Below are positions 1-64,000 of a stretch of DNA of 64,000 bases, one piece after another; within the stretch, counting starts at the first letter, position 1; the number at the start of each line of letters is the position of its first letter. The notes under the pieces are model-generated. The model worked only from the letters and a program-made list of their open reading frames with translations. It did no database searches and was not told the origin of the DNA. The stretch lies in assembly GCF_002007645.1 (NCBI RefSeq), contig NZ_CP019791.1, positions 868,001 through 932,000 of the forward strand. Direction: 5' to 3'. Source of the stretch: Anaerohalosphaera lusitana (GTDB lineage Bacteria > Planctomycetota > Phycisphaerae > Sedimentisphaerales > Anaerohalosphaeraceae). Both the position numbers and the translations under genes were made by a program.

Positions 1-248
1 TCCTCACCCTCGTCCGCATCGTCCGTCAGATGCCCCACGTCCGTAATGTTCTGCACATACGTCAGACTGTATCCCAGATACCGCAGATACCGCGCGAGCA
101 CATCGAACGAAACATAGCTCTTCGCATGCCCCAGATGCGCATGCCCGTAAACCGTCGGCCCGCACACATACATCCCCACCCGGCCTTCCTGCACCGGCTC
201 AAATTCCTCAACCTGCCTCGTCAGCGTATTATAAAGTTTCAAACCCAT
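1..248 (-). CDS. cysS: Cysteinyl-tRNA synthetase, N-terminal part (cut by window edge)
   Basis: Charges tRNA-Cys with cysteine in the cytoplasm. Only the first ~82 residues are inside the window. The translation opens MGLKLYNTL and carries [17 protein letters not shown], which is the class I HIGH-type motif with the zinc-ligand Cys typical of CysS, followed by [17 protein letters not shown]. It is the last visible member of a minus-strand run hisC-hisB-ispF-cysS. A small repeat element separates it from ispF. The rest of the gene lies before position 1. Confidence 0.93.
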
Positions 249-317
249 TGAAATAACCTCAGTCAGTAACTTCTATCACTTTCAAACTTGTCATCGCGAA
301 AAGCGATTCAATTTTTT

Positions 318-353
318 GTCATTGCGAGGAGCGTAGCGACGCGGCAATCTCAA
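318..353 (-). repeat. Dispersed palindromic repeat, type A
   Basis: A copy of the element whose forward form reads about GAGATTGCCACGTCGCTTCG followed by CTCCTCGCAATGACA. Here it is in minus orientation, just after the ispF stop and before cysS. The arms ATTGC/GCAAT make it an imperfect palindrome. It is the same family as the larger clusters at 12.2, 14.7, 15.6, 25.1, 27-28, 30, 31, 46, 52.8, 54.7 and 57.2 kb. Confidence 0.85.
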
Positions 354-380
354 AGCCAACGCGTCCAGCAGTCCTTAACC

Positions 381-902
381 TCACGAATCCGCAAGCGTCC
401 GCTTCAGTCTTCGCCGCAGCAGCACGCTGACCGTCGACTCTATCGCCAGCCCTTCACCGACCGGCCCGAGGCCCTCGTTCGTCTTCGCCTTGATATTCAC
501 GTTATTAAAATCAGCACTCAGCAGACTCGCCACGCATCGCTTGATCTGACCCTTATAGGCCCCAAGCTTCGGCTCCTCCGCATGAATGATTACGTCAACG
601 TTCACAACCTCCCATCGCATCTCCTCCATCAGATCACGAACCAGCAGCACCAGAGCCTTACTGTCGATGCCCTTGTACTTCGCGTCCGTATCCGGAAACA
701 GCGTCCCGATATCGCCCGCGCACATCGCGCCCAGCACCGCGTCTATCACCGCATGCAGCACCACGTCGCCGTCACTGTGTCCGAGCAGTCCCTTCGGATA
801 CGGCACCTCGACCCCGCCAAGCTTGAGCTCCCTGTCAAGCACCAGCTTGTGGATGTCCGTCCCGATCCCGGTCCTGTACTCGTACTTCAGATCAAGATTC
901 AC
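381..902 (-). CDS. ispF: 2-C-methyl-D-erythritol 2,4-cyclodiphosphate synthase
   Basis: Converts CDP-ME 2-phosphate to ME-cyclodiphosphate in the MEP isoprenoid pathway. It is 173 aa, slightly longer than the usual ~158 because of the N-terminal lead-in. The metal-binding residues are in GTDIHKL (D16, H18) and in GHSDGDVVLHAVIDAVLGA (H50). The start overlaps the hisB stop by 4 nt (ATGA), indicating translational coupling. The partner genes ispD (about 11.6 kb) and ispH (about 54 kb) are elsewhere in this window, so the pathway is dispersed. Confidence 0.95.
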   Translation of the reverse strand: MNLDLKYEYRTGIGTDIHKLVLDRELKLGGVEVPYPKGLLGHSDGDVVLHAVIDAVLGAMCAGDIGTLFPDTDAKYKGIDSKALVLLVRDLMEEMRWEVVNVDVIIHAEEPKLGAYKGQIKRCVASLLSADFNNVNIKAKTNEGLGPVGEGLAIESTVSVLLRRRLKRTLADS

Positions 903-1480
903 AGCGTGCCCTTCGTACTCGGTATCTCCTTGCCGACGATCTTCGCAGCCGTACCGAACGCCTGACCGATCGCCTTGAATATCGCCTCGGCAATATGATG
1001 GCTGTTCGTTCCGTAGGGCACATTCACGTGCAGATTGAACCTGCCCGCATTCGTGAACGCCCGCAAAAATTCCTCGATCAGCTCCACGTCAAAATCGCCG
1101 ATCCGCTCCGTACGATACTCAGCGTTGTAAACGCAGAATGGCCGACCCGACAGATCCAGCGCCACGTTTGCCAGCGCATCCTCCATCGGCAGCGAAGAAT
1201 GTCCGTATCTCGCGATTCCCTTCTTATCGCCCAGCGCATCGTTAAGGCACTGGCCCAGGCATATCCCAACATCCTCGACCGTGTGATGCGCGTCCACCTC
1301 CAGATCGCCTTTCGCCTTCAGCGTCAGGTCTATCTTGCTGTGCTTCGACAGGTGCGCCATCATGTGATCGAAAAATCCCACACCCGTATCAACGTCGTAC
1401 CTGCCCGCACCGTCAAGGTTCATCTCGATGCTGATCTTCGTCTCGTTCGTCTCGCGTTTCAGTTCGGCTGTCCTGGCCAT
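899..1480 (-). CDS. hisB: Imidazoleglycerol-phosphate dehydratase
   Basis: Dehydrates imidazole glycerol phosphate to imidazole acetol phosphate in histidine synthesis. It is 193 aa, the normal monofunctional length, without the fused phosphatase of enterobacteria. Both manganese-binding motifs are present: HHTVED (H65, H66, E69) and SHHIAE (H161, H162, E165). It lies 2 nt after hisC and overlaps ispF by 4 nt, so the three are almost certainly one transcript. Confidence 0.97.
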   Translation of the reverse strand: MARTAELKRETNETKISIEMNLDGAGRYDVDTGVGFFDHMMAHLSKHSKIDLTLKAKGDLEVDAHHTVEDVGICLGQCLNDALGDKKGIARYGHSSLPMEDALANVALDLSGRPFCVYNAEYRTERIGDFDVELIEEFLRAFTNAGRFNLHVNVPYGTNSHHIAEAIFKAIGQAFGTAAKIVGKEIPSTKGTL

Positions 1481-1482
1481 AT

Positions 1483-2532
1483 CTATTCCTCGTTTCCTGT
1501 AATATCTTTCAACGCACCCAGAAGGGCGTCATTCTGCTCGGGCGTTCCCACCGTCACCCGCAGTTTATCTTTCAGCTTCGGCAGGTCGAAATATCTCACG
1601 AATATGTTCCGCCTTGCAAGTTCTTCGTATATGTCCTTCGCACTCGGCTTGCTTATCTGCGCCAGCACGAAATTCGTCGAGCTGTCCTCAACCGCAAACC
1701 CCAGCTCGCGCAGATTTTTCGTCAGCCGCTGCCTCTCCGCTACCACCTTCATCACGTTCGAACGAAAATAGTCCTGATCCTCTATCGCCGCCGTAGCCGC
1801 CTCTATTGCGACCGCATCCACGTTATAAGAATCCTTCACCTTCAGCAGCTCACCGATCAGCTCCGCCGACGCGATACAATACCCGAACCGTATACCCGCA
1901 AGCGAATAACCCTTGCTCATCGACCGCAGGATCATCACGTTATCCAGCTCCCGCACCAGTCCGACACAGTCCTGCTCGGCAAAGTCCGCATACGCTTCAT
2001 CCACCAGCAGCACCCCGTCCAGCCTCTCCGCAAGCTCGCCTATCTTCGCCGGCTCTATCTGCTTGCCGCTCGGCGCGTTCGGATTGCATATGATCGTCAA
2101 CGCTTCATTTGCGTCCGCCAGATTGTCGTAAAGCTCCTCGTCATCAAAATCAACCTCCCACGCGGCACAATCCTGGATATGTGCCAAGACCGGATACAGC
2201 GAATAAGTCGGTCCCGGAAAGATCACCGCCCGCTTCTCGTCGCAGAACGCCCGGAACGCGATCGTAAGCAGATCGTCCCCGCCGTTCGTGCACATGATAT
2301 TGTCCGGCTCCACCCCCAGCACACCGCTCGCTGCGATCCGGAACTTATCGCCCAGCGGCTGCGGATACCGTCTCAACTGCTCGGCCGTGATTCCGCGCAC
2401 AGCCTCCAGCACCCGCTCGGAAGGGGGGTAAGGATTCTCATTCGTGTTCAGCTTCACCACGTCCAGCCCCTCGGGCTGAAAACCCGGCGTGTACCCCTTC
2501 ATCCGCTCGATATTCTCGCGTACGTAGCTCAT
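1483..2532 (-). CDS. hisC: Histidinol-phosphate aminotransferase
   Basis: PLP enzyme that makes histidinol phosphate from imidazole acetol phosphate and glutamate. It is 349 aa. It has NTNENPYPPS near the N-terminus, NPNAPSG (about 150-156), VDEAYADF (about 177-184) and the PLP lysine K207 in RSMSKGYSLAG, all characteristic of class I/II aminotransferases of the HisC type. It is first in the hisC-hisB-ispF group, with a TATAAT-type promoter about 80 nt upstream. hisG of the same pathway is unlinked at 37 kb. Confidence 0.96.
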   Translation of the reverse strand: MSYVRENIERMKGYTPGFQPEGLDVVKLNTNENPYPPSERVLEAVRGITAEQLRRYPQPLGDKFRIAASGVLGVEPDNIMCTNGGDDLLTIAFRAFCDEKRAVIFPGPTYSLYPVLAHIQDCAAWEVDFDDEELYDNLADANEALTIICNPNAPSGKQIEPAKIGELAERLDGVLLVDEAYADFAEQDCVGLVRELDNVMILRSMSKGYSLAGIRFGYCIASAELIGELLKVKDSYNVDAVAIEAATAAIEDQDYFRSNVMKVVAERQRLTKNLRELGFAVEDSSTNFVLAQISKPSAKDIYEELARRNIFVRYFDLPKLKDKLRVTVGTPEQNDALLGALKDITGNEE

Positions 2533-2610
2533 AGCAATAATTTTGTCCCTGGAAAAATCTCAACCGTCCGCACCGAAACCGGCGCGCACACCGCTTTTGT
2601 AAACCGTTAA

Positions 2611-2639
2611 ATTATACGGCCTTACCGATGGTAATTAAA
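2611..2639 (-). promoter_or_regulatory. Putative hisC promoter
   Basis: On the minus strand a perfect TATAAT (2611-2616) is preceded after 17 bp by a weak -35 (TTTAAT, about 2634-2639). It sits about 80 bp before the hisC start, in the 221-bp gap after accD. The -35 match is poor, so this is moderate evidence only. Confidence 0.45.
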
Positions 2640-2753
2640 GTCTAATCCCGAAAAACTCACACCCCCGGCGGAGCGCACAAACAGCACTCCGCATATTTTT
2701 TCGGATTCACTTAGAATTGTCCGGCAGTGACGCTCAGCATGCCCCGCAGATGT

Positions 2754-3599
2754 CTACTTCTTGCCGCAGTAGTCCACCAGCCGGCTGATCTCCGCACGCA
2801 GGTCATGCCGACTGACGATCATGTCCACGAAACCGTGCTCGACCAGGAACTCCGACCGCTGAAAACCTTCCGGCAGCTCGACCTTGATCGTCTGATAGAT
2901 CGTCCTCGGCCCAGCAAACCCGATCAGCGCCTTCGGCTCTGCGATTATCACGTCACCAAGCATCGCGAAACTCGCCGTAACACCGCCCGTCGTCGGATCC
3001 GTCAGAACGGATATGAATAGCCCGCCGGCATCGTCAAATTTCGCCAACGCGGCACTGGTTTTCGCCATCTGACCCAGCGAAACGACACCCTCATGCATCC
3101 TCGCTCCGCCCGAGCTGCTCACAACCACCAGCGGCAGGTCCTCTTCCAGCGCCTGATCCACAGCCGCACATAGCTTCTCGCCTACCACCAGGCCCATGCT
3201 CCCGCCCAAAAAATTGAAGTTCATCACAGCCAGCATAACACCGCGGCCGCGAATATAACCCTTGCCGCAGATCATGGCCTCGTTACCGACCCCCTTGTTA
3301 CGGTCCTTTTCCAGCCGGTCCTTGTAATTGTTGCCCTTCCACGCGAAATTCAGCGGATCATCCGATGCCAGATCGCTGCAAAGCTCCTCGAACGCCCCGT
3401 CATCCACGAGCTGATTCACACGGGTCCACCCGTCCACGCGGAAATGGTGCTCGCACTTCGGACAAACACCCATATTCTTGTCCACTGTTTTGCGAAACAG
3501 CATTTCCTTGCAGGAAGGACACGCAAGCCAAAGCCCCTCGGGCATTTCCTTCCGGGGTTTCAGAGAATAACCATCCCAGGATTTGGTCTTTTTAGCCAT
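2754..3599 (-). CDS. accD: Acetyl-CoA carboxylase carboxyltransferase subunit beta
   Basis: Beta half of the carboxyltransferase that moves CO2 from carboxybiotin to acetyl-CoA, the first step of fatty acid synthesis. It is 281 aa. The N-terminal zinc ribbon is intact (C27, C30, C46, C49 in ACPSC and VCPKCEHH), followed by the crotonase-like core with VVVSSSGGARMHEG and LTDPTTGGVTASFAMLGD. A GGGAGC ribosome site precedes the ATG. accA is not nearby. Confidence 0.97.
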   Translation of the reverse strand: MAKKTKSWDGYSLKPRKEMPEGLWLACPSCKEMLFRKTVDKNMGVCPKCEHHFRVDGWTRVNQLVDDGAFEELCSDLASDDPLNFAWKGNNYKDRLEKDRNKGVGNEAMICGKGYIRGRGVMLAVMNFNFLGGSMGLVVGEKLCAAVDQALEEDLPLVVVSSSGGARMHEGVVSLGQMAKTSAALAKFDDAGGLFISVLTDPTTGGVTASFAMLGDVIIAEPKALIGFAGPRTIYQTIKVELPEGFQRSEFLVEHGFVDMIVSRHDLRAEISRLVDYCGKK

Positions 3600-3916
3600 A
3601 TTAAAATCTGCTCCCGGACATCAAAAACCGCCTTCAGCACGCTTCAACCTGCAAAAAGCCCGGGACCATCTCCTTTTAACTCAAACTTCTGTCAGCTTCA
3701 CGCCGGCAAAATCCAAATTCCGCCGAAAACGCCATTTACTCAACTGCACCCTCACCGCTCGAAGGCGCAAATTCAGTTCAATCGTTGTTTTCCACTAGTT
3801 CCAGAATGGCCCGCGATTTTATCATAACCGCAGTCGGATGACCAGCCCATCTTTACATTTTTAGACGTAAAAATCGACCGTATAAATCCTTCGAGGTCTT
3901 TCTATAGAGCCTCCGC
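3600..3916. other. Intergenic region between rpe and accD
   Basis: 317 bp without a convincing gene. Short frames here have no recognisable content. A TTATGATAAAAT stretch on the minus strand (around 3820) could be an accD -10 region, but no clear -35 was seen. Confidence 0.4.
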
Positions 3917-4615
3917 TCACTTGCCCAGCCGCGATTTTGCCTCTTCCGCTGCGTCCAGCATATAACGTATCGCCTTTGCACGATTGGACTTACCGAAAAC
4001 AGCACTGCCCGCCACAAAAGTATCCGCTCCGAACCCGACCACCTCCGGCACAGTTTCCGGACTGATCCCACCGTCAACCTCGATTCGAATGTTCGGCCCG
4101 ACGATCTCGCGTATCGTCACGATTTTTTTCGCAGCCGCAGCAATATACTCCTGTCCGCTGAATCCCGGATGCACCGTCATCACCAGTACCATATCACAAA
4201 GCGGTGCGACTTTCTCCACAGTCTCCACGGGCGTCTCCGGATTCAGCGTAACACCGCAGGTTGCCCCAAGCCCGTGCAGATACTTTATAAACTCAGCAGG
4301 ATCGTCGACTACTTCCACATGAAATGTAATATGATCCGACCCCGCATCAACGAACGGCTTCGCATATTTCTCCGGATTCGTTATCATCAAATGCGTATCG
4401 AACACCATATCCGTATGCTTCCGCATTTTCGCCACCACCGGCGGCCCGAAAGTCAGATTCGGCACAAAATGCCCGTCCATCACATCCAGATGCAGCATGT
4501 TCAAACCCGCAGCCTCAACCTCTTTGATCTCAGACTGCAGATTTGAAAAATCTCCCGACAAGATCGAAGGCGAAACCTCAAAACTGCCCACCTCAGGTAA
4601 TCTCTTTCTAGCCAT
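3917..4615 (-). CDS. rpe: Ribulose-phosphate 3-epimerase
   Basis: Interconverts ribulose 5-phosphate and xylulose 5-phosphate in the pentose phosphate pathway. It is 232 aa and a TIM barrel. Signature segments are SPSILSGDF, LHLDVMDGHFVPNLTFG (metal His/Asp), MTVHPGFSGQ and IEVDGGISPETV. It is downstream of pgk but separated from it by a strong terminator, so it probably has its own promoter. Confidence 0.96.
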   Translation of the reverse strand: MARKRLPEVGSFEVSPSILSGDFSNLQSEIKEVEAAGLNMLHLDVMDGHFVPNLTFGPPVVAKMRKHTDMVFDTHLMITNPEKYAKPFVDAGSDHITFHVEVVDDPAEFIKYLHGLGATCGVTLNPETPVETVEKVAPLCDMVLVMTVHPGFSGQEYIAAAAKKIVTIREIVGPNIRIEVDGGISPETVPEVVGFGADTFVAGSAVFGKSNRAKAIRYMLDAAEEAKSRLGK

Positions 4616-4641
4616 ATATATCGCTCCGGCAGGGGGATAAC

Positions 4642-4676
4642 AAAAAACCAGACAGAACCCGCGAGCCCTGCCTGGT
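4642..4676 (-). terminator. Rho-independent terminator after pgk
   Basis: Minus-strand hairpin with arms ACCAGGCAG / CTGTCTGGT followed by six T, between the pgk stop and the rpe start. Confidence 0.75.
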
Positions 4677-4702
4677 CAGTATTGATATTCAAATTCTCTC
4701 GG

Positions 4703-5941
4703 CTACTTGTCCTCGAGAATGCTGAAAACCTTGAACTTCTTGCCTTCGAGGAATTCCAGGCTCGCGCCGCCGCCGGTACTGACGTGGCTTACCTTGTCCT
4801 CGAGACCCATACCGATAACAGCACTCGCGCTGTCACCGCCGCCGATGATGCTCCTCGCGCCCTGCGAAGTAGCATCAGCAACCGCCCGTGCGACAGCCTT
4901 GGTACCCTTATCGAACGGCTCCAGCTCGAATACGCCCATCGGACCGTTCCATACGATCGTCTTTGCGTTTTTGAGCTTGTCCGCGAACAATTCCTGTGTC
5001 TTGGGCCCGATGTCGACGCCTTCCCAGTCGTCCTCGATATCGCCCTCGACTACCTTGTTCTCAGCATGCGCCTTGAACTCCTGCGCGACTACCGTATCAA
5101 CCGGCAGAAGAATATCGCAGCCGACTTCCTTGGCTTCCTCGACAAGTGTGCTGGCCTTCTCGACGAAATCATCCTCGCACAGACTCTTGCCGATCTTGTT
5201 GCCCTTGGCTTTTGCGAATGTATACGCCATCGCTCCGCCGATCAGGATCGTATCGACTTTGCGCATCAGGTTCTCTATCACGCCGATCTTATCCGAAACC
5301 TTCGCACCGCCCAATATAGCGACAAAAGGCTTCTCAGCCGCTTCAACGGTGTCGCCGAGGAACTTGATTTCCTTCTCGATCAAAAATCCGCTTACCCTCG
5401 GCTTGTCTTCCATCATGCACGGAACGGTATACATCGAAGCGTTGTCCCTGTGTGCCGTACCGAAAGCATCGCAGACATAGGCATCCGCCAGCTTAGCGAT
5501 CTGCTTTGCGAAATCGTCCTTCGCCTTACGCAGCTCGGCGTCTTCCTTCGCAGCCTTGTCCTTGATCGTCTCTTCCTTGTGGAACCGCAGGTTTTCCAGC
5601 AGCATTACGTCGCCGTCCTTGAGTCCCGCAGCCTTCTGCTCGACCTCTTCGCCGATGCAGTCGCCGGCAAAAACAACGTCCTTGCCCAGCAACTCGCTCA
5701 GTCTTTTCGCAACCGGAGCAAGAGAGAACTTGTCGTTCCGCTCACCCTTGGGCCGACCCAGGTGACTCATAAGTATAAGCGATCCGCCTCCGTCCAGCAC
5801 GTGCTTGATCGTCGGCAGAGCTTTTGTAATTCTCGCATCATTCGTAATGTTGCCGTTATCATCCAGCGGCACATTGAAATCGCAGCGCATCAGGACCTTC
5901 TTGCCCTGCACATTGATATCTGCAACTGTCTTCTTGGCCAT
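4703..5941 (-). CDS. pgk: Phosphoglycerate kinase
   Basis: Glycolytic enzyme that makes ATP from 1,3-bisphosphoglycerate. It is 412 aa from the start used here. Motifs: VLMRCDFNVPLDDNG, MSHLGRPKG, ILGGAKVSDKIGVI, WNGPMGVFE and the C-terminal GGGDSASA loop. The frame is open 30 nt further upstream, but the ATG at 5941 (MAKKTVADI) has AAGGCGG at the right distance and matches family N-termini. It follows gap with a terminator between them. Confidence 0.96.
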   Translation of the reverse strand: MAKKTVADINVQGKKVLMRCDFNVPLDDNGNITNDARITKALPTIKHVLDGGGSLILMSHLGRPKGERNDKFSLAPVAKRLSELLGKDVVFAGDCIGEEVEQKAAGLKDGDVMLLENLRFHKEETIKDKAAKEDAELRKAKDDFAKQIAKLADAYVCDAFGTAHRDNASMYTVPCMMEDKPRVSGFLIEKEIKFLGDTVEAAEKPFVAILGGAKVSDKIGVIENLMRKVDTILIGGAMAYTFAKAKGNKIGKSLCEDDFVEKASTLVEEAKEVGCDILLPVDTVVAQEFKAHAENKVVEGDIEDDWEGVDIGPKTQELFADKLKNAKTIVWNGPMGVFELEPFDKGTKAVARAVADATSQGARSIIGGGDSASAVIGMGLEDKVSHVSTGGGASLEFLEGKKFKVFSILEDK

Positions 5942-6046
5942 TTTATTTATCCGCCTTCCCGAAAAATTCAAATGTTTATCGAAGTGGCATCCAGACTTTC
6001 AGATCCGCGGGCTCTCACAAAGACATCGAGTCCGCGACATTCATAA

Positions 6047-6083
6047 AACAAAACGGGCCTGCTCACCTTCGCGAACAGGCCCG
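6047..6083 (-). terminator. Rho-independent terminator after gap
   Basis: Minus-strand hairpin CGGGCCTGTTCGC...GAGCAGGCCCG followed by TTTTGTTTT, 13 bp after the gap stop. It should limit read-through into pgk. Confidence 0.85.
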
Positions 6084-6095
6084 GAAATTACGCCA

Positions 6096-7112
6096 TTACA
6101 TCTTAGCGATCTTTTCGATGATATCAACAGTACGGCAGGAGTAGCCCCACTCGTTGTCGTACCAGCTAATGATCTTGACGAGGTTCTCGCCCATCTTCAT
6201 GGTCGACAGACCGTCGAAGATGCTCGAATGCGGGTCGCCGATGATGTCGCTGCTTACGATCGGATCTTCTGTGTATGCCAGAATACCCTTGAGCTCGCCC
6301 TCAGCAGCCTTCTTGATAGCGGCATTGACGTCTTCGATAGAAGCGTCTTTGTCCAGCTCAGCTACCAGGTCCACACAACTGCCCGTCGGTACTGGTACGC
6401 GAAGTGCCATACCGTCCAGCTTGCCGTTCAGATCCGGGATAACCTTACCAACTGCCTTAGCGGCACCGGTCGTCGTCGGGATGATGTTCAGTGCAGCAGC
6501 ACGCGACCTGCGCATATCGCTGTGGATCATGTCCAGTACGTTCTGGTCGTTCGTGTAACCGTGAACAGTTGTCATTACGCCGCGCTTGATACCGAAAGAA
6601 TCGTTCAGAACCTTCGCTACAGGTGCAAGACAGTTAGTCGTGCAGCTTGCGTTCGATACGCATTTGGCGTCAGCAGTGAGCGTGTCATCATTTACGCCCA
6701 GTACGACTGTCGCGTCGATGTCATCCTTAGCAGGTACGGTCAGAACGACCTTCTTAGCGCCCGCCTTGAGGTGGTCGCCATAGCCGCCCTTGTCCGAAGA
6801 CTTCGTGCGGAAGATACCGGTGGATTCGACTACAACGTCGACACCCATATCGCCCCATGGCAGTTCCGCGGGATTCTTGATCGCGGTAACCTTGATCTTC
6901 TTGCCGTTGATCACGATGCTGTCGCCTTCGACACTGACGTCGCCGTCCCATTTGCCGAAGTTGGTGTCGTACTTGAAAAGGTGAGCAAGACTCTTGGCAG
7001 GTGCCAGGTCGTTGATTGCTACCAGTTCTGCGTCACCAGCTCTCTCGATGATAATTCTCGCTACGGCTCTGCCGATACGACCAAAGCCATTAATTGCAAC
7101 TTTAGTTGCCAT
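6096..7112 (-). CDS. gap: Glyceraldehyde-3-phosphate dehydrogenase, type I
   Basis: NAD-dependent oxidation and phosphorylation of glyceraldehyde 3-phosphate. It is 338 aa. The Rossmann start [11 protein letters not shown], catalytic C157 in SNASCTTN and H184 in [10 protein letters not shown] are all present, as is [10 protein letters not shown] near the C-terminus. The gene has its own consensus-like promoter and a strong terminator, followed by pgk. Confidence 0.97.
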
Positions 7113-7235
7113 AGTTCTTACTCCTTATATAACAGTTCGAACTAAATAAAAAATTTCTCTTTCAGAAGCCGCTTCAACCCAAATGTCAAAACAACTCCTA
7201 CCCGTCTACCTTACGTGCAGACATAAACAGGCCGT

Positions 7236-7264
7236 ACTTTATGAGACATCGCCCACCTTGTCAA
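7236..7264 (-). promoter_or_regulatory. gap promoter
   Basis: On the minus strand TTGACA (7259-7264) and TAAAGT (7236-7241) are separated by exactly 17 bp. They lie about 125 bp before the gap start. Confidence 0.75.
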
Positions 7265-7369
7265 GGCTATAAATGCCATTTGTATCAGTACTGAAACCCA
7301 CATAATCCCCAATCGATCGCAAATCTATCAAACCGCACCCCTCCAAAGCTTTAGACCTGCCTGCTTCTG

Positions 7370-8800
7370 TCACTTTTGTCCCGCTCTATCCATCTCAACC
7401 CGCAAAACCCGCCTCGTATCCGCCCGCACCTTCGCCTTTTCGCTCGCCCGCAAAGGCCCGACCCACAGAATATCGCCCTCGCTGTCCTCAAAAACAACTA
7501 CCTCTCCCCGCTCCCGCTCGTTCGCCTTCAGATCCGTCAAAAACTTGCCCACCTTCTTCACCCCTCGCCCCCAGATCGGTCGAAACCTGTCCCCATCCTC
7601 CCGACACCGCACCATGATCTCCCCCTCGACCCTGTCCGCATCGAAATACTCTACCCGCCGATCAGCATTACCCTCCACCGCCGCCATATCGACCTCATCC
7701 GCCCCCAGCACCTCCGCCCTGATCTCCCATATCCCAAATTGCGTAACTCCCTCCACCGCAAGCACTTGTCTCGCCGGATGCACAGCCTCCCTCTGTTCTC
7801 TCACCTTCCCGAAAACGACCATATCCCCCTCGCTCACCACCTCATACCCGCCCGGCAGTTCGATCCGCCCGCTCGCATTCCCAGCTAGCTCAAAAATGCT
7901 CTCATAATGCACCCGCGTAATATCCCTCTCCCCGCACCCGATCCGCACGATCGCCCGCCGCGCCACCGCCTGCCGCACCCCCCGCGTCAACTCCGCAAAC
8001 CCCGCGCGATCCATCACCACCCGATCCCCGCTCTCGGCCCGCACGATCCGCCCCCAGCACCGCTTCGCCTCCCGCTCAATCCGCTCCGTCATCCCCCGCG
8101 CCGCCGTACTGAGCCCGAACAGCTCCCGCACCAGATCCCCCTCACTCTCCGCCTCCAGCCCCGGCAAAACCGCGTGCCGGATTCTGTTCCGCGTATAAAC
8201 CAGCTCATCATTCGTATGATCGTGCCGCCACTCAACCCCCTTATCAGTACAGTAATCCACGATTTCCCGCCTCCGCACGCACAGCAACGGCCGCACATAA
8301 CGCCTACCCGACCCAAATACCTTCCTCGGCCATATCCCGCCCAGGCCCCGATACCCCGTCCCCCGCATCAGCCGATGCACCACCGTCTCCGCATTGTCAT
8401 CCATATGATGCGCCGTCGCGATCAATCCGCACCCCAGTTCATCCGCCATCCGCCCCAGCCCCTCCATCCTCAGCCGCCTCGCCGCCGTCTCCGTAGAAAC
8501 CCGGTGTTTTTTCGCATGACCCACCGTATCCACCGACTCGCTCCGCACCTCAACCCCCATCCGCTCCGCCAATACTTTTACGAACGCCTCGTCCCCGTCC
8601 GACGCCGCCCCCCGCAGATTGTGATTGACATGCCCGACCGCAACCTCAAACTCCGCTCCCTCATCCCGCATCGCCTGGAGAACCCGCAAAAGCGCAACCG
8701 AATCCGCACCCCCCGAAACCGCCGCCAGCACTCGCTCACCGGCCCCGATCAGCCCCTCCGACCGCACAAAATCCGCAATTTTACGCTCAAATTCGTTCAT
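7370..8800 (-). CDS. tilS: tRNA(Ile)-lysidine synthetase
   Basis: Adds lysine to C34 of the tRNA-Ile with CAU anticodon so that it reads AUA. It is 476 aa, a full-length form. The PP-loop is SGGADS (S29-S34). A TilS substrate-binding middle region and C-terminal domain (EDGDRFRPIWGRGVKKVGKF...) follow. It lies 27 bp after the SGNH hydrolase on the same strand, so co-transcription is likely. Confidence 0.93.
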   Translation of the reverse strand: MNEFERKIADFVRSEGLIGAGERVLAAVSGGADSVALLRVLQAMRDEGAEFEVAVGHVNHNLRGAASDGDEAFVKVLAERMGVEVRSESVDTVGHAKKHRVSTETAARRLRMEGLGRMADELGCGLIATAHHMDDNAETVVHRLMRGTGYRGLGGIWPRKVFGSGRRYVRPLLCVRRREIVDYCTDKGVEWRHDHTNDELVYTRNRIRHAVLPGLEAESEGDLVRELFGLSTAARGMTERIEREAKRCWGRIVRAESGDRVVMDRAGFAELTRGVRQAVARRAIVRIGCGERDITRVHYESIFELAGNASGRIELPGGYEVVSEGDMVVFGKVREQREAVHPARQVLAVEGVTQFGIWEIRAEVLGADEVDMAAVEGNADRRVEYFDADRVEGEIMVRCREDGDRFRPIWGRGVKKVGKFLTDLKANERERGEVVVFEDSEGDILWVGPLRASEKAKVRADTRRVLRVEMDRAGQK

Positions 8801-8827
8801 CTATACCGCATCGCAGCCTACCTGGCC

Positions 8828-9943
8828 TCAATCAGATTTCGCTTCGCCGGCATCTTTCGGTTCAGGCTCCTCCGCAATAAGCTCCCGGATCGCCGGTATC
8901 AGCACATCCGCATGCCGTCTCATCCCCAGATCGTTCGGGTGGACCCCGTCAACCGTCCCGTCCCCATCATCGCCCAGCAGATCACGCCCAGGCAGAAAAT
9001 GCACGTTTTCAACCCTGTTATCGCCGGCTTTCTCCAGCTCCTCCAGCAGTGCCTCGGTCTTACCCGTCCGCAGCCCCCTGAAATTCGACTGCCCCACAAA
9101 CAGTATCGGCGTCTCGGCATGCTTGCTGCGTATCTTCCATATAAGGTTCCTCGCCCGTTCCTGGATCGTCTCGTCCTCCGCCCTCGTCAGGTTCCACAGA
9201 CAGTCCACCACATAAACCTGCGGATCAAGCTCCGCCAGCAGTTCTGCCACCTCAGGCTCCATCCTGCCGTTGCCGCTGAACCCCAGATTGATCAACGGAA
9301 CACCAAGCTCCCTCTCGATCATCGCCGCAAACGCCATCCCCGGCCGCGAAGCACACGCCCCCTGCGTTATCGACGTACCGTAATAAACGATCGGCTTAGC
9401 ATCGCTCACATCGGGCTGCTCGAACTTCGCCCCCTCCGGCACACCGATCTGCAAGGACTCGATACCATTATACAGCGGCAGATACAGCTTATACTCCCTC
9501 ATATTGCCTTTTTCAGCGTCCCAGATATTTACACTACCCGTACTGCTCTTCCCGGTGGGCCTGGCATTGCGCACGTACAACCACTTCCCGTCCGCATTCT
9601 TGACATAAAGATCCAGCCCCGAAACCCCCGTCGCCGGCATGTGGTGCATCGCAAGACTGCCGCTTGTAAGTGTCCATTTGAACGATATTTTCCTCGCATC
9701 CGTATTGAAATGTATCACCAGCCCCGCTGATTTCAGCGACCGATCCCATACCGGCTTCCGCACCTTCTCCTCAGCACGCTCAGGCAGCCGTGAGTAGGGC
9801 GTCGGCGTGTCCGACCAGCCCTTGCCGTCTATCCGAAGCTCGCTCCCGTCACGCCAGACCATCCCCCCGGCCTCCTCGGCAACAGCAACCCCCAAAACAG
9901 CAGTTACCAGACCGAACACAAAACACATTCTCAAAAATGACAT
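8828..9943 (-). CDS. Secreted SGNH/GDSL-family hydrolase with N-terminal beta domain
   Basis: 371 aa. Residues 1-22 look like a signal peptide (AVLGVAVAEEAGG). Residues ~28-180 form a beta-rich region of the kind found before SGNH domains. The hydrolase follows with all blocks: GTSITQG (S191), GFSGNG (G223), DCLWN (N251) and DGVHPND (D332, H335). Family knowledge suggests an esterase acting on acyl or acetyl groups, possibly of carbohydrates. The substrate cannot be read from the sequence. Confidence 0.82.
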   Translation of the reverse strand: MSFLRMCFVFGLVTAVLGVAVAEEAGGMVWRDGSELRIDGKGWSDTPTPYSRLPERAEEKVRKPVWDRSLKSAGLVIHFNTDARKISFKWTLTSGSLAMHHMPATGVSGLDLYVKNADGKWLYVRNARPTGKSSTGSVNIWDAEKGNMREYKLYLPLYNGIESLQIGVPEGAKFEQPDVSDAKPIVYYGTSITQGACASRPGMAFAAMIERELGVPLINLGFSGNGRMEPEVAELLAELDPQVYVVDCLWNLTRAEDETIQERARNLIWKIRSKHAETPILFVGQSNFRGLRTGKTEALLEELEKAGDNRVENVHFLPGRDLLGDDGDGTVDGVHPNDLGMRRHADVLIPAIRELIAEEPEPKDAGEAKSD

Positions 9944-10073
9944 AAGTTAAACCTTTATAAAATAACCACTTATCGAATTCTAACAAACTACCCGCTATCC
10001 ATTGAGATACTACGCGATTATAGACACTCACACTCGACAGGTCAACATCCAAAGCCGCAGCCTTGCTTCTGCC

Positions 10074-10113
10074 AAAAAAACGGGCCCGATCCCACCAAAG
10101 GAACCGGGCCCGG
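10074..10113 (-). terminator. Terminator after the repeat-rich lipoprotein gene
   Basis: Minus-strand hairpin CGGGCCCGGTTCC...GGGATCGGGCCCG followed by seven T, 20 bp after the stop at 10136. Confidence 0.88.
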
Positions 10114-10135
10114 CAAATCCCTATTCACGCCGTTA

Positions 10136-10963
10136 TTACTGTGTCACCTGACCCTCGACAGGCTCGGTCTCCTCAACCTCCGGGCTCACCTCCCGCTCCG
10201 GCTGCGTCAGTTGCAGTATCCTGTTGCGTGCATATTCCATGTTGTCAAAATAGCTGGACTCTTTCTCAACCGCATCGCGGTAAAGCGTCAACGCCTCCTT
10301 ACGGTCGTGCAGCCGATGATCCAGCAAAAACGCCGCCCGATATCGCACCGGATAAGGCGTATTCGGATCCCACTTGAACGCACGCTTGTAGTACGTCACA
10401 GCGATCTCGTAATTGTCGAAATGCTCATATATCCTGCCCGCGCGATACGCCGCATCATCGACCTTATCGCTTGTCGGATAACGACTTATGACAGCGTTGA
10501 ACTTCGCCAGCGCCTGCCTCAGCTTGCCCTCATCCGCCAGCACAGGCACAAACGCCGTACTGCGGTAAATGCTCAGCCCCTCGTTGTAAAGCTGATTCGC
10601 AGCCTCGATCTCGTTGACCGCCCGCTGACCGATATCAACCGTCTCCGCCGCCATAATATAGCTGTACCGCGGAACCTCGTTCAACGCATCGACCTCCTGC
10701 CTTGCCCAGCGAAGTTTTGTAGCATCGCCAGTTCTTTTATAGTAATCCGCCAGCGCCTGCAGCGACTTGCGATACGAGCTCCGCTGTGCCGCCATGTATT
10801 CCACCAGCTCAACCTCTTCCGCTGTCGGTGCCGCAAAGCTGATCCCCTCCTGCACGACCCTGCCGCTCGGCTCCTCGTAAAGCTCCTTTTGAACCTGCTC
10901 ACCGCAACCAGCCGCCATAACCACCAGCAAAATAAGCGTCAAACTGTAAATCGTCTTAGTCAT
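10136..10963 (-). CDS. Lipoprotein with tetratricopeptide-like repeats
   Basis: 275 aa. The N-terminus MTKTIYSLTLILLVVMAAGC is a lipoprotein signal with lipobox A-A-G-C. The body is helical, with TPR-like units such as ALAKFNAVISRYPTSDKVDDAAYRAGRIYEHFDNYEIAVTYYKRAF (about 165-215), reminiscent of YbgF/BamD-type periplasmic proteins. A role in envelope assembly is possible but not shown. It stands alone, with a terminator behind it and about 250 bp in front. Confidence 0.7.
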   Translation of the reverse strand: MTKTIYSLTLILLVVMAAGCGEQVQKELYEEPSGRVVQEGISFAAPTAEEVELVEYMAAQRSSYRKSLQALADYYKRTGDATKLRWARQEVDALNEVPRYSYIMAAETVDIGQRAVNEIEAANQLYNEGLSIYRSTAFVPVLADEGKLRQALAKFNAVISRYPTSDKVDDAAYRAGRIYEHFDNYEIAVTYYKRAFKWDPNTPYPVRYRAAFLLDHRLHDRKEALTLYRDAVEKESSYFDNMEYARNRILQLTQPEREVSPEVEETEPVEGQVTQ

Positions 10964-11217
10964 TCTAATCCCTTTCAGTCTCTAATTGCGGGCCGTAACC
11001 CGCTTATTTCCCCGAAATCGCCTCCGGTCGGCCCAAAAAACACACGTACCGTCCGCATCAGCCGATTTTCATATATTCCAAAAATACCATCTTACACCAC
11101 TATGTCAACAGCCCGCACGCCAAACACCGCAAAACCGCCCACATTAGAAGCTGTTTAGTACAATTTATCGTCAAACCGCGCCCAATATCATGAAAAGCTG
11201 CGCCCGATAGCCGGATT

Positions 11218-11955
11218 TTACCACTCCGCCTCAAAAAACGGACTTCCTGTCTTCTTGACCTTCGCCTTATCCCGCGCCTTGATAACCGACTCCGCAATCT
11301 CCATATCCGCCTGCTTCGTGATCTTCACGTTCGTCGAATCCGTCTCAACCACATGCACCGCCTCGCCCAGCGCCTCCACCAACTGCGCATCGTCACTTAT
11401 CGCCGCCTTATCCATCTCGTGCAGCTTCTCATATGCCCGCCTCAGCAGCCCCGCCTCGAACACCTGCGGCGTTTGCGCCTCATACAATCCTCGCCGATCC
11501 ACCGTCTCCACGATCTTGTCCCCCTCGACCCGCTTGATCGTCGCCACAACCGGACACGCCAGCATCGCCGCCCCCGTCTCGCCGGCCTTTTTGAATACGC
11601 CCGACACCCACTCGTCCTTCAGACAGCAACGCACCGAATCATGAACCGCCACCAGGTCAATATCTTCCCGCACCTCCTTCAGCGCATTCTCAACCGTCTC
11701 GAACCGCTCGGCCCCGCCATGTACGACCTGCACACCGCAAAAGCCCAGCGTCGCCCCGAAATTGATCTTGATCGACTCCTCATCCTCCGGCGATATCGCC
11801 AGTATGATCTGCTTGACCGCCTCATGATTGACGAAAAAATCCACGCTCCGCAGAAAAACCGCCCGCCCGCCGATCTTCACGAAAGGCTTCTTCGTCTTAC
11901 CCCCGAACCGCTTACCGGCCCCAGCCGCACAGATTATAACCGCCACATTCTTCAT
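11218..11955 (-). CDS. ispD: 2-C-methyl-D-erythritol 4-phosphate cytidylyltransferase
   Basis: Makes CDP-ME from MEP and CTP in isoprenoid synthesis. It is 245 aa. The nucleotide-binding start ICAAGAGKRFGGKTKKPFVKIGGRAV matches the family, as do VAVHDSVRC and the C-terminal TDSTNVKITKQADMEIAE, which corresponds to the usual (N/S)xKIT(T)xxDL segment. It stands alone, with a repeat cluster upstream. Confidence 0.92.
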   Translation of the reverse strand: MKNVAVIICAAGAGKRFGGKTKKPFVKIGGRAVFLRSVDFFVNHEAVKQIILAISPEDEESIKINFGATLGFCGVQVVHGGAERFETVENALKEVREDIDLVAVHDSVRCCLKDEWVSGVFKKAGETGAAMLACPVVATIKRVEGDKIVETVDRRGLYEAQTPQVFEAGLLRRAYEKLHEMDKAAISDDAQLVEALGEAVHVVETDSTNVKITKQADMEIAESVIKARDKAKVKKTGSPFFEAEW

Positions 11956-12180
11956 GCTGCAAATTCTCCATTTCGCCGCAGTTTACAAAATTCGCCAGCC
12001 CAAAACCCGAAAGGGCACCAAAACCCCAATCCAGGCCTCAAAAGGGCTTACAGAAACTACGCCTAAAGATATACGCACCCCGTGCATTTGTAAACCCCAA
12101 CTTCACCCCATCCACCCCAACAAACCCTTTTTATTCAAACACACCGCCAGTTCTCTACACCCAGCCCCAAACGACCGGTT

Positions 12181-12515
12181 CTGTCACTGCGAGGAGCGAA
12201 GCGACGTGGCAGTCTCAACCGCACAATAAAACTAGCTCGTTCTCCAACCGCACAACCCGACGTCTGTCATCCGCCGCAGGCGGACTCAGAGAATATTGCG
12301 GGAGCGGATGTACGCACCCCTTTGTCACCCCGGCCTCCGAGCCGGGGCCCAGAGAACAAGGCGGGAGCGCATGCATGCTCTCCACAGCATCCAGCTAACG
12401 CGCCCAGCAATACAACCATGGCGCCAAAACGCGAGCGGCACCTAAGCCTGTCATCCGCCTCACGCGGACCAAGCATGAAATAGCCGTCGCGAAGCGACTC
12501 CTTGCGAGTCCCCAC
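12181..12515 (-). repeat. Composite dispersed repeat cluster (types A, B, C)
   Basis: In minus orientation, between the zinc-ribbon gene and ispD. Reading the plus strand it has type A (GTCACTGCGAGGAGCGAAGC...), then type B (TGTCATCCGCCGCAGGCGGA followed by CTCAGAGAA), an inverted CACCCCGGCCTCCGAGCCGG unit, a CATGCATGC / CAACCATGGCGCC segment, and type C (ATAGCCGTCGCGAAGCGACT). The same modules recur in the same order in other clusters. No gene was seen in the 600 bp between ispD and 12556. Confidence 0.85.
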
Positions 12516-12555
12516 GTATCGCCATCGCCATCAACGCCTCGCCTGCCGTCCGCCC

Positions 12556-12966
12556 CTACCGCACCGGCGCCAGCACCCCCAGCACGATCAGTGCCCCGCA
12601 CATCAGCACGAACGCCGCCCCCAGCGCAATCCCCATCCACGCCGCCGTCTTACCCGACAGCACCTGCTTGTTCGCCTCCGTAACCTTCACACCAGCAGCA
12701 CTGACCACTACCCCAAGCACCGCCGCAGCCATCGCGCACCAGAACCACGCAACGTCAATGAAAAGCATCACGAACGCCCCCAGCCCAAGCAAGAACCCCA
12801 CAACAGCAACCGCCGAAACCCGCCGCCGGTCCCCCATCCCCGCCTCTGCATGCTCAGGCGGTATCGGCTCCGCAGCATCACTGAACGTATCATGCTCCAG
12901 CTCTATCCCGCACCGAGAACAAAAATTATCGTTCCCCGTCTCAGCCCCGCACTTATGACATCTCAT
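12556..12966 (-). CDS. Zinc-ribbon small membrane protein
   Basis: 136 aa. The N-terminus has MRCHKCGAETGNDNFCSRCG, a CxxC...CxxC zinc ribbon of the zinc_ribbon_2 type. Three hydrophobic stretches follow: ~52-72, ~74-92 and ~112-133. The layout resembles DUF4190-type proteins. The function is unknown. It lies 24 bp after the M20 peptidase gene, at the end of the GNAT-M20 group. Confidence 0.65.
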   Translation of the reverse strand: MRCHKCGAETGNDNFCSRCGIELEHDTFSDAAEPIPPEHAEAGMGDRRRVSAVAVVGFLLGLGAFVMLFIDVAWFWCAMAAAVLGVVVSAAGVKVTEANKQVLSGKTAAWMGIALGAAFVLMCGALIVLGVLAPVR

Positions 12967-12990
12967 GATGTTCCTCCAGCAAAAATTATC

Positions 12991-14094
12991 TCACAGCCTC
13001 TCCAGCACCCCGCCATATATTCTAGCAGCTTTCTCCACCTGCTCAAACGAAATACTCTCATCCCGCGTATGCGCCTTCTCCAACTGCCCCGGCCCGATTA
13101 TCACCGTCTCGCACTGAGCCTCACACAGCAGATTCGCATCCGAATGACTCTTGAACGCCCCCGGATGCCATTCCATCCCCTCGCCCGCATACGCCTTCTC
13201 CAGCACCTCCGGCACAAGCCCCGCACCGCTCGCTCGCGACCCCTTCGCCAGCAGCGGAAAATCGATCTCATAATCCGTCACCGATCCGCCCGTCAGACTC
13301 TCCCGCACGATCTTCTCCAGCTCACTCGCGAACTGCTTAGGATTCGCGGCAGGGGGGATATGCAGATCGACCCACGCCTCGCAGCTCCCCGGCACAGCAA
13401 ACCCGGCCTCGCTGCTGTGAATGTCCCGTATATTGAGGATCGCCTCCGGATGCTCCGCCTCGATGATCCCGCCAAGCCTCAGCAGCATCCGCAGCGTACT
13501 GAATATCGCGTTATACTCTCTGCCCGCCGTCGCCGCATGCCTCCGCGTCCCGAATACCCGCACCAGCATCTCCATATACCCGTAATGCGCCAGGCACGGC
13601 ACAAGATTCGTCGGCTCCCCGATGATCGCCCACGGAAACGACCTCGCCTCCAGCAGCGCCGCCGTCCCGTCGCTCGTCTCTTCCTCACCCACCACCAGGA
13701 ACAGCCCAGCCCGCTCAGGCTTCATCCCCGCCTCGACCGCCGCCACGAACGCCTCCACCATCGCCGCGCACCCGCCTTTCATATCCGCCGTCCCCAGCCC
13801 GTATATCAGCCCGTCCTCCTCGTCAAACTCATAGTTCTCGATATCATACGCGGGCACCGTATCGATATGCCCTATGAACGCGATCTCAGGACGCTTGTCC
13901 GAAAACACAACCTCCACGTTCCGCCTGCCCTCGCTCACCTCCCGCAGCGTCACCGGCAGACCCTTGTCCAGCAGATACCCCGCCAGGTACTCCCCGATCT
14001 CACCCTCCTTGCCGGACGGACTGTAAATATCCACCATATCCCGCATCAGCTCTTTGAGCCGATCCGCCTGTATCTGCACCTTGCCTTCACTCAT
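12991..14094 (-). CDS. M20-family metallopeptidase (ArgE/DapE-like)
   Basis: 367 aa. The di-zinc site is complete: FIGHIDTVPAYD (H76, D78), GTADMKGG (D104), GEEETSDG (E137 general base, E138), IIGEP (E160) and a late KSHSD. The dimerisation domain sits between. This family removes acyl groups from amino acids or cleaves N-succinyl or other amides. The start shares one base with the GNAT stop (TGATG). Pairing with an acetyltransferase would suit N-acyl amino acid metabolism such as arginine or lysine synthesis, but that is inference. Confidence 0.85.
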   Translation of the reverse strand: MSEGKVQIQADRLKELMRDMVDIYSPSGKEGEIGEYLAGYLLDKGLPVTLREVSEGRRNVEVVFSDKRPEIAFIGHIDTVPAYDIENYEFDEEDGLIYGLGTADMKGGCAAMVEAFVAAVEAGMKPERAGLFLVVGEEETSDGTAALLEARSFPWAIIGEPTNLVPCLAHYGYMEMLVRVFGTRRHAATAGREYNAIFSTLRMLLRLGGIIEAEHPEAILNIRDIHSSEAGFAVPGSCEAWVDLHIPPAANPKQFASELEKIVRESLTGGSVTDYEIDFPLLAKGSRASGAGLVPEVLEKAYAGEGMEWHPGAFKSHSDANLLCEAQCETVIIGPGQLEKAHTRDESISFEQVEKAARIYGGVLERL

Positions 14095-14588
14095 CAGGAC
14101 TTCTCACTCTCAAGATTTAACGTCATGTACACATGGTCCACCGGATTGACGAACCCCTTCTGCTCGAAAAACCCGATCGCCTTCTCATTGTCCGCCTGCG
14201 TATCCACAAGCAGTATCCGTACCCCCGCATCCTCCATCAGCTTGCGAAACTCATCGAACAACTGACTCGCGATCCCCTGCCTCGCATACGCCGGGTCCAC
14301 CCCAAGCCATATCAGGTGCCCATAGTTCCACGCCGTCCGCGTCTTCTCGATCGTCGTCCCCATCGCAAACCCAACAACGCGCCCGTCCGACTCCGCCACC
14401 AGCATATAATCGCTGTCCACGTTGAACAGATGCGTAACCTCATACTCATCCCACGTGCGATAAAGATTCGAATAATCCTGCGCCGTAAACAGCTTCTCCC
14501 CCAGGTAAAATATCGGCGCCAGATCGTCAATGATCGCCCTGCGTATCCGGATCTCCGCCCGCCCGTCTTCATTAGTCAACTGCGTCAT
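14094..14588 (-). CDS. GNAT-family N-acetyltransferase
   Basis: 164 aa from the ATG at 14588. An upstream TTG at 14603 is also in frame. The acetyl-CoA binding motif A is VDPAYARQGIASQLFDEF, followed by ADNEKAIGFFEQKGF, typical of the C-terminal half of the GNAT fold. The substrate is not predictable. It is translationally coupled to the M20 peptidase gene by a TGATG overlap. Confidence 0.85.
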   Translation of the reverse strand: MTQLTNEDGRAEIRIRRAIIDDLAPIFYLGEKLFTAQDYSNLYRTWDEYEVTHLFNVDSDYMLVAESDGRVVGFAMGTTIEKTRTAWNYGHLIWLGVDPAYARQGIASQLFDEFRKLMEDAGVRILLVDTQADNEKAIGFFEQKGFVNPVDHVYMTLNLESEKS

Positions 14589-14720
14589 CCCTGCTGTCCC
14601 CAAAACATATTATTAGCACCAAAACCGGCCCGGCCCAAAACCGGACCCACCAAAGCAAAATAAAAACTAACACGCCGCCCCCAACCTGTCAACCAAAACG
14701 AAAATACACTTACCCCACTG

Positions 14721-14982
14721 CCATTGCAAGGAGTCAAAGGCGACACGGCAGTCTTAACCGTACAATTAAGCTAGCTCGTCCCCAAACCGCATCGACCCGA
14801 CGCCTGTCATCCGCCGCAGGCGGACCCAGAGAACACAACGAGCACGCATGCACGTCCAAAACAGCATCCGCCAGACGCGCCCAGCAAAACAACCATGGCG
14901 CCTAAGCCGCGAGCCCCCAGTATTGTCACTGCGAGGAGCAAAGCGACGTGGCAGTCTCAACCGTACAATAAAGCTGGCTCGA
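14721..14982 (-). repeat. Composite dispersed repeat cluster
   Basis: In minus orientation, between the corrinoid adenosyltransferase gene and the GNAT gene. It has type A at about 14721-14770, type B at about 14807-14840, the CGCATGCACGTCC / CAACCATGGCGCC segment at 14845-14900, and a second type A at 14925-14965. The 415 bp between the two genes hold nothing else that I recognise. Confidence 0.85.
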
Positions 14983-15018
14983 CTTCCGCCAGCAGAACGT
15001 GCCATCAAACCGCGCCGC

Positions 15019-15564
15019 CTAAAACTCGATCCCCTTACGCGCCCCCACTCCCCGCTCGAACGGATGCTTCACCTCCCGCATCTCCGTCACCAGGTCCGCC
15101 GCGCTAATAAGCTCCTCGCTCGCACCTCGCCCCGTCATCACGATCTCCACACCATCCGCCCGCCGCTCGACAACCTCCTTCACCGCCGCAAACTCCGCCA
15201 GCCCGCTGTTCACACAGAACACGATCTCATCCAGCACGATCACCTCGTACGCCTTCTCCGCAGCCAGCCGCCCGACCTCCGCCAGCACCGCACCGACCTC
15301 CTCGCGCACCTCCGCCACCGCCGCCGCATCATCCAGCGACCGCCGCATATCCCAGCAATGCTCCAGCACCCGCACCTCGATCCCAAGCTTCTCCGCCGAC
15401 TTCCGCTCACCCAGCACCAGCGAGTCCGGCTTCAAAAACTGATAGATCAGCACCCGGTTCCCGTGCCCAGCCGCCCGCACCGCAAGCCCAAACGCCGCCG
15501 TCGTCTTACCCTTGCCCGCCCCCGTATATATCTGTACCAGTCCTTTCTCGATCATGCCCCCCAT
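15019..15564 (-). CDS. cobO: Cob(I)yrinic acid a,c-diamide adenosyltransferase (CobO/BtuR type)
   Basis: Transfers the adenosyl group of ATP to cob(I)alamin or precursors, for B12 synthesis or salvage. About 181 aa. The P-loop GAGKGKTT lies in VQIYTGAGKGKTTAAFGLAVRAAGHGNRVLIYQFLK, with a Walker B-like VIVLDEI and MTGRGASEELISAADLVTEM, all typical of BtuR/CobO. Alternative starts lie at 15582 and 15555. No cobalamin riboswitch was recognised upstream. Confidence 0.92.
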   Translation of the reverse strand: MGGMIEKGLVQIYTGAGKGKTTAAFGLAVRAAGHGNRVLIYQFLKPDSLVLGERKSAEKLGIEVRVLEHCWDMRRSLDDAAAVAEVREEVGAVLAEVGRLAAEKAYEVIVLDEIVFCVNSGLAEFAAVKEVVERRADGVEIVMTGRGASEELISAADLVTEMREVKHPFERGVGARKGIEF

Positions 15565-15632
15565 AATAGCCGCCCGCCGCACAACCGCAAACCAAAAATT
15601 CGAACGACAGCCTAGCCGCGATCATCCAACAT

Positions 15633-15914
15633 TGTCACTGCGAGGAGCCGAAGGCGACGCGGCAGTCTCAACCCCACAATAAAGCTGGCTCGTCCCCAAA
15701 CCGCACAACCCGACGCCTGTCATCCGCCGCACGCGGACCCAGAGAATGTTGCGGGAGCGGATGTACGCCCCCCCCTTTGTCACCCCGGCCTCAGAGCCGG
15801 GGCCCAGAGAACACAACGAGCACGCATGCAGCCAACAAAAAAGCGCGAGCGGCGACTCAGGTTGTCATCCGCCTCAGGCGGACCCAGCATAAAATAGCCG
15901 TCGAGAAGCGACTC
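15633..15914 (-). repeat. Composite dispersed repeat cluster
   Basis: In minus orientation, between the PilZ gene and cobO. Types A, B, the CACCCCGGCCTCAGAGCCGG unit and type C occur in the same order as at 12.2 kb. It is followed at 15934-15966 by a different repeat (CTTCGTGCTCTTCGTGCCTT...) which recurs at 21913. Confidence 0.85.
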
Positions 15915-15933
15915 AATATTTTATCCTAAACCT

Positions 15934-15966
15934 TCCTTCGTGCTCTTCGTGCCTTTGTGGTGAAAT
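15934..15966. repeat. Short repeat, CTTCGTG type, copy 1
   Basis: Three near-tandem CTTCGTG units followed by GGTGAAA. A near-identical copy is at 21913-21944. Confidence 0.7.
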
Positions 15967-16017
15967 AGCCGCGAGCCCCCACGCCCCCCAAAACACCATC
16001 CCCGCAGCGCGCAAAAA

Positions 16018-16048
16018 AAACGGCATGGCCCTCATCTCGACCATGCCT
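16018..16048 (-). terminator. Terminator downstream of the PilZ gene
   Basis: Minus-strand hairpin GGCATGGTCGAGATGAGGGC...CATGCC followed by GTTTTTTTT, about 95 bp after the PilZ stop. Confidence 0.8.
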
Positions 16049-16141
16049 CACCCAACACTCAACTAATGCGCCAGTCGCTTTCTCCTCAGCTCCCAAATAA
16101 AGAACCCTCCTGCGACGGCGCTCGCTCCTCCGAAGCAGCTT

Positions 16142-16525
16142 CTATATCGTCTCCAACTCCTCATCGAGCAGGCCGTCCTTCGGTGCATCTGCCGGATTGA
16201 ACGGCAGCGGTTCCGCAAACTGCATCGCAACCTTGCGAACGAATGGCGAAAGCTCTTCCACCCGGCAAACGCTGCCTTCGCGTACAAAGCTTTCCAGGTC
16301 GAACGGATCGCTCGCATCACACGTCGGCACTGAAAACCGCGTCGTCACCTTATCGCCGTCCTTCGGACAACGATCGGCATAACACGTAAACGCCGCACCC
16401 TGACTCGATACGTCCACCATCTGACCCTGCGCCAGCATATCGCTCAAAGTTTCCGCATACCATACCGGCCAACTGTAACGCAGACGAGCTTCCCTTCTCT
16501 GTTCGTTTGTTTCAACCTGATTCAT
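16142..16525 (-). CDS. PilZ-domain protein
   Basis: 127 aa from the ATG at 16525, which has GGAG 10 nt upstream. ATG 16540 is also possible. The c-di-GMP binding signature is present: an Arg-rich RREARLRYSWPVWY followed by DVSSQGAAF, corresponding to RxxxR and (D/N)xSxxG. The later VAMQFAEPLP strand also fits PilZ. It is a single-domain protein, so it is probably a c-di-GMP effector whose partner is not evident here. It ends next to a terminator, and the CRISPR array begins about 250 bp upstream of its start. Confidence 0.78.
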   Translation of the reverse strand: MNQVETNEQRREARLRYSWPVWYAETLSDMLAQGQMVDVSSQGAAFTCYADRCPKDGDKVTTRFSVPTCDASDPFDLESFVREGSVCRVEELSPFVRKVAMQFAEPLPFNPADAPKDGLLDEELETI

Positions 16526-16772
16526 TTTTCTTATCTCCATATTAGAACCTGTTTACGTGCCCCTCGCATCGGCGTTCCCAACCCCAAGCTTCACCACAAA
16601 TTCTCCCCCAAAAGCGCAAACCAACCCCAAAAACCTCAAAAACAGCAACGAAACCCCGCAAAACACCCCCCAGCCCAAAAATTACAGGACCTAAACCCCC
16701 GCAAAACCAGACTCCCCAACCAACCCCAAAACCCAACAGTCCGATAACCCCCCCCATAGCATTACCCGAAAA

Positions 16773-17138
16773 GTTGTGATTTGACAGCAGGCCGGGATTG
16801 ATTACACTTCGGACGGCGAGGTTAGCGACTGGATTGACGTTGTGATTTGACAGCAGGCCGGGATTGATTACACTCAAGATCCTACCACTGACACCGACCC
16901 ACCAGTTGTGATTTGACAGCAGGCCGGGATTGATTACACTATACTTTCCGCTGCCGCTTCTCGCATTTCCGTTGTGATTTGACAGCAGGCCGGGATTGAT
17001 TACACTAAGTTGGTTGAACTTTTCATCTTCACTAGCGTTGTGATTTGACAGCAGGCCGGGATTGATTACACTCCGTCCAGCGACACACTCTCCAGTGCCG
17101 AAGTTGTGATTTGACAGCAGGCCGGGATTGATTACACT
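16773..17138 (+). CRISPR. Type II-C CRISPR array: 6 repeats, 5 spacers
   Basis: Six identical 36-bp repeats begin at 16773, 16839, 16905, 16971, 17037 and 17103. They are separated by five unique 30-bp spacers (16809-16838, 16875-16904, 16941-16970, 17007-17036, 17073-17102). The repeat starts GTTGTGATTTGACAGC and ends GATTGATTACACT. The crRNA-sense strand is plus, because the tracrRNA anti-repeat at 21625 is complementary to that strand. No degenerate end repeat is visible, so the leader end cannot be fixed from repeat decay. Confidence 0.98.
16781..16808 (+). promoter_or_regulatory. Promoter contained in each CRISPR repeat (first copy)
   Basis: Repeat bases 9-14 are TTGACA and bases 31-36 are TACACT, 16 bp apart. 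Each repeat therefore carries a -35/-10 pair pointing into the next spacer. A start ~7 nt downstream of the -10 would give a 24-nt guide from each 30-bp spacer. The same element recurs in all six repeats. Confidence 0.7.
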
Positions 17139-17185
17139 AGCTAATCCGTAAATCGCTGTCAGACATGACCTTACGGCCGCCCAGC

Positions 17186-17536
17186 TCAAAATAATTCGAG
17201 CTGTTTGGGCGCGGCCGGGGTTGGTTTGCGCTTTTTACCCCAGAAAATTTCCATCCGTCCGTACTGCTTATCCGTGATCTGAAGCAGCCGAACCTCACCC
17301 TCGGGCGGCAAAAAACCTTTGACTCTCTTGTAATGTACCTGGGCATTTTCCTCACTCGCACAGTGCCGAACATACACAGAATATTGTACCATGGCGAACC
17401 CGTCCTTCATAAGCCTTTTCCGGAAAATAGTATAATCTTTCCGCGCCCTCTTGGTATCCGTCGGCAAATCAAACATCGCAAAAAGCCACACTGCTCTGTA
17501 CCCGCTTAAATTTCGATTTTCGGTAGTTCCAGACAT
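17186..17536 (-). CDS. cas2: CRISPR-associated endonuclease Cas2
   Basis: 116 aa. Forms the Cas1-Cas2 spacer integration complex. The ferredoxin-like fold opens with AVWLFAMFDLPTDTKRARKDY, with D23 at the usual metal-binding place, followed by FRKRLMKDGFAMVQYSVYVRHC. The ATG at 17536 has GGAGAAGGG upstream and overlaps the cas1 3' end by 31 nt. The stop lies about 50 bp from the last CRISPR repeat. Confidence 0.96.
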   Translation of the reverse strand: MSGTTENRNLSGYRAVWLFAMFDLPTDTKRARKDYTIFRKRLMKDGFAMVQYSVYVRHCASEENAQVHYKRVKGFLPPEGEVRLLQITDKQYGRMEIFWGKKRKPTPAAPKQLELF

Positions 17537-18402
17537 TTCCCTTCTCCTGCAAAAACACGCTGCAAAGAAGCTGCCGTCCGATGAAGACCCACCATCAACG
17601 GCCCCTTATACCCACCGATCTCAACCTGCTCATAAAGAACCTCCAGCAACTCAGCCTTCATCTCCTGCGTTAGTTCCTCAACCTCTTCAAATTCATTGCA
17701 CATCACCCGCACCCTCGCCTCGACAAAACCCCTGAACGGTTCGAGCAGATCGTCAGCAAGACAATACGCATTATACTTGTTTCGATGATGTATCCCCAGC
17801 GTAGGCAGCAGACCCGCACAGCAGAGCGACCTCGCAACCGCCGCCCGCATAACCGTATAACCGTAATTAAGCATATTGTTCGGCGGCCCCCCGAACCGCT
17901 CACGTTTGAATTTTATCCCCTCCGCAAACACTCCCCAATACCTCCTGCTCGCCTGCGCCTCCACATTATCCGGATCACCCGACCGCACCCGCTCTGCCAT
18001 CCCCTTTAGTGCGCTGACCGCAAGCTCGTCCTCAGAGATCACCTTCGCCTGGTGCAGTATCTTCGCACGCACGATCTGCTGCCAAAGCCTTTTCTTCACC
18101 GGCTTCTTCGCATCGATCTGATTACGAAACCTCTCACACTGCAGCGTATTGCTCTCGATAGGCAGAAGCATCCCCACCGGATGATGTTTGCCGTTGCACA
18201 GAACTACCGCGCACCCGCACTCCAGCAGCTTCGTGAAAACGCTGTGCGTGTAAGTGACCGCCGGATGATCGACCAGCAGCACCCCCATATCCTCGCACGG
18301 AATGCGCCCGCATTCCTGCCTGCCCTCGCTGATGACAAGCTGCTCGTGCTTAATTGATAAATGCCTCCGTGCAGATGATATCTCAACTACACGTTTAATC
18401 AC
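17506..18402 (-). CDS. cas1: CRISPR-associated integrase Cas1 (type II)
   Basis: 298 aa. Catalyses spacer integration. Metal-site residues are E148 in DNVEAQASRRYWG, H205/H206 in LGIHHRNKYNAYCLADDLLEPFR, and D217/D218 in the same segment. The start is GTG and overlaps the end of cas9 by 8 nt, so cas9-cas1-cas2 is one translationally coupled operon. There is no csn2 or cas4, which is type II-C composition. Confidence 0.97.
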   Translation of the reverse strand: MIKRVVEISSARRHLSIKHEQLVISEGRQECGRIPCEDMGVLLVDHPAVTYTHSVFTKLLECGCAVVLCNGKHHPVGMLLPIESNTLQCERFRNQIDAKKPVKKRLWQQIVRAKILHQAKVISEDELAVSALKGMAERVRSGDPDNVEAQASRRYWGVFAEGIKFKRERFGGPPNNMLNYGYTVMRAAVARSLCCAGLLPTLGIHHRNKYNAYCLADDLLEPFRGFVEARVRVMCNEFEEVEELTQEMKAELLEVLYEQVEIGGYKGPLMVGLHRTAASLQRVFAGEGKCLELPKIEI

Positions 18403-21400
18403 CCGCTCTTCTAACCCTCCCCAATGGATCGAGCGTAATCTTTTGCATCAAACGCTCTTTCAGTGCTTTCAAGGACTGAAGCCTCCATTCTCTACGCAAT
18501 GCTTTCTTTTCTTTATCACTCAAGTTCCTCACATCACCCACAGACAGCGGACGCACTTCCATGTCAAAGGTAGGCTGCGTCGAGATACTTAAAACAAAAA
18601 CCTTTCTAGCTGTTCCGCTCTTATTTTTCATAACGAGTGATTCCCGCTTGGACAGCGACATAATGAATCTGGCTTCTGGATAGTCAGGATGTTGTCTAGA
18701 AATTATCGGTTGCTTGTTTTTCACACGTTGCCCGGCTTCCCATATAGTATACCCTTTGCAAACGTATTCATCCTTGCCACCTACGGTGTGCACAAATATC
18801 TCAACGTGATGGTTTTCACCCGGTTTAACCCATACAGAATTATCTAACGAATTTCCGTTCTTATTGCTTCTCTCTAACTTTATCATATTGCTGCTGTTTT
18901 CCCATATTCTCACCTTCTTAACCGGCACCGGCTCGCCATTCTTATTCTCCAGCTTCAACGGCTTCGCAAAAGCATCTTTCGCCTTTCCGCCGTACTCTTT
19001 TAACCGAGCAAGAGCCATGTCCCGTATCTCGGGATCGCAGATGTTCTCGGCAGAAGTTTTTGTAATGTCAGAAAGATTTTTCCTTGTAACGAATTTGCCT
19101 GCATGCAACCCATGTGCAATTTTCCCGTAGTGTGTTCCACCATGCAGGGCTCCCTTTACCTTCCGCTGCACGCGATGCGACACATTGATTTTCTCCACCG
19201 CCGATGCGAGCTCCTCGCCAAATCCCTCCCACGGCTCAGCTATCGCTGCATACTTGGGCCTCTTCGGCCAGTTGTCCTGCAGCACCCTCGTTATCCGCTG
19301 GATCATCCCCGGCGTCGTCACTGCCACCACCGCCGCATCCACCGCATGATGTCGCAGGTCGTCCCGATTCTTCGGCCCAAGCTCCCCGTCCCGCAATATC
19401 GCGTTAAGCTGCCAAAGGTTTCGCAATTCAAAAGTTATCTTGCCGCTCGCCGTCCGCACACTCTGATCCGCGTAATCCGCCGGATACAGCCGCTTCAGAT
19501 ACGCCCTCACCTCCCGCGCAATATATGACGTATCCCGGATCAACCTCTCAGGCTGATACTTCTCCTCGATCTCCTCGTTGAGCACACCAAACCGCTCCCA
19601 CTTCTCTTTGGAAAAATTAAACGAGTTCCTGCTCATCGCCTCCGTAATCTTCCGCCACTTCGCGCTGTTCTCCCCCAGCCATGAAATAGGCGTATTCTGC
19701 CCCTTCTCCTGATTCTCACCTGCAAAACAAACTACCTTGTTCGCCATCGTATTATCAAGGCTCATCGAGTAGGGCAGTATATGATCGATCTCAACCTCGC
19801 GAGACAGCACCTCCCCCAAAGTTATCTTCTTGCAACGGTACGGACAATAATGGTTCTGCTCCTCCCACAGACGCCACTTCATCACATCCGTATTCGACAC
19901 CCGCACATCATCCGACCACCCCCTCATCTCCCGTATCTTGTCCTTCGCCTTCTCCTTGTCCTTCAAATTGTCCGACTGCTTCTTTAGTATCTCCTGCCGT
20001 CTCTCCTTGCTGGCTTTCAGTTCGCGTGTCGTCTCTATCACGATCCGCTCGGGCGGCCCGACCTCCTTGATCAGCAGGTTCACTATCTTGCGCATTTGGA
20101 ACATCACCGTCTGAACCACCGGATTAGGTATCGCAAAGCCATGCGCCTTGTCCGGCACCGGCAGCAATCCGTGCTGCTCATGCTTCTTCGACAATCCCGC
20201 CTCCTGTATCGCCGTATAAAGGTCCTTCCCCTCTTCCATCAAAGGCACGATCTTGTTCAGAGCCGCCTTGCTGTAACTGCACGTCCCGACAGGTTCTTTC
20301 AGCTTGTCCGTCCAGTTGTCCTTCTTGAACTCCAATCCATACTCACCCACACGCGCTTCGACATCATCCGCACTCAATGACTCATCCAGGTAACTCCGCA
20401 GCAACCCCCACACTTCATCCTTCTGCTGCTCCGTCAAACCCAGCCACGCCTTCTTCTGAAAAAATGATGCGCTCACCATCATCGAATCTATCTCATTGCC
20501 CCTGATCTTTTCCTTAGGCCGATACTCCAGATTCAGCTTCACATAATCCGCGTCCTTGCCCCAAATCTTTTTCCGCATAGCTTCATAAGACTTGTCCTTA
20601 CTCGCCGAAAGCGAATTAACAAGCACCTCTCGTTCAGCGTCACACAGATCCCGCGATTCCTTGCCATCCTCAACCCGTAGATCGTTTACCTTCTGCAGCG
20701 TTCTAAACTTCTGCGCGATCCGTTCCGAGTATCCGCACCGAACCTTGCCGGGCATCAGCGAACACATACCGATCACCTTCTTCTTTTTCGTCTTCGTGAG
20801 TTCAAAAGGTATCTGATCGAACAATATCCCTTCCAGCTCCTTGTAAAATCCGTGCGTAAAGATCTCCGGATAATGCGCACTCTGCACCGCCCATATACGC
20901 CCCAGCTCTTCCTGGTAATGCTTACGTTGAGCTAGCCACTTAAAATTGTCCCGCCTGTTGCGGATCGGCTCCGACGATCCATCACTCAATTTGTCATACC
21001 AGAATTCCCCCAGCGTCTGCCCGTCAAGCTGCGCCTCCAGCCGATCCTTCGCCTTCTTCATGTCCGTTCCCTTGGCGTCCTCATCGATCGGCTTCCTGCG
21101 ATTGCTTTTGAATCCCCTCCGCTTGGCAAAGTGCAAAAGTATTCGCGCAAATTCCTCCGGCTCAAGTTTTTCAGAAACACCCTTCGCCCGCAATTCATAA
21201 GGATCCATCTGCTGCACCTCATCCACCGGCTGCCCGTTAAGCAATCCTTGAGATTTTAGCAGTCCGATCAATTTCAGCCGTCTCGCCCGCGCCCGCCTAA
21301 GCCTTCGCCTGACCGAACGTTTATCCCTACGTTTCTTATTATTGGACTGCTCCCTTTTTTTACCCTGACCATAATTAATGACTCCTACCGGAAATATCCG

Positions 21401-21535
21401 CGAACCCATCGCAGGAACCTTCTCACCATTGTCATCCAGCGTCAACAAACCGACAGGCCGTTCATTCTCATCTACCTCGATCGCCGCCCATCCGATAGAA
21501 GTCGGTCCCAGATCAAGTCCAAGCACATAACCCAT
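18395..21535 (-). CDS. cas9: CRISPR-associated endonuclease Cas9, type II-C
   Basis: RNA-guided DNA endonuclease, 1046 aa from the ATG at 21535 (GGAG 9 nt upstream). The frame is open 66 nt further, but family proteins begin at this MGYVLGLDLG. RuvC-I: D8 in LGLDLGPTSIGWA. The arginine-rich bridge helix is at ~66-92. RuvC-II: E501 in RIVIETTREL. HNH: D584, H585 and N599 in VEIDHILPYS...ANKVV. RuvC-III: H730 and D733 in RHHAVDAAVVAV. The C-terminal ~300 residues are the wedge and PAM-interacting region. The length is in the compact II-C range. A CPYRC pair (C564, C568) sits just before the HNH. All catalytic residues are intact. Confidence 0.97.
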   Translation of the reverse strand: MGYVLGLDLGPTSIGWAAIEVDENERPVGLLTLDDNGEKVPAMGSRIFPVGVINYGQGKKREQSNNKKRRDKRSVRRRLRRARARRLKLIGLLKSQGLLNGQPVDEVQQMDPYELRAKGVSEKLEPEEFARILLHFAKRRGFKSNRRKPIDEDAKGTDMKKAKDRLEAQLDGQTLGEFWYDKLSDGSSEPIRNRRDNFKWLAQRKHYQEELGRIWAVQSAHYPEIFTHGFYKELEGILFDQIPFELTKTKKKKVIGMCSLMPGKVRCGYSERIAQKFRTLQKVNDLRVEDGKESRDLCDAEREVLVNSLSASKDKSYEAMRKKIWGKDADYVKLNLEYRPKEKIRGNEIDSMMVSASFFQKKAWLGLTEQQKDEVWGLLRSYLDESLSADDVEARVGEYGLEFKKDNWTDKLKEPVGTCSYSKAALNKIVPLMEEGKDLYTAIQEAGLSKKHEQHGLLPVPDKAHGFAIPNPVVQTVMFQMRKIVNLLIKEVGPPERIVIETTRELKASKERRQEILKKQSDNLKDKEKAKDKIREMRGWSDDVRVSNTDVMKWRLWEEQNHYCPYRCKKITLGEVLSREVEIDHILPYSMSLDNTMANKVVCFAGENQEKGQNTPISWLGENSAKWRKITEAMSRNSFNFSKEKWERFGVLNEEIEEKYQPERLIRDTSYIAREVRAYLKRLYPADYADQSVRTASGKITFELRNLWQLNAILRDGELGPKNRDDLRHHAVDAAVVAVTTPGMIQRITRVLQDNWPKRPKYAAIAEPWEGFGEELASAVEKINVSHRVQRKVKGALHGGTHYGKIAHGLHAGKFVTRKNLSDITKTSAENICDPEIRDMALARLKEYGGKAKDAFAKPLKLENKNGEPVPVKKVRIWENSSNMIKLERSNKNGNSLDNSVWVKPGENHHVEIFVHTVGGKDEYVCKGYTIWEAGQRVKNKQPIISRQHPDYPEARFIMSLSKRESLVMKNKSGTARKVFVLSISTQPTFDMEVRPLSVGDVRNLSDKEKKALRREWRLQSLKALKERLMQKITLDPLGRVRRAGD

Positions 21536-21573
21536 AAAGAAGTCTCCATTCCAAATAAAATAAAATCTACTTG

Positions 21574-21601
21574 ATTTTACATTTTTCCCTTGCAAATTCA
21601 A
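21574..21601 (-). promoter_or_regulatory. Putative cas9 promoter
   Basis: On the minus strand TTGAAT (21596-21601), 16 bp, TAAAAT (21574-21579), about 38 bp before the cas9 ATG. It overlaps the divergent tracrRNA promoter, so the two may interfere with or co-regulate each other. Confidence 0.5.
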
Positions 21602-21618
21602 GCAATATCCGGTTTAAT
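21590..21618 (+). promoter_or_regulatory. tracrRNA promoter
   Basis: TTGCAA (21590-21595), exactly 17 bp, TTTAAT (21613-21618). The expected start, 7 nt further, is 21625, which is the first base of the anti-repeat. Confidence 0.7.
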
Positions 21619-21624
21619 ACCAAT

Positions 21625-21743
21625 AGTGTAATTAATCTCGGCCTGCTTCTTTTCATAACAAGAGAAAAGTCGAAGGCAGCCCGCTCCGGCGGGCGCTCTG
21701 CGGAGCAACCTAAAGCGCATCCCTTCGGGGAGGCGCTTTTTTT
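21625..21743 (+). ncRNA. tracrRNA
   Basis: Trans-activating crRNA for Cas9, about 119 nt. Bases 21625-21659 are the anti-repeat: 21 of the first 23 match the reverse complement of the CRISPR repeat, then a short mismatch, then CATAAC against CACAAC. This predicts a duplex with one internal bulge. The tail has a hairpin GCCCGCTCCGGCGGGC and a GCTCTGC motif reminiscent of Neisseria-type II-C tracrRNAs. It ends in a terminator AAAGCGC...GCGCTTT with a CCCTTCGGGG cap and a run of T. It is divergent from cas9. Confidence 0.92.
21712..21743 (+). terminator. tracrRNA terminator
   Basis: Arms AAAGCGC (21712-21718) and GCGCTTT (21733-21739) with an inner CCC-TTCG-GGG, then T7. Confidence 0.9.
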
Positions 21744-21868
21744 GTTTCATCACGCAAAATGATCCAACCGCCCACCTAGCACTCATAACTAAACACGAAA
21801 AAACAAAAAAATACACACCGACTCCAAAACACTTCATCCCAAAAAATCCCAAACCCCTACCCCGTGTT

Positions 21869-21887
21869 GATCATGATTCTCATTATT
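21869..21887 (-). promoter_or_regulatory. Fur-box-like sequence
   Basis: On the minus strand AATAATGAGAATCATGATC matches the classical 19-bp Fur box at 16 positions. No iron gene is adjacent, and the nearest minus-strand start is cas9, ~330 bp away. Confidence 0.35.
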
Positions 21888-21912
21888 GATAAAACAGCCC
21901 TCCAGCCCTTTT

Positions 21913-21944
21913 CTTCGTGCTCCTTCGTGCCCTTCGTGGTAAAA
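21913..21944. repeat. Short repeat, CTTCGTG type, copy 2
   Basis: Near-identical to 15934-15966: repeated CTTCGTG units followed by GGTAAAA. Confidence 0.7.
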
Positions 21945-21994
21945 ACTGTCTTTAAAAAATCTCCCACTTGACAGGTAGGAAACAGCCTGTCAGC

Positions 21995-22068
21995 TTTTGC
22001 CCACTTTTACCCCATTTTTACCCCACCTATATACCACTTTTGCTCGTTTTTACCCTACTTTTGCCCCC
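21995..22068. repeat. Phased T-tract array (TTTT[A/G]CCC units)
   Basis: TTTTGCCC or TTTTACCC units start at 21995, 22005, 22016, 22038, 22048 and 22059, with a degenerate TATATACC at 22028. All are 10-11 bp apart. An extra copy lies near 22134. T-tracts in phase with the helix predict intrinsically curved DNA. Confidence 0.75.
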
Positions 22069-22570
22069 TCAAAATCACCCGAAATCAGCCGATTTCACCC
22101 AATGTCCTATTTACCAGGTGTCCACTCTCGGCACTTTTACCCAAATCCGAAGGAGGAAAACACCCATTTTTCAAGAGCGAAATACCCACAGTTTCCCAGC
22201 CGACCCCCATTTCAACCCGCCTCACTGGGCAATATCCCCCACAAGCCCAAAACCGCCCCAAACTGCATACTGATCCAGCCCGAAACACATCCAAAAGATC
22301 AAAACGCACCAAACCAGTCTACATATTTCCACACCATAACCCCGCACAAAATGACAGTATCTGCCCCTCAAATATACTTACACCCCCATTTCGACCGCAA
22401 AACGCAACCAAACGCGACACAAAACACCACCCAGGCGAGCACCACAGCAGCCCAACTGCCCTGATCCGCCCAAAAAAAACACGACAGCCCGATAACTCAC
22501 CGATTTTCAGCCCTGTTTCCCGATTTTTTGCTGTTCAAACCGCATTTATGCCGACATAATCCTTGAAGAC

Positions 22571-23803
22571 ATGCTGAAAATCGCTCCCTCCAGCCGAATA
22601 TCGTTCTATATCGAAGTGGTCGTGCTCATTCTCATGGCCACAGGCACCGCCTTCGTATTCTCAGCGGGCGCTAACCTCAGTTCAGAGCTGGACTTATCTC
22701 AATTCTACAAATTCACTACACTAAAGCAGATACTCTTTTTCCCCCTCGCCGTCGCGGTAATGTACACGGCCTCATACATCGATTATCGCCGCTTCAGCTT
22801 CACCCGCGCAGGCGCCTGGCGGTCATTCACTCCATATCTGTTAATCCTTGCTATAGCACTACTTACGTTAGTTCTAATCCCCGGCATAGGCGTCGAACGC
22901 AACTACTCCCGCCGCTGGCTGGAGCTGCCGTTGGGCCCCGCAGCCGTCAGTTTTCAGCCCTCGGAACTGGCAAAATGGGCAGTCGTATTCTTCTTTGCAG
23001 CCTTCCTGGACCGCTATCGCGACAGTATGAGTCTGTATTTCAAACGCTTCGTCCCGCTCTGTGTTGTAGCGGGTATCGTCTGTGCTCTGATCGTGACGCA
23101 AGACTTTGGCACAGCAGCACTTATAGCACTTCTTGCATTCCTGATGCTGCTGGCCGGCCGAGCGAAATGGTGGCATTTTCTCACCCCCTTACCCGTTGTT
23201 GTGCCCATGTTCACATACGCGATCATGAGCTCACCCACCCGTATCAACCGCATAACGCGGTTTCTGGACCCTGACCAGATGTATCATCAGGCCAGGCAGT
23301 CTCTGATCGCCATAAGTACCGGCGGCATATGGGGTAAGGGTTTCGGTCGCGGCATTTTCAAGTACGGCCACCTGCCCGAAGACACCACCGATTTCATCTT
23401 CGCGGTCATCTGCGAGGAGATGGGATTCGTCGGCGGCGTGTGCATCATCCTGCTTTTCGCGCTGCTGCTGGTGCTGGGAATCATTCTGGTATGCCGCTGT
23501 AAGTGCCTGTTCGGTAAGCTCTTAGCGACCGGTATCATTCTTAGCATCACCATACAGGCCGCACTGAATATCGGTGTCGTAACCGTAGTTTTGCCCACCA
23601 AGGGCATCCCGCTGCCTTTCATCAGCGCGGGCGGTACCAGCATGCTGCTGACCGCTGCGATGGTGGGCGTGCTGCTGAACATCGCACGACAAACCTCTGC
23701 CGGGGAAAGACTTACGTCAGATTCCGCTCTGGCCGACAGGTCCTGGGTCACCACCCAAAAGAGCGTTGGCAATGCTGAAAACGGGGTTTTGTGTGATGGC
23801 TGA
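22571..23803 (+). CDS. ftsW: Cell division protein FtsW (SEDS glycosyltransferase)
   Basis: Polytopic SEDS-family peptidoglycan polymerase of the divisome. It is 410 aa with about ten membrane segments. Family segments include RRWLELPLGPAAVSFQPSELAKWAVVFFFA (~115-145), TQDFGTAALI, ISTGGIWGKGFGRG, LPEDTTDFIFAVICEEMGFVGG and VLPTKGIPLPFISAGGTSM. It is called FtsW rather than RodA because it overlaps murG by 8 nt, the usual dcw arrangement. The ribosome site is weak. The rest of the dcw cluster is not adjacent, although murD is at 46 kb. Confidence 0.92.
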   Translation: MLKIAPSSRISFYIEVVVLILMATGTAFVFSAGANLSSELDLSQFYKFTTLKQILFFPLAVAVMYTASYIDYRRFSFTRAGAWRSFTPYLLILAIALLTLVLIPGIGVERNYSRRWLELPLGPAAVSFQPSELAKWAVVFFFAAFLDRYRDSMSLYFKRFVPLCVVAGIVCALIVTQDFGTAALIALLAFLMLLAGRAKWWHFLTPLPVVVPMFTYAIMSSPTRINRITRFLDPDQMYHQARQSLIAISTGGIWGKGFGRGIFKYGHLPEDTTDFIFAVICEEMGFVGGVCIILLFALLLVLGIILVCRCKCLFGKLLATGIILSITIQAALNIGVVTVVLPTKGIPLPFISAGGTSMLLTAAMVGVLLNIARQTSAGERLTSDSALADRSWVTTQKSVGNAENGVLCDG

Positions 23804-25058
23804 GGGGGATGTCAGGCACTATTTCTTCGCGGGCGGCGGTACTGGCGGGCATATCTATCCCGCTCTGGCGGTGGCGCAGCAGCTTGCGAAGATCGATCCT
23901 GACGCGAAAATACATTTCTTTTGCAGTACCCGAGATATCGATGCGCAAATCCTTTCTAAATCAGGGTTTAGCTATACGCCGGTGGAGGCCCGGGGGTTGT
24001 CGTCACGGCCCGTTGATATGGCGAAATTCGTGGTTTCGCTGGTAAAGGGTCGCAAATTCGCGACGTGCCAGCTTAGGTCCGTGCGCGAGAATTCGGTTGT
24101 GATCGGTGTAGGCGGATTCGCTTCTGCGCCGGTAGTGCTTGCTGCTAAAGGACTTAGCATTCCCGTGGTGATGCTCAATACCGACCTTGTGCCGGGCAAG
24201 GCAAACCGTTTTCTGGCCAGGTATGCCCAGCGGATATTCGTTCAGTTCGAAGATTCCGCAAAATATTTTAAGACCAATGCCACAATAGAAGTAACCGGCT
24301 GTCCGCTTCGTGAGGAATTGCTGGAGGCGTGCGGCGCACATCGCAGGCAGAACTCATCGCACACATCGCAGGGGAGTAATGCGGGTGCGGACGCGAAGGA
24401 TCAGCAGGGCGGCGATACGTCTCGTGGACATGGTCCACCCTACATAAACGACTATAAGAAAAGGGCTTATGAGAAGTTCGGGCTGGATGCGGGCAAGAAG
24501 ACTTTGCTTATTACGGGGGCTTCGAGCGGGTGCGTGAATATCAATAAGGCTATGTCGCGGATACTGTATCGGCTGGGAAAATTTGCGGACGAGTGGCAGA
24601 TCGTGCACCTGGCGGGGCGCGCAAACTATGATGAGGTAAGGGGTTACTACGAAAATGAGCCGCTGGAATGTAAGGTGCTGGACTACTGCGATGAGATGGG
24701 GGAGCTGTATGCTGCGGCGGATCTGCTGGTGGGTCGGGCCGGCGCGGTGAGTGTGGCTGAGTACGCGGCGTGCGGGGTTCCGGCGGTGTGTCTGCCTTAT
24801 CCGTATCATAAGGACAAGCACCAGTATTTAAATGCGCAGAAACTGGTGGACGCGGGCGCGGCAGTTATAGTTGATGATCGGCCCGATGATAATATAAAAA
24901 CGGCTGATGAACTTTTTATACAGCTTGAAAAGCTGATGAGTGATTATAAACTTCGTGAGCAGATGGGGGAGGACTCTATAAAAATAGCTAGGCCGGATGC
25001 TAGTCTTAAAATCGCAGACTGTGTTGCCGATATATTAAAAACGCTTTGTAAAAAGTAG
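23796..25058 (+). CDS. murG: UDP-GlcNAc--undecaprenyl-pyrophosphoryl-MurNAc-pentapeptide GlcNAc transferase
   Basis: Makes lipid II from lipid I at the inner face of the membrane. It is 420 aa, longer than the usual ~355. The N-terminal glycine loop GGGTGGHIYPALAVAQQL and the C-terminal GRAGAVSVAEYAACGVPAVCLPYP...DKHQYLNAQKLVDAGAA are intact. The excess length is a ~40-residue polar insertion after CPLREELLEACG (DNA about 24331-24445) between the two Rossmann domains. It holds a perfect DNA palindrome and is discussed as a finding. ATG 23796 is chosen over TTG 23766 and ATG 23772 because family proteins start just before the glycine loop. Confidence 0.93.
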   Translation: MAEGDVRHYFFAGGGTGGHIYPALAVAQQLAKIDPDAKIHFFCSTRDIDAQILSKSGFSYTPVEARGLSSRPVDMAKFVVSLVKGRKFATCQLRSVRENSVVIGVGGFASAPVVLAAKGLSIPVVMLNTDLVPGKANRFLARYAQRIFVQFEDSAKYFKTNATIEVTGCPLREELLEACGAHRRQNSSHTSQGSNAGADAKDQQGGDTSRGHGPPYINDYKKRAYEKFGLDAGKKTLLITGASSGCVNINKAMSRILYRLGKFADEWQIVHLAGRANYDEVRGYYENEPLECKVLDYCDEMGELYAAADLLVGRAGAVSVAEYAACGVPAVCLPYPYHKDKHQYLNAQKLVDAGAAVIVDDRPDDNIKTADELFIQLEKLMSDYKLREQMGEDSIKIARPDASLKIADCVADILKTLCKK

Positions 25059-25097
25059 TTTTAAACTTCTACTTTTAATGTTGCTCGGTTTTTTAAT

Positions 25098-25283
25098 AAG
25101 GAATCGCTTCGCGATGCTGTTTTATGCTGGGTCCGTCAAAGGCTGATGACAAGGAGGACTGTTCTATGTCGGCTCCCTGGTCAAGCCCTGGATGATAACG
25201 CGTGAGGGATGCGTTTGCGAGACGGGCCAGCTTTGTTGTACGGTTGAGATTGCCGCGTCGCCTTCGGCTCCTCGCAATGACAA
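25098..25283 (+). repeat. Composite dispersed repeat cluster
   Basis: Plus orientation, directly after murG. Type C (GAATCGCTTCGCGATGCTG, TTTTATGCTGGGTCCG), then AAGCCCTGGATGATAACGCG and type A (GAGATTGCCGCGTCGCC...CTCGCAATGACA). It fills the gap between convergent murG and the minus-strand membrane gene. Confidence 0.85.
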
Positions 25284-25324
25284 AATTAGTTGGGCCGTCG
25301 CGTCGGGTTGGTTCGGATATGTTG

Positions 25325-26563
25325 CTAATCGGCTGTTGTGTTTGTCGGGGTAGCGGTTGGTTTTTGGGGTTTGTCTTTTATGATCGCGATGGGGCCTTTG
25401 CCGTGGGTTATTTTGGCGAGTTGTTTTTTGTTGGGGTCGTAGATGCAGATCTGGTCGCCTCTTAGATACTTGAGGTTGAAGGGGTAGATGCCGAGTTGGA
25501 AAAGGGCCTTGTCCGTGGGGAGGTGGGTTGCGTTTTTTGGTAGCCAGCCGCCGAAGGGTGTGGTGAAGGCGACTCTTTCGCTTTGCTCGGTTTTTGTGTT
25601 CTTTGCGGTGAGGCCCATGAGGGACCAGATGCTTGTTTTAAATTTCCAAGGGCTGGACTGGGCTGGTCCGAGTTTCGGGACATCTGTCGGGCTGAACCAA
25701 TAGCGTGTGCGGTACTCTTCGAGGTCATGTTCGAGGTCGCGTTCGGTCGGGGCGGCGGTTTTTGTGAATGACTCGGCGATGAGTATAGTTTCTGAGTCGC
25801 GGTAGTCCTTGTCGGACGTGATGCATGCATAGAGGTCATAGGTGCCGTCGTTGTTTTCTGAGTGGCGGACGAAGAGGTAGTCGCCGTAGCCTTTGGAGTT
25901 GAGGTCGAAGGTTTTGGAGGGTGCGGCATCCGCGGTGAGTGAACGAGAGTATACATCGCCGTCATCAGAGGATATATAATACATAGTGACGTGCTGGGGG
26001 AGGGACATTTCGGATAAATCCACGATCTGGTTATCGGTATAAAGGTTTGCAGTTGAGGTGAGTGAATACCAGCCGAAGATTATAAAATGTGATATTGTTT
26101 GAACGATGAGCGTGCCCTTGAGGGAGCGGGGGAGCCAGCGGGGTTTGCGCCAGAAGCTGAGGGCGACGAAGGGGTATTCGAGCAAAAGCGTGAGAATGTA
26201 GGTGAGGGCGACCATTTTCCAGAAGTAGGGCCAGACCTGCGAGAGGCCGAGTGACTGGGTGGGTATTAAATCGTATATTATAAAAACGCCTGCCCAGGCG
26301 GAGAGATAGTTGGCCAGTATCATGAGGATGACGGCGAGGTTCTTTTTGGTTTTGAAAAAATGGACGAGCAGGAGGCCTTCGAAGATGCCCAGGAAAAGAT
26401 TACCGAAGAACAGGTGGAGGAAGCTGGACCACATGAGCGGTGTGCCGGAGTTTGCGTGGGCGGTGGAGGTTATGGCGAGGATGAGGGCTACTGGGAGGAT
26501 GGTCTGTTTTCTGCTCGTGATGGTGATCTTGGTGAGCTTGCGAGTATTGTTTTGTTCAGGCAT
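25325..26563 (-). CDS. Multi-pass membrane protein of unknown function
   Basis: 412 aa from the ATG at 26563, which overlaps the preceding small gene by 8 nt (ATGCCTGA). Upstream in-frame starts exist. The N-terminus may be a signal peptide ending STAHA. Then come four or five membrane helices (GNLFLGIFEGLLLVHFF, VILMILANYLSAWAGVFIIYDL, MVALTYILTLLLEYPFVALSFW, GTLIVQTISHFIIFGWYSL) and a ~220-residue soluble part rich in Asp, Ser and Thr, with a Pro/Thr-rich tail. I do not recognise a family. The sense strand is C/A-rich (many ACC, CCA, ACA codons), reflecting strand skew. Confidence 0.6.
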   Translation of the reverse strand: MPEQNNTRKLTKITITSRKQTILPVALILAITSTAHANSGTPLMWSSFLHLFFGNLFLGIFEGLLLVHFFKTKKNLAVILMILANYLSAWAGVFIIYDLIPTQSLGLSQVWPYFWKMVALTYILTLLLEYPFVALSFWRKPRWLPRSLKGTLIVQTISHFIIFGWYSLTSTANLYTDNQIVDLSEMSLPQHVTMYYISSDDGDVYSRSLTADAAPSKTFDLNSKGYGDYLFVRHSENNDGTYDLYACITSDKDYRDSETILIAESFTKTAAPTERDLEHDLEEYRTRYWFSPTDVPKLGPAQSSPWKFKTSIWSLMGLTAKNTKTEQSERVAFTTPFGGWLPKNATHLPTDKALFQLGIYPFNLKYLRGDQICIYDPNKKQLAKITHGKGPIAIIKDKPQKPTATPTNTTAD

Positions 26564-26846
26564 TTGTTGACTCTGGGTTTTGCGGGTGGTTTTCATTTAA
26601 ATTTTGCGGTTGCAGGGTTTGTTTGATGCCAGCGGCGGCTCCTATCAGGATCATTGTGATTCCGCCGAGGATGCAGGCTGTATCTGCGTATTCGGGCATA
26701 GGTGCTGAAATGCGAACGTTAATGTCCTTTTTAAGCTGGGTCGCTGACTGTGATACCAGGTGTGTGACCAAGTCGTTGTGGATATAGGGAACTGTGATAA
26801 GAAAAGTGCCGCAGATTATGAGAGTGACGGCGATGGATGATTTCAT
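26556..26846 (-). CDS. Small two-helix membrane protein, unknown
   Basis: 96 aa from the ATG at 26846, preceded by CGAGGAGAAAAT. Two hydrophobic segments (SIAVTLIICGTFLITVPYI and YADTACILGGITMILIGAAAG) flank a ~30-residue polar loop. The tail is Asn/Pro-rich. It overlaps the following membrane gene by 8 nt, so the two are probably co-translated. No family recognised. Confidence 0.6.
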   Translation of the reverse strand: MKSSIAVTLIICGTFLITVPYIHNDLVTHLVSQSATQLKKDINVRISAPMPEYADTACILGGITMILIGAAAGIKQTLQPQNLNENHPQNPESTNA

Positions 26847-26988
26847 ATTTTCTCCTCGTTTGAGTTTTGTTGTAGTGGATGCAATATAGCTTTTGTGTGT
26901 CGTGGTTGTCAAGGTTTTTTGGTGTTTTCATCACAAAACGCGAAGGTCATGAAGGGTGAGAAGGGGAAAGAAGTTTTCTTGTTATGGG

Positions 26989-27835
26989 TGAGCCAGCTTT
27001 ATTGAGCGTTTGAGATCGCCACGTCGCTTCGCTCCTCGCGATGACAGGTTTTTACGTTTTTGCGTCATGGTTTTTGTGCAGGGCGGGTAGGGTTGTGGCT
27101 GTTTTGTACGTGCATGCGTGCTCGTTTTGTTCTCATGGTCCGCCTGGGGCGGACGGCAGGCGTTGGGTTAATGTGGCTTAGGACGAGCTAGCTTTATTGT
27201 ACGGTTGAGATCGCCACGTCGTCTTCGGCTCCTCGCGATGACAGGTTTTTACGTTTTTGCGTCATGGTTTTTGTGCGGGGCGGGTAGGGTTGTGGGTGTA
27301 TTGGACGTGCATGCTCGCTCGTTTTGTTCTCTGGGTACGTCTGGGGCAGATGGCAGGCGTTGGGTTAATGTGGCTTAGGACGAGCCAGCGTTATTGAACG
27401 TTTGAGATCGCCACGTCGCTTCGCTCCTCGCGATGACAGGTTTTTACGTTTTTGCGACATGGTCGTTATATAGGATGGGCAGGCTTGTGGTTGCTTTGGG
27501 CGTGCATGCGCACTCGTTTTGTTCTCTTGGTCCGCCTGCGGCGGATGACAGGAGTCGGGTTAATGTGGCTTAGGACGAGCTAGCTTTATTGTACGGTTGA
27601 GATCGCCACGGCGCCTTCGGCTTCTCGCGATGACAGGTTTTTACGTTTTTGCGACATGGTCGTTCTGCGGGGTGGGTAGGCTTGTGGCTGCTTTGGGCGT
27701 GCATGCGCACTCGTTGTGTTCTCTTGGTCCGCCTGCGGCGGATGACAGGGGTCGGGTTAATGTGGCTTAGGACGAGCTATCTTTATTGTACGGTTGAGAT
27801 CGCCACGGCGCCTTCGGCTTCTCGCGATAACAGAA
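26989..27835 (+). repeat. Tandem array of a ~196-bp repeat unit
   Basis: TGAGATCGCC recurs at 27011, 27206, 27403, 27598 and 27795, giving periods of 195, 197, 195 and 197 bp. Each unit contains a type A palindrome, CAGGTTTTTACGTTTTTGCG, a GTGCATGCG segment, a type B GGTCCGCCTGCGGCGGATGA and GTTAATGTGGCTTAGGACGA. The array lies in the 1.4-kb gap between the divergent small membrane gene and proS. No gene was seen there. Confidence 0.9.
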
Positions 27836-27974
27836 CCGGGGGGGGCTCGCGTTTTTTTGACTTTATGCTTTTGGTGAGCGTGCTGCTGTTATTGCGTTAG
27901 TTTGCGGTTTGTGTTGTGTTCTATGGGCCTGTCTGAGTGGGATGATAACGGATGAGTTATGCGTTTGAGGGAGT

Positions 27975-28030
27975 AGCCAGCTTTATTGGATGTTTGGGAT
28001 CGCCACGTCGCTTCGCTCCTCGCGATGACA
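27975..28030 (+). repeat. Dispersed repeat, single type A copy
   Basis: AGCCAGCTTTATTGG...GATCGCCACGTCGCTTCGCT...GATGACA, plus orientation, outside the tandem array and 200 bp before proS. Confidence 0.8.
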
Positions 28031-28232
28031 AAAGGGAAAAGAGGGGGTCGGTTTGTTGTGGTTTTGGGGGCTGGATGTGGGAGTATTGGCTTGCAAATGC
28101 GGGGTTTTGGGGCTATATTCTGGGTTTGTATGTCGTTTCGGCGGCAGGGTTTAGTTTTTCGTTTATATAGTATTGAATCTATGTTCGGGGCCGGGTTATT
28201 GCGGTCCGTTTTTGATTTTGCAAGGAGAATTC

Positions 28233-29978
28233 ATGCGTTACAGCAAGGCACTTATACCTACGGTCAAGGAAACACCTTCGGATGCGGAGATAGTCAGTCA
28301 TCAGTTGATGCTGCGGGCGGGGCTGATGCGGAAGATCGCGAGCGGGACGTATATGTATCTGCCAGCGGGTATGCGGGTGCTTAACAAGGTGATGAATATC
28401 GTGCGGGAGGAGATGGACAGGTCCGGGGCGCAGGAGAGTCTTGCGCCGTGTGTGCATCCGATCGAGCTGTGGCAGCAGACGGGTCGGGACGTGGATTACG
28501 GTGAGACGCTGGGGACGTTTACGGATCGGCACGGGCGGGGGAACGTGCTGGCGCCGACGGCTGAGGAGGCGTTTACGTTTCTGGGAGCGAGCGAGATCAA
28601 TTCGTACAAGCAGTTGCCGTTGAATCTGTATCAGATCAGCTTTAAGTATCGCGATGAGTTTCGGCCGAGGTTCGGTGTGCTGCGGTCGCGTGAGTTTATC
28701 ATGAAGGATGCGTACAGTTTTCATCCGGACGATGAGTGTCTGCAGAAGACGTATATGGAAATGTATGATGCGTATTGCAGGATATTTGAGCGGGCGGGCG
28801 TGGATTATGTGATCGTCGAGGCGGAGACGGGTGAGATGGGCGGAAGCGGGTCGCATCAGTTTACCGTGCCCTGTGAGAACGGCGAGGATGTGATCGTTTA
28901 TACGGAAGAAGGCGGGCGGGCGTGGAACATCGAGAAGGCGCCGGTCGATCCCCCTGTGAAGGTTGAGGCGGTAGATGTGGGTGCGATGGAGGATGTGCAT
29001 ACGCCGGGCGTTGGGACGATCGAGGAGGTTTGCAGGTTCTTGAAGACGCAGGCGAGCGAGATGATCAAGACGCTGATACTGAAGACGGCGGAGGGGGAAG
29101 TCGTGGGCGTTCTGCTGCGGGGCGATCATGAGCTGAACGACGAGAAGATCACGCAGTTGCTGGGCGGGGTCGGTTATGAGATGGCGGACGATGCGACGGT
29201 GTTCGATGTGACGGGTGCGGCGGTTGGGTTTGCAGGGCCGGTGGGACTGGCTGAGAACGTGAGCCGGGTGTTCGTGGATCCGGGGGTTGCTGCGATGGGC
29301 GCGGGGATCAGCGGTGCGAACAAGACTGACTATCATGTGAAGAATGTTGTGCCGGGGCGCGACTTTGCGATCGAGGGCGAGAAGGTACAGGTTGCGGATG
29401 TGCGGAACGCGGTTGAGGGTGATACGTATGACGGTAAGCCTTTGAAGTTCAAACGTGGGATCGAGGTTGGGCAGGTGTTCAAGCTGGGCACGAAATACAG
29501 CGAGAAGCTCGGGGCGAAGTTCCTGGATGCGGACGGGGTTGAGAAGCCTTGCCTGATGGGATGCTATGGTATTGGGATCAACAGGATCATGGCGAGTGCG
29601 ATCGAGCTGGGCAATGACGATAACGGGATCATCTGGCCGATCAGTATCGCGCCGTGGGAGGTGATCATTACGCTGGCCGGTGCGACGGACGAGATCGTGG
29701 AAGCGGGCGAGAAGCTGTATAACGAGTTGACGGCGGCGGGGGTTGAGGTGCTGCTGGATGATCGTGATGTGCGTGCGGGCGTGAAGTTCAAGGATGCGGA
29801 TCTGCTGGGGATACCGGTGCGGGTGACGATCGGGAAGAAGAGCCTGGCGGATGGTAAGGTCGAGATGAAGCTGCGGACGGCGAGTGAGCGTGAGGATATG
29901 GAGCTGGACAAGGCGAGCGAGGAGGTTGCTGGGCTGGTGAAGACGATGAAGGCTGAGCTGGCGGAGGGGAAGGAGTAG
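28233..29978 (+). CDS. proS: Prolyl-tRNA synthetase, bacterial type
   Basis: Charges tRNA-Pro. It is 581 aa from the ATG at 28233, which has an AGGAG site. The frame is open 60 nt upstream, but family proteins begin MRYSK. Class II motifs are present (FRPRFGVLRSREFIMKDAYSFH as motif 2), a YbaK-like editing insertion occupies about residues 220-400, and the C-terminal anticodon-binding domain (PWEVIITLAGA...GVEVLLDDRDVRAGVKFKDADLLGIPVRVTIG) is complete. Confidence 0.96.
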   Translation: MRYSKALIPTVKETPSDAEIVSHQLMLRAGLMRKIASGTYMYLPAGMRVLNKVMNIVREEMDRSGAQESLAPCVHPIELWQQTGRDVDYGETLGTFTDRHGRGNVLAPTAEEAFTFLGASEINSYKQLPLNLYQISFKYRDEFRPRFGVLRSREFIMKDAYSFHPDDECLQKTYMEMYDAYCRIFERAGVDYVIVEAETGEMGGSGSHQFTVPCENGEDVIVYTEEGGRAWNIEKAPVDPPVKVEAVDVGAMEDVHTPGVGTIEEVCRFLKTQASEMIKTLILKTAEGEVVGVLLRGDHELNDEKITQLLGGVGYEMADDATVFDVTGAAVGFAGPVGLAENVSRVFVDPGVAAMGAGISGANKTDYHVKNVVPGRDFAIEGEKVQVADVRNAVEGDTYDGKPLKFKRGIEVGQVFKLGTKYSEKLGAKFLDADGVEKPCLMGCYGIGINRIMASAIELGNDDNGIIWPISIAPWEVIITLAGATDEIVEAGEKLYNELTAAGVEVLLDDRDVRAGVKFKDADLLGIPVRVTIGKKSLADGKVEMKLRTASEREDMELDKASEEVAGLVKTMKAELAEGKE

Positions 29979-30000
29979 GTTGGTTAGGATGCGGGGGGGG

Positions 30001-30401
30001 GACTCGCAAGGAGTCGCTTCGCGACAGCTATTTTATGCTGGGTCCCGGGTCAAGCCCGGGATGACAACATGGGTCGCCGCTCGCGTTTTTTGCGCCATGG
30101 TTGTTTTGCTGGGCGCGTTAGCGGGATGCTGTTGAGAGCGTGCATGCGTGCTAGTGATGTTCTCTGGGTCCGCCTGCGGCGGATGGCGGGCGTCGGGTTG
30201 GTGCTCGCGTTTTGTTTTTGGCTGCATGCGTTTGGTTAGCGTGCTGTTGTTATCGAATTCGTTTTGCGGTTGGCGTTACGTTCTCTGGATCCCAAATCAA
30301 GTTTGGGATGACAGACTTTGCGCTATGCGGTTGACGTTTTAAAATATGAAGTCGCTTTGCGAGGGCTGTTTTATGCTGGGTCCGCCTTCGGCGGATGACA
30401 G
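30001..30401 (+). repeat. Composite dispersed repeat cluster
   Basis: Plus orientation after proS. Type C (GACTCGCAAGGAGTCGCTTC), a CCCGGGTCAAGCCCGGGATG unit, the CGCCATGGTTG...GTGCATGCGTGC segment, type B (GGTCCGCCTGCGGCGGATGG), then further C/B copies up to the DUF4416 gene. This fills nearly all of the 431-bp gap. Confidence 0.85.
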
Positions 30402-30409
30402 TTTTTTGA

Positions 30410-30991
30410 GTGATGCTGTTGTTTTTTGCAGGTGAGAGATTGTGGGAAGTTGGTCGGCCTGAGCCGGTAAAGTTGATAGTTGGGATATTGGGGGCGGATG
30501 AGGAGTGTCTGCGCTTTGCGCGGGAGCGGGTGGAGGACGAGTTCGGGGAGCTGGATTTTGTGAGCGAGGTGTGGGCGTTCGATCAGACGCGATATTATGA
30601 GGACGAGCTGGGGGAGCGGCCTTTGCGGCAGTTCGTTAGTGTGGGTGAGCTGGTCGATCCGGGGAGGCTTGCGGGGATAAAGCATGCGGCGAACGATATG
30701 GAGCGGGAGCTGGCGGATGAGGTCGGGGGTGAGCTGGGGCGGCCTGTGAATCTGGATCCGGGGTACTTGGAGCCGGCGAAGCTGGTGCTGGCGTCGACGA
30801 AGAATTTTGCGCATCGGATTTATATCGGCGAGGGGATGTATGCGGAGATTACGCTGGGGTATCGGCGAGGTGAGTGGCTGGGGTTTGAGTACAGTTTTCC
30901 GGATTACAAGGGCGGGCGGTATCATGCGTTTTTGAGCAAGGTGCGTGCTCGGCTGGTGGAGCAGTTGCGGGAGATGCGGCGCGGTGGGTGA
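30410..30991 (+). CDS. DUF4416 family protein
   Basis: 193 aa. It shows the family's conserved run: PVKLIVGILGADEE, VWAFDQTRYYEDELG, RQFVSVGELVDPGRLAGIKHAAN, VNLDPGYLEPAKLVLASTKNFAHRIYIGEGMYAEITLGY and FPDYKGGRYHAFLSKVR. The function of the family is unknown to me. The start is uncertain: ATG 30410 abuts a repeat element and lacks a ribosome site, and TTG ~30440 is an alternative beginning closer to the conserved PVKL. A repeat cluster follows. Confidence 0.82.
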   Translation: MMLLFFAGERLWEVGRPEPVKLIVGILGADEECLRFARERVEDEFGELDFVSEVWAFDQTRYYEDELGERPLRQFVSVGELVDPGRLAGIKHAANDMERELADEVGGELGRPVNLDPGYLEPAKLVLASTKNFAHRIYIGEGMYAEITLGYRRGEWLGFEYSFPDYKGGRYHAFLSKVRARLVEQLREMRRGG

Positions 30992-31020
30992 GGCGTAATG
31001 TTTTGCGGCTGGCGTTTTGT

Positions 31021-31391
31021 GGGGACTCGCGGCTGGGTCGCCGCTCGCGTTTTTTGGGCGTGCTTGTGGGTGATTGGCGTGGTATATTGGGGGTGGAGTG
31101 TTGCGGCTGGCGTTGCGTGGGGACTCGTGTGGAGTCGCTTCGCGACGGTTTTTTTATGCTGGGTCCCGGATCGGGGTCCGGGATGACAACCTGAGTCGAC
31201 GCTCGCGTTTTTTGGCGTGCATGTGTTTTGGGGGCGTGGTATATAGGTGTGTGTGATGCTGCGGCTGGCGTTGCGTTCTCTGGGTCCGTCTTCGGCGGAT
31301 GACAGGTGTAGAAGGTTTATGCGTTGGACGGTCCGTGGAAAGTCGTCGGCTTTGAGATCACCACGTCGCCTTCGGCTCCTCGCGATGACAG
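31021..31391 (+). repeat. Composite dispersed repeat cluster
   Basis: Plus orientation between the DUF4416 gene and the wecA-like gene. Two type C units with GTCGCCGCTCGCGTTTTTTG, a CCCGGATCGGGGTCCGGGAT unit, type B and a terminal type A (GATCACCACGTCGCCTTCGG...GCGATGACA). It fills most of the 482-bp gap. Confidence 0.85.
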
Positions 31392-31473
31392 AGAATGGAG
31401 TGGTCGATTTGGGCCGTCATGTATGGTTGCATTAGTTACATAATAGACAGTTGAATAAGTCTGGGAGGCCGAA

Positions 31474-32577
31474 TTGGCTACTGTTATCGTTGGGATAGTT
31501 GTTGGTGTTTGCGGGTTTTTGGTGTCGGCTGGGGGGACTGTGCTGGTGCGGCGTGGTGCGGTGCGGCGGGATTTTGTTGCTCGGCCTGTGGCGGATCGTT
31601 ATCATCGGACGATCATTCCGCTGGGGGGAGGGATCGCGATATTCTGGACGATGGCGCTGCTGCTGGGAGGTGGGCTGGCGGTTACGGCTTGGGCGGAGGT
31701 GCTTGGGCTGGAGAAAATTTTGGGTGAGGGGTTGATGGTGCATCGGGAAGGGTTTCTGGATACGGCTGGGGTGCTGGGCGTCGTGCTGGGATGTGCGGCG
31801 GTGCTGCATGTGATGGGGCTGGTGGATGACGTGAAGGGTTTGGGCTGGGGAGTGAAGCTGGGGGTGCAGTTTGCGGCGGCGTTTGCGGCGGCGTATTTTG
31901 GTGATGTGCGGGTAGAGCTGTTTATCGAGAGCAGGGTCGTGACGGCGGGGCTGAGTGCGTTCTGGATCGTGCTGATAATCAACGCGTTCAATTTCCTGGA
32001 CAACATGGACGGGCTGAGTGCGGGGATCGCGTTTATCGCGACGGGTGTGCTGCTGGTGGCGGCGGTGTATTCGGAGCAGTTTTTTGTGGGGGCGCTGGCG
32101 ATAGCGTTTATGGGGGCGCTTGGCGGGTTTTTATGGCACAACTTTCCGCCTGCGAAGATATTCATGGGGGATGCGGGGTCGCTGGTGGTTGGATTTTTCG
32201 TGGCGACGCTGACGCTGAAGACGACTTATTATCACGAGGAGACGGGGGGCGGACTGTATGCGGTGTTTATGCCGTTGGTGGTTATGGCGGTTCCTTTGTA
32301 TGATTTTATAAGCGTGACGGTGCTGCGGATAAGCCAGGGAAAGAGTCCGTTTGTTGGTGATACGCAGCATTTTTCGCATCGGCTGAAGAGACGGGGGTTG
32401 AGCGATGTGCAGACGGCTGGTACGCTGTACCTGGCGACGCTGTGCACGGGAATCGGCGCGATATTTTTGTGGCAGGTGGATATTGCGGGGGCGGTGCTGA
32501 TATTCGCGCAGACGGTGATGATACTGGCTATAATCGCGATCATGGAAGCGACGGGAAAAGGAAACGCTGAGGGATAG
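31474..32577 (+). CDS. Undecaprenyl-phosphate sugar-1-phosphate transferase (WecA/TagO/MraY superfamily)
   Basis: Polytopic enzyme that loads a sugar-1-phosphate onto undecaprenyl phosphate to begin a surface glycan. It is 367 aa with about ten membrane helices. Catalytic signatures: GLVDDVKGLGW (D118, D119), NAFNFLDNMDGLSAG (D176, D179), FMGDAGSL and a late HFSHRL. The lack of MraY-specific sequences and the neighbouring O-antigen ligase gene suggest the WecA/TagO branch. The start is TTG, supported by GGGAGG 6 nt upstream. The next gene follows after 2 nt. Confidence 0.88.
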   Translation: MATVIVGIVVGVCGFLVSAGGTVLVRRGAVRRDFVARPVADRYHRTIIPLGGGIAIFWTMALLLGGGLAVTAWAEVLGLEKILGEGLMVHREGFLDTAGVLGVVLGCAAVLHVMGLVDDVKGLGWGVKLGVQFAAAFAAAYFGDVRVELFIESRVVTAGLSAFWIVLIINAFNFLDNMDGLSAGIAFIATGVLLVAAVYSEQFFVGALAIAFMGALGGFLWHNFPPAKIFMGDAGSLVVGFFVATLTLKTTYYHEETGGGLYAVFMPLVVMAVPLYDFISVTVLRISQGKSPFVGDTQHFSHRLKRRGLSDVQTAGTLYLATLCTGIGAIFLWQVDIAGAVLIFAQTVMILAIIAIMEATGKGNAEG

Positions 32578-32579
32578 AC

Positions 32580-34862
32580 ATGACGAAAGCGGCGGTGAAG
32601 AAACGGTTAGAGATCGAGCAAACAGGCGGCGGGCTGAAGGCGGTCGAGTGGGTGGTGATGGCGTGTTTTGCGGCGGTTGTGGGGGTTCGGGGGACGATCG
32701 TGGAGAGTCCGCATATTCGGCAACTCGATCCGGCGAACATAGTGGGGAACGAGGGGGCGAGTCTGATCATATCGGCGGTGGTTCTGTGCGGGGTTGCAGT
32801 CTGGGTGTTCGGTGTTTGGATGCGCGGGTTGCGGGGGTATCGGCTGACTGGTATGGAAGCGGGGGTTGGATTGTTCGTGCTGGCTGGGTTGGCTGCGACG
32901 GCGGCGGCGTCGGATAAGCGAGCGTCGATGACGGATGTGATCACGGTGGTGTGTCCGATGCTTGCGGCGATGGTGCTGGTGCAGGTGATGGATCGCGGGT
33001 CGAAGGTGCGGGTGATGCTGTGGGTGCTGGTTGCGGTGGGGTTCGTGAATGCGTATCAGTGCGCGGATCAGTGGATGAGCAGCAATGAGATGATGATCGA
33101 GCAGTACGAGGAGAATCCGCAGGTGCAGTTGGAGAAGCTGGGGATCGAGGAGGGGACGCTGGAGCAGTGGCAGTATGAGCATCGGCTGTACAGTAAGGAT
33201 GTGAAGGGTTTTTTTACGACGGGCAATTCGGCGGGAGCGTTTTTTCTGATGGCAATCGCGGGGGTTGGGACGCTGGCGATGGCTGGTGCGGGTAAGGAGG
33301 ATCGGCTGCGTGTGCCTGTGTATGCGGTACTTGTGGTTGCGTTGGCTGGGGGGCTGGTGCTGACGCAGAGTAAGGGGGCGATAGGCGGGACGCTGATAGC
33401 GGGATTTCTGGCGGCGGTCGGGTATAAGATGGGCGGTCGGCTGAGGAAGTATCGGGGTTTGATCGCGGCGATGGTTGCGGTTGCGGTGTTGGTCGGTGCG
33501 GGTGTGATCACGTGGTACGGGATGGAGCATGGGCGGCTGCCGGGCGGGAACAGTATGCTGGTGCGATGGCAGTACTGGGTCGGAGCTGCGCGGATGTATG
33601 CGGAGCATGCGTGGGTCGGCGTGGGCGGTGGAAATTTTTCGGATTACTATACGCATTACAAGATAGCGGCGGCGCCGGAGACGGTGAAGGATCCGCACAA
33701 CTTTTTGCTGAGTCTGCTGACGCAGTACGGGCCGGTGGGGATGATCGGTTTTGCGGCGGCGGTGCTGGGGCCGATGTGGATGGTGACGGGGAGACGCGAG
33801 CAGGCGGGCGAGAGGAAGAGCAAGTGGGCGTTGAGTTTGCGGGGTGCGGCCGTGCTGGGCGGTGTTGTTGCAGTGGTGCTGCTGTCGATTCGGCCCGCGG
33901 TGTTGAGTATAGAGGGTGCTCGGAATTTGGGGGAACTTTTGTATGGGATCGTGTATCTGCATTTGCTGCCGGTGATGTTTTTTGCGATCGGATTTTTGAT
34001 GCTTTGGGCGGGAGCGTACAAGGGCGGATGGGATAAGGAGGGGAAGCGGTTGAGCGGGCTGTTGATGTGGTGCGCGATCGCGGGGGTGTTGGCGCATAAT
34101 CTGATCGACTTTGCGATATTTGAGCCTGGGGTGGCAATGGCGATGTGGGTATTGGTTGCGTGTATGGTGAGTGTGTGGAGGATGGATGCGGCGGGGAAGG
34201 AATGGCGGATGCCGGGGCGAGGGCGGAGCAGGTTCGTGGTTGGCGGTGCTGCGTTCGTGGTGTTCGTTGCGGTGATGATTGTGGGTGTGGTCTGGCCGGT
34301 GCGTGCGGGTATGACGGTGCAGGAGGCGCTGCGGAGGCCGAGGCAGACACTGGGGCTGCTGGAGCGGGCGAGCGAGATGGATGTGCTCAGCGGGCGTGCG
34401 GCGAATGTGGCTGGGCGGGCGAGTCTGCAGTACAGTAAGAATGCACCGAATGAAGAGATCGAGCGGCGGCTGGTGGGGAACGCGATTGCGAGTTTCGAGG
34501 AGGCGACCGAGCGGACGCCGGCGAGCTACAAGAATTATAACGGGCTTGCGGAGGCGTATCTGCGGATGGGGCAGATCGATGAGAATGCGAGCGAGGAGTG
34601 GCAGCGGAAGGCGTATGAGGCGATGGAGGATGTGCTGGCGCGGTATCCTGGTTCGGGGGAGTATCAGCTTCGGGCGGGAAAGATCGCGGATGAACTTGGG
34701 ATGGAGGAGCAGGCGGTGGAGCATTACGCGAAGGCGGTGCGGATCGAGGATGCGTATCGTGAGCAGTTTCGGGTGATGTATCCGGGGCAGGAGATATTCA
34801 GTCGGCTGGGTGATGAGGGGTACGAGTTGGCGAAAAGGCGGGTAAGGGAGTTGTGCGAGTAG
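32580..34862 (+). CDS. O-antigen ligase/polymerase-like membrane protein with C-terminal TPR region
   Basis: 760 aa. The first ~560 residues hold about a dozen hydrophobic helices with O-antigen ligase (Wzy_C) features: FFTTGNSAGAFFLMAIAGVGTL, LTQSKGAIGGTLIAGF, VGVGGGNFSDYYTHYK and PHNFLLSLLTQYGPVGMIGF. The C-terminal ~200 residues are soluble and TPR-like (SFEEATERTPASYKNYNGLAEAYLRMG). The family joins or polymerises lipid-linked glycans at the periplasmic face. The coupled wecA-like gene supports a role in surface polysaccharide synthesis. The substrate is unknown. Confidence 0.82.
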   Translation: MTKAAVKKRLEIEQTGGGLKAVEWVVMACFAAVVGVRGTIVESPHIRQLDPANIVGNEGASLIISAVVLCGVAVWVFGVWMRGLRGYRLTGMEAGVGLFVLAGLAATAAASDKRASMTDVITVVCPMLAAMVLVQVMDRGSKVRVMLWVLVAVGFVNAYQCADQWMSSNEMMIEQYEENPQVQLEKLGIEEGTLEQWQYEHRLYSKDVKGFFTTGNSAGAFFLMAIAGVGTLAMAGAGKEDRLRVPVYAVLVVALAGGLVLTQSKGAIGGTLIAGFLAAVGYKMGGRLRKYRGLIAAMVAVAVLVGAGVITWYGMEHGRLPGGNSMLVRWQYWVGAARMYAEHAWVGVGGGNFSDYYTHYKIAAAPETVKDPHNFLLSLLTQYGPVGMIGFAAAVLGPMWMVTGRREQAGERKSKWALSLRGAAVLGGVVAVVLLSIRPAVLSIEGARNLGELLYGIVYLHLLPVMFFAIGFLMLWAGAYKGGWDKEGKRLSGLLMWCAIAGVLAHNLIDFAIFEPGVAMAMWVLVACMVSVWRMDAAGKEWRMPGRGRSRFVVGGAAFVVFVAVMIVGVVWPVRAGMTVQEALRRPRQTLGLLERASEMDVLSGRAANVAGRASLQYSKNAPNEEIERRLVGNAIASFEEATERTPASYKNYNGLAEAYLRMGQIDENASEEWQRKAYEAMEDVLARYPGSGEYQLRAGKIADELGMEEQAVEHYAKAVRIEDAYREQFRVMYPGQEIFSRLGDEGYELAKRRVRELCE

Positions 34863-34950
34863 GTTGTCGCGGATGGCAATTGGGCGAGCTTTGTGTTATA
34901 ATGGTTGGAAGCTATTTCAAAGCTCAGAGTTGTTTTAGCGGGGAATTATT

Positions 34951-36360
34951 ATGGATAGAAGGCAATTTATAAAATCGAGCGGGCTTGTGGCGGGAGCGGC
35001 TTTGCAGGGTTCAGTTTTTGCGGCAGCATCGAGGCCGGATAAGAAGCGGCCGAACTTTTTGATGATCACCTGCCATGATCTCGGGCAGCATCTTGGCTGC
35101 TACGGTATTAAGGAAGTAGAGTCGCCGAATATCGATCGGCTGGCGAGCAGGGGCGTTCGGTTTGCGAATATGTTTTCGACTTCGGCGGTGTGTTCGCCGG
35201 CTCGGGGTGCGCTTCATACGGGCCGATATCCGCAGACGAACGGTCTGATGGGGCTGACGCATGCGCCGTGGTGGTGGAAGTTCAAAAATGGTGAGACACA
35301 TGCTGCACAGATGTTCAGGAAGGCTGGGTATGATACGTGTCTGTGCGGATTGCAGCATATATTCGGGGCGGGCGAAGCGGGGAGATATGGCTATGATAAA
35401 GTGCTGGGCAGGAAAAAAGGTGCTGAAGAAACGGTTCAGGTGTCCAGCGAGTTTCTGGTAAATCGAAAGGCAGATGACAGTCCGTTCTTTTTGAAGGTTG
35501 GTTTTTTTGAGGTGCATCGGCGAGGAGGATCGTTCAAACATCGCGAGTATGATCCGGCCAAGCCGGTACATGTGCCGGGATATCTTGCGGATACGCCGGT
35601 GATGCGTGAAGATCTCGGGCGTTTCCAGGAAGAGATACGATATTTTGATTCGTGTGTAGGGCGTATACTCGATTCGCTCCAAAAGAGTCAATGTGCAGAG
35701 AATACGATCGTCGTGTTTACGTCGGATCATGGGATTCCGTATCCGGGTGCTAAGTGGACGATCCGGGATGCTGGTATCGAGGTTCCTTTGATAATGTATA
35801 TGCCGGGCGGGGCTTTGTCGGGCGGTAAAGTATGCGATGCAATGATCAGTCATGTGGATGTACTGCCGACGTTGCTGGACATGGCGGAAATCGATAAGCC
35901 TGCGAATCTCGAGGGGGTGAGCTTTGCGGACTACCTGGCTGGGCGCAGCGATGCTAAGCCGCGAGAAGAGATATTCGCGCAGTTTACGCCGGCTATGTTT
36001 CGGGACAATGAGTCTCGGTGTGTACGGACCGAAAAGTATAAGTTAGTACGATTTTTCTCGGCGGGTAGGTGCGTGAAATACCCGATCGATGTTGACCCGG
36101 TGAGGTATGCAATGCATAAGGAGCGGGCGGCGACGAACTGGAAGCCGAGGCCGTTTGTACAGCTTTTCGATGTGCAGAATGACCCGGATGAGCTCAATGA
36201 CATCGGGGGTGAGAAGGGTAATGCCGAGATAGTGAGGGATATGTCACGCAAGCTTTATGCGTGGATGAAGGCGGTGGACGATCCTATTTTGAAGGGTCCG
36301 ATGGAGTCGCCTTATTATCGTGATTCAATGGAAGACTTTGAAAATGCCGCTTCAGGATGA
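34951..36360 (+). CDS. Secreted sulfatase (formylglycine-dependent, Tat signal)
   Basis: 469 aa. The N-terminus MDRRQFIKSSGLVAGAALQG is a twin-arginine-type signal. The arylsulfatase signature is CSPARGALHTGRYP, with C81 as the residue converted to formylglycine and R85. PNFLMITCHDLGQHLGCYG supplies the metal Asp, and FTSDHGIPYPGAKWT the second metal pair. Such enzymes in planctomycetes usually desulfate polysaccharides, but the substrate is not predictable. No sulfatase-maturating enzyme is adjacent. It converges on yebC with a terminator between. Confidence 0.92.
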   Translation: MDRRQFIKSSGLVAGAALQGSVFAAASRPDKKRPNFLMITCHDLGQHLGCYGIKEVESPNIDRLASRGVRFANMFSTSAVCSPARGALHTGRYPQTNGLMGLTHAPWWWKFKNGETHAAQMFRKAGYDTCLCGLQHIFGAGEAGRYGYDKVLGRKKGAEETVQVSSEFLVNRKADDSPFFLKVGFFEVHRRGGSFKHREYDPAKPVHVPGYLADTPVMREDLGRFQEEIRYFDSCVGRILDSLQKSQCAENTIVVFTSDHGIPYPGAKWTIRDAGIEVPLIMYMPGGALSGGKVCDAMISHVDVLPTLLDMAEIDKPANLEGVSFADYLAGRSDAKPREEIFAQFTPAMFRDNESRCVRTEKYKLVRFFSAGRCVKYPIDVDPVRYAMHKERAATNWKPRPFVQLFDVQNDPDELNDIGGEKGNAEIVRDMSRKLYAWMKAVDDPILKGPMESPYYRDSMEDFENAASG

Positions 36361-36395
36361 CAGCGGCAGTTTGAATATCACCTAAAGAATCATAA

Positions 36396-36430
36396 AAGGG
36401 CAAGGCCGTGGTTGCGGTCTTGCCCTTTGG
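36396..36430. terminator. Bidirectional terminator between sulfatase and yebC
   Basis: Near-perfect hairpin AAAGGGCAAGGCCG / CGGTCTTGCCCTTT. It is followed by TTTT on the minus strand. It lies between the two convergent stops. Confidence 0.8.
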
Positions 36431-36458
36431 TTCGACTGGTATCGAGTTTTGAGTTTTG

Positions 36459-37211
36459 TTATTCGCTTGCCTGGGCAAGGATGTCGTCGGGGATGTCGAA
36501 GTTTGCGTAGACGTTCTGGACGTCGTCGTGGTCCTCGAAATCTTCCATCAGTGAAAGGATCTTTTTGGCAGTTTCGACATCGTTTACGGCGACGGTGTTC
36601 TCGGGGATCATGGAGAGCTCGGCTGTTTCGGTGGGGATGTCGTTTTCCTTGAGTGCAGCGCGGAGGTCCTCGTAGGCGGCGGGATCACAGGTGATCTCGT
36701 ATATCTCGCCTGTATTTTCCATGTCTTCGGCGCCTGCTGTGAGGGCGATATCCATGAGGTCCTCTTCGGGGATCGCGTCGGTTTTGACGGTGATGAGGCC
36801 CTTCTTTTTGAACATCCAGTTTACGCAGCCGCTTGCGCCGAGTGAGCCACCGCGGCGTTCGAAGATCTTTTTGATCTCGGGCGCGGTGCGGTTTCGATTG
36901 TCGGTGAGGCCGTCGACCATGACCGCGATGCCGCCTGGTGCGTAGCCTTCGTAGAGGACCTCGACGTATTCGATAGCGCCCAGTTCACCGGTGCCTTTTT
37001 TGATGGCCTTTTCGATGGTGTCCTTGGGCATATTGGCGTCTTTAGCCTTGTCGATGGAGTAGCGCAGGGTGAGGTTGGTGGAGGGGTCGCCGCCGCCGGC
37101 CTTTGCAGCTACGATGAGCTGTCTTGCGATCTTGCTCCAGAGCTTGCCGCGTTTTGCGTCGTTTGCGGCTTTTTTGTGTTTAATTCCAGCCCAGTGGGAA
37201 TGACCTGCCAT
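36459..37211 (-). CDS. yebC: YebC/PmpR family protein (transcription/translation regulator)
   Basis: 250 aa from the ATG at 37211. The N-terminus MAGHSHWAGIKHKKAANDAKRG is the family hallmark and excludes the upstream Met. Also present: DNRNRTAPEIKKIFERRGGSLGASGCVNWMF. Family members bind DNA, and YebC proteins have been linked to relief of ribosome stalling at proline runs. It is the last gene of the nusA-infB-rbfA-hisG run, 20 bp after hisG. Confidence 0.95.
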   Translation of the reverse strand: MAGHSHWAGIKHKKAANDAKRGKLWSKIARQLIVAAKAGGGDPSTNLTLRYSIDKAKDANMPKDTIEKAIKKGTGELGAIEYVEVLYEGYAPGGIAVMVDGLTDNRNRTAPEIKKIFERRGGSLGASGCVNWMFKKKGLITVKTDAIPEEDLMDIALTAGAEDMENTGEIYEITCDPAAYEDLRAALKENDIPTETAELSMIPENTVAVNDVETAKKILSLMEDFEDHDDVQNVYANFDIPDDILAQASE

Positions 37212-37231
37212 AGTTTTCAACCCTTACAGTT

Positions 37232-38107
37232 TTAGTGAATCACTTTATTGAGCGGATATGTGAAGATGTCGGAGGCGCCTGCCCGCTTTAGCTGCGGTAC
37301 GAGGTCGCGTTCGACTTTCACGTCCACGATGGTTTCGATGGCTACGTATTGCTCGTCGGCAAGTGTCGAGACGGTCGGGCTCTTTTCGGATGGGAGTATT
37401 TCGAGGAGGTTGTCGAGGTCGGATTTAGCCGCGTTCATTTTGAGGCCGACTTTCGTCTTTGCGTCGATGGCTGCGTTGAGGAGGATCGAAATGTTCTCGA
37501 TCTTGTGCTTTTTGAAGTCGTCCTGCCAGGCCTGGTTGTTGCAGATGAAGCGTGTTGTGGAGGTCAGGAGGGTGTCGATGATCTTGAGGTTGTTTGCACG
37601 CAGTGAGCCGCCCGTTTCGGTGAGTTCGACGATGGCGTTGACGAGGCGGGCCTTGACTTCTGTTGCGCCCCAACTGAACTCGACCTTGACATCGATGTTC
37701 TTGTCGGCGAAGTATTTTTTGGTCGCGCTGACGAGCTCGGTAGCGATGATGCCGCCCTGCAGGTCCTCGGGTTTATCGATATCGCCTTCTTCGGGGACAG
37801 CGAGAACCCAGCGTGTGGGACGGCTGGTTGCTTTGCTGTATCGCAGTTCGCATATTTCGTGCACGTCGGAGCCGTTTTCCATGATCCAGTCGTATCCGGT
37901 GAAGCCCGCGTCGATGACGCCGTCTTCAACGTAGCGGCTCATTTCCTGGGCGCGGAGTAGGATCAGCTCGATCTCGGGGTCGTCGATCTTTGGGAAGTAG
38001 CTTCGTTCGTAGCCGGAAATGCTGAAGCCGGCCTTTTCGAACAGATTGAAGGTTGCCTTCTGGAGGCTGCCCTTTGGGATACCTAGTTTGAGAACCTTGT
38101 CAGACAA
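37232..38107 (-). CDS. hisG: ATP phosphoribosyltransferase, long form
   Basis: First enzyme of histidine synthesis, 291 aa. It is the long HisG with C-terminal regulatory domain, so no HisZ is needed. Segments: LGIPKGSLQKATFNLFEKAGF, DAGFTGYDWI, ELRYSKATSRPTRWVLAVP and, in the ACT-like tail, VERDLVPQLKRAGASDIFTYPLNKVIH. It is placed among translation genes and far from hisC and hisB at the left end of the window. Confidence 0.96.
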   Translation of the reverse strand: MSDKVLKLGIPKGSLQKATFNLFEKAGFSISGYERSYFPKIDDPEIELILLRAQEMSRYVEDGVIDAGFTGYDWIMENGSDVHEICELRYSKATSRPTRWVLAVPEEGDIDKPEDLQGGIIATELVSATKKYFADKNIDVKVEFSWGATEVKARLVNAIVELTETGGSLRANNLKIIDTLLTSTTRFICNNQAWQDDFKKHKIENISILLNAAIDAKTKVGLKMNAAKSDLDNLLEILPSEKSPTVSTLADEQYVAIETIVDVKVERDLVPQLKRAGASDIFTYPLNKVIH

Positions 38108-38128
38108 AATATGTTCCTTTCTTCTTTT

Positions 38129-38929
38129 CTATTTCTTGCGAGACTTTTTCTTTTTAGTTGTCGCCTTTTTGGCGGTTTTCTTTTTAGTGTCGGACTTTTT
38201 TTCAGTCTTTTTTTTGGCAGTTGTTTTCTTAGCGGTCTTTTTCTTAGTAGCGGGGTTCTTTTTAGTTGTTTTTTTCTTTTTGGCCGTCCGTTTTTTGGTG
38301 GTTTTCTTTTTGGGGGCCTTTAGCGATTCTTCTGCCTGGAGCCTGAGGAGCCAGTAGAACTCGAAGGCATCTGCTGCGGAGATGCGTCTTTCGAGGAAGC
38401 CCTCTATGTCGTCGAGGTCGGATTCAGGGTTGACGAGTTTTTCGCTTTTGAGGTAATCGGCGATGATCTGGTTTACCGGGATCGCGTGTCCGCCGATGGC
38501 TGTGAGGAGCGTATAGCTCTGGGCGAACCTGGAGAGGCCGACCATTTCTTCGAGCTCCTTTTTGGCCTGGCGTTTGCCTTCTTCGGCGAGTGGTTCGAGG
38601 GTGACGGCATGATATTTTGCGAAGATTGCGCCGAGTCCGTCGGGCAGCGACTTTGCGACTGCCTTGATCTTGTCGTCGTTCTTCGATTTGAGCACATCGT
38701 TTATTTCTTCCGGCCGGGAGACGCGCAGGTCGTTGTAGTCGACGAAGTGCGACTGAATTTTTTTCAGTGCCTTTTCGGCGTCCGCGAGAGTGAGATGTTC
38801 GGTGAGCACGCCGTCAACGACCGCGTCAAGCGGATCGTCGTAAGTGAGCTCGGGGACCTTGAGGTCACTCTTTTTGAGGGAGCGGAAGAGTTTTTCGATT
38901 TTTTTTGCGTATGTATTGCTGTCTTTCAT
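38129..38929 (-). CDS. Degenerate HhH-GPD (endonuclease III-like) protein with lysine-rich tail
   Basis: 266 aa from the ATG at 38929. A GTG 9 nt upstream is possible. Residues ~35-205 look like the HhH-GPD glycosylase fold. The segment LEEMVGLSRFAQSYTLLTAI followed by IPVNQIIADYL corresponds to LPGVGRKTANVVLNTAF...VDTHIFR of Nth. The catalytic Lys is missing and the catalytic Asp reads as Asn. There is no C-terminal Fe-S cysteine cluster. Residues ~208-269 are about half lysine in KKTAKK-like repeats, as in histone H1-like proteins. This suggests a non-catalytic DNA-binding protein. The fold assignment is by eye. Confidence 0.6.
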   Translation of the reverse strand: MKDSNTYAKKIEKLFRSLKKSDLKVPELTYDDPLDAVVDGVLTEHLTLADAEKALKKIQSHFVDYNDLRVSRPEEINDVLKSKNDDKIKAVAKSLPDGLGAIFAKYHAVTLEPLAEEGKRQAKKELEEMVGLSRFAQSYTLLTAIGGHAIPVNQIIADYLKSEKLVNPESDLDDIEGFLERRISAADAFEFYWLLRLQAEESLKAPKKKTTKKRTAKKKKTTKKNPATKKKTAKKTTAKKKTEKKSDTKKKTAKKATTKKKKSRKK

Positions 38930-38948
38930 TTTTCGCACTGCCTAAAAA

Positions 38949-39356
38949 CTATTGGGGGTCGGTGCTTTCATCTTCGGGGGCGTTGAGTTCGTCTTCTTCT
39001 TTGAACTCTTTTGCGGCCTCTTCGATGACCTTAAGTGTTTCAATTGCGCCTTTGATCTTGATGTCTCGGTGGAACCGGAGTTCGGGGGTGAATCGTGTTG
39101 TGAGTTTGTCGCTGAGGAGCCTGCGGATGTGTGCTGCGGCGCCTCTGATGGCCTTGAAGGCCTTATTTGAGACCTGCTCATCTTCGGACATGATGCTTAG
39201 GTAGACTTCGGCTGTGCGCAGGTCGGGTGCGACATCAGTCTGTGTGACGGATATGATGATGCCTTCGATGCGAGGGTCGCTGAGGCGGTTCTGGATCGCG
39301 TCGGCGACGACCTCTTTGATTATGCGATTTATTTTTTCCTGTCTGCGTGTGGGCAT
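38949..39356 (-). CDS. rbfA: Ribosome-binding factor A
   Basis: Late 30S maturation factor, 135 aa. It has the KH-like fold, with RRQEKINRIIKEVVADAIQNRLSDPRIEGIIISVTQTDVAPDLRTAEVYLSIM and an acidic tail. It follows infB, as in many bacteria, with a 94-bp gap that holds a short dispersed motif. Confidence 0.95.
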   Translation of the reverse strand: MPTRRQEKINRIIKEVVADAIQNRLSDPRIEGIIISVTQTDVAPDLRTAEVYLSIMSEDEQVSNKAFKAIRGAAAHIRRLLSDKLTTRFTPELRFHRDIKIKGAIETLKVIEEAAKEFKEEDELNAPEDESTDPQ

Positions 39357-39395
39357 TCTGCTGTACCTTTATATGATCCGATAGCAGAGAGAGTT

Positions 39396-39436
39396 TAGTA
39401 AATGGTGCCTGTCCCTATTTATCGTCACTATTTATC
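39396..39436. repeat. GTGCCTGTCCC motif (REP-like remnant)
   Basis: TAGTAAATGGTGCCTGTCCC followed by TATTTATC. The core GGGACAGGCACC is, from general experience, a motif often found beside REP-associated transposases. No transposase is present here. It lies between infB and rbfA. Confidence 0.4.
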
Positions 39437-39450
39437 TGGTCGCCTTTTTG

Positions 39451-42144
39451 TTAAAGTTCGCGTTTGACCTCTACGACTTCGAAAGATTCGAGTACATCGT
39501 CGACTTTGACGTCGTCGAAGTTTGCGATCTTGACGCCGCACTCGAGGCCGGCCTTTACTTCGCGTACATCGTCCCTGAAATGTTTGAGTGAGTCGATGGA
39601 GCATTTGTCGCGGATGACGATGTTGTTGCGGATGAGGCGGACCTTGGAATTTTTCGTAATCACGCCCGATTTGACGAAGCAGCCGGCTATCGTGCCTATG
39701 CGGCTGTGTCTGAAGGTGTCGCGGACGATGAGCGTGCCGAGAACCTTTTCTTCGTATTCAGGTTCGAGCATACCGACCATAGCGTCTTTGAGGTCCTCGG
39801 TGATGCGATAGATGATGCTGTAGAGCCGGATGTCGACGCCCTTGGATTCGGCAATGGAACGGGTTTTTTCGTCCGCGACGACGTTGAAGCCGATGATGAT
39901 GGCTTCGGAGGCTTCGGCGAGAACGACATCACCTTCAGTTATGCCGCCGACAGCAGCGTGCAGGATGTTGATCTTGACTTCGTCGGTGCTGAGCTCGCTG
40001 AGGTACTTGATGAGTACGTCGACGGAGCCTTGTACGTCGGCCTTGAGTATGAGGTTGAGTTCCTTGATGTTGCCCGCTTCGATCTGGGTGAACAGATTGT
40101 CAAGTGTGACCTGTGATCGCTGCGAGAGAGTCTTTTCGCGTTCGAGTTCGAGGTTCTGTTCGGCGGCGTTTTTGGCCTGGTTGATATCTTCGAGACAGAA
40201 GAAGCGGTCACCGGCGGTGGGTACTTCGCTCAGGCCGGAGACTTCGACTGCGTATGATGGAGTTGCAACCTTGATGTTCTTGCCGTAGGAGTCCTTGAGG
40301 GTACGAACGCGGCCGTAACCGTTGCCCGCGAGGACGACGTCGCCTTTTTTGAGCTGTCCTTCTTTTACGAGCAGTGTTGCGACTGGGCCCTGGCCGTGGC
40401 TCATCTTGGACTCGATGACCCAGCCTGTTGCGGGGATCTTGTTGTCTGCCTGGTAGTCCTTGAGCTCGGCGATGATGTCGAGGTGCTCGATGAGGTCCTC
40501 GATGCCTTCGCCGGATATTGCAGAAGTTTTGACGACTTCTGTGTCGCCGCTCCACTCGGCGGGGGTCAGGCCGTGCTCAGCTAGCTGGCCGTATACTTTG
40601 TTAACGTCGGTTCCGGGCAGGTCGATCTTGTTGAGTGCAACGATGATCTCCACGTCGGCTGCTTTGGCGTGGTGAATGGCTTCGATAGTCTGCGGCATGA
40701 GGCCGTCATCGGCAGCTACGACGAGTACGACGATGTCGGTCATGTTAGCACCGCGGGCACGCATAGCGGTGAACGCTTCGTGGCCAGGCGTATCAAGGAA
40801 GGTGATCTTTTTGCCGTTCCAGACGATCTGCGAGGCCCCGATGTGCTGAGTGATACCGCCAGCTTCGCCGGATGCGACGGAAGTGGAACGGATCTTGTCG
40901 AGCAGGCTTGTCTTACCGTGGTCGACGTGGCCGAGCATGGTGACGACAGGGGGTCTGCGTGTGACGTTTTTCTTTTCACGTTCTTCGAACTGTTTTTCGA
41001 TGAGCTCTTGTGCGCTGTGTTTGCGTTCTACGGAGAGTTCTGTGCCGAAGTCCATGGATACGAGCTGTGCAACCTCTGTTGAGATGGTCTGGTTTGCGGT
41101 AGCCATGACGCCTTGGGCCATGAGTTTTGCGATCACGTCGCCGGTCTTGACTGCGATTGCAGCGGAGAGATCCTTAACGGTGATCGGTTCGCTGACGGTT
41201 GCGTGGTCGGGTCTTTCGGCCTGGCGTTCTTCTTCGGTCTTTTTCCTTGTTTCGATCTTACGTGAAGGTTTTACGCGTGAGCCTGCACCGCTTGCGGCGG
41301 CGAGTCTGGCCTGTCGGTCGGCCATGTCCCTGGCGCGCATTCGCTTTTGTTTTTTGCGGCGCATCTGCTCTTCGGGCGTTTCAGCGGGAGTGCCTTTACC
41401 GCGTTTTTTGCTTTTCTTACCCTTGACCGGCTGGGGCTGGGAGGGCATGAGCGGTTCGGTGACCGGCTGGTCGTATCTGGGCTTGGAGGGACGGCCGGGC
41501 TTTCTGCGTCTTTTGCGTTCGGGTTCGGGCTTCTCTACACGAATGACTCTTGGACCTGAGAGCTTTGCGGGCTTTGGCTTTGAGAGCATTGGTCCCGCGG
41601 GTTTGACGGGCTCGGGCTTTGGAGGCTCGTGCATTTTTATCTTAGGCTTTTTTGGAGCCTTCTTTTCCGGGGCCGGTTTTTCTTCTGCCTTCGGTTCGGC
41701 GGGAGCCTCGGCCGCTGGTGCAGGTTCAGTTTCTGTCGGTTCGGCGGGAGCTTCTTCGGCCTGGTCAGGTTCTTCTACCTCTTCGGCAGTCGGCGCAGCT
41801 TCGGGTTCGGCGGGTGCTTCTTCTGTCGGCGCAGCTTCTTCAGGGGCCGTTTCTGTCTCGGTTGGCTTTTCGGGTTCTGCAACTACTTCGGGTTCGGTTA
41901 CAGGCGGAGCCGCTTTGGGCTTTTCTACCCGGACCTCTTTGAGGTCGACTCTTCCGGCATGTTCCACGGTTGTGGTGTGTTCACCTTCGGAGAACCACTC
42001 GCGGATGGTTGCGGCCAGGCCTACAGAAATAGTAGACATGTGGTTTTTGATGTCGAGGCCTTCTGCCTGACATTTTTCCACGATGGCCTTACTCTTTACG
42101 CCGAGTTCTTTTGCCAGATTGTGAACTCTTGTTGTTTTTGCCAA
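39451..42144 (-). CDS. infB: Translation initiation factor IF-2
   Basis: GTPase that brings fMet-tRNA to the 30S subunit, 897 aa. IF2_N-like N-terminus ([26 protein letters not shown]), a long Pro/Glu/Ala-rich linker (~70-250), then the G domain with [17 protein letters not shown] and NKIDLPG, and C-terminal beta-barrel domains. The start is TTG at 42144 with GGGAG 6 nt upstream. It follows nusA after 55 bp. Confidence 0.97.
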
Positions 42145-42199
42145 ACCAATCTCCCGTTATACTAAATTAGCAACTAATACGGTTGCTTATAAACCTTCT

Positions 42200-43462
42200 T
42201 TACTGCGGCAGATCTATGCCGAGGCCCGGCTCGGTGTCTTCATCTTCGTCTTCGTCTTCTGTACGGGCCTGTTCCTGTTCGAGGATATCTTCTGCCTGCT
42301 TCTTTTCGGAAGCTATTTCTTTTGCTACGTTTTCGGCGAGTTCGACTGCTTTTACGGCAGTGTCTTCGTCTACGCCGAGCTCTTCAATGAGGGGCTCTGA
42401 TCCCACTTCTTCGAGGTCCAGCACGGAAATGATGCCGAGTGCGAGGAGTTGGTCTACGAAGCTGTCGTCTACGCCTTCTATAGAAGTAACGCATTCAGCG
42501 AGTCGTTCAACCCCGGCATTGTACTCTTCAGGAGTGAGAATATCGATGTCCCAGCTAGTCAGCCTTGCAGCGAGACGGACGTTCTGGCCGTGCTTGCCGA
42601 TTGCGAGGCTGAGCTGATCCTCGGTAACTACGACGGTTGCGCGGCCCAGTTCGAAGCATATAGCGATTTCGCTGACCTCGGCGGGCTTGAGTGCGTTCGC
42701 TATGAGTGTCTGTGAAGAGTCGCTCCATCGGACGATGTCGATCTTTTCGCCTGAGAGCTCGTCTACGATGTTCCTGATGCGGCTGCCGCGTACGCCTACG
42801 CATGCGCCGACTGCGTCTACCTTGTCGTCGTGGGATTCGACGGCGATCTTGGTGCGGTAGCCGGCTTCGCGTGCGAGGGCCTTTATTTCGATAATACCCT
42901 CTGTGACCTCGGGCACTTCGAGTTCGAATAGTCTTTTGATGAAGTCAGGGTGAGTTCTTGAAAGTATGATGCGGACCTGGCTGGAGACTTCGCGGACGTC
43001 GAGGATCATGCAGCGTAGGCGTTCGCCGACGTGGTGGGTTTCGCCGCCGATCTGCTCGGATTTGGGCATGATGGCTTCGACGCGGTTGCTGAGGTCGATG
43101 ACCATTGTGCCGCCCTCGAAGCGTGCGATGGATCCGTTTACTGCTTCGCCCTTGCGTTTTACGTATTCTGCGAAGATGGATTCGCGTTCGTCGGCCTTGA
43201 GTTTCTGTATCATTACCTGCTTTGCGGTCTGGGCGGCGATGCGTCCGAACCTTTTGACGTCGAGCTTTTCGCCGTCTTTGTATGCGGTTATATTGCCGTT
43301 GTCGCGGTCGATAAAGACTTCGATCTCGGTTTCTTCGGAGGTGCTGAATGCTTTGCGCGCAGCAGAGACGAGAGCGGCTTCGAGGTCGGCAAAGATGGAC
43401 TCTTTGTCGATGTTCTTATCCCTGGCGATATTTTCGACGATCCTTATCAGTTCCTGACTCAT
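42200..43462 (-). CDS. nusA: Transcription termination/antitermination protein NusA
   Basis: RNA polymerase-associated factor for pausing, termination and antitermination. It is 420 aa from the ATG at 43462, with GAGG upstream. The frame is open 78 nt further. Order: N-terminal domain, S1 (GEAVNGSIARFEGGTMVIDL...), two KH domains (VGACVGVRGSRIRNIVDELSGEKIDIV; LAIGKHGQNVRLAARLTSWDIDI), then a helix-hairpin region and an acidic tail (EDEDEDEDTEPG). rimP, often upstream, is absent. Instead there is a ~330-nt structured leader. Confidence 0.95.
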   Translation of the reverse strand: MSQELIRIVENIARDKNIDKESIFADLEAALVSAARKAFSTSEETEIEVFIDRDNGNITAYKDGEKLDVKRFGRIAAQTAKQVMIQKLKADERESIFAEYVKRKGEAVNGSIARFEGGTMVIDLSNRVEAIMPKSEQIGGETHHVGERLRCMILDVREVSSQVRIILSRTHPDFIKRLFELEVPEVTEGIIEIKALAREAGYRTKIAVESHDDKVDAVGACVGVRGSRIRNIVDELSGEKIDIVRWSDSSQTLIANALKPAEVSEIAICFELGRATVVVTEDQLSLAIGKHGQNVRLAARLTSWDIDILTPEEYNAGVERLAECVTSIEGVDDSFVDQLLALGIISVLDLEEVGSEPLIEELGVDEDTAVKAVELAENVAKEIASEKKQAEDILEQEQARTEDEDEDEDTEPGLGIDLPQ

Positions 43463-43485
43463 ATTATCTTTTACCTCATGGTTAA

Positions 43486-43519
43486 AATAAAAAAAGTGGA
43501 AACATTCAGGTTCCCACTT
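43486..43519 (-). terminator. Hairpin and T-run in the nusA leader (attenuator-like)
   Basis: Minus-strand arms AAGTGGGAAC / GTTTCCACTT with a CTGAAT loop followed by TTTTTTT, about 25 bp before the nusA ATG and downstream of the only strong promoter. As placed, it would stop leader transcripts unless overcome. It overlaps the end of an 18-codon mini-ORF (43506-43562). Confidence 0.72.
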
Positions 43520-43815
43520 CCAAGAACTGCACCATTCCACCGACGGTGCAGAGGCCGAGCATGTTTTTCTTATCGCTTAACGGGCCATTTTATATGCCTT
43601 TCCACGACAGAAACAACAAGACTCGAGGTCCCTGAATATCCTCGCCTTGACGGCATGGCCGCCATGGGCAACGTTCAAAAGCGCGCAACAGTTGTGACAA
43701 GCAAACTTATGCACGACTGAAAATTCCTACTTTCTTCATCTTTCGCGTTCCTCTCTTGACGAGTACAAAAGTCGAAAGCTGCGGCAATCCAGTATGGGCG
43801 CAGCTTCCAAAAGCA
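43520..43815 (-). promoter_or_regulatory. Structured 5' leader of nusA operon
   Basis: About 300 nt between promoter and nusA with no real gene. On the minus strand it has hairpins GGAAGCTGCG...CGCAGCTTTC near the 5' end and CTGCACC...GGTGCAG (43527-43551). Mini-ORFs are present at 43707-43739 (MKKVGIFSRA, GAGAGG 10 nt upstream) and 43506-43562. No tRNA or known riboswitch was recognised. Confidence 0.5.
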
Positions 43816-43821
43816 ATCCGC

Positions 43822-43849
43822 ATTATAACGCAAGTGTCTTGCGTGTCAA
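43822..43849 (-). promoter_or_regulatory. nusA operon promoter with internal palindromic operator
   Basis: On the minus strand TTGACA (43844-43849), 16 bp, TATAAT (43822-43827): both hexamers are consensus. The spacer is almost exactly a perfect 7-bp inverted repeat ACGCAAG-TGT-CTTGCGT (43828-43844), a candidate repressor site. Confidence 0.8.
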
Positions 43850-43988
43850 TAAATATCAGAAATTTATGATTTTCGGCTCTTAAAAACTTTTTCGCATGCC
43901 GACCAGTTGGAATCGATGTTCAATTCCCGTCCGTGCCGGGTACTCCAGCAGCAGGAATGCGGCTCGTAAATCTATAATATATTGAGAG

Positions 43989-44768
43989 TTACGAACGATT
44001 GGAGGGGGTGGTTCGTTTTTTGTTGTCGGCGGCGAGGGCGGGGTCGGAATCGGCCTTGTACGGGTCGAATTCAAGCTGCATCTGCTGATCTGCGATGTCG
44101 GTTTTGAGCAGGCGGACCATGTAGTCATCATGGCTGGGCCAGCAGGGTTCGATGGGCTTGTTGTCGAGCAGAGCGTCGGCGATGTCGGTGAGCCATGCTT
44201 CTTCTGGGCCGAGGTCGGTGGATTCAAGCTGTTTTTTTATCATTCCGGATGCGAATTTGCGGGCGAGGGGGGTTATGTTTACCATTCCGGCCTTGACGCT
44301 TTCGACGTTGAGGGTCAGCAGGCCCTCGTCGTCCACGCGGGGTTTGCTTAATATGGATATCATGACGGGGACTTTGCCGATCTGTACGGGGGCCATGAGT
44401 GTGACCTGGCCCGGTTCGAAGAGGACGGCTGGGGTGGATATCTGAGCGCCGTCCAGCTCGATGGGCCATTTGAAGCCGAGCTGGGATTCGTTTGCGATGA
44501 CGTCGTTGATATTTTTCTGCTGGACGATGAGCTCGAACGGCTTGCCGTTCTGGACGCTGTTGTACCAGGTTTCGGCGATGTCGTGGGTGAGGAATGTGCT
44601 GACGCGTTCGGTTCGGCGGGGCGGGGCAGGTTCGTATTTGTCGCTCTGCCAGGTAAGTAAAAGGAAGCCGGAGGCGGATGCGATCACCAGGAGCAGGACA
44701 GCGATGAAGCTGTACCGCAGGATGGGGTGTTTGCGTTGTTTTGGTGCTGGTTTGGTTTGCGAGCTCAA
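43989..44768 (-). CDS. Membrane-anchored protein, possibly YpmS-like
   Basis: 259 aa. One N-terminal membrane helix (YSFIAVLLLVIASASGFLLLTW, ~19-40), then an extracytoplasmic beta-rich region (IELDGAQISTPAVLFEPGQVTLMAPVQIGKVPVMISILSKPRVDDEGLLTLNVESVKAG). The pattern resembles lipid-binding proteins of the YpmS/DUF2140 or LmeA kind, but this is a loose match. The function is unknown. It is divergent from pyrF. Confidence 0.5.
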   Translation of the reverse strand: MSSQTKPAPKQRKHPILRYSFIAVLLLVIASASGFLLLTWQSDKYEPAPPRRTERVSTFLTHDIAETWYNSVQNGKPFELIVQQKNINDVIANESQLGFKWPIELDGAQISTPAVLFEPGQVTLMAPVQIGKVPVMISILSKPRVDDEGLLTLNVESVKAGMVNITPLARKFASGMIKKQLESTDLGPEEAWLTDIADALLDNKPIEPCWPSHDDYMVRLLKTDIADQQMQLEFDPYKADSDPALAADNKKRTTPSNRS

Positions 44769-44951
44769 ATTGGACGTCCTTTTATTATTTGTGACTTGCC
44801 ATGCATGAGTATGTGATTATAGTGGTTTTACGACAGATAGGCAAATATGTGCCTTGAAGCAGACAGGAATTTGCGGACAAAAGCGTATTTTGTCGACGTT
44901 CAGGTCTGCTTTGTGTTTTTGAAGAGAACCTCATCAAGAAAGGAACTGCCA

Positions 44952-45896
44952 GTGGCAAGTCATTTTGGCGACAGACTTTGTGTAGCAGTTGAGAAAAAGA
45001 GAACACCCCTTGTAGTCGGGTTGGATCCGGTATATGACAGATTGCCGGCTGAGATCCGTGAGCATCCGGAGATGAACGACTCTGAGGATGCGGGTGCGGC
45101 GATAGATGCGGTAGCGACCTTCTGCAATCGGGTGCTGCACCTGGTGGCGGGCAAGGTTCCTGCGGTAAAGATAAACAGTGCCTATTTCGAAAAGTATCTT
45201 TGGGAAGGTGTTGAGGCATATTATGCGCTGGTCAGTGAGGCAGAATCGCTGGGCGTGGAAGTTATCGGCGATGTCAAGCGCGGCGATATCGGGCACACGG
45301 CGGGTCTTTACTCGCAGGCTCATCTGCAGAACCCGATCATGACGGGGCTGGAGGATATTATCACTCCTGACGCTATTACGGTGAACGGTTTTGCCGGTGC
45401 GGATGGGATCGTGCCTTTTGCTGATACGGCCAACGCCGAGGGCAAAGGGGTATTCGTGTGGGTGCGTGCGAGCAATCCATCGGCGGGCGTAATACAGGAT
45501 TTTGCGGACGCGGACGGAGTGAAGATGTATGAGAAGCTGGCCGAGGTCGTGGGCGAGATCGCGAAACAATCGGAACGAACAGGCGAGCGCGGCTACAGCA
45601 ATGTCGGAATGGTTGTCGGCGGGACGAGCCCGGAGGCGACGACGGCGCTGCGTGAGAAGTATCCGGAGATGTGGATACTGGTACCGGGTTATGGGTCGCA
45701 GGGCGCGACGGCTGCGGACTGCGTGCGGTTCTGTAATAAGGATAAGATGGGCGCGCTGGTCAATAGCTCGCGTTCGATCATATATGCGTACGACAAGCCG
45801 GAGTATCAGGAGAAGTTCGGCGGTGACTGGGAGAAGTGCATCGTGCAGGCGGTTGATGATGCGAATGCGGAACTTCGCGAGGCGATCGGGTTGTAA
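44952..45896 (+). CDS. pyrF: Orotidine 5'-phosphate decarboxylase, type 2
   Basis: Final step of UMP synthesis. It is 314 aa, the longer subfamily-2 type. The catalytic Asp/Lys loop is EVIGDVKRGDIGHTA, with TPLVVGLDPVYDRLP at the start and PGYGSQGATAADCVRFC near the phosphate site. The start is GTG at 44952, chosen because AAAGGAA precedes it and the family begins there. The open frame extends 105 nt further without family similarity. Confidence 0.93.
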   Translation: MASHFGDRLCVAVEKKRTPLVVGLDPVYDRLPAEIREHPEMNDSEDAGAAIDAVATFCNRVLHLVAGKVPAVKINSAYFEKYLWEGVEAYYALVSEAESLGVEVIGDVKRGDIGHTAGLYSQAHLQNPIMTGLEDIITPDAITVNGFAGADGIVPFADTANAEGKGVFVWVRASNPSAGVIQDFADADGVKMYEKLAEVVGEIAKQSERTGERGYSNVGMVVGGTSPEATTALREKYPEMWILVPGYGSQGATAADCVRFCNKDKMGALVNSSRSIIYAYDKPEYQEKFGGDWEKCIVQAVDDANAELREAIGL

Positions 45897-45960
45897 TTGG
45901 TCTCAGGTGCGGCCGCGACAGGCGGAAGCTGTGCTTAAAGTGCCAGTGAAAAGCGTTGGC

Positions 45961-46058
45961 TTTGAGATTGCCACGTCGCTACGCTCCTCGCAATGACAAA
46001 ATTAGGAGTCTCTTCGCGACGGCTTTTTTATGCTGGGCCCGCCTGCGACGGATGACAG
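45961..46058 (+). repeat. Dispersed repeat cluster (types A, C, B)
   Basis: Plus orientation between pyrF and murD: type A (GATTGCCACGTCGCTACGCT...GCAATGACA), then AGTCTCTTCGCGACGGC and TTTATGCTGGGCCCGCCTGC...GATGACAG. Confidence 0.85.
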
Positions 46059-46100
46059 ATTGATTTGACAATTTGTTGTTTTTTGATGCTGGCTTTTGAT

Positions 46101-47474
46101 ATGGATCGTGAAAGTTTACGGGGTAAGACAGTTGTTGTTATGGGGCTTGGCCGGTTCGGCGGGGGGGTTGACAGTGCTGTTTTTGCGGCCCAGGCGGGGG
46201 CGAATGTGATTGTGACCGATCTTGCGCCCAAGGGTGCGCTGGATGCGGCGGTGAAGCGGCTGGGGGAGTATGAGAATATTTCGCTGAGCCTGGGCGGGCA
46301 TGTTGAGCGGGAGTTTGCGACGGCGGATGTGGTGATCGTCAATCCGGCGGTGGATCCGAGAAACCAGTATGTCGAGCTTGCGAAGCGGGCGGGGGCGGTG
46401 GTGACGTCGCAGATGGAGATATTTTTTCAGCTTTGTCCCGCGAAGATAGTTGGGATCACGGGGGCCAACGGCAAGAGTACGACGACGGCGCTGACATATC
46501 ATATATTGGACAAAGCGGCGGGGGCGGCGGATAAGAAGTATCGCAAGGTGTGGCTTGGGGGGAACATCGGAAATCGGCCTTTGCTGGGTACACTGGGGGA
46601 GGTGGCGGCGGAGGATGTGGTGGTGCTGGAGATTTCGAGCTTTCAGGCCGAGCAGCTTGATCGGATCGGGGCCGCGCCTTGGGTTTCACTGCTGACGAAT
46701 TTGACGCCGAATCACCTGGATCGGCACGGGACGTTTGCTGCTTACTGTGCTGCGAAGGAGAGTCTGTTTGCGAATCAGGAATTGAGCGAGGATGAACCCG
46801 CGGTTTCGATATTCTGCGGGGAGGATCCGGTGGCGATGAAGCTGTATCATAAGTACGAAGGGCAGGCGGGGCGGAAGTGTGTGACGTTTAGGGCGAAGGA
46901 TGTGCATAAGGGGGTGCGGGAGAGATTTCGGCTTGCGGGGAGGATGAACCTGACGAACCTTGCGGGTGCGATGCGGGCGGCGGAGCAGTTCGGGATCGGG
47001 GAGGAGGCGGTTGCGAAGGTGATCGGGGGGTTCGAGCCTTTGGCGCATCGGCTGGAGTTTGTGGGGCGAGTACAGGGTGTGGGATATTATAATGACAGCA
47101 TCGCGACGACGCCGGTGAGTACGATGGCGGCGATAGACGCGTTCGATGAGGAGAAGGTGCTGATCGCGGGGGGGTATGACAAGAACATACCGTTCGAGGA
47201 GCTGGGGCTGAAGATCGCACGGAAGGTGAAGGCGGCGGTGCTGATCGGGCAGACGGCGGATTCTATTGCGGAGGCGATAAAGGCGGATATGAAGGCGAAG
47301 ACGTTGGTCAGGGTGGTCGATTCGCTCAAGGAGGCGGTTGAGTGTGCCAGTCGGCTGGCGGAGCGGGGGGACGTGGTGCTGATGAGCCCGGCGTGTGCGA
47401 GTTATGATATGTTCGACAATTTTCAGCAGCGCGGGGAGCTGTTCAAGGAATACGTGGGGCAGTTGCGGGGGTGA
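46101..47474 (+). CDS. murD: UDP-N-acetylmuramoylalanine--D-glutamate ligase
   Basis: Adds D-Glu to UDP-MurNAc-L-Ala in peptidoglycan synthesis, 457 aa. The N-terminal Rossmann loop is VVVMGLGRFGGGVDSAVFAAQAGANVIVTD, the ATP loop GITGANGKSTTTALTYHIL, followed by GNIGNRPLL, LEISSFQAEQL and HRLEFVG. The start is uncertain: ATG 46101 (MDRESLRGK) or ATG 46086. Neither has a good ribosome site, and the region just upstream is repeat DNA. Confidence 0.94.
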   Translation: MDRESLRGKTVVVMGLGRFGGGVDSAVFAAQAGANVIVTDLAPKGALDAAVKRLGEYENISLSLGGHVEREFATADVVIVNPAVDPRNQYVELAKRAGAVVTSQMEIFFQLCPAKIVGITGANGKSTTTALTYHILDKAAGAADKKYRKVWLGGNIGNRPLLGTLGEVAAEDVVVLEISSFQAEQLDRIGAAPWVSLLTNLTPNHLDRHGTFAAYCAAKESLFANQELSEDEPAVSIFCGEDPVAMKLYHKYEGQAGRKCVTFRAKDVHKGVRERFRLAGRMNLTNLAGAMRAAEQFGIGEEAVAKVIGGFEPLAHRLEFVGRVQGVGYYNDSIATTPVSTMAAIDAFDEEKVLIAGGYDKNIPFEELGLKIARKVKAAVLIGQTADSIAEAIKADMKAKTLVRVVDSLKEAVECASRLAERGDVVLMSPACASYDMFDNFQQRGELFKEYVGQLRG

Positions 47475-47504
47475 TCGTTGAGTGTTGCGGTGGTTGGGAT
47501 TCAG

Positions 47505-47969
47505 TTATGATTGTGTTGGCTGGTCGGTGAGGGGCTGTTCGGTTTGCGGTTTTGGGGTTTGTTTTTGGGTGAATAGTTTGCGGACTTCGGGGCGGGTGAG
47601 GACGCGGTACATCCAGAGGACGAATAAGAACAGGCAGAGCAAGTATGCCATGATATAAAACAAAGGGCGCTGGAAGATTTCGGTGTTTACGGGTGTGAGC
47701 TTGTATATGTTATATTTGATACTGATCGCGATGATGCTCGGTATGTATATCATGTAGAACCAGAGGATGACGAGTATGAAGGTGCGCCAGCCGGAGCTGA
47801 GGGTTAGCAGTCCACAGCCGGCGAAGAGTGTGATTATGCCGATGATCGGTGTGATGGGGCTGTTCTGGAAGCGGGTGACGAACATTGTGAGGATCCGCAG
47901 GACTCCATCAACGATGAATAATGCGGCGATGATCTTCAGGGAGAGCGGGCGTTTAATGTGTTCGGTCAT
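47505..47969 (-). CDS. Four-helix membrane protein, unknown
   Basis: 154 aa with a GAGGAG site before the ATG. Four hydrophobic segments (IIAALFIVDGVLRILTMFV, IIGIITLFAGCGLLTLSSG, FILVILWFYMIYIPSIIAI, FYIMAYLLCLFLFVLWMYRVL) and a short Gln/Pro/Thr-rich tail. No family recognised. It is convergent with murD, 30 bp away. Confidence 0.6.
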   Translation of the reverse strand: MTEHIKRPLSLKIIAALFIVDGVLRILTMFVTRFQNSPITPIIGIITLFAGCGLLTLSSGWRTFILVILWFYMIYIPSIIAISIKYNIYKLTPVNTEIFQRPLFYIMAYLLCLFLFVLWMYRVLTRPEVRKLFTQKQTPKPQTEQPLTDQPTQS

Positions 47970-48059
47970 TATGGGCTCCTCGGTTTGATAGAGTTCAAGA
48001 GCTATTATAGTGTATCACGGGGGAATATCAAGTTTTGTTATCGGTTATGTTTGGGCGCA

Positions 48060-48098
48060 TGAAAAATCCCGATCCGCCTGGTGACGGACCGGGATTTG
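48060..48098 (-). terminator. Terminator after the LamG-dockerin gene
   Basis: Minus-strand hairpin AAATCCCGGTCCGTC...GGCGGATCGGGATTTTT about 50 bp after the stop. Confidence 0.78.
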
Positions 48099-48145
48099 CT
48101 GTTTAGCTGAAGCGTTCGTAGAAAACGCTTCGTGTCAAGCTGCCG

Positions 48146-50128
48146 TTAGCGTGGGTCTGCGAGGCAGGTTGGGATCTCGCGGCAGTTGAGCCAGGTGCTT
48201 GCGAATTCGGCGAAGTCGTTGATGTCTACTACGCAGTCATCGTTGAAGTCGAACTGGAGGCCTTCGTCGTCAACGCACATTGTGCCTTCGTTGAAGTCGA
48301 GGTATTCGTAGCCGATAGCAGTGTCGCTGATCGGATAGCTGTAGAGCTTGACTTCGTCGAGTGTACCGTTGAAGGGCCAGTATAGCTGGCCTGTTTCGGT
48401 GTTGACGTCCTGGACGCCGAGCAGCAGAGGCGAGTTGTTCTCGAGGGGGCTGCCTGAGACGCTGGTTTCGCCTGTGAGTAGGCCGTCGACGTAAACCGCG
48501 AGTCTGCCGGCATCGGCGTCGTAGAGGCCTACGACGAGGTGCCAGTTGTTGTCGTTGACGTCGGTTCCGGAAGGTGCGTAGAGGCCGCCCGCTTCGCGGA
48601 GAATGACGCCGCCGTTGCTGTACTGCTGATAGAGGCTGAAGCCCTGCTGGGTGTCGGTGCTGTTGCGGTCGTTCTTACCGATGTAGCCCTGGTAGCCGCC
48701 GCCGTCCTTTTTGACCCATGCGCTGACGGTGAAGCCGGTTGGGTAGAAGTTGAATGCGTCGACGCTGTTCTGTACTTCGACGTAGGTGTCAGCGGTGAGT
48801 TCAAGGGCCTGGCCGAAACCGTTGACGCCGGTGACGTAGCTGAATGCAGGGTTGTCGCCGTCGGCCTGGTTGGGGTCGGTGGCGATGCCTGTGAAGCCTG
48901 CGACTTCGTCGATGAGGTCGCCTTCGAAGTCCCAGTGTGCGACGAGGCGTTTTGTCATGAGGCGTGCAGTTGCGGATTGGATCTGGTCGGTTGTCTGGTT
49001 GTTGGTTGCGACTGCAAAATAGCGGCCTTCATCGGCTGCTGTTGCGCCAGTGATGGTCAGGGTCGAGCCTGAAGCTATGTAGGTGTCGTTGGTGATGGTT
49101 CCGTCGACGTATTTGTACCAGTCAATGTTGTCGGCGTTTTCGGTGGAGACTGTGAATGTTGCGTCTGCGCCTGCTTCTACGAGCTGGCTGACGGGGTCAG
49201 TTGTGATGACGGGGATTGCTGGTGTCGTGGTGAATGTCCATTCGTAGCCGTCGATGTTGCCGGGGTCGCCTGGTGGGTATGTTCCGCCTGCGCCGTCAGC
49301 GATGCCTTCTTCGACCTTCCATGTGTAGGTGGTGTTGTAGTCGAGTGTGATTGGGCCGTAGGAAGCAGTTTCGCCGTTAACGGGGATTTCGGTGATGTAG
49401 TACATGTTGGGGTCGCCGGCAGCGTTGTTGATGTTGCCGTAAAGATAGTGCTTGTTTACGTCGGGGTTGATCTCGGTGTCGGATATCTTTGCAGTGTTCC
49501 ATTCGAGTGTTACGTTGGTGCTTACGAAATCTTCGGCTGGGCGTGGTGTGGGGTTGTGAGCCTTGTCGAAGTTTTCGATGAGTTCGAAGCCAGCGATGTA
49601 TGCGTAATTTCTGGCGCTGGCATCGGACATGACGAGTTCGTATGTTTTCGTGGAGTCGAGGTAGACGACGGTTTCGTATGGTGTTGTGCTTTTGATTATC
49701 TTGCCGAAGTCGTATACAACGGATCCGCCCTGTTCCTGCAGCTTGACGTTTTCGGGGACGTTGTAGATGTCGCGTACCCATTGCCAGTATCTGAGGGTGT
49801 AGGTGGCGGATTTTACGCTTGAGAAAGTGAGTGTGACGGAGCCGCCGCCTGATGTTTGTCGGATGTAGTCGTAGAGCAGGTTGAGTTCTGGCAGGCCGTC
49901 GAGTTCACCGGCGCTGTTGCCGTTTGTCATGTGCGAGGCCGAGCCCGTCGACGAGGTGACGTGGAAGTCCGCACCGTCGATGGTTACAGGCGTGTCAAAC
50001 TGTACGCTTGTAAAGCCAGACTGCAGATCCTGGTCTGCCGGTCCGAAGTCGAGTCTGTAGACCTGTTCGGCGTTGACAAAGCCAACGAGGCCGATAACGA
50101 GGGTTAGTAAAGCGAGTTTCTTCATCAT
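48146..50128 (-). CDS. Secreted multidomain protein: beta domain, Fn3-like, Ig-like, LamG, dockerin-like end
   Basis: 660 aa from the ATG at 50128 (GGAGGT site). Signal peptide MMKKLALLTLVIGLVGFVNA. Then a malectin-like region (VYRLDFGPADQ..., ~20-170), a fibronectin-like module (~190-305), an Ig-like module (~310-395; VSQLVEAGADATFTVS), a LamG/concanavalin-like lectin domain (~400-610; FTVSAWVKKDGGG, WHLVVGLYDADAGRLAVYVDG) and a final half dockerin-type repeat (DFNDDCVVDINDFAEFASTWLNC). It is probably a surface carbohydrate-binding protein. It is downstream of sigma and FecR genes, with a 65-bp gap. Confidence 0.75.
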   Translation of the reverse strand: MMKKLALLTLVIGLVGFVNAEQVYRLDFGPADQDLQSGFTSVQFDTPVTIDGADFHVTSSTGSASHMTNGNSAGELDGLPELNLLYDYIRQTSGGGSVTLTFSSVKSATYTLRYWQWVRDIYNVPENVKLQEQGGSVVYDFGKIIKSTTPYETVVYLDSTKTYELVMSDASARNYAYIAGFELIENFDKAHNPTPRPAEDFVSTNVTLEWNTAKISDTEINPDVNKHYLYGNINNAAGDPNMYYITEIPVNGETASYGPITLDYNTTYTWKVEEGIADGAGGTYPPGDPGNIDGYEWTFTTTPAIPVITTDPVSQLVEAGADATFTVSTENADNIDWYKYVDGTITNDTYIASGSTLTITGATAADEGRYFAVATNNQTTDQIQSATARLMTKRLVAHWDFEGDLIDEVAGFTGIATDPNQADGDNPAFSYVTGVNGFGQALELTADTYVEVQNSVDAFNFYPTGFTVSAWVKKDGGGYQGYIGKNDRNSTDTQQGFSLYQQYSNGGVILREAGGLYAPSGTDVNDNNWHLVVGLYDADAGRLAVYVDGLLTGETSVSGSPLENNSPLLLGVQDVNTETGQLYWPFNGTLDEVKLYSYPISDTAIGYEYLDFNEGTMCVDDEGLQFDFNDDCVVDINDFAEFASTWLNCREIPTCLADPR

Positions 50129-50193
50129 TGTGCTACCTCCATAAAAAAGGAACAAATTAACATTCTGGTTATACATAAAAATTACTTACAGTG

Positions 50194-51864
50194 TCAGTCT
50201 TCGAAAATCAGTATTGGGTTGGCGATCTTTGCCCAACATGAAAGCGAATTATTGTTGGTTCCGTCAGTGCTGATTATGGTCAGGAACCTGTCTTCGGGGT
50301 TTATGGGGATGTCGACGAGGACGCCTGGTTGGCCTGGTTTGTAGTCGATCTTTTCTAATCGGAGTTTTCCGTCGACGAGAATGTGGATGCTGGAGGTTAT
50401 ATTCTTTTTGCTTTTGAGTGCATCCGGTGAGATACCATAGACGCCGTTGAATCGGGTCAGGGGTTTGCCTCTTCCTTCGCAGCGGTTTCGAATTGCGTTG
50501 AGGTCGAAGGTAATGCCCTGATTGGGATGTATGCTTAGAGCGGAGGTCGGATCGTAGGGGTAATCGGCAGGAAGCTGGAAATCATCTTTCCACTTTGATT
50601 TGAAAATGCCTCTCCAGAATCGGCCGTTGGTTTTTGGGCATTCATTGAAGATGAGTCCTGTTGAAGAGATCACTGCCGGGGCCATGTCGGGCTGGGGTGA
50701 GAAGACTCCGTCTATGTACGAATTTTCGAGCAGAGAGTTGAAGGTTCCGTTAGACTGTTTCATGTTCTTGCCGTCCGGTGGGAGAAGCCAGCCGGTTGTG
50801 GAATCGAAACCATTGTTGAATCGTCCGGTTCCTTCGTTGAAGCCGCCTGCGACGATGTCGGCGAGATTTACGTTTTCACCTCTCCAGACAAGGTTTTGCT
50901 GTGAGTCTATGTCACGAGCGAATGTTCTTTGCTTGCAGTCAATGTTATAAACCTGGCCGGTGGCGGGATCAACGGTGCGGGCCTGCTGCTGGGTGACTTC
51001 GCGGCTGGATTTGTCTTTGCCGCGGCCTGCGACCAGGACCGTTTTTCCGGTGATGACATGGAGTTCCACTGTTCCGTTTGAGGTTGCTTCGATGCCGAAC
51101 TCGGTTCCGAGGTCCATGATCTTTGAATCTGCGGTAAGGACCGTGAAGCCGCATGCCTGGGGCGGTACGAAGGAGTAGAGTCTGCCGAGTTTGAGCTGTA
51201 TCTGGTCAGGGGTGATGATGTCTATGTCGGCGGGCCCTTCGAGGACGACTTTGGCATCGTTGTCGAAGAGCAGTTCAGCGAAGCCGCTTTCGAGGCGGAT
51301 GCTGTCGTCTCGTGTTTTCAGTCTGTCGCCGGCTTTGAGATTGGTTGACCATTGTGCGTCGATGGTATCAATTATGGTTGCGACTTCTTGTTGTGCGAAG
51401 TGCTCGGCTATGAAGATTCCTGCGATGAGGAAGAATGAGGCGGCGAGGGAGGTGACGGCAGTTGCGATTGCGAACTTGCTGATCTTTCTTTTGGCTGCTA
51501 TGGGTTGTTGCCTGGGGCGCACGATCTCGGCGGATCCATTTTGATTTTTTTGTGTAGGCTGGTTTTGCACTACGGTTTGGGCGGAGCGTTCTTGGTCCAG
51601 CAGTTCACGCCAAAGCTGCATGTCTGTTGCAGGCGAGGTGATCGGCTGGGAGTCATTTTCGGGCAGTTCAATGTTGCCGGTGTCGCAGAGGAGCCCTTTG
51701 AGGCATTCGTTGAGCTGGATGTATTCGAAATAGAATGCCCTTGCCTGGGGCTGGGTCTGCAGCATTAGGTCCAGTTCGCGCATGCCTTCGGCGTCGATTC
51801 GTCTTTCGGCGGCGTTGTCGATAAGAACCTGGAGTTTTCGTTGATCTTTCTTTGACCAGCTCAC
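50194..51864 (-). CDS. FecR-domain transmembrane protein (putative anti-sigma factor)
   Basis: 556 aa. The cytoplasmic N-terminus (~1-140) has sigma-binding-like helices (RRIDAEGMRELDLMLQTQPQARAFYFEYIQLNECLKGLL). One membrane helix lies at ~143-165, followed by a FecR domain (IRLESGFAELLFDNDAKVVLEGPADIDI...DLGTEFGIEATSNGTVELHVITGKTVLV). The C-terminal part (~430-556; IHILVDGKLRLEKIDYKPG...SCWAKIANPILIFED) is NPCBM-like. The start overlaps the sigma factor stop by 4 nt. This is a usual sigma/anti-sigma arrangement in planctomycetes. Confidence 0.8.
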   Translation of the reverse strand: MSWSKKDQRKLQVLIDNAAERRIDAEGMRELDLMLQTQPQARAFYFEYIQLNECLKGLLCDTGNIELPENDSQPITSPATDMQLWRELLDQERSAQTVVQNQPTQKNQNGSAEIVRPRQQPIAAKRKISKFAIATAVTSLAASFFLIAGIFIAEHFAQQEVATIIDTIDAQWSTNLKAGDRLKTRDDSIRLESGFAELLFDNDAKVVLEGPADIDIITPDQIQLKLGRLYSFVPPQACGFTVLTADSKIMDLGTEFGIEATSNGTVELHVITGKTVLVAGRGKDKSSREVTQQQARTVDPATGQVYNIDCKQRTFARDIDSQQNLVWRGENVNLADIVAGGFNEGTGRFNNGFDSTTGWLLPPDGKNMKQSNGTFNSLLENSYIDGVFSPQPDMAPAVISSTGLIFNECPKTNGRFWRGIFKSKWKDDFQLPADYPYDPTSALSIHPNQGITFDLNAIRNRCEGRGKPLTRFNGVYGISPDALKSKKNITSSIHILVDGKLRLEKIDYKPGQPGVLVDIPINPEDRFLTIISTDGTNNNSLSCWAKIANPILIFED

Positions 51865-52406
51865 AGCAGCCCCTCATGCTTTATTTTTTTGTTTACGCAA
51901 CGCATAAGGACCTCTTTTGTTCTTGTGAGAGTCCTATATATAGCTGATGCGGAGGTCTGGAACTTATCCGCGATGGAATTGACGCCTATACCGTGGCGGT
52001 ATTTCATGTCGATGACCCTGTGGTCCTTTACGGGTAATTCGCTGAGGCATTTTTTTAGGGCCTTTAGTTTTGGGGCCGTATCCTGAAGTGCGTGGTCAGC
52101 TTCACCGCTGAGGATCTCGAGTGTTTTTGGGCTGAGATGTGGATGGTTTTTCTTTTTTTGGCGGCGAAATTCGAGAATCCTGTATCTGGCGACTGTGGAA
52201 GCCCAGGCTGCGAAATTGGTTCCGATCTCGAATTCATCGAATCTCTGCCAGAGCATGGATGTGGTTTCCTGCATTACGTCTTCGGCATCCGAGGAATCGA
52301 GTATCTGTGAATGTACGAACGAACTGATGCTGTGGTAATTTGCGGTTAGCAGGTCCACGAATATCTCGGTTTTACGTCCGTTTTGTTTTGGCATACTCGG
52401 GTTCAT
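51861..52406 (-). CDS. ECF-type RNA polymerase sigma factor
   Basis: 181 aa from the ATG at 52406. TTG 52424 and ATG 52394 are also in frame, and none has a clear ribosome site. Region 2: SDAEDVMQETTSMLWQRFDEFEIGTNFAAWASTVARYRILEFRRQKK. Region 4: LPVKDHRVIDMKYRHGIGVNSIADKFQTSASAIYRTLTRTKEVL. The WxxxxARY.. spacing fits the planctomycete/verrucomicrobial sigma-70 subfamily. It probably directs transcription of this operon, restrained by the coupled FecR protein. Confidence 0.88.
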   Translation of the reverse strand: MNPSMPKQNGRKTEIFVDLLTANYHSISSFVHSQILDSSDAEDVMQETTSMLWQRFDEFEIGTNFAAWASTVARYRILEFRRQKKKNHPHLSPKTLEILSGEADHALQDTAPKLKALKKCLSELPVKDHRVIDMKYRHGIGVNSIADKFQTSASAIYRTLTRTKEVLMRCVNKKIKHEGLL

Positions 52407-52424
52407 ATTTGAATAATACTGCAA

Positions 52425-52991
52425 CTCTATTCGCCGAATTCGGTCGAACTTGATATGCGATTTATATTAGTCACGTTAAGTTAGGTAAGTTTCTGGTAAG
52501 AATTATCGCGCAAATTGAAATATTTTTTATCTCAGCGAGATTTTTTGTTCGTGATGATGTTATTTTGAGAGAGCGTGAGCGGAAATTAACGATAGAACAA
52601 CTGCTGTGTGATGCCTTATGTCAGTACTAATGCGGAGGAATCATGCGAGAGATCATCTTTTTGCTGGTAAATCGCGGGTGTCTTTAGAGAATGCTGAACG
52701 GTGCAAAAAATCTTGCGTTGGGGCGGTTGTGTGGGTAGGCTTTGGTGCGCGATCGTGCGCGATGCGGAATGCGGGGCGTGGTCACTCGCGTTTTGGGCCA
52801 TGATTGTTGTTTTGGACGCGTCTGGCGGATGCTGTTTTCGGACGTGCATGCGTGCTCGTTGTGTTCTCTGGATCCCGGATCGGGGTCCGGGATGACATTC
52901 TTTTGTCGCGACGGCTTTTTCAAACTGGCTTCATAGAAGGGATGACAAAGATTTGTTATTTTGATTTGAGTGGTTTTGGAGATTTGCTGGA
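52425..52991. other. Divergent intergenic region between sigma factor and plsC
   Basis: 567 bp with no credible gene. A possible sigma-gene promoter on the minus strand (TTACCT, 16 bp, TATAAA) lies about 60 bp before the start. A dispersed repeat occupies 52781-52919. Confidence 0.4.
52781..52919 (+). repeat. Dispersed repeat cluster
   Basis: Plus orientation. GGTCACTCGCGTTTTGGGCC, the GCGTCTGGCGGATGCTGTTT...GTGCATGCGTGCTCG segment, TTCTCTGGATCCCGGATCGG...GGGATGACA and GTCGCGACGGC. Confidence 0.8.
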
Positions 52992-53753
52992 ATGGGTATT
53001 GGTAAGGGATGCGGATGGTTATGGTACCGGTTGGCGTGGGTGCTGATGTGGGTGCTGTCGCGTACATTTTTCAGGATGCGGGTCTGGGGTCGTGAGAACG
53101 TGCCGATGGAGGGGCCCTTGCTGCTTTTGAGCAACCATCAGAGCTATTTCGATCCTATATTCTGCCAGGTGACGCAGGGGCGTGAGCTTTGGTATGTGGC
53201 GAGGGATACGCTTTTTCGGAACCGGTTTTTCGGGTGGCTGATAGGTACGGTGCATGCTTCGCCGATCAAGCGGGGCGAGATGGATATGGCTGCTATGCGG
53301 AATATTATCGGACAGTTGAAGGAGGGCAAGACGCTTTGCCTGTTTCCGGAGGGAACGCGGACGGAGGACGGGCGGATCAGTGCGGTGAAAGGGGGATTGA
53401 GCCTGATCACTCGGCGGACGGGCGCGAAGGCGCTGCCTGTGGTGATAGATGGTGCTTATGAGGCGTGGGGGAAGGGTAAGAAGCGGCCGAGGTTTTGGGA
53501 GCAGATCGGTGTGATGATCGGTGAACCTTTTACGGCGGATGAGATAAAGGAAATGGGGGATGAGGAGTTTGCGAGGCGGTTTACGGCGAAGCTGCGGGAG
53601 ATGCAGGGGGAGCTGAGACGTAAGCTGGGCAAGGAGGCGTTTGATTATGGTGATGAGGGTGGTGCCAGGTGCGAAAATCTATCACGTAGAAACACGAAGG
53701 AAAAGAAGCTGAAAGGAAGAAAAGAAGATAAGGAGTCGCTTCGCGACGGCTGA
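52992..53753 (+). CDS. plsC: 1-acyl-sn-glycerol-3-phosphate acyltransferase
   Basis: Acylates lysophosphatidic acid to phosphatidic acid at the membrane. It is 253 aa. Motifs: the catalytic NHQSYFDP in place of NHxSxxD, FPEGTRTEDG and LPVVIDGAYEAW. Residues beyond ~225 (ENLSRRNTKEKKLKGRKEDKESLRDG) are not family sequence. The last codons are encoded by a dispersed type C repeat (GGAGTCGCTTCGCGACGGCTGA), which supplies the stop codon. Confidence 0.9.
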   Translation: MGIGKGCGWLWYRLAWVLMWVLSRTFFRMRVWGRENVPMEGPLLLLSNHQSYFDPIFCQVTQGRELWYVARDTLFRNRFFGWLIGTVHASPIKRGEMDMAAMRNIIGQLKEGKTLCLFPEGTRTEDGRISAVKGGLSLITRRTGAKALPVVIDGAYEAWGKGKKRPRFWEQIGVMIGEPFTADEIKEMGDEEFARRFTAKLREMQGELRRKLGKEAFDYGDEGGARCENLSRRNTKEKKLKGRKEDKESLRDG

Positions 53754-53785
53754 TTTATGCTGGATCCGCCAGAGGCGGATGACAA
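53730..53785 (+). repeat. Dispersed repeat overlapping the plsC 3' end
   Basis: Type C (GAGTCGCTTCGCGACGGC) followed by type B (GGATCCGCCAGAGGCGGATG ACA), plus orientation. It begins inside the plsC frame. Confidence 0.85.
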
Positions 53786-53832
53786 GTTAGTGATGTTAAG
53801 TCTATAATTTTACTGTGTTTACAGGTGATAAT

Positions 53833-54684
53833 ATGAAAGTGAAAGTGGCGGAAAAGTGCGGGTTTTGTCCGGGTGTTCGCAATGCGATCAATCTGGCGCG
53901 GAAGACTTTGGCGGAAAACAGTGGCGGGAAGGTGTACTGCCTGGGGCAGATAATTCATAATAACGATATTGTGGACGAGCTTAGTGAAGCCGGGCTGGAG
54001 ACGGTCGATTCGATCGACGAGATCGAGGGCGGGACGGTGCTGATCCGTTCGCATGGGGCGACGCTTGCGGAGATAGAGGAGCTGGAAAAGAAGGGCGTTC
54101 GGATCGTGGATGCGACGTGTGTGCGTGTTAAGCGGGTTCAGCGGATCGCCAGGGAGCTCAGCAAGGAGCGTTATAAGGTGGTCGTGATCGGCGATGAGAA
54201 CCATCCGGAGGTCAAGGCTGTGGTGGGGTATGCCGAGAACGTGGCGGTCATCGGGAGCAGGGAAGATCTTCATAAGTTAAGCGGTCACGGGAAGTTAGGT
54301 GTGATGTGCCAGACGACTCAGAGCCCGGATCATTTCAGCGGGACGGTGGCGGAGATCATGGATTATGGGTTTTCGGAGTTAAAGATCGTTAATACTTTGT
54401 GCAGTGAGACGAAAAAGCGGCAGGATGCGGCGGTGAAGCTGTGCAAGGAGGTGGATGTGATGTTCGTGCTGGGGGGGCTGCACAGCGCGAATACGCGGAA
54501 GCTGGCTGAATTGTGTAAAAAACATAATAATCGTACGTTTCATTTGCAAAATTGGAGAGAACTTGATAAAAAGTTAGTTTGCGGAATTGAGACCGTAGGC
54601 GTTACCGCGGGCGCTTCGACGCCGGACCGGGTGATCGACAGTTTTGTCGAGCATGTGAAGGCGTTCGGTGAGGCGGGCGAGTAG
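53833..54684 (+). CDS. ispH: 4-hydroxy-3-methylbut-2-enyl diphosphate reductase
   Basis: Last step of the MEP pathway, giving IPP and DMAPP with a 4Fe-4S cluster. It is 283 aa from the ATG at 53833 (AGGTGA site). The frame is open 18 nt earlier. Cluster cysteines are in KCGFCPGVRNAI, DATCVRVKRVQ and NTLCSETKKRQ. The His residues in IIHNNDIVDEL and RSHGAT are present, as is the C-terminal VTAGASTPDRVID. Confidence 0.96.
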   Translation: MKVKVAEKCGFCPGVRNAINLARKTLAENSGGKVYCLGQIIHNNDIVDELSEAGLETVDSIDEIEGGTVLIRSHGATLAEIEELEKKGVRIVDATCVRVKRVQRIARELSKERYKVVVIGDENHPEVKAVVGYAENVAVIGSREDLHKLSGHGKLGVMCQTTQSPDHFSGTVAEIMDYGFSELKIVNTLCSETKKRQDAAVKLCKEVDVMFVLGGLHSANTRKLAELCKKHNNRTFHLQNWRELDKKLVCGIETVGVTAGASTPDRVIDSFVEHVKAFGEAGE

Positions 54685-54738
54685 CGGTGCGTGGGTTCGT
54701 CCGCTTTTGCTCTTTGGAATGTTGGACGGTCTATAAAT

Positions 54739-55115
54739 AAGGGATCGCTTCGCGATGGCTGATCTATGCTGGGTCCGCCGGAGGCGGATGACAGGGTTTG
54801 GGCGAGCTATCGACAATCGTTGCGTTTGAGATTGCCGCGTCGCTTCGCTCCTCGCAATGACATATCTGGTGCAGTGGGCGTTTCGTGGTCACTCGCGTCT
54901 TAGTCGATACTCACGTTTTTTTTTTGGCTGCATGCGTTTTGTTGGCCTGCCTTTGCGATTGTTGGTTGGTGCGACTTGCATTTCGTTCTCTGGATCCCAA
55001 ATCAAGTTTGGGATGACATGGGAGCGCGGGGATGACAGGCGTTGTGTATTTTGGGCGTGCTGTTGGGCTGGTTGTGGTTGAGATTGCCACATCGCTTCGC
55101 TCCTCGCAATGACAA
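54739..55115 (+). repeat. Composite dispersed repeat cluster
   Basis: Plus orientation between ispH and rpsA. Type C/B (GGGATCGCTTCGCGATGGCT, GGTCCGCCGGAGGCGGATGA), type A (GATTGCCGCGTCGCTTCGCT), the CAAATCAAGTTTGGGATGAC unit, and a final type A at 55080-55115. Confidence 0.85.
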
Positions 55116-55219
55116 AGAGGATGTGGCGGTTGCAATGCAATGACAATAATGTTAGCAGTTGTCACCACCTTGGGAAGTTTTGGGCCGTTTTTTTATTTGA
55201 AGACAGGGCATTGGCTGCG

Positions 55220-55249
55220 TTGGCTGATGCGATTTGTAGTTTTTATAAC
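55220..55249 (+). promoter_or_regulatory. Putative rpsA promoter and leader hairpin
   Basis: TTGGCT (55220-55225), 18 bp, TATAAC (55244-55249), about 82 bp before the start. The leader that follows contains CCGCGTGAATGCGG and the flanking pair GACCC/GGGTC, so it can fold. S1 mRNAs are autoregulated in E. coli; whether that applies here is unknown. Confidence 0.45.
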
Positions 55250-55330
55250 CAGTCTTAGACCCTTCCGCGTGAATGCGGGGCGCTGGTGGGTCCTGTAGAA
55301 CAGACGCCGCAGAGAGAAACAGGTAAATTT

Positions 55331-57133
55331 ATGGTAGACAGAAACATTGTTAACAAGTTGGGTATGACCAACGAGGAGCTGGAGCAGGAGATCAATGGGC
55401 TTTTTACAGAGGAGTGTTCTTCGCTGCTCGAGAAAGAGCTTGACCAGAAGGTAGAGGACCTGATCCCGGGAACGATCCTGACGGGTAAGATCGTCAGCCA
55501 GATCGGCAGTGACGTTATCGTTGAGCTGGGTCTCAAGAGTGAGGGCCTGGTTGAAGCGAGCGAATTCGATGATCCTGAAGATATTGTCGAAGGCAAGGAG
55601 ATCGAGGTACTTCTGGAAGAGATGGACGCTGACGGCAGCATGCTGCTGAGTAAGCGCAAGGCTGACCGAATCCGCGGTTGGGAACACATCATCAACACGA
55701 AGGAAGAAGGCGATGTGGTTACCGGTCGTGTTACCAGGCGGATCAAGGGTGGTCTGCTGGTGGATATCGGCGTTCCTGTATTCCTGCCTGCGAGCCAGGT
55801 TGACATCCGCAAGCCGGGTGATATCAGCAGGTTCATCGGTGAAGACATCGAGTGCAAAATCCTCAAGATAGATACAGATAACCGCAACATCGTAGTTTCG
55901 CGTCGTCGTCTGATCGAAGAAGAACGCGAAGTACGCAAGCAGAAGATCCTGGAAGAGATCGAAGAAGGCCAGGTTCGCAAGGGTATCGTCAAGAACATCG
56001 CGGACTTTGGTGTGTTTGTTGATCTCGGCGGTGTTGACGGTCTGCTGCATATTTCTGACCTTAGCTGGGGCCGTGTTTCGCATCCTTCAGAGGTTGTGGA
56101 ATTCGATCAGGAGATCGAAGTCATGGTCATCGGCGTGGACAAGGAAAACGAGAAGATCAGTCTGGGCCTGAAGCAGAAGCAGGAGAGCCCGTGGAAGACT
56201 GTCGAAGATCGTTATCCTGTCGGTGCCCGCGTGAAGGGTACTGTCGTGAACATCATGAACTACGGTGCGTTCGTCCGTCTGGAAGAGGGCATCGAGGGCC
56301 TGGTGCATATCAGCGAGATGAGCTGGACGAAGCGTATTTCGCATCCGGGCGATGTTGTTACGCTTGGCGAAGAGATCGAAGTTGTCGTTCTGGACGTCAA
56401 CAAGGACAAGCAGGAAATTTCGCTTGGTATCAAGCAGCTTGAAGCGAATCCGTGGACGGTTGCGGCTCAGAAGTATCCGGCGGGTACTATCGTCGATGCG
56501 AAGGTTACCGGCCTGACGAATTACGGTGCGTTTGTTGAGATCGAGCCTGGTATCGACGGGCTGATCCACATCAGTGATCTTAGCTGGACGAAGAAGTACA
56601 ACCATCCGAACGAGGCTCTGGATAAGGGTCAGGATATCAAGTGCGTTGTGCTGGACGTCGACGAAGAGAAGCATCGCGTTTCGCTGGGCATCAAGCAGCT
56701 TACAGAGGATCCGTGGAAGCACGCGATCCCGAGCAACTATATGCCTGGTCAGATCGTCAAGGGCCACGTCACCAAACTTACGAATTTTGGTGTCTTCGTA
56801 GAGCTGGAAGAGGATCTGGAAGGTTTGCTGCATATCAGCGAGCTTGCTGACGAGAAGATCGACAAGCCGCAGGATGTTGTGAATGTAGGCGATGAGCTCG
56901 AGGTCAAGATACTGCGTGTCGATACCGATTCGCGTAAGATCGGCCTGAGCCTGAGACGCGTGCAGTGGTCGGCTGAGGAAGCTGAGCAGGCTGGTGCAGG
57001 TCAGGCTCCTCAAGAGGGCGAAGGCGGCGGTGAGGAAGAAGCACGCCGCGGCGGTCTTGACGGTTCGCTGATGCCTGATACGCTTCAGATCCCGAAGCGC
57101 GAAGAGGGCTCTGAGGAAGAGAAGAGCGAGTAG
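55331..57133 (+). CDS. rpsA: 30S ribosomal protein S1
   Basis: mRNA-binding ribosomal protein, 600 aa from the ATG at 55331 (ACAGGT upstream). Six S1 domains are recognisable by their starts: GTILTGKIVSQIGSDVIVEL, GDVVTGRVTRRIKGGLLVDI, GQVRKGIVKNIADFGVFVDL, GARVKGTVVNIMNYGAFVRL, GTIVDAKVTGLTNYGAFVEI and GQIVKGHVTKLTNFGVFVEL. It has a Glu/Gly-rich acidic tail. The open frame extends 45 nt upstream without family similarity. Confidence 0.95.
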   Translation: MVDRNIVNKLGMTNEELEQEINGLFTEECSSLLEKELDQKVEDLIPGTILTGKIVSQIGSDVIVELGLKSEGLVEASEFDDPEDIVEGKEIEVLLEEMDADGSMLLSKRKADRIRGWEHIINTKEEGDVVTGRVTRRIKGGLLVDIGVPVFLPASQVDIRKPGDISRFIGEDIECKILKIDTDNRNIVVSRRRLIEEEREVRKQKILEEIEEGQVRKGIVKNIADFGVFVDLGGVDGLLHISDLSWGRVSHPSEVVEFDQEIEVMVIGVDKENEKISLGLKQKQESPWKTVEDRYPVGARVKGTVVNIMNYGAFVRLEEGIEGLVHISEMSWTKRISHPGDVVTLGEEIEVVVLDVNKDKQEISLGIKQLEANPWTVAAQKYPAGTIVDAKVTGLTNYGAFVEIEPGIDGLIHISDLSWTKKYNHPNEALDKGQDIKCVVLDVDEEKHRVSLGIKQLTEDPWKHAIPSNYMPGQIVKGHVTKLTNFGVFVELEEDLEGLLHISELADEKIDKPQDVVNVGDELEVKILRVDTDSRKIGLSLRRVQWSAEEAEQAGAGQAPQEGEGGGEEEARRGGLDGSLMPDTLQIPKREEGSEEEKSE

Positions 57134-57183
57134 TTCGCTTGACGTTGTGAGATTGCTGTAAGAGCAACCGGGCGCGGTGGCCT

Positions 57184-57221
57184 TGAGATTGCCACGTCGC
57201 CTTCGGCTCCTCGCAATGACA
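57184..57221 (+). repeat. Dispersed repeat, type A
   Basis: GAGATTGCCACGTCGCCTTC GGCTCCTCGCAATGACA in plus orientation, just after rpsA. Confidence 0.85.
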
Positions 57222-57240
57222 ATTTAGTAAGTGATTACAG

Positions 57241-57277
57241 CCGGTGGGTTCGGTTTTCGGGCCTGCCGGTTTTTTTG
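57241..57277 (+). terminator. rpsA terminator
   Basis: Imperfect hairpin with CCGG arms (CCGGTGGGTTCGG / CGGGCCTGCCGG) followed by T7, between convergent rpsA and the patatin gene. Confidence 0.65.
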
Positions 57278-57286
57278 TGCTGTATT

Positions 57287-58465
57287 TTAGCGTGGGGGTG
57301 TCCAGAGCCACTTCTCGTCTTCTTTGAAGAGCGGGACCTCTTTTTGCCATGGTTTGTCTGAGGTTGCTATGCTGTAGCCGAGGTCGTACATACGTTTCAT
57401 GTCTTTGGGGTCGAACATTTCTTCGCCTTTTTGTTCGAAGTTTTCGGGCAGGCTTATATATCTGAAGGTGACATTATCCTGTTTGGCAATGTTTCGAAGG
57501 CGTATCATGCTGGACCAGGCCTGGGCCTTCATTATTGTAGCAATCGATCGTTTCATTATAGGTAGAGCCTTGCGTTTAACCTGGGCATGTTCGACATCAA
57601 GCTTGCCGTTTTTGATGACGTAGAGGTTGCAAGCTGCGTTGGTGTCGAGGCCTTTCTGGAGGCTTGAGCCGTAACCGATCACACCGGTGATAACGCCGCC
57701 GTCGACATGCATTTCATCGTAGAGTTTGCCGTCGATTTGCACTTCGAAGAGCACGGGCGGGAAGGCTCCGGGGATAGATGCGGAGGCCAGCATCACTTTT
57801 TCGAAAAGCTTTCGGGCATCGGGATGGTCACTGCTTGCGATAGCACCCATGTCCCAAACCATCATTCTTTGTGCATCGATGTTTGTGGTTCCGATGTAGA
57901 GTCTGCGGCCTTTGGCGTGTTCTGCGGCTATAGCTCGGAATACTTCGGGAGTCAATAGTCCATCTATCATGCGCTGAAGAGGTTTGGTGGTCGCATAAGA
58001 TTCGCTGAACAGAAGAGGTAGAATGCCGTTGCCCAGGAGCCCTCTAGCGCGAAGGATGTCTTTTGTTTCGACGGTGGTGTAGCTTATCGCGAGTTCTTCA
58101 TCGTATTCCGGTCCCAGGAATGCGAGCGGTGCAATCAGGGCGCCGGTGCTGATTCCGGTGACGATGTTGAATTGGGGTCGCGTACCGGTGTCCGACCATC
58201 CGTTGAGGTATCCTGCGCCGAAAGCTCCCTTGGAACCTCCTCCGGACAGGGCGAGGATATTACAACCTGAGGAGTATTTCGAGTTTGGGTTTATGGGTGG
58301 TTTGTGCTGAGCCTCCCAATAGCGGATTGCATTGAAGCCGGGTATCTGTCCGTCGGCTACTCTGTCTACCGGTAATGGACTGCGTGAGCGGGCACAGCCA
58401 GCGATGGTGGTTATGAGAAGAATAATTACGGAAATGCTGACGGTTCTTGGTTTGAAGCTGGTCAT
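57287..58465 (-). CDS. Patatin-like phospholipase lipoprotein
   Basis: 392 aa. Signal with lipobox ending at C24 (TTIAGC). The patatin core has the oxyanion loop LSGGGSKGAFGAGYLNGW, the nucleophile S106 in GISTG, and the catalytic Asp in the DGG of MHVDGGVITG. A lipid acyl hydrolase anchored in the envelope is expected. Substrate and role are unknown. A GGGGGG site precedes the ATG. Confidence 0.85.
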   Translation of the reverse strand: MTSFKPRTVSISVIILLITTIAGCARSRSPLPVDRVADGQIPGFNAIRYWEAQHKPPINPNSKYSSGCNILALSGGGSKGAFGAGYLNGWSDTGTRPQFNIVTGISTGALIAPLAFLGPEYDEELAISYTTVETKDILRARGLLGNGILPLLFSESYATTKPLQRMIDGLLTPEVFRAIAAEHAKGRRLYIGTTNIDAQRMMVWDMGAIASSDHPDARKLFEKVMLASASIPGAFPPVLFEVQIDGKLYDEMHVDGGVITGVIGYGSSLQKGLDTNAACNLYVIKNGKLDVEHAQVKRKALPIMKRSIATIMKAQAWSSMIRLRNIAKQDNVTFRYISLPENFEQKGEEMFDPKDMKRMYDLGYSIATSDKPWQKEVPLFKEDEKWLWTPPR

Positions 58466-58665
58466 TTTTTCCCCCCAGAAAAACAGAAGCAGTTTTAATG
58501 ACGTCTATGTTAGTTGCGTTGTTAAGTCTCTAAGTGTCATTATAGCCGATAAGGCGAAATGGGCAAGTTTGGGATTTGCGGGAAGGGGGGCTGTGATTTA
58601 TTAGAGCCAAAAGGAGGTTTGAAACAGCTTGCAGTTATTCGAGCGAGAAAGAGGGCAAGGAGCGT

Positions 58666-59379
58666 TCAGCGGATCCGGAAGTATGCCCAGTCGGGGAGGA
58701 TCTTTATGAGGGCGGCGATGATGGTCCATCGGCGGGTTATGTATACGCGTTTTTTCTTGTTTTGCATTGCGTCGGCGATCTGTTTTGCGGCTTTTTGTGA
58801 GGAGGCGACCCAGAAGAGGCGGTCGCGCCCTTCGATGAGCGGGGTTTCGACGAAGCCGGGTCGGACGTCGGTTACGGCGATGTTGTTTTTGTCGGCGGTG
58901 AAACGGAGGCCGTCCATATAGTTTGAGACGAAGGCTTTGGAGGCGTTGTATGCGCAGGAGGGTCCGCCTCGTAGGCCGGCGATGGAGGAGATGCCGACGA
59001 TGTGTCCGCCGCCGTGCTCGGTGAAGTAGTCGAGGGCCCGGGATGCGAGTGCGACGAAGCCGGTGACGTTTACGTCGATGGTGGATTTTTCGTTAGCCCA
59101 TTTGGGACGGTTGTCCGCGTAGCCTATGCCGGAGTTGATGATGACGGTGTCGCAGCCTCCCATTTTTTCGGCGAGTTCCAGGAAGCCCTTGCGTGCGTCT
59201 TCGGTGTCGGTTACGTCCATGCGGCGGATGTGGCAGTTGATGCCTATTTCGTCTTTGAGCTGTTCGAGTTTTTCGGTGCGTCGGCCTGTGGCTGCGACGA
59301 CGTAGCCGCGGTCGGCGAGTTCGAGTGCGCAGGCTCGGCCAATTCCGCTGGTGGCTCCGATGATTATTGCTTTTGGCAT
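58666..59379 (-). CDS. Short-chain dehydrogenase/reductase
   Basis: 237 aa, classical SDR. NAD(P) loop AIIGATSGIGRACALELADRG; a following basic residue in ATGRRTEK suggests NADP. NSGIGY corresponds to NNAG. The catalytic Ser is in GISSIAGLRG and YxxxK in CAYNASKAFV. The C-terminal DVRPGFVETPL fits. The substrate is not predictable. The gene is divergent from the small TGA-interrupted gene. Confidence 0.9.
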   Translation of the reverse strand: MPKAIIIGATSGIGRACALELADRGYVVAATGRRTEKLEQLKDEIGINCHIRRMDVTDTEDARKGFLELAEKMGGCDTVIINSGIGYADNRPKWANEKSTIDVNVTGFVALASRALDYFTEHGGGHIVGISSIAGLRGGPSCAYNASKAFVSNYMDGLRFTADKNNIAVTDVRPGFVETPLIEGRDRLFWVASSQKAAKQIADAMQNKKKRVYITRRWTIIAALIKILPDWAYFRIR

Positions 59380-59484
59380 ATGCGGGTCTCCGGGTGAAAT
59401 CGCGTTAATAATCTTCCATGATGGGCGTTAACGTGTTACATTAGCATAACATGAAACGGGTGAAAGTGAAAGGATGATAACGGT

Positions 59485-59724
59485 ATGTACTGGGGTTCAA
59501 TTTCGGTGAAGATAGTTTCGGCGGGGCTGGTTGCGACTTTGATCGCGATGATGAACCCCGGGTGAAGCTCCAGCATTTGTGTCCTTGCAGGATACTTTTC
59601 AATTCTGGCGTTTCCGGCGGCGTTCGTGACGGGTATGATCGGTGTGTTCCGGGACGATGTGAAGTGGCCCGCGTTGCTGGCTGCGCTTGTGGCGGCTGGG
59701 TTCGTGGTGTTCTTTTTTGCGTGA
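59485..59724 (+). pseudogene. Small membrane protein gene with in-frame TGA at codon 27
   Basis: Starting at ATG 59485 (AAAGGA upstream), 79 codons read MYWGSISVKIVSAGLVATLI AMMNPG, then TGA (59563-59565), then SSSICVLAGYFSILAFPAAF VTGMIGVFRDDVKWPALLAA LVAAGFVVFFFA and a second TGA. The frame, hydrophobic character and codon use continue through the first TGA. It could be a one-base nonsense mutation (TGG to TGA), a sequencing error, readthrough, or a selenocysteine codon. A weak hairpin TGTCC...GGATA lies ~15 nt downstream. Two or three membrane segments are predicted. The family is not recognised. Confidence 0.5.
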
Positions 59725-59739
59725 CGGCGGGGATGAGTT

Positions 59740-60495
59740 TCAGTCTGCCAGGCCTCGAACGGTGGCGATTTGTCTTGCGATCACGACGTCAACGTCGCGT
59801 CCATCGGGACCCCAGCCTTGTTCGGTGTTTTCGATATCCATAATCGAGAGGAATCCGGAGGTGTAGTCCTTCAGTACGCCGGTGAGTAGTATGGCGGCGT
59901 CGTTTTGTGCGGCTTCGACTATGACACGCTGGCCGATGTGTTTTTCGAGCAGGGGTTCGAAGCTGGTTCCGACGGCGGCGAAGACCTCGGACTGCATCTG
60001 TGTGACGTATTTGTCGCCGGAGGTGAGTACGACGCCTACACCGCGGGTTTTTCTGGCGGCGGAGAGGACGACGTTCAATATCTCGCCGACGGAGTCGCGG
60101 ACCGTTTTGAACATGTTGATGATGTGGCGTTTGAGGCGGCGGCCGAACCAGGGTCGATACGTTTTGCGAAGGTCCTTGTCGCGGTCGCGTTTTCCCTTTT
60201 CGCTGAGTTCATCATGGTAGCGGGCGAGCCAGAGGAACTTGCCGTATTCTTCCTTGTATATTATGAAGCTGCTGCTGCCGTGTTCGTCTTGGGCTGAAGG
60301 TGGGTATTCGAGCTCAAAGCCGGTGCTTTCGAGGCGCATTACACCCTTGATCTGTTTACCGTCGGTCTTGGGCACATAAGTCACGGTGTCATTTTCGAAG
60401 GTGCGGAGGCATTTGTCGCGAGTGCGACGGCGGAAAAATGCGCCCACGGTCGCTGAGGCGACTATAAACAGGATCGTTATGGTGAAGCTGTCCAT
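59740..60495 (-). CDS. Single-helix membrane protein, unknown
   Basis: 251 aa. N-terminal helix FTITILFIVASATVGAFF, then a basic RRRTRDK stretch, so the bulk is probably cytoplasmic. A middle portion (EKGKRDRDKDLRKTYRPWFGRRLKRHIINMFKTVRDSV) is very basic, and the C-terminal ~90 residues alternate beta-like segments. I recognise no family. GGAG precedes the ATG. It is followed 21 bp upstream by the DUF2330-like gene, which shares its direction. Confidence 0.6.
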   Translation of the reverse strand: MDSFTITILFIVASATVGAFFRRRTRDKCLRTFENDTVTYVPKTDGKQIKGVMRLESTGFELEYPPSAQDEHGSSSFIIYKEEYGKFLWLARYHDELSEKGKRDRDKDLRKTYRPWFGRRLKRHIINMFKTVRDSVGEILNVVLSAARKTRGVGVVLTSGDKYVTQMQSEVFAAVGTSFEPLLEKHIGQRVIVEAAQNDAAILLTGVLKDYTSGFLSIMDIENTEQGWGPDGRDVDVVIARQIATVRGLAD

Positions 60496-60516
60496 GTTCC
60501 ATGCTCCGTTCAGTTT

Positions 60517-62130
60517 CTATTTTTCGGACTTTAGGTTTTCGAGCTCTTTGCGCAGGGGCATTTCGATCGGTGTGCCGTGCTGGGTGTAGGTTCGCAAGAC
60601 GATGCCGCGTTCGTCTTCGAGGAGCTGGTAGTCGCCGGGGGAGTCGCCTTGTTCGATGCCTTTACGGCCGTGGTAATAGTTTGTCATGTCTTTGGTGTAT
60701 TCTTTCATTTCGGCTTGCATATTCTGAATACTAAAATTGTTTGCCTGGCGCAGGTTTTCTGCCGTATCCAACGCGGTGTAATAAATGGACTTAGTTTGGA
60801 ATCTATCGGCAAATCCTGTGTCGAGCAACCAATTCTGGGCAAAGCCGATTCTGGAGCGGTCCAAGGTTGCATAAATAGCGATGAAAACGGCAAGTGCACA
60901 TAAGGCTATTGCTGGAAGAACAAAGGGGAAAATGCTTTTTGTCGTTTGGCTAAATATCCTTTTTGCTCCTACCGTGCGAATAAAAGTTAATATTGCTGCT
61001 GCTACTATAAGAGCTGCGGCCGAGGCGACGAGGGTGGCACCGGGATCGGTAAAAGTCAAATCTCTCTCGGCCTCAGTTCCATTGAATTTGATAGGTAAAT
61101 CTTCTGTGAGATTCTCACCTTCCAGTCTGGTCACAAAGCTATTGTCCCACAGGATATCGTCGACGGCTGTGGTGCTGAGGCGCGTTCTGTGGAACCTATC
61201 TGCAGTGAAAACGGACCCGTCAAGGATTTCGAATTGATCATTAATATTAGCCTGGTAATCATTCTTATGAAATTCATCTGCAAAGATGGTGTTGAGACCT
61301 TTTGCCTGTGCCTTTTCGGGGCCTATGATGAAAAGATCGAGCTTCGTTCCATCTGTATTTGTTATAAGCCTGGCTGGGTAGATGGGTTTATTGGTTGGAA
61401 AAACTATTTTCAGGGGAATGGTTACGAGATGATCGGTTTGGGCTCCGTCATTAAGCAGTTTTGCTGTGATAAAGTGCCAGCCGTCGGCTGCATAATCAGT
61501 TATGATTTTGCTCTTGTCATTTGCTAAAGGGATGCAACCATTAGCAGTAAGCCAGTCGTTGATTTGGTCGGTATTGTCGGGGGTAAATACATTCAGATCC
61601 AGAGCGTGGAGTGTCTGTTCGGCAGTTTCGTTAACGTATTGATCAAGGTTGAGTTTAAGCTGGCTACGCACCGGGAAAAAGTAGATGGTAAGAACCGATA
61701 CGATAAAGACTAGAATCGTTCCGCATGAAAGAAAAATCAGAAATGGTTTTCGTTTTACCAGCACATCCAACAGTATCCACAGGGCCACTAATAATGCCGC
61801 CAGAGCAATAACTATTATTTCTAAATTTATATGTGTAATTTTCGGGCGGAGGTTTAGTTCGAGGGTGTCGAGTAGGCCTGGGGTGGCGGCTTTGAATTGT
61901 GTTGGTTCGTTGGGGACGGGGATGATCCAGCCGAATTCTTCGCCCGGGCCTTCGAATGAGCTTTCGACTATGAGGGTTTCGATGCCGTCGCGGTAAGAGA
62001 TTATCGCGCGCTGGCTGGGCATGGCGAGTTTTGCTTTTATATGTGCGCGTGGGAAGATCTTGCCGTCGGCGTGTGCGGCGGCTGGGAGGATCAGTGTCAG
62101 CAGTAATGCGGTTGTGATCAGCTTTTTCAT
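60517..62130 (-). CDS. DUF2330-like secreted/membrane protein
   Basis: 537 aa. Signal peptide MKKLITTALLLTLILPAAAHA. The following ~80 residues (DGKIFPRAHIKAKLAMPSQRAIISYRDGIETLIVESSFEGPGEEFGWIIPVPNEPTQFKAATPGLLDTL) match the DUF2330 pattern. Membrane helices occur at ~105-125, ~135-155, ~365-385 and ~400-420. The role is unknown. It starts 50 bp after the transglutaminase-like gene and may be in one operon with the genes on either side. Confidence 0.6.
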   Translation of the reverse strand: MKKLITTALLLTLILPAAAHADGKIFPRAHIKAKLAMPSQRAIISYRDGIETLIVESSFEGPGEEFGWIIPVPNEPTQFKAATPGLLDTLELNLRPKITHINLEIIVIALAALLVALWILLDVLVKRKPFLIFLSCGTILVFIVSVLTIYFFPVRSQLKLNLDQYVNETAEQTLHALDLNVFTPDNTDQINDWLTANGCIPLANDKSKIITDYAADGWHFITAKLLNDGAQTDHLVTIPLKIVFPTNKPIYPARLITNTDGTKLDLFIIGPEKAQAKGLNTIFADEFHKNDYQANINDQFEILDGSVFTADRFHRTRLSTTAVDDILWDNSFVTRLEGENLTEDLPIKFNGTEAERDLTFTDPGATLVASAAALIVAAAILTFIRTVGAKRIFSQTTKSIFPFVLPAIALCALAVFIAIYATLDRSRIGFAQNWLLDTGFADRFQTKSIYYTALDTAENLRQANNFSIQNMQAEMKEYTKDMTNYYHGRKGIEQGDSPGDYQLLEDERGIVLRTYTQHGTPIEMPLRKELENLKSEK

Positions 62131-62180
62131 GATTGCCTCTGCGCGGAATCGTTTTGCGAATTATTGTTTGCCGGGTGTTT

Positions 62181-63665
62181 TTATTCGAGCTGGGCGGCGG
62201 TTATGCGGAAGTAACCGAGGGTGTTCTGGATGTTGAGGAAGTCGCCTGGTTCGCCGTCGCCTCTGCCGAGGATTATTCGGCCGACGGAGCAGCCTCGGGA
62301 AGCTTTTCTGGTGGCGTCGAGTCCGACCCATTGGCCGTTGACGTATGCTTCGGACCATGCGTGTCCGCCGAAGACCTGTTCGGAGCCGAAGAGGCCGTCG
62401 ACGTAGAGCAGGCCGGTGACGACGCGTGAGGGGATTCCGACGGCGCGGCACATTGCGGTGGTGAGGACGGCGTGTTCGGTGCAGTCGCCCTGTTTGCTTT
62501 GTGCGACTTCGGCGGCGGATGCGTAGCCTACGGAGAGGTCCTTTGCGGTGATGTAGCCGTGGACGAATCGTTCGATCTTTTTGACGGCCTGGGCGGTGGT
62601 TTCGCAGTCCTTCGTGGCCTGCTGTGCGAGCTGTTTTATGGTTTCGTCTTCGGACTGGACGTATCGGCTGGACTCGAGGGCGGCGAGAAGCGTTTCGTCA
62701 TCGCCGGTGTAGGGGAAGGTTCCGCCGGCGGGGGTTGCTTTGGTGACTTCGACGATGAGGCTTCCGTTTGCTTTTTGCATGACGCTTTGGCCTGGGCCCG
62801 CGGGGATCCAGAGGTCGCCTTTTTTGAGGGATTCGATCGTGTAGACAGCGCGGGTTTTGTCGCCGAGGTTGGTGAGGCGGGTTGGGCTCTTGATGAGCAT
62901 TTTGTTCATGAAGTCGAGGGTGTCGTTTGGGCTGAGTGCGAATTCTTTTGTGCAGGAGATGAGTTCGAGCTTCATGCCCATCATGGCGGTGACGACTTTT
63001 ACGGGCATCATGTCATCGCCTACGACGTGGTTTTCGGTGGTGATGCTGCCGGTGGGAGCCTGGATGGTGCTGTATATTTTGCGGGCGTCGATGACCTTGC
63101 CGAAGAGGTCGATCTGTTCGATGGGGCCGAGCTTATTGTGCATGGGTACGACCTGGAGCATGGAGGGGTCGAAATACTTGACGGTGAAGGTGTCGCCTTC
63201 TTCAAAGTCGTGCTGCTTGACGTAGAGGGCTATGCCTTCGTCCATGAGGGCATCTTCGGGTAGGGGGATGATCTTTTCTTCGGTTCGGCCCATGGAGGTT
63301 ATTTCGGCGACGAAGTTGCCGTCTTCGTTTACGCGGCCGGTGGTTTGCTGTCCGAAGCCGCCGGCGTTCATGCTGGATTCGAAGCTGAGGGGTTTGCCGT
63401 CGGATGTTTCGACGGTTTTGATGGACATGGATATGCCGACGTCGGTTCCCATTCGGTTCATGGTCATTGACATTTGGGTGGTGTGGGTGACGCGGTCGTC
63501 CTGCTGGAGGCGGGTCATAGCGGCGTGGCCGATCTTGTTGCCGTCGACGAGGACGGCGAAGTAAATTTTTTCTTCATCGGCGGGGGCGGTTTCGGACTGG
63601 GCCGCGAGCATCGGGGTTGAGCATATCGCGAGGAGCAGGAAGAAGGTGATTGTCTTTTTGAACAT
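62181..63665 (-). CDS. Secreted transglutaminase-like protein
   Basis: 494 aa. Signal peptide MFKKTITFFLLLAICSTPMLA. The first ~300 residues are a beta-rich N-terminal region. The transglutaminase core follows, with the catalytic Cys in QGDCTEHAVLTTAMCRAVGIPSRVV, the His in GGHAWSEAYVNGQWVGLDA and the Asp in GLDATR. Such bacterial proteins are usually protease-like or cross-linking enzymes in the envelope. AAAGGAAAAAT precedes the ATG. A partial paralogue lies 24 bp upstream. Confidence 0.82.
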   Translation of the reverse strand: MFKKTITFFLLLAICSTPMLAAQSETAPADEEKIYFAVLVDGNKIGHAAMTRLQQDDRVTHTTQMSMTMNRMGTDVGISMSIKTVETSDGKPLSFESSMNAGGFGQQTTGRVNEDGNFVAEITSMGRTEEKIIPLPEDALMDEGIALYVKQHDFEEGDTFTVKYFDPSMLQVVPMHNKLGPIEQIDLFGKVIDARKIYSTIQAPTGSITTENHVVGDDMMPVKVVTAMMGMKLELISCTKEFALSPNDTLDFMNKMLIKSPTRLTNLGDKTRAVYTIESLKKGDLWIPAGPGQSVMQKANGSLIVEVTKATPAGGTFPYTGDDETLLAALESSRYVQSEDETIKQLAQQATKDCETTAQAVKKIERFVHGYITAKDLSVGYASAAEVAQSKQGDCTEHAVLTTAMCRAVGIPSRVVTGLLYVDGLFGSEQVFGGHAWSEAYVNGQWVGLDATRKASRGCSVGRIILGRGDGEPGDFLNIQNTLGYFRITAAQLE

Positions 63666-63689
63666 ATTTTTCCTTTCGTGTGTCTGGTT

Positions 63690-64000
63690 TTATTCGGTTT
63701 CGATGCTCTGAATTTTGAAATAGCCTATGGATCTGTACATGCCCATGTAGTCGGCGGGGTCTCCATCGCCTTTTCCAAATGCGACATGACCTATGTTCCA
63801 GCCGGTCGGGTGAGTGGGATCCAGGCCTACCCATTGGCCGTTGACGTATGCTTCGCACCATGCATGTAGCCAGAATGCTTTTTGCATGTAGACGATGCCC
63901 ATGACGACGCGTGCGGGTATTCCGGCAGCACGGCACATGCCTGTTGCGAGCAGTGCGTGTTCGGTGCAGTCGCCCAGTCCGGTTCTGGCGACTTCGGCGG
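63690..64000 (-). CDS. Transglutaminase-like protein, C-terminal part (cut by window edge)
   Basis: The last ~103 residues are visible. The catalytic segment GDCTEHALLATGMCRAAGIPARVV, then HAWCEAYVNGQWVGLDPTHPTG, closely parallels the adjacent downstream protein, including the final IGYFKIQSIETE against LGYFRITAAQLE. The pair is therefore a tandem duplication. The N-terminal part lies beyond 64000. Confidence 0.85.
   Translation of the reverse strand, partial: AEVARTGLGDCTEHALLATGMCRAAGIPARVVMGIVYMQKAFWLHAWCEAYVNGQWVGLDPTHPTGWNIGHVAFGKGDGDPADYMGMYRSIGYFKIQSIETE

What the first reader, a model, noticed from the sequence alone, without database searches (positions are those of the whole stretch)
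21600..23900. Putative replication origin: GC skew, gene direction and repeat orientation all flip here
Hand counts on single 60-base lines show the plus strand strongly C-rich before the region (line 22441: 25 C, 8 G) and G-rich after it (line 24721: 30 G, 13 C). The change is not due to gene strand: minus-strand genes at 13 kb are C-rich on the plus strand, while minus-strand genes at 26 kb and 40 kb are G-rich. All genes from 1 to 21.5 kb point left, and most from 22.5 kb point right. All four dispersed repeat loci to the left are in minus orientation and all those to the right in plus. The gene-free 21.74-22.57 kb stretch has a phased T-tract array and one DnaA-box-like 9-mer. No dnaA, dnaN or gyr gene is nearby, so this would be an unlinked origin.
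Basis: partly seen in the sequence, partly recalled or inferred. Interest (0 to 1): 0.66.

Follow-up and report, generated by a model that had tools for sequence, protein, structure and literature searches.

The report
Bacterial chromosome with many origin-like sites
The strand-composition switch in this window is real, but it is one of about 25 such switches around a single bacterial chromosome, most of them marked by the same helically spaced T-tract DNA array, which suggests this bacterium copies its chromosome from many start points as archaea and eukaryotes do, something not known in bacteria.

Summary
The skew flip is real (cumulative minimum at 23,320; flat zone 22,571-23,803) and is independent of gene strand. 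It is not the chromosome's only origin-like switch. Over 67% of the 4.25-Mb chromosome (Sedimentisphaerales, probably Anaerohalosphaeraceae), GC skew forms a saw-tooth. Sharp upward jumps decay over about 80-100 kb on each side, with about 25 local minima. Third-codon-position skew follows the local domain, not the gene strand. The orientation of dispersed repeats follows it too (126 of 131 counts).

The gene-free stretch beside the window's jump holds a new element: an array of about seven T-tract units spaced 10.5 bp apart (21,993-22,069), with an inverted repeat and a conserved block. The chromosome has 27 such arrays (E<1e-3), most of them 0.3-5 kb to a fixed side of an upward jump, and better arrays have bigger jumps. 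Array positions alone predict skew at r=0.60 (rotation null maximum 0.25). The best single-origin model explains 8% of the variance, and it too picks this locus.

Best reading: the arrays are replication origins of an unknown type, used in parallel on one bacterial chromosome. Function is inferred, not shown. No initiator was identified, and no relative checked shows an equivalent set of arrays.

The parts
21993..22069 (+). Phased T-tract (iteron-like) array: units of NSTTTTRCCC-type sequence spaced 10-11 bp; the proposed origin determinant
   Evidence: Chromosome profile match 889993-890069, E 1.1e-14; mean T-tract spacing over 17 arrays 10.52 bp, n=88; alignment A2
21968..21992 (+). Inverted repeat TTGACAGGTAGGAAACAGCCTGTCA directly beside the array
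   Evidence: Conserved in the nine aligned copies, this one included; coordinates
22100..22124 (+). Conserved block CAATGTCCTATTTACCAGGTGTCCA downstream of the array
   Evidence: Alignment of nine copies; coordinates
21764..22422 (+). Extent of the dispersed non-coding element that contains the array; ten further sizeable copies on the chromosome at 75-89% identity
   Evidence: Whole-genome BLAST; local BLAST
22571..23803 (.). Transition zone of near-zero skew in which the polarity changes (cumulative minimum at 23320); coincides with ftsW
   Evidence: 100-bp counts and cumulative skew; FtsW Pfam PF01098
1..22570 (.). Left arm, C-rich on the plus strand (skew about -0.3), proposed to be copied by leftward forks
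23804..64000 (.). Right arm, G-rich on the plus strand (+0.1 to +0.45) for genes of both strands, proposed to be copied by rightward forks; positive skew continues to about window position 127000 (chromosome 995 kb)

Best explanation
The gene-free stretch beside ftsW holds one of about 27 replication-origin elements spread over one bacterial chromosome. Each element is an array of about seven T-tract units spaced at the DNA helical repeat (10.5 bp), all on one face of the helix. I infer that a trans-acting initiator (not identified) binds or bends this array and opens DNA 0.3-5 kb to its downstream side (3' of the T-rich strand). Two forks leave from there and meet forks from neighbouring arrays at variable positions. 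Many arrays are used in parallel, with efficiencies that follow array quality, and they act on top of a weaker chromosome-wide polarity (origin side near 0.9 Mb, terminus side near 2.75 Mb). Shown here: the saw-tooth skew, its independence from gene strand, the arrays, and their position, orientation and dose relation. Inferred: that the polarity is fork direction, that arrays cause it, and the existence of an initiator.
For: Saw-tooth skew with sharp rises and slow declines: 18 upward against 4 downward jumps of at least 0.25 over 6+6 kb. Skew follows the domain and not the gene strand: R2 0.44 against 5e-6 over 1,663 genes; the plus-gene fraction rises from 0.31 to 0.64 with domain skew. Independent polarity marker: dispersed-repeat orientation agrees with skew sign in 25/25, 38/40, 29/30 and 34/36 cases for four families. 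Every evaluable BLAST copy of the window element lies at an upward jump. 27 arrays at E<1e-3, several found in stretches whose sequence had not been read but where a jump was already inferred (154, 369, 715 kb). 15 of 27 lie within 5 kb of a skew minimum (random 1.6, maximum 8) and none near a maximum. Array score against jump size: Spearman 0.81. Averaged profile: -0.25 rising to 0 over about 100 kb upstream, +0.22 falling to 0 over about 80-100 kb downstream. Array positions predict skew at r=0.60, rotation null maximum 0.25.
Against: Composition records fork direction over evolutionary time; no replication measurement exists here. No initiator was found, and DnaA boxes are hardly enriched near arrays (0.31 against 0.20 per kb). 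Three arrays show no jump (2555, 3234, 3267 kb), and the strong jump at 570 kb has no array. No order member tested shows a comparable array set; complete genomes G026 and G031 have none. Only 2.87 of 4.25 Mb could be read, and 3.28-4.25 Mb is sparse. Five arrays in the scan's training set were noticed partly because they lay at jumps, so those five are not independent.
Confidence: 0.68

Rival explanations
1. One ordinary unlinked origin at this locus; the other switches are noise or relics.
For: A free single-origin fit picks about 900 kb, with a terminus at 2,750 kb. The locus is one of the two deepest global minima.
Against: That fit explains only 8% of skew variance. Around 25 minima of the same shape exist, with local decay over about 100 kb rather than over a whole chromosome arm.
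Confidence: 0.06
2. The arrays are not routine origins but places where replication restarts or starts only under stress, or a set of origins used one after another in evolution (an origin that moves).
For: Some arrays are degenerate and have small or no jumps. Ten large copies look like a dispersed, possibly mobile element. The relation between array quality and jump size would also fit decay of older sites.
Against: Sequential single origins would give step changes that extend over whole arms, not saw-teeth that decay within about 100 kb. Arrays without any shared flank occur, some inside genes, which argues against simple copying.
Confidence: 0.16
3. The multiple flips are breakpoints of inversions in a chromosome that has one origin.
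For: A few islands look like this, for example a plus-skew island at 1,331-1,342 kb with sharp edges on both sides and a sharp downward jump at 382.7 kb.
Against: Inversions make rises and falls equally sharp, but 18 rises against 4 falls are seen. Arrays sit at rises and never at falls, and on a fixed side.
Confidence: 0.06
4. Transcription-coupled strand bias from divergent gene clusters.
For: Genes tend to point away from jumps (plus fraction 0.31 to 0.64).
Against: Gene strand explains 5e-6 of the variance of third-position skew; genes on the minus strand in plus domains are as G-rich on the plus strand as the others. Intergenic DNA shows the same sign.
Confidence: 0.02

Closest known systems
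Multiple-origin chromosomes of archaea (Sulfolobus, Haloferax) and eukaryotic skew N-domains
   Same: Several origin-like polarity switches on one chromosome; saw-tooth skew with upward jumps at initiation zones and gradual decline between them (concept as in PMC3269012, PMC3320577).
   Different: This is a bacterium with bacterial DnaA proteins; the number of switches (about 25 in 4.25 Mb) far exceeds the few origins of archaea; the marking motif is a 10.5-bp phased T-tract array, unlike archaeal origin-recognition boxes (the latter from general knowledge).
Classical bacterial oriC with DnaA boxes
   Same: Skew minimum, gene-free stretch, gene directions diverging.
   Different: No DnaA box with 0-1 mismatch in 21,600-23,900, not linked to dnaA, many copies. 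The dnaA-linked boxes at the contig end lie at a local skew maximum.
Iteron origins of plasmids and of Vibrio chromosome 2
   Same: A tandem array of short units with an inverted repeat beside it, presumed to be read by a dedicated initiator.
   Different: Units follow the 10.5-bp helical repeat rather than the longer spacing usual for plasmid iterons (general knowledge); no Rep_3 initiator over cut-off on the chromosome; no match of the element in plasmid or phage records.
Vibrio cholerae strains with fused chromosomes and two functional origins (PMC6284228, PMC12219848)
   Same: More than one origin on a natural bacterial chromosome.
   Different: Two origins of two different known types brought together by fusion, against about 25 sites marked by one repeated motif.

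Membership tests
Classical DnaA-box oriC | Switch of GC skew from negative to positive | tested here: met
   Cumulative minimum at 23,320
Classical DnaA-box oriC | Cluster of DnaA boxes | tested here: not met
   None with 0-1 mismatch in 21,600-23,900; weak enrichment near arrays overall
Classical DnaA-box oriC | Linked to dnaA, dnaN or gyr | tested here: not met
   dnaA genes at 376 and 470,669; window at 868,001-932,000. dnaN and gyr were not searched across the chromosome
Classical DnaA-box oriC | One per chromosome | tested here: not met
   About 25 local minima, 27 arrays
Iteron origin (plasmid or chromosome 2 type) | Tandem array of a conserved short unit | tested here: met
   Alignment A2 and spacing
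Iteron origin (plasmid or chromosome 2 type) | Dedicated Rep/RctB-type initiator encoded by the replicon | tested here: inconclusive
   Rep_3 (PF01051) below cut-off; other initiator families not searched
Multiple-origin chromosome | Several negative-to-positive polarity switches not explained by genes or inversions | tested here: met
Multiple-origin chromosome | A shared sequence motif at the switches | tested here: met
Multiple-origin chromosome | Replication starts at these sites in living cells | not testable with these tools
   Needs marker-frequency or fork-direction sequencing

The most novel reading that the evidence does not exclude
A natural bacterial chromosome that is routinely copied from about 25 origins of one new type: a helically phased T-tract array read by an unknown initiator, with replicons averaging roughly 160 kb (array spacing).
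Probability: 0.55. Interest if true: 0.96.

Novelty: categorically new. Interest (0 to 1): 0.88.

Why it matters
One origin per chromosome is treated as a rule for bacteria; a 2015 review states that no natural bacterial chromosome was known to use two functional origins (PMC4403523), and later exceptions are chromosome fusions with two (PMC6284228). A chromosome with about 25 motif-marked polarity switches would break the rule and provide a new initiation signal. It would also make the question of how a bacterium coordinates many origins directly testable in one organism. It gives a concrete motif with predicted sites and predicted efficiencies.

Tried and rejected
Transcription-coupled skew: rejected. 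Inversions as the general cause: rejected on the sharp-rise/slow-fall asymmetry and array positions, accepted for single islands such as 1,331-1,342 kb. DnaA-box clusters at arrays: not found. Plasmid Rep_3 initiator: not found. Origin of the element in phages, plasmids or viral contigs: no match. Second DnaA as a lineage-specific initiator: rejected as diagnostic, because two DnaA genes occur throughout the order. The element as a known RNA family: nothing above the gathering score. A second species with the same system: G105 has 19 weak array matches at E<=0.1, but G/T-run and A/C-run positions show no polarity domains there (about 31 runs where 33 are expected by chance, my own count). Shared 8-mers near arrays other than the array: nothing convincing after 50,000 tests. 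The shared piece CTTCGTGCTCCTTCGTGCCC (21,913-21,939) is widespread in relatives and not diagnostic. First DNA alignment (A1) had mixed strands and was discarded.
Full report
What was checked. The window is positions 868,001-932,000 of a single 4,250,973-base contig, 99.96% complete. By relatives it belongs to the order Sedimentisphaerales (Planctomycetota) and probably to the family Anaerohalosphaeraceae: the best FtsW relative in the genome collection, 69% identical, is an Anaerohalosphaeraceae MAG. Skew is about -0.3 on the left and +0.3 on the right. Minus-strand genes have plus-strand third-position skew -0.42 left of the switch and +0.54 right of it; intergenic DNA gives -0.31 and +0.24. 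The switch is therefore not a gene-strand effect. Two details fail: right of 22.5 kb the genes point right only until about 36 kb, and no DnaA box with 0-1 mismatch lies in the region.

The skew does not form two domains. It forms a saw-tooth: sharp rises from about -0.3 to +0.3 followed by slow declines. With 6-kb windows on each side there are 18 rises of at least 0.25 and 4 falls. An interpolated cumulative curve has 25 local minima, on top of a weak chromosome-scale V with minima near 421 and 890 kb and a maximum near 2,732 kb. The best free fit of one origin and one terminus places the origin at about 900 kb, which is this window, but explains only 8% of the variance.

It behaves like fork polarity. 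Over 1,663 predicted genes, third-position skew is explained by the skew of nearby intergenic DNA (R2 0.44) and not by gene strand (R2 5e-6). The share of plus-strand genes rises from 0.31 to 0.64 from the most negative to the most positive domains. The orientation of dispersed intergenic repeats, tested on four families from the window, agrees with the sign of local skew in 25/25, 38/40, 29/30 and 34/36 cases; the families overlap in part, so these are not four independent tests. GC and AT skew are anticorrelated (r=-0.48), which is the usual G- and T-rich leading strand.

A motif at the switches. The gene-free stretch 21,602-22,570 has sizeable BLAST copies elsewhere on the chromosome in both orientations. 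Every copy that could be evaluated lies at an upward jump. The nine that were aligned share an inverted repeat (TTGACAGGTAGGAAACAGCCTGTCA), an array of T-tract units and a downstream block. Weaker matches share only the T-tract array, some of them inside genes (32, 830, 2392 and 2507 kb). T-tract starts are spaced 10.52 bp on average (n=88), the helical repeat of DNA. A three-unit pattern gives 28 matches on this chromosome against 6 for the reversed control, and no excess in 58 relatives. A profile made from 17 arrays finds 27 arrays at E<1e-3. Some of these fall in stretches that had not been read but where a jump had already been inferred: 154, 369 and 715 kb. Another, at 3,575 kb, falls in an unread gap between -0.28 on one side and +0.10 on the other.

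How tightly arrays and switches are tied. Fifteen of 27 arrays lie within 5 kb of a cumulative-skew minimum (null mean 1.6, maximum 8 in 5,000 draws) and none within 7 kb of a maximum. Of the 17 arrays within 10 kb of a minimum, 15 have it 0.3-9 kb downstream of the T-rich strand. Array score and jump size correlate (Spearman 0.81, n=19). Averaged over 15 strong arrays, skew falls from 0 at about -100 kb in steps to -0.25 just before the array, passes zero at +1 to +3 kb, reaches +0.22 at 6-12 kb and returns to 0 at about 80-100 kb. A saw-tooth drawn from the 27 array positions alone, with no fitting to skew, correlates with 5-kb skew at r=0.60; 2,000 rotations of the array map reach at most 0.25 and random sites 0.28. 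Caveat: five arrays in the scanner's training set were picked partly because they lay at jumps. The BLAST copies and the later profile finds were not picked by skew.

Interpretation. A right-moving fork exposes the top strand as lagging template and a left-moving fork the bottom strand, so upward jumps are where forks diverge (established knowledge). Local decay over about 100 kb requires forks from neighbouring sites to meet in between, that is, parallel use; origins used one after another would leave steps that persist along whole arms (inference). The simplest model is that each array is an origin, its efficiency set by array quality, with DNA opened on the downstream side. Several steps are inferred: that an initiator protein reads the array, that phasing matters, and that firing occurs in ordinary growth. 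DnaA boxes are barely enriched near arrays. No plasmid-type Rep_3 protein is over cut-off. The dnaA-linked cluster of near-consensus boxes at the contig end sits at a local skew maximum. The initiator is open; either of the two DnaA proteins that nearly all order members carry could have taken a new specificity.

What does not fit. Arrays at 2,555, 3,234 and 3,267 kb show little or no jump. The jump at 570 kb has no array, that at 1,598 kb has only a very weak one at 1,605 kb (E 0.18), and that at 1,331 kb bounds an island that looks like an inversion. No relative tested has a comparable set of arrays. G105, from another family of the order, has 19 weak matches but no polarity domains by a run-based proxy. 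The proxy agrees with skew sign for 70 of 72 runs in the own genome.

Comparison and novelty. Archaea have a few origins per chromosome and eukaryotes many. Human skew N-domains show the same saw-tooth at a larger scale (PMC3320577). For bacteria, a 2015 review found no natural chromosome with two functional origins (PMC4403523), a 2012 review listed only ambiguous skew patterns (PMC3269012), and the confirmed later cases are fused Vibrio chromosomes with two (PMC6284228, PMC12219848). No paper on such a chromosome in this group was found in the held library. This is therefore not 'the unlinked origin' but one member of a motif-marked set of origin-like sites, which if functional has no known bacterial counterpart.

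Noticed in passing
16773-21747: A type II CRISPR-Cas locus ends at the array: cas9 18395-21601 (-), cas1 17506-18402 (-), cas2 17186-17536 (-), six 36-nt repeats at 16773-17138 with 66-nt period, and a tracrRNA candidate at 21625-21747 (+) with an anti-repeat and a terminator hairpin (fold z -3.3).
   Followed up: partly
21869-21893: Palindrome-like GATCATGATTCTCATTATTGATAAA, resembling a Fur box, is shared upstream of the array by several copies of the element.
   Followed up: no
L011 1-1407 and the end of L090 (contig ends): Near-consensus DnaA boxes (TAATCCACA, TTTTCCACA twice) lie within 350 bp upstream of dnaA, but the place is a local skew maximum, so the dnaA-linked site does not look like a used origin.
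   Followed up: partly
L001 1195-2514: A second full-length DnaA at chromosome 470.7 kb; most of the 59 genomes searched, across families of the order, have exactly two matches to the DnaA DNA-binding domain.
   Followed up: partly
12163-15925, 25221-31388, 45948-46057, 54739-55141: Dispersed intergenic repeats (for example GAGATCGCCACGTCGCTTCGCTCCTCGCGATGACA) have an orientation that follows local skew almost without exception across the chromosome, as if insertion or loss depended on fork direction.
   Followed up: yes
chromosome 32.2, 830, 2392 and 2507 kb (L011-L159 stretches): Some phased T-tract arrays lie inside predicted protein-coding genes, so array formation does not need the dispersed element.
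   Followed up: partly
L235: The ftsW locus of another Planctomycetota chromosome (CP070830.1) also has a strong local skew flip (+0.43 at 10.8 kb) with opposite flips nearby; it has at most two weak array matches.
   Followed up: partly
chromosome 382.7 kb, 1341 kb: A few sharp downward skew changes exist (0.55 and 0.35), which could be inversion edges or fixed termination sites.
   Followed up: no
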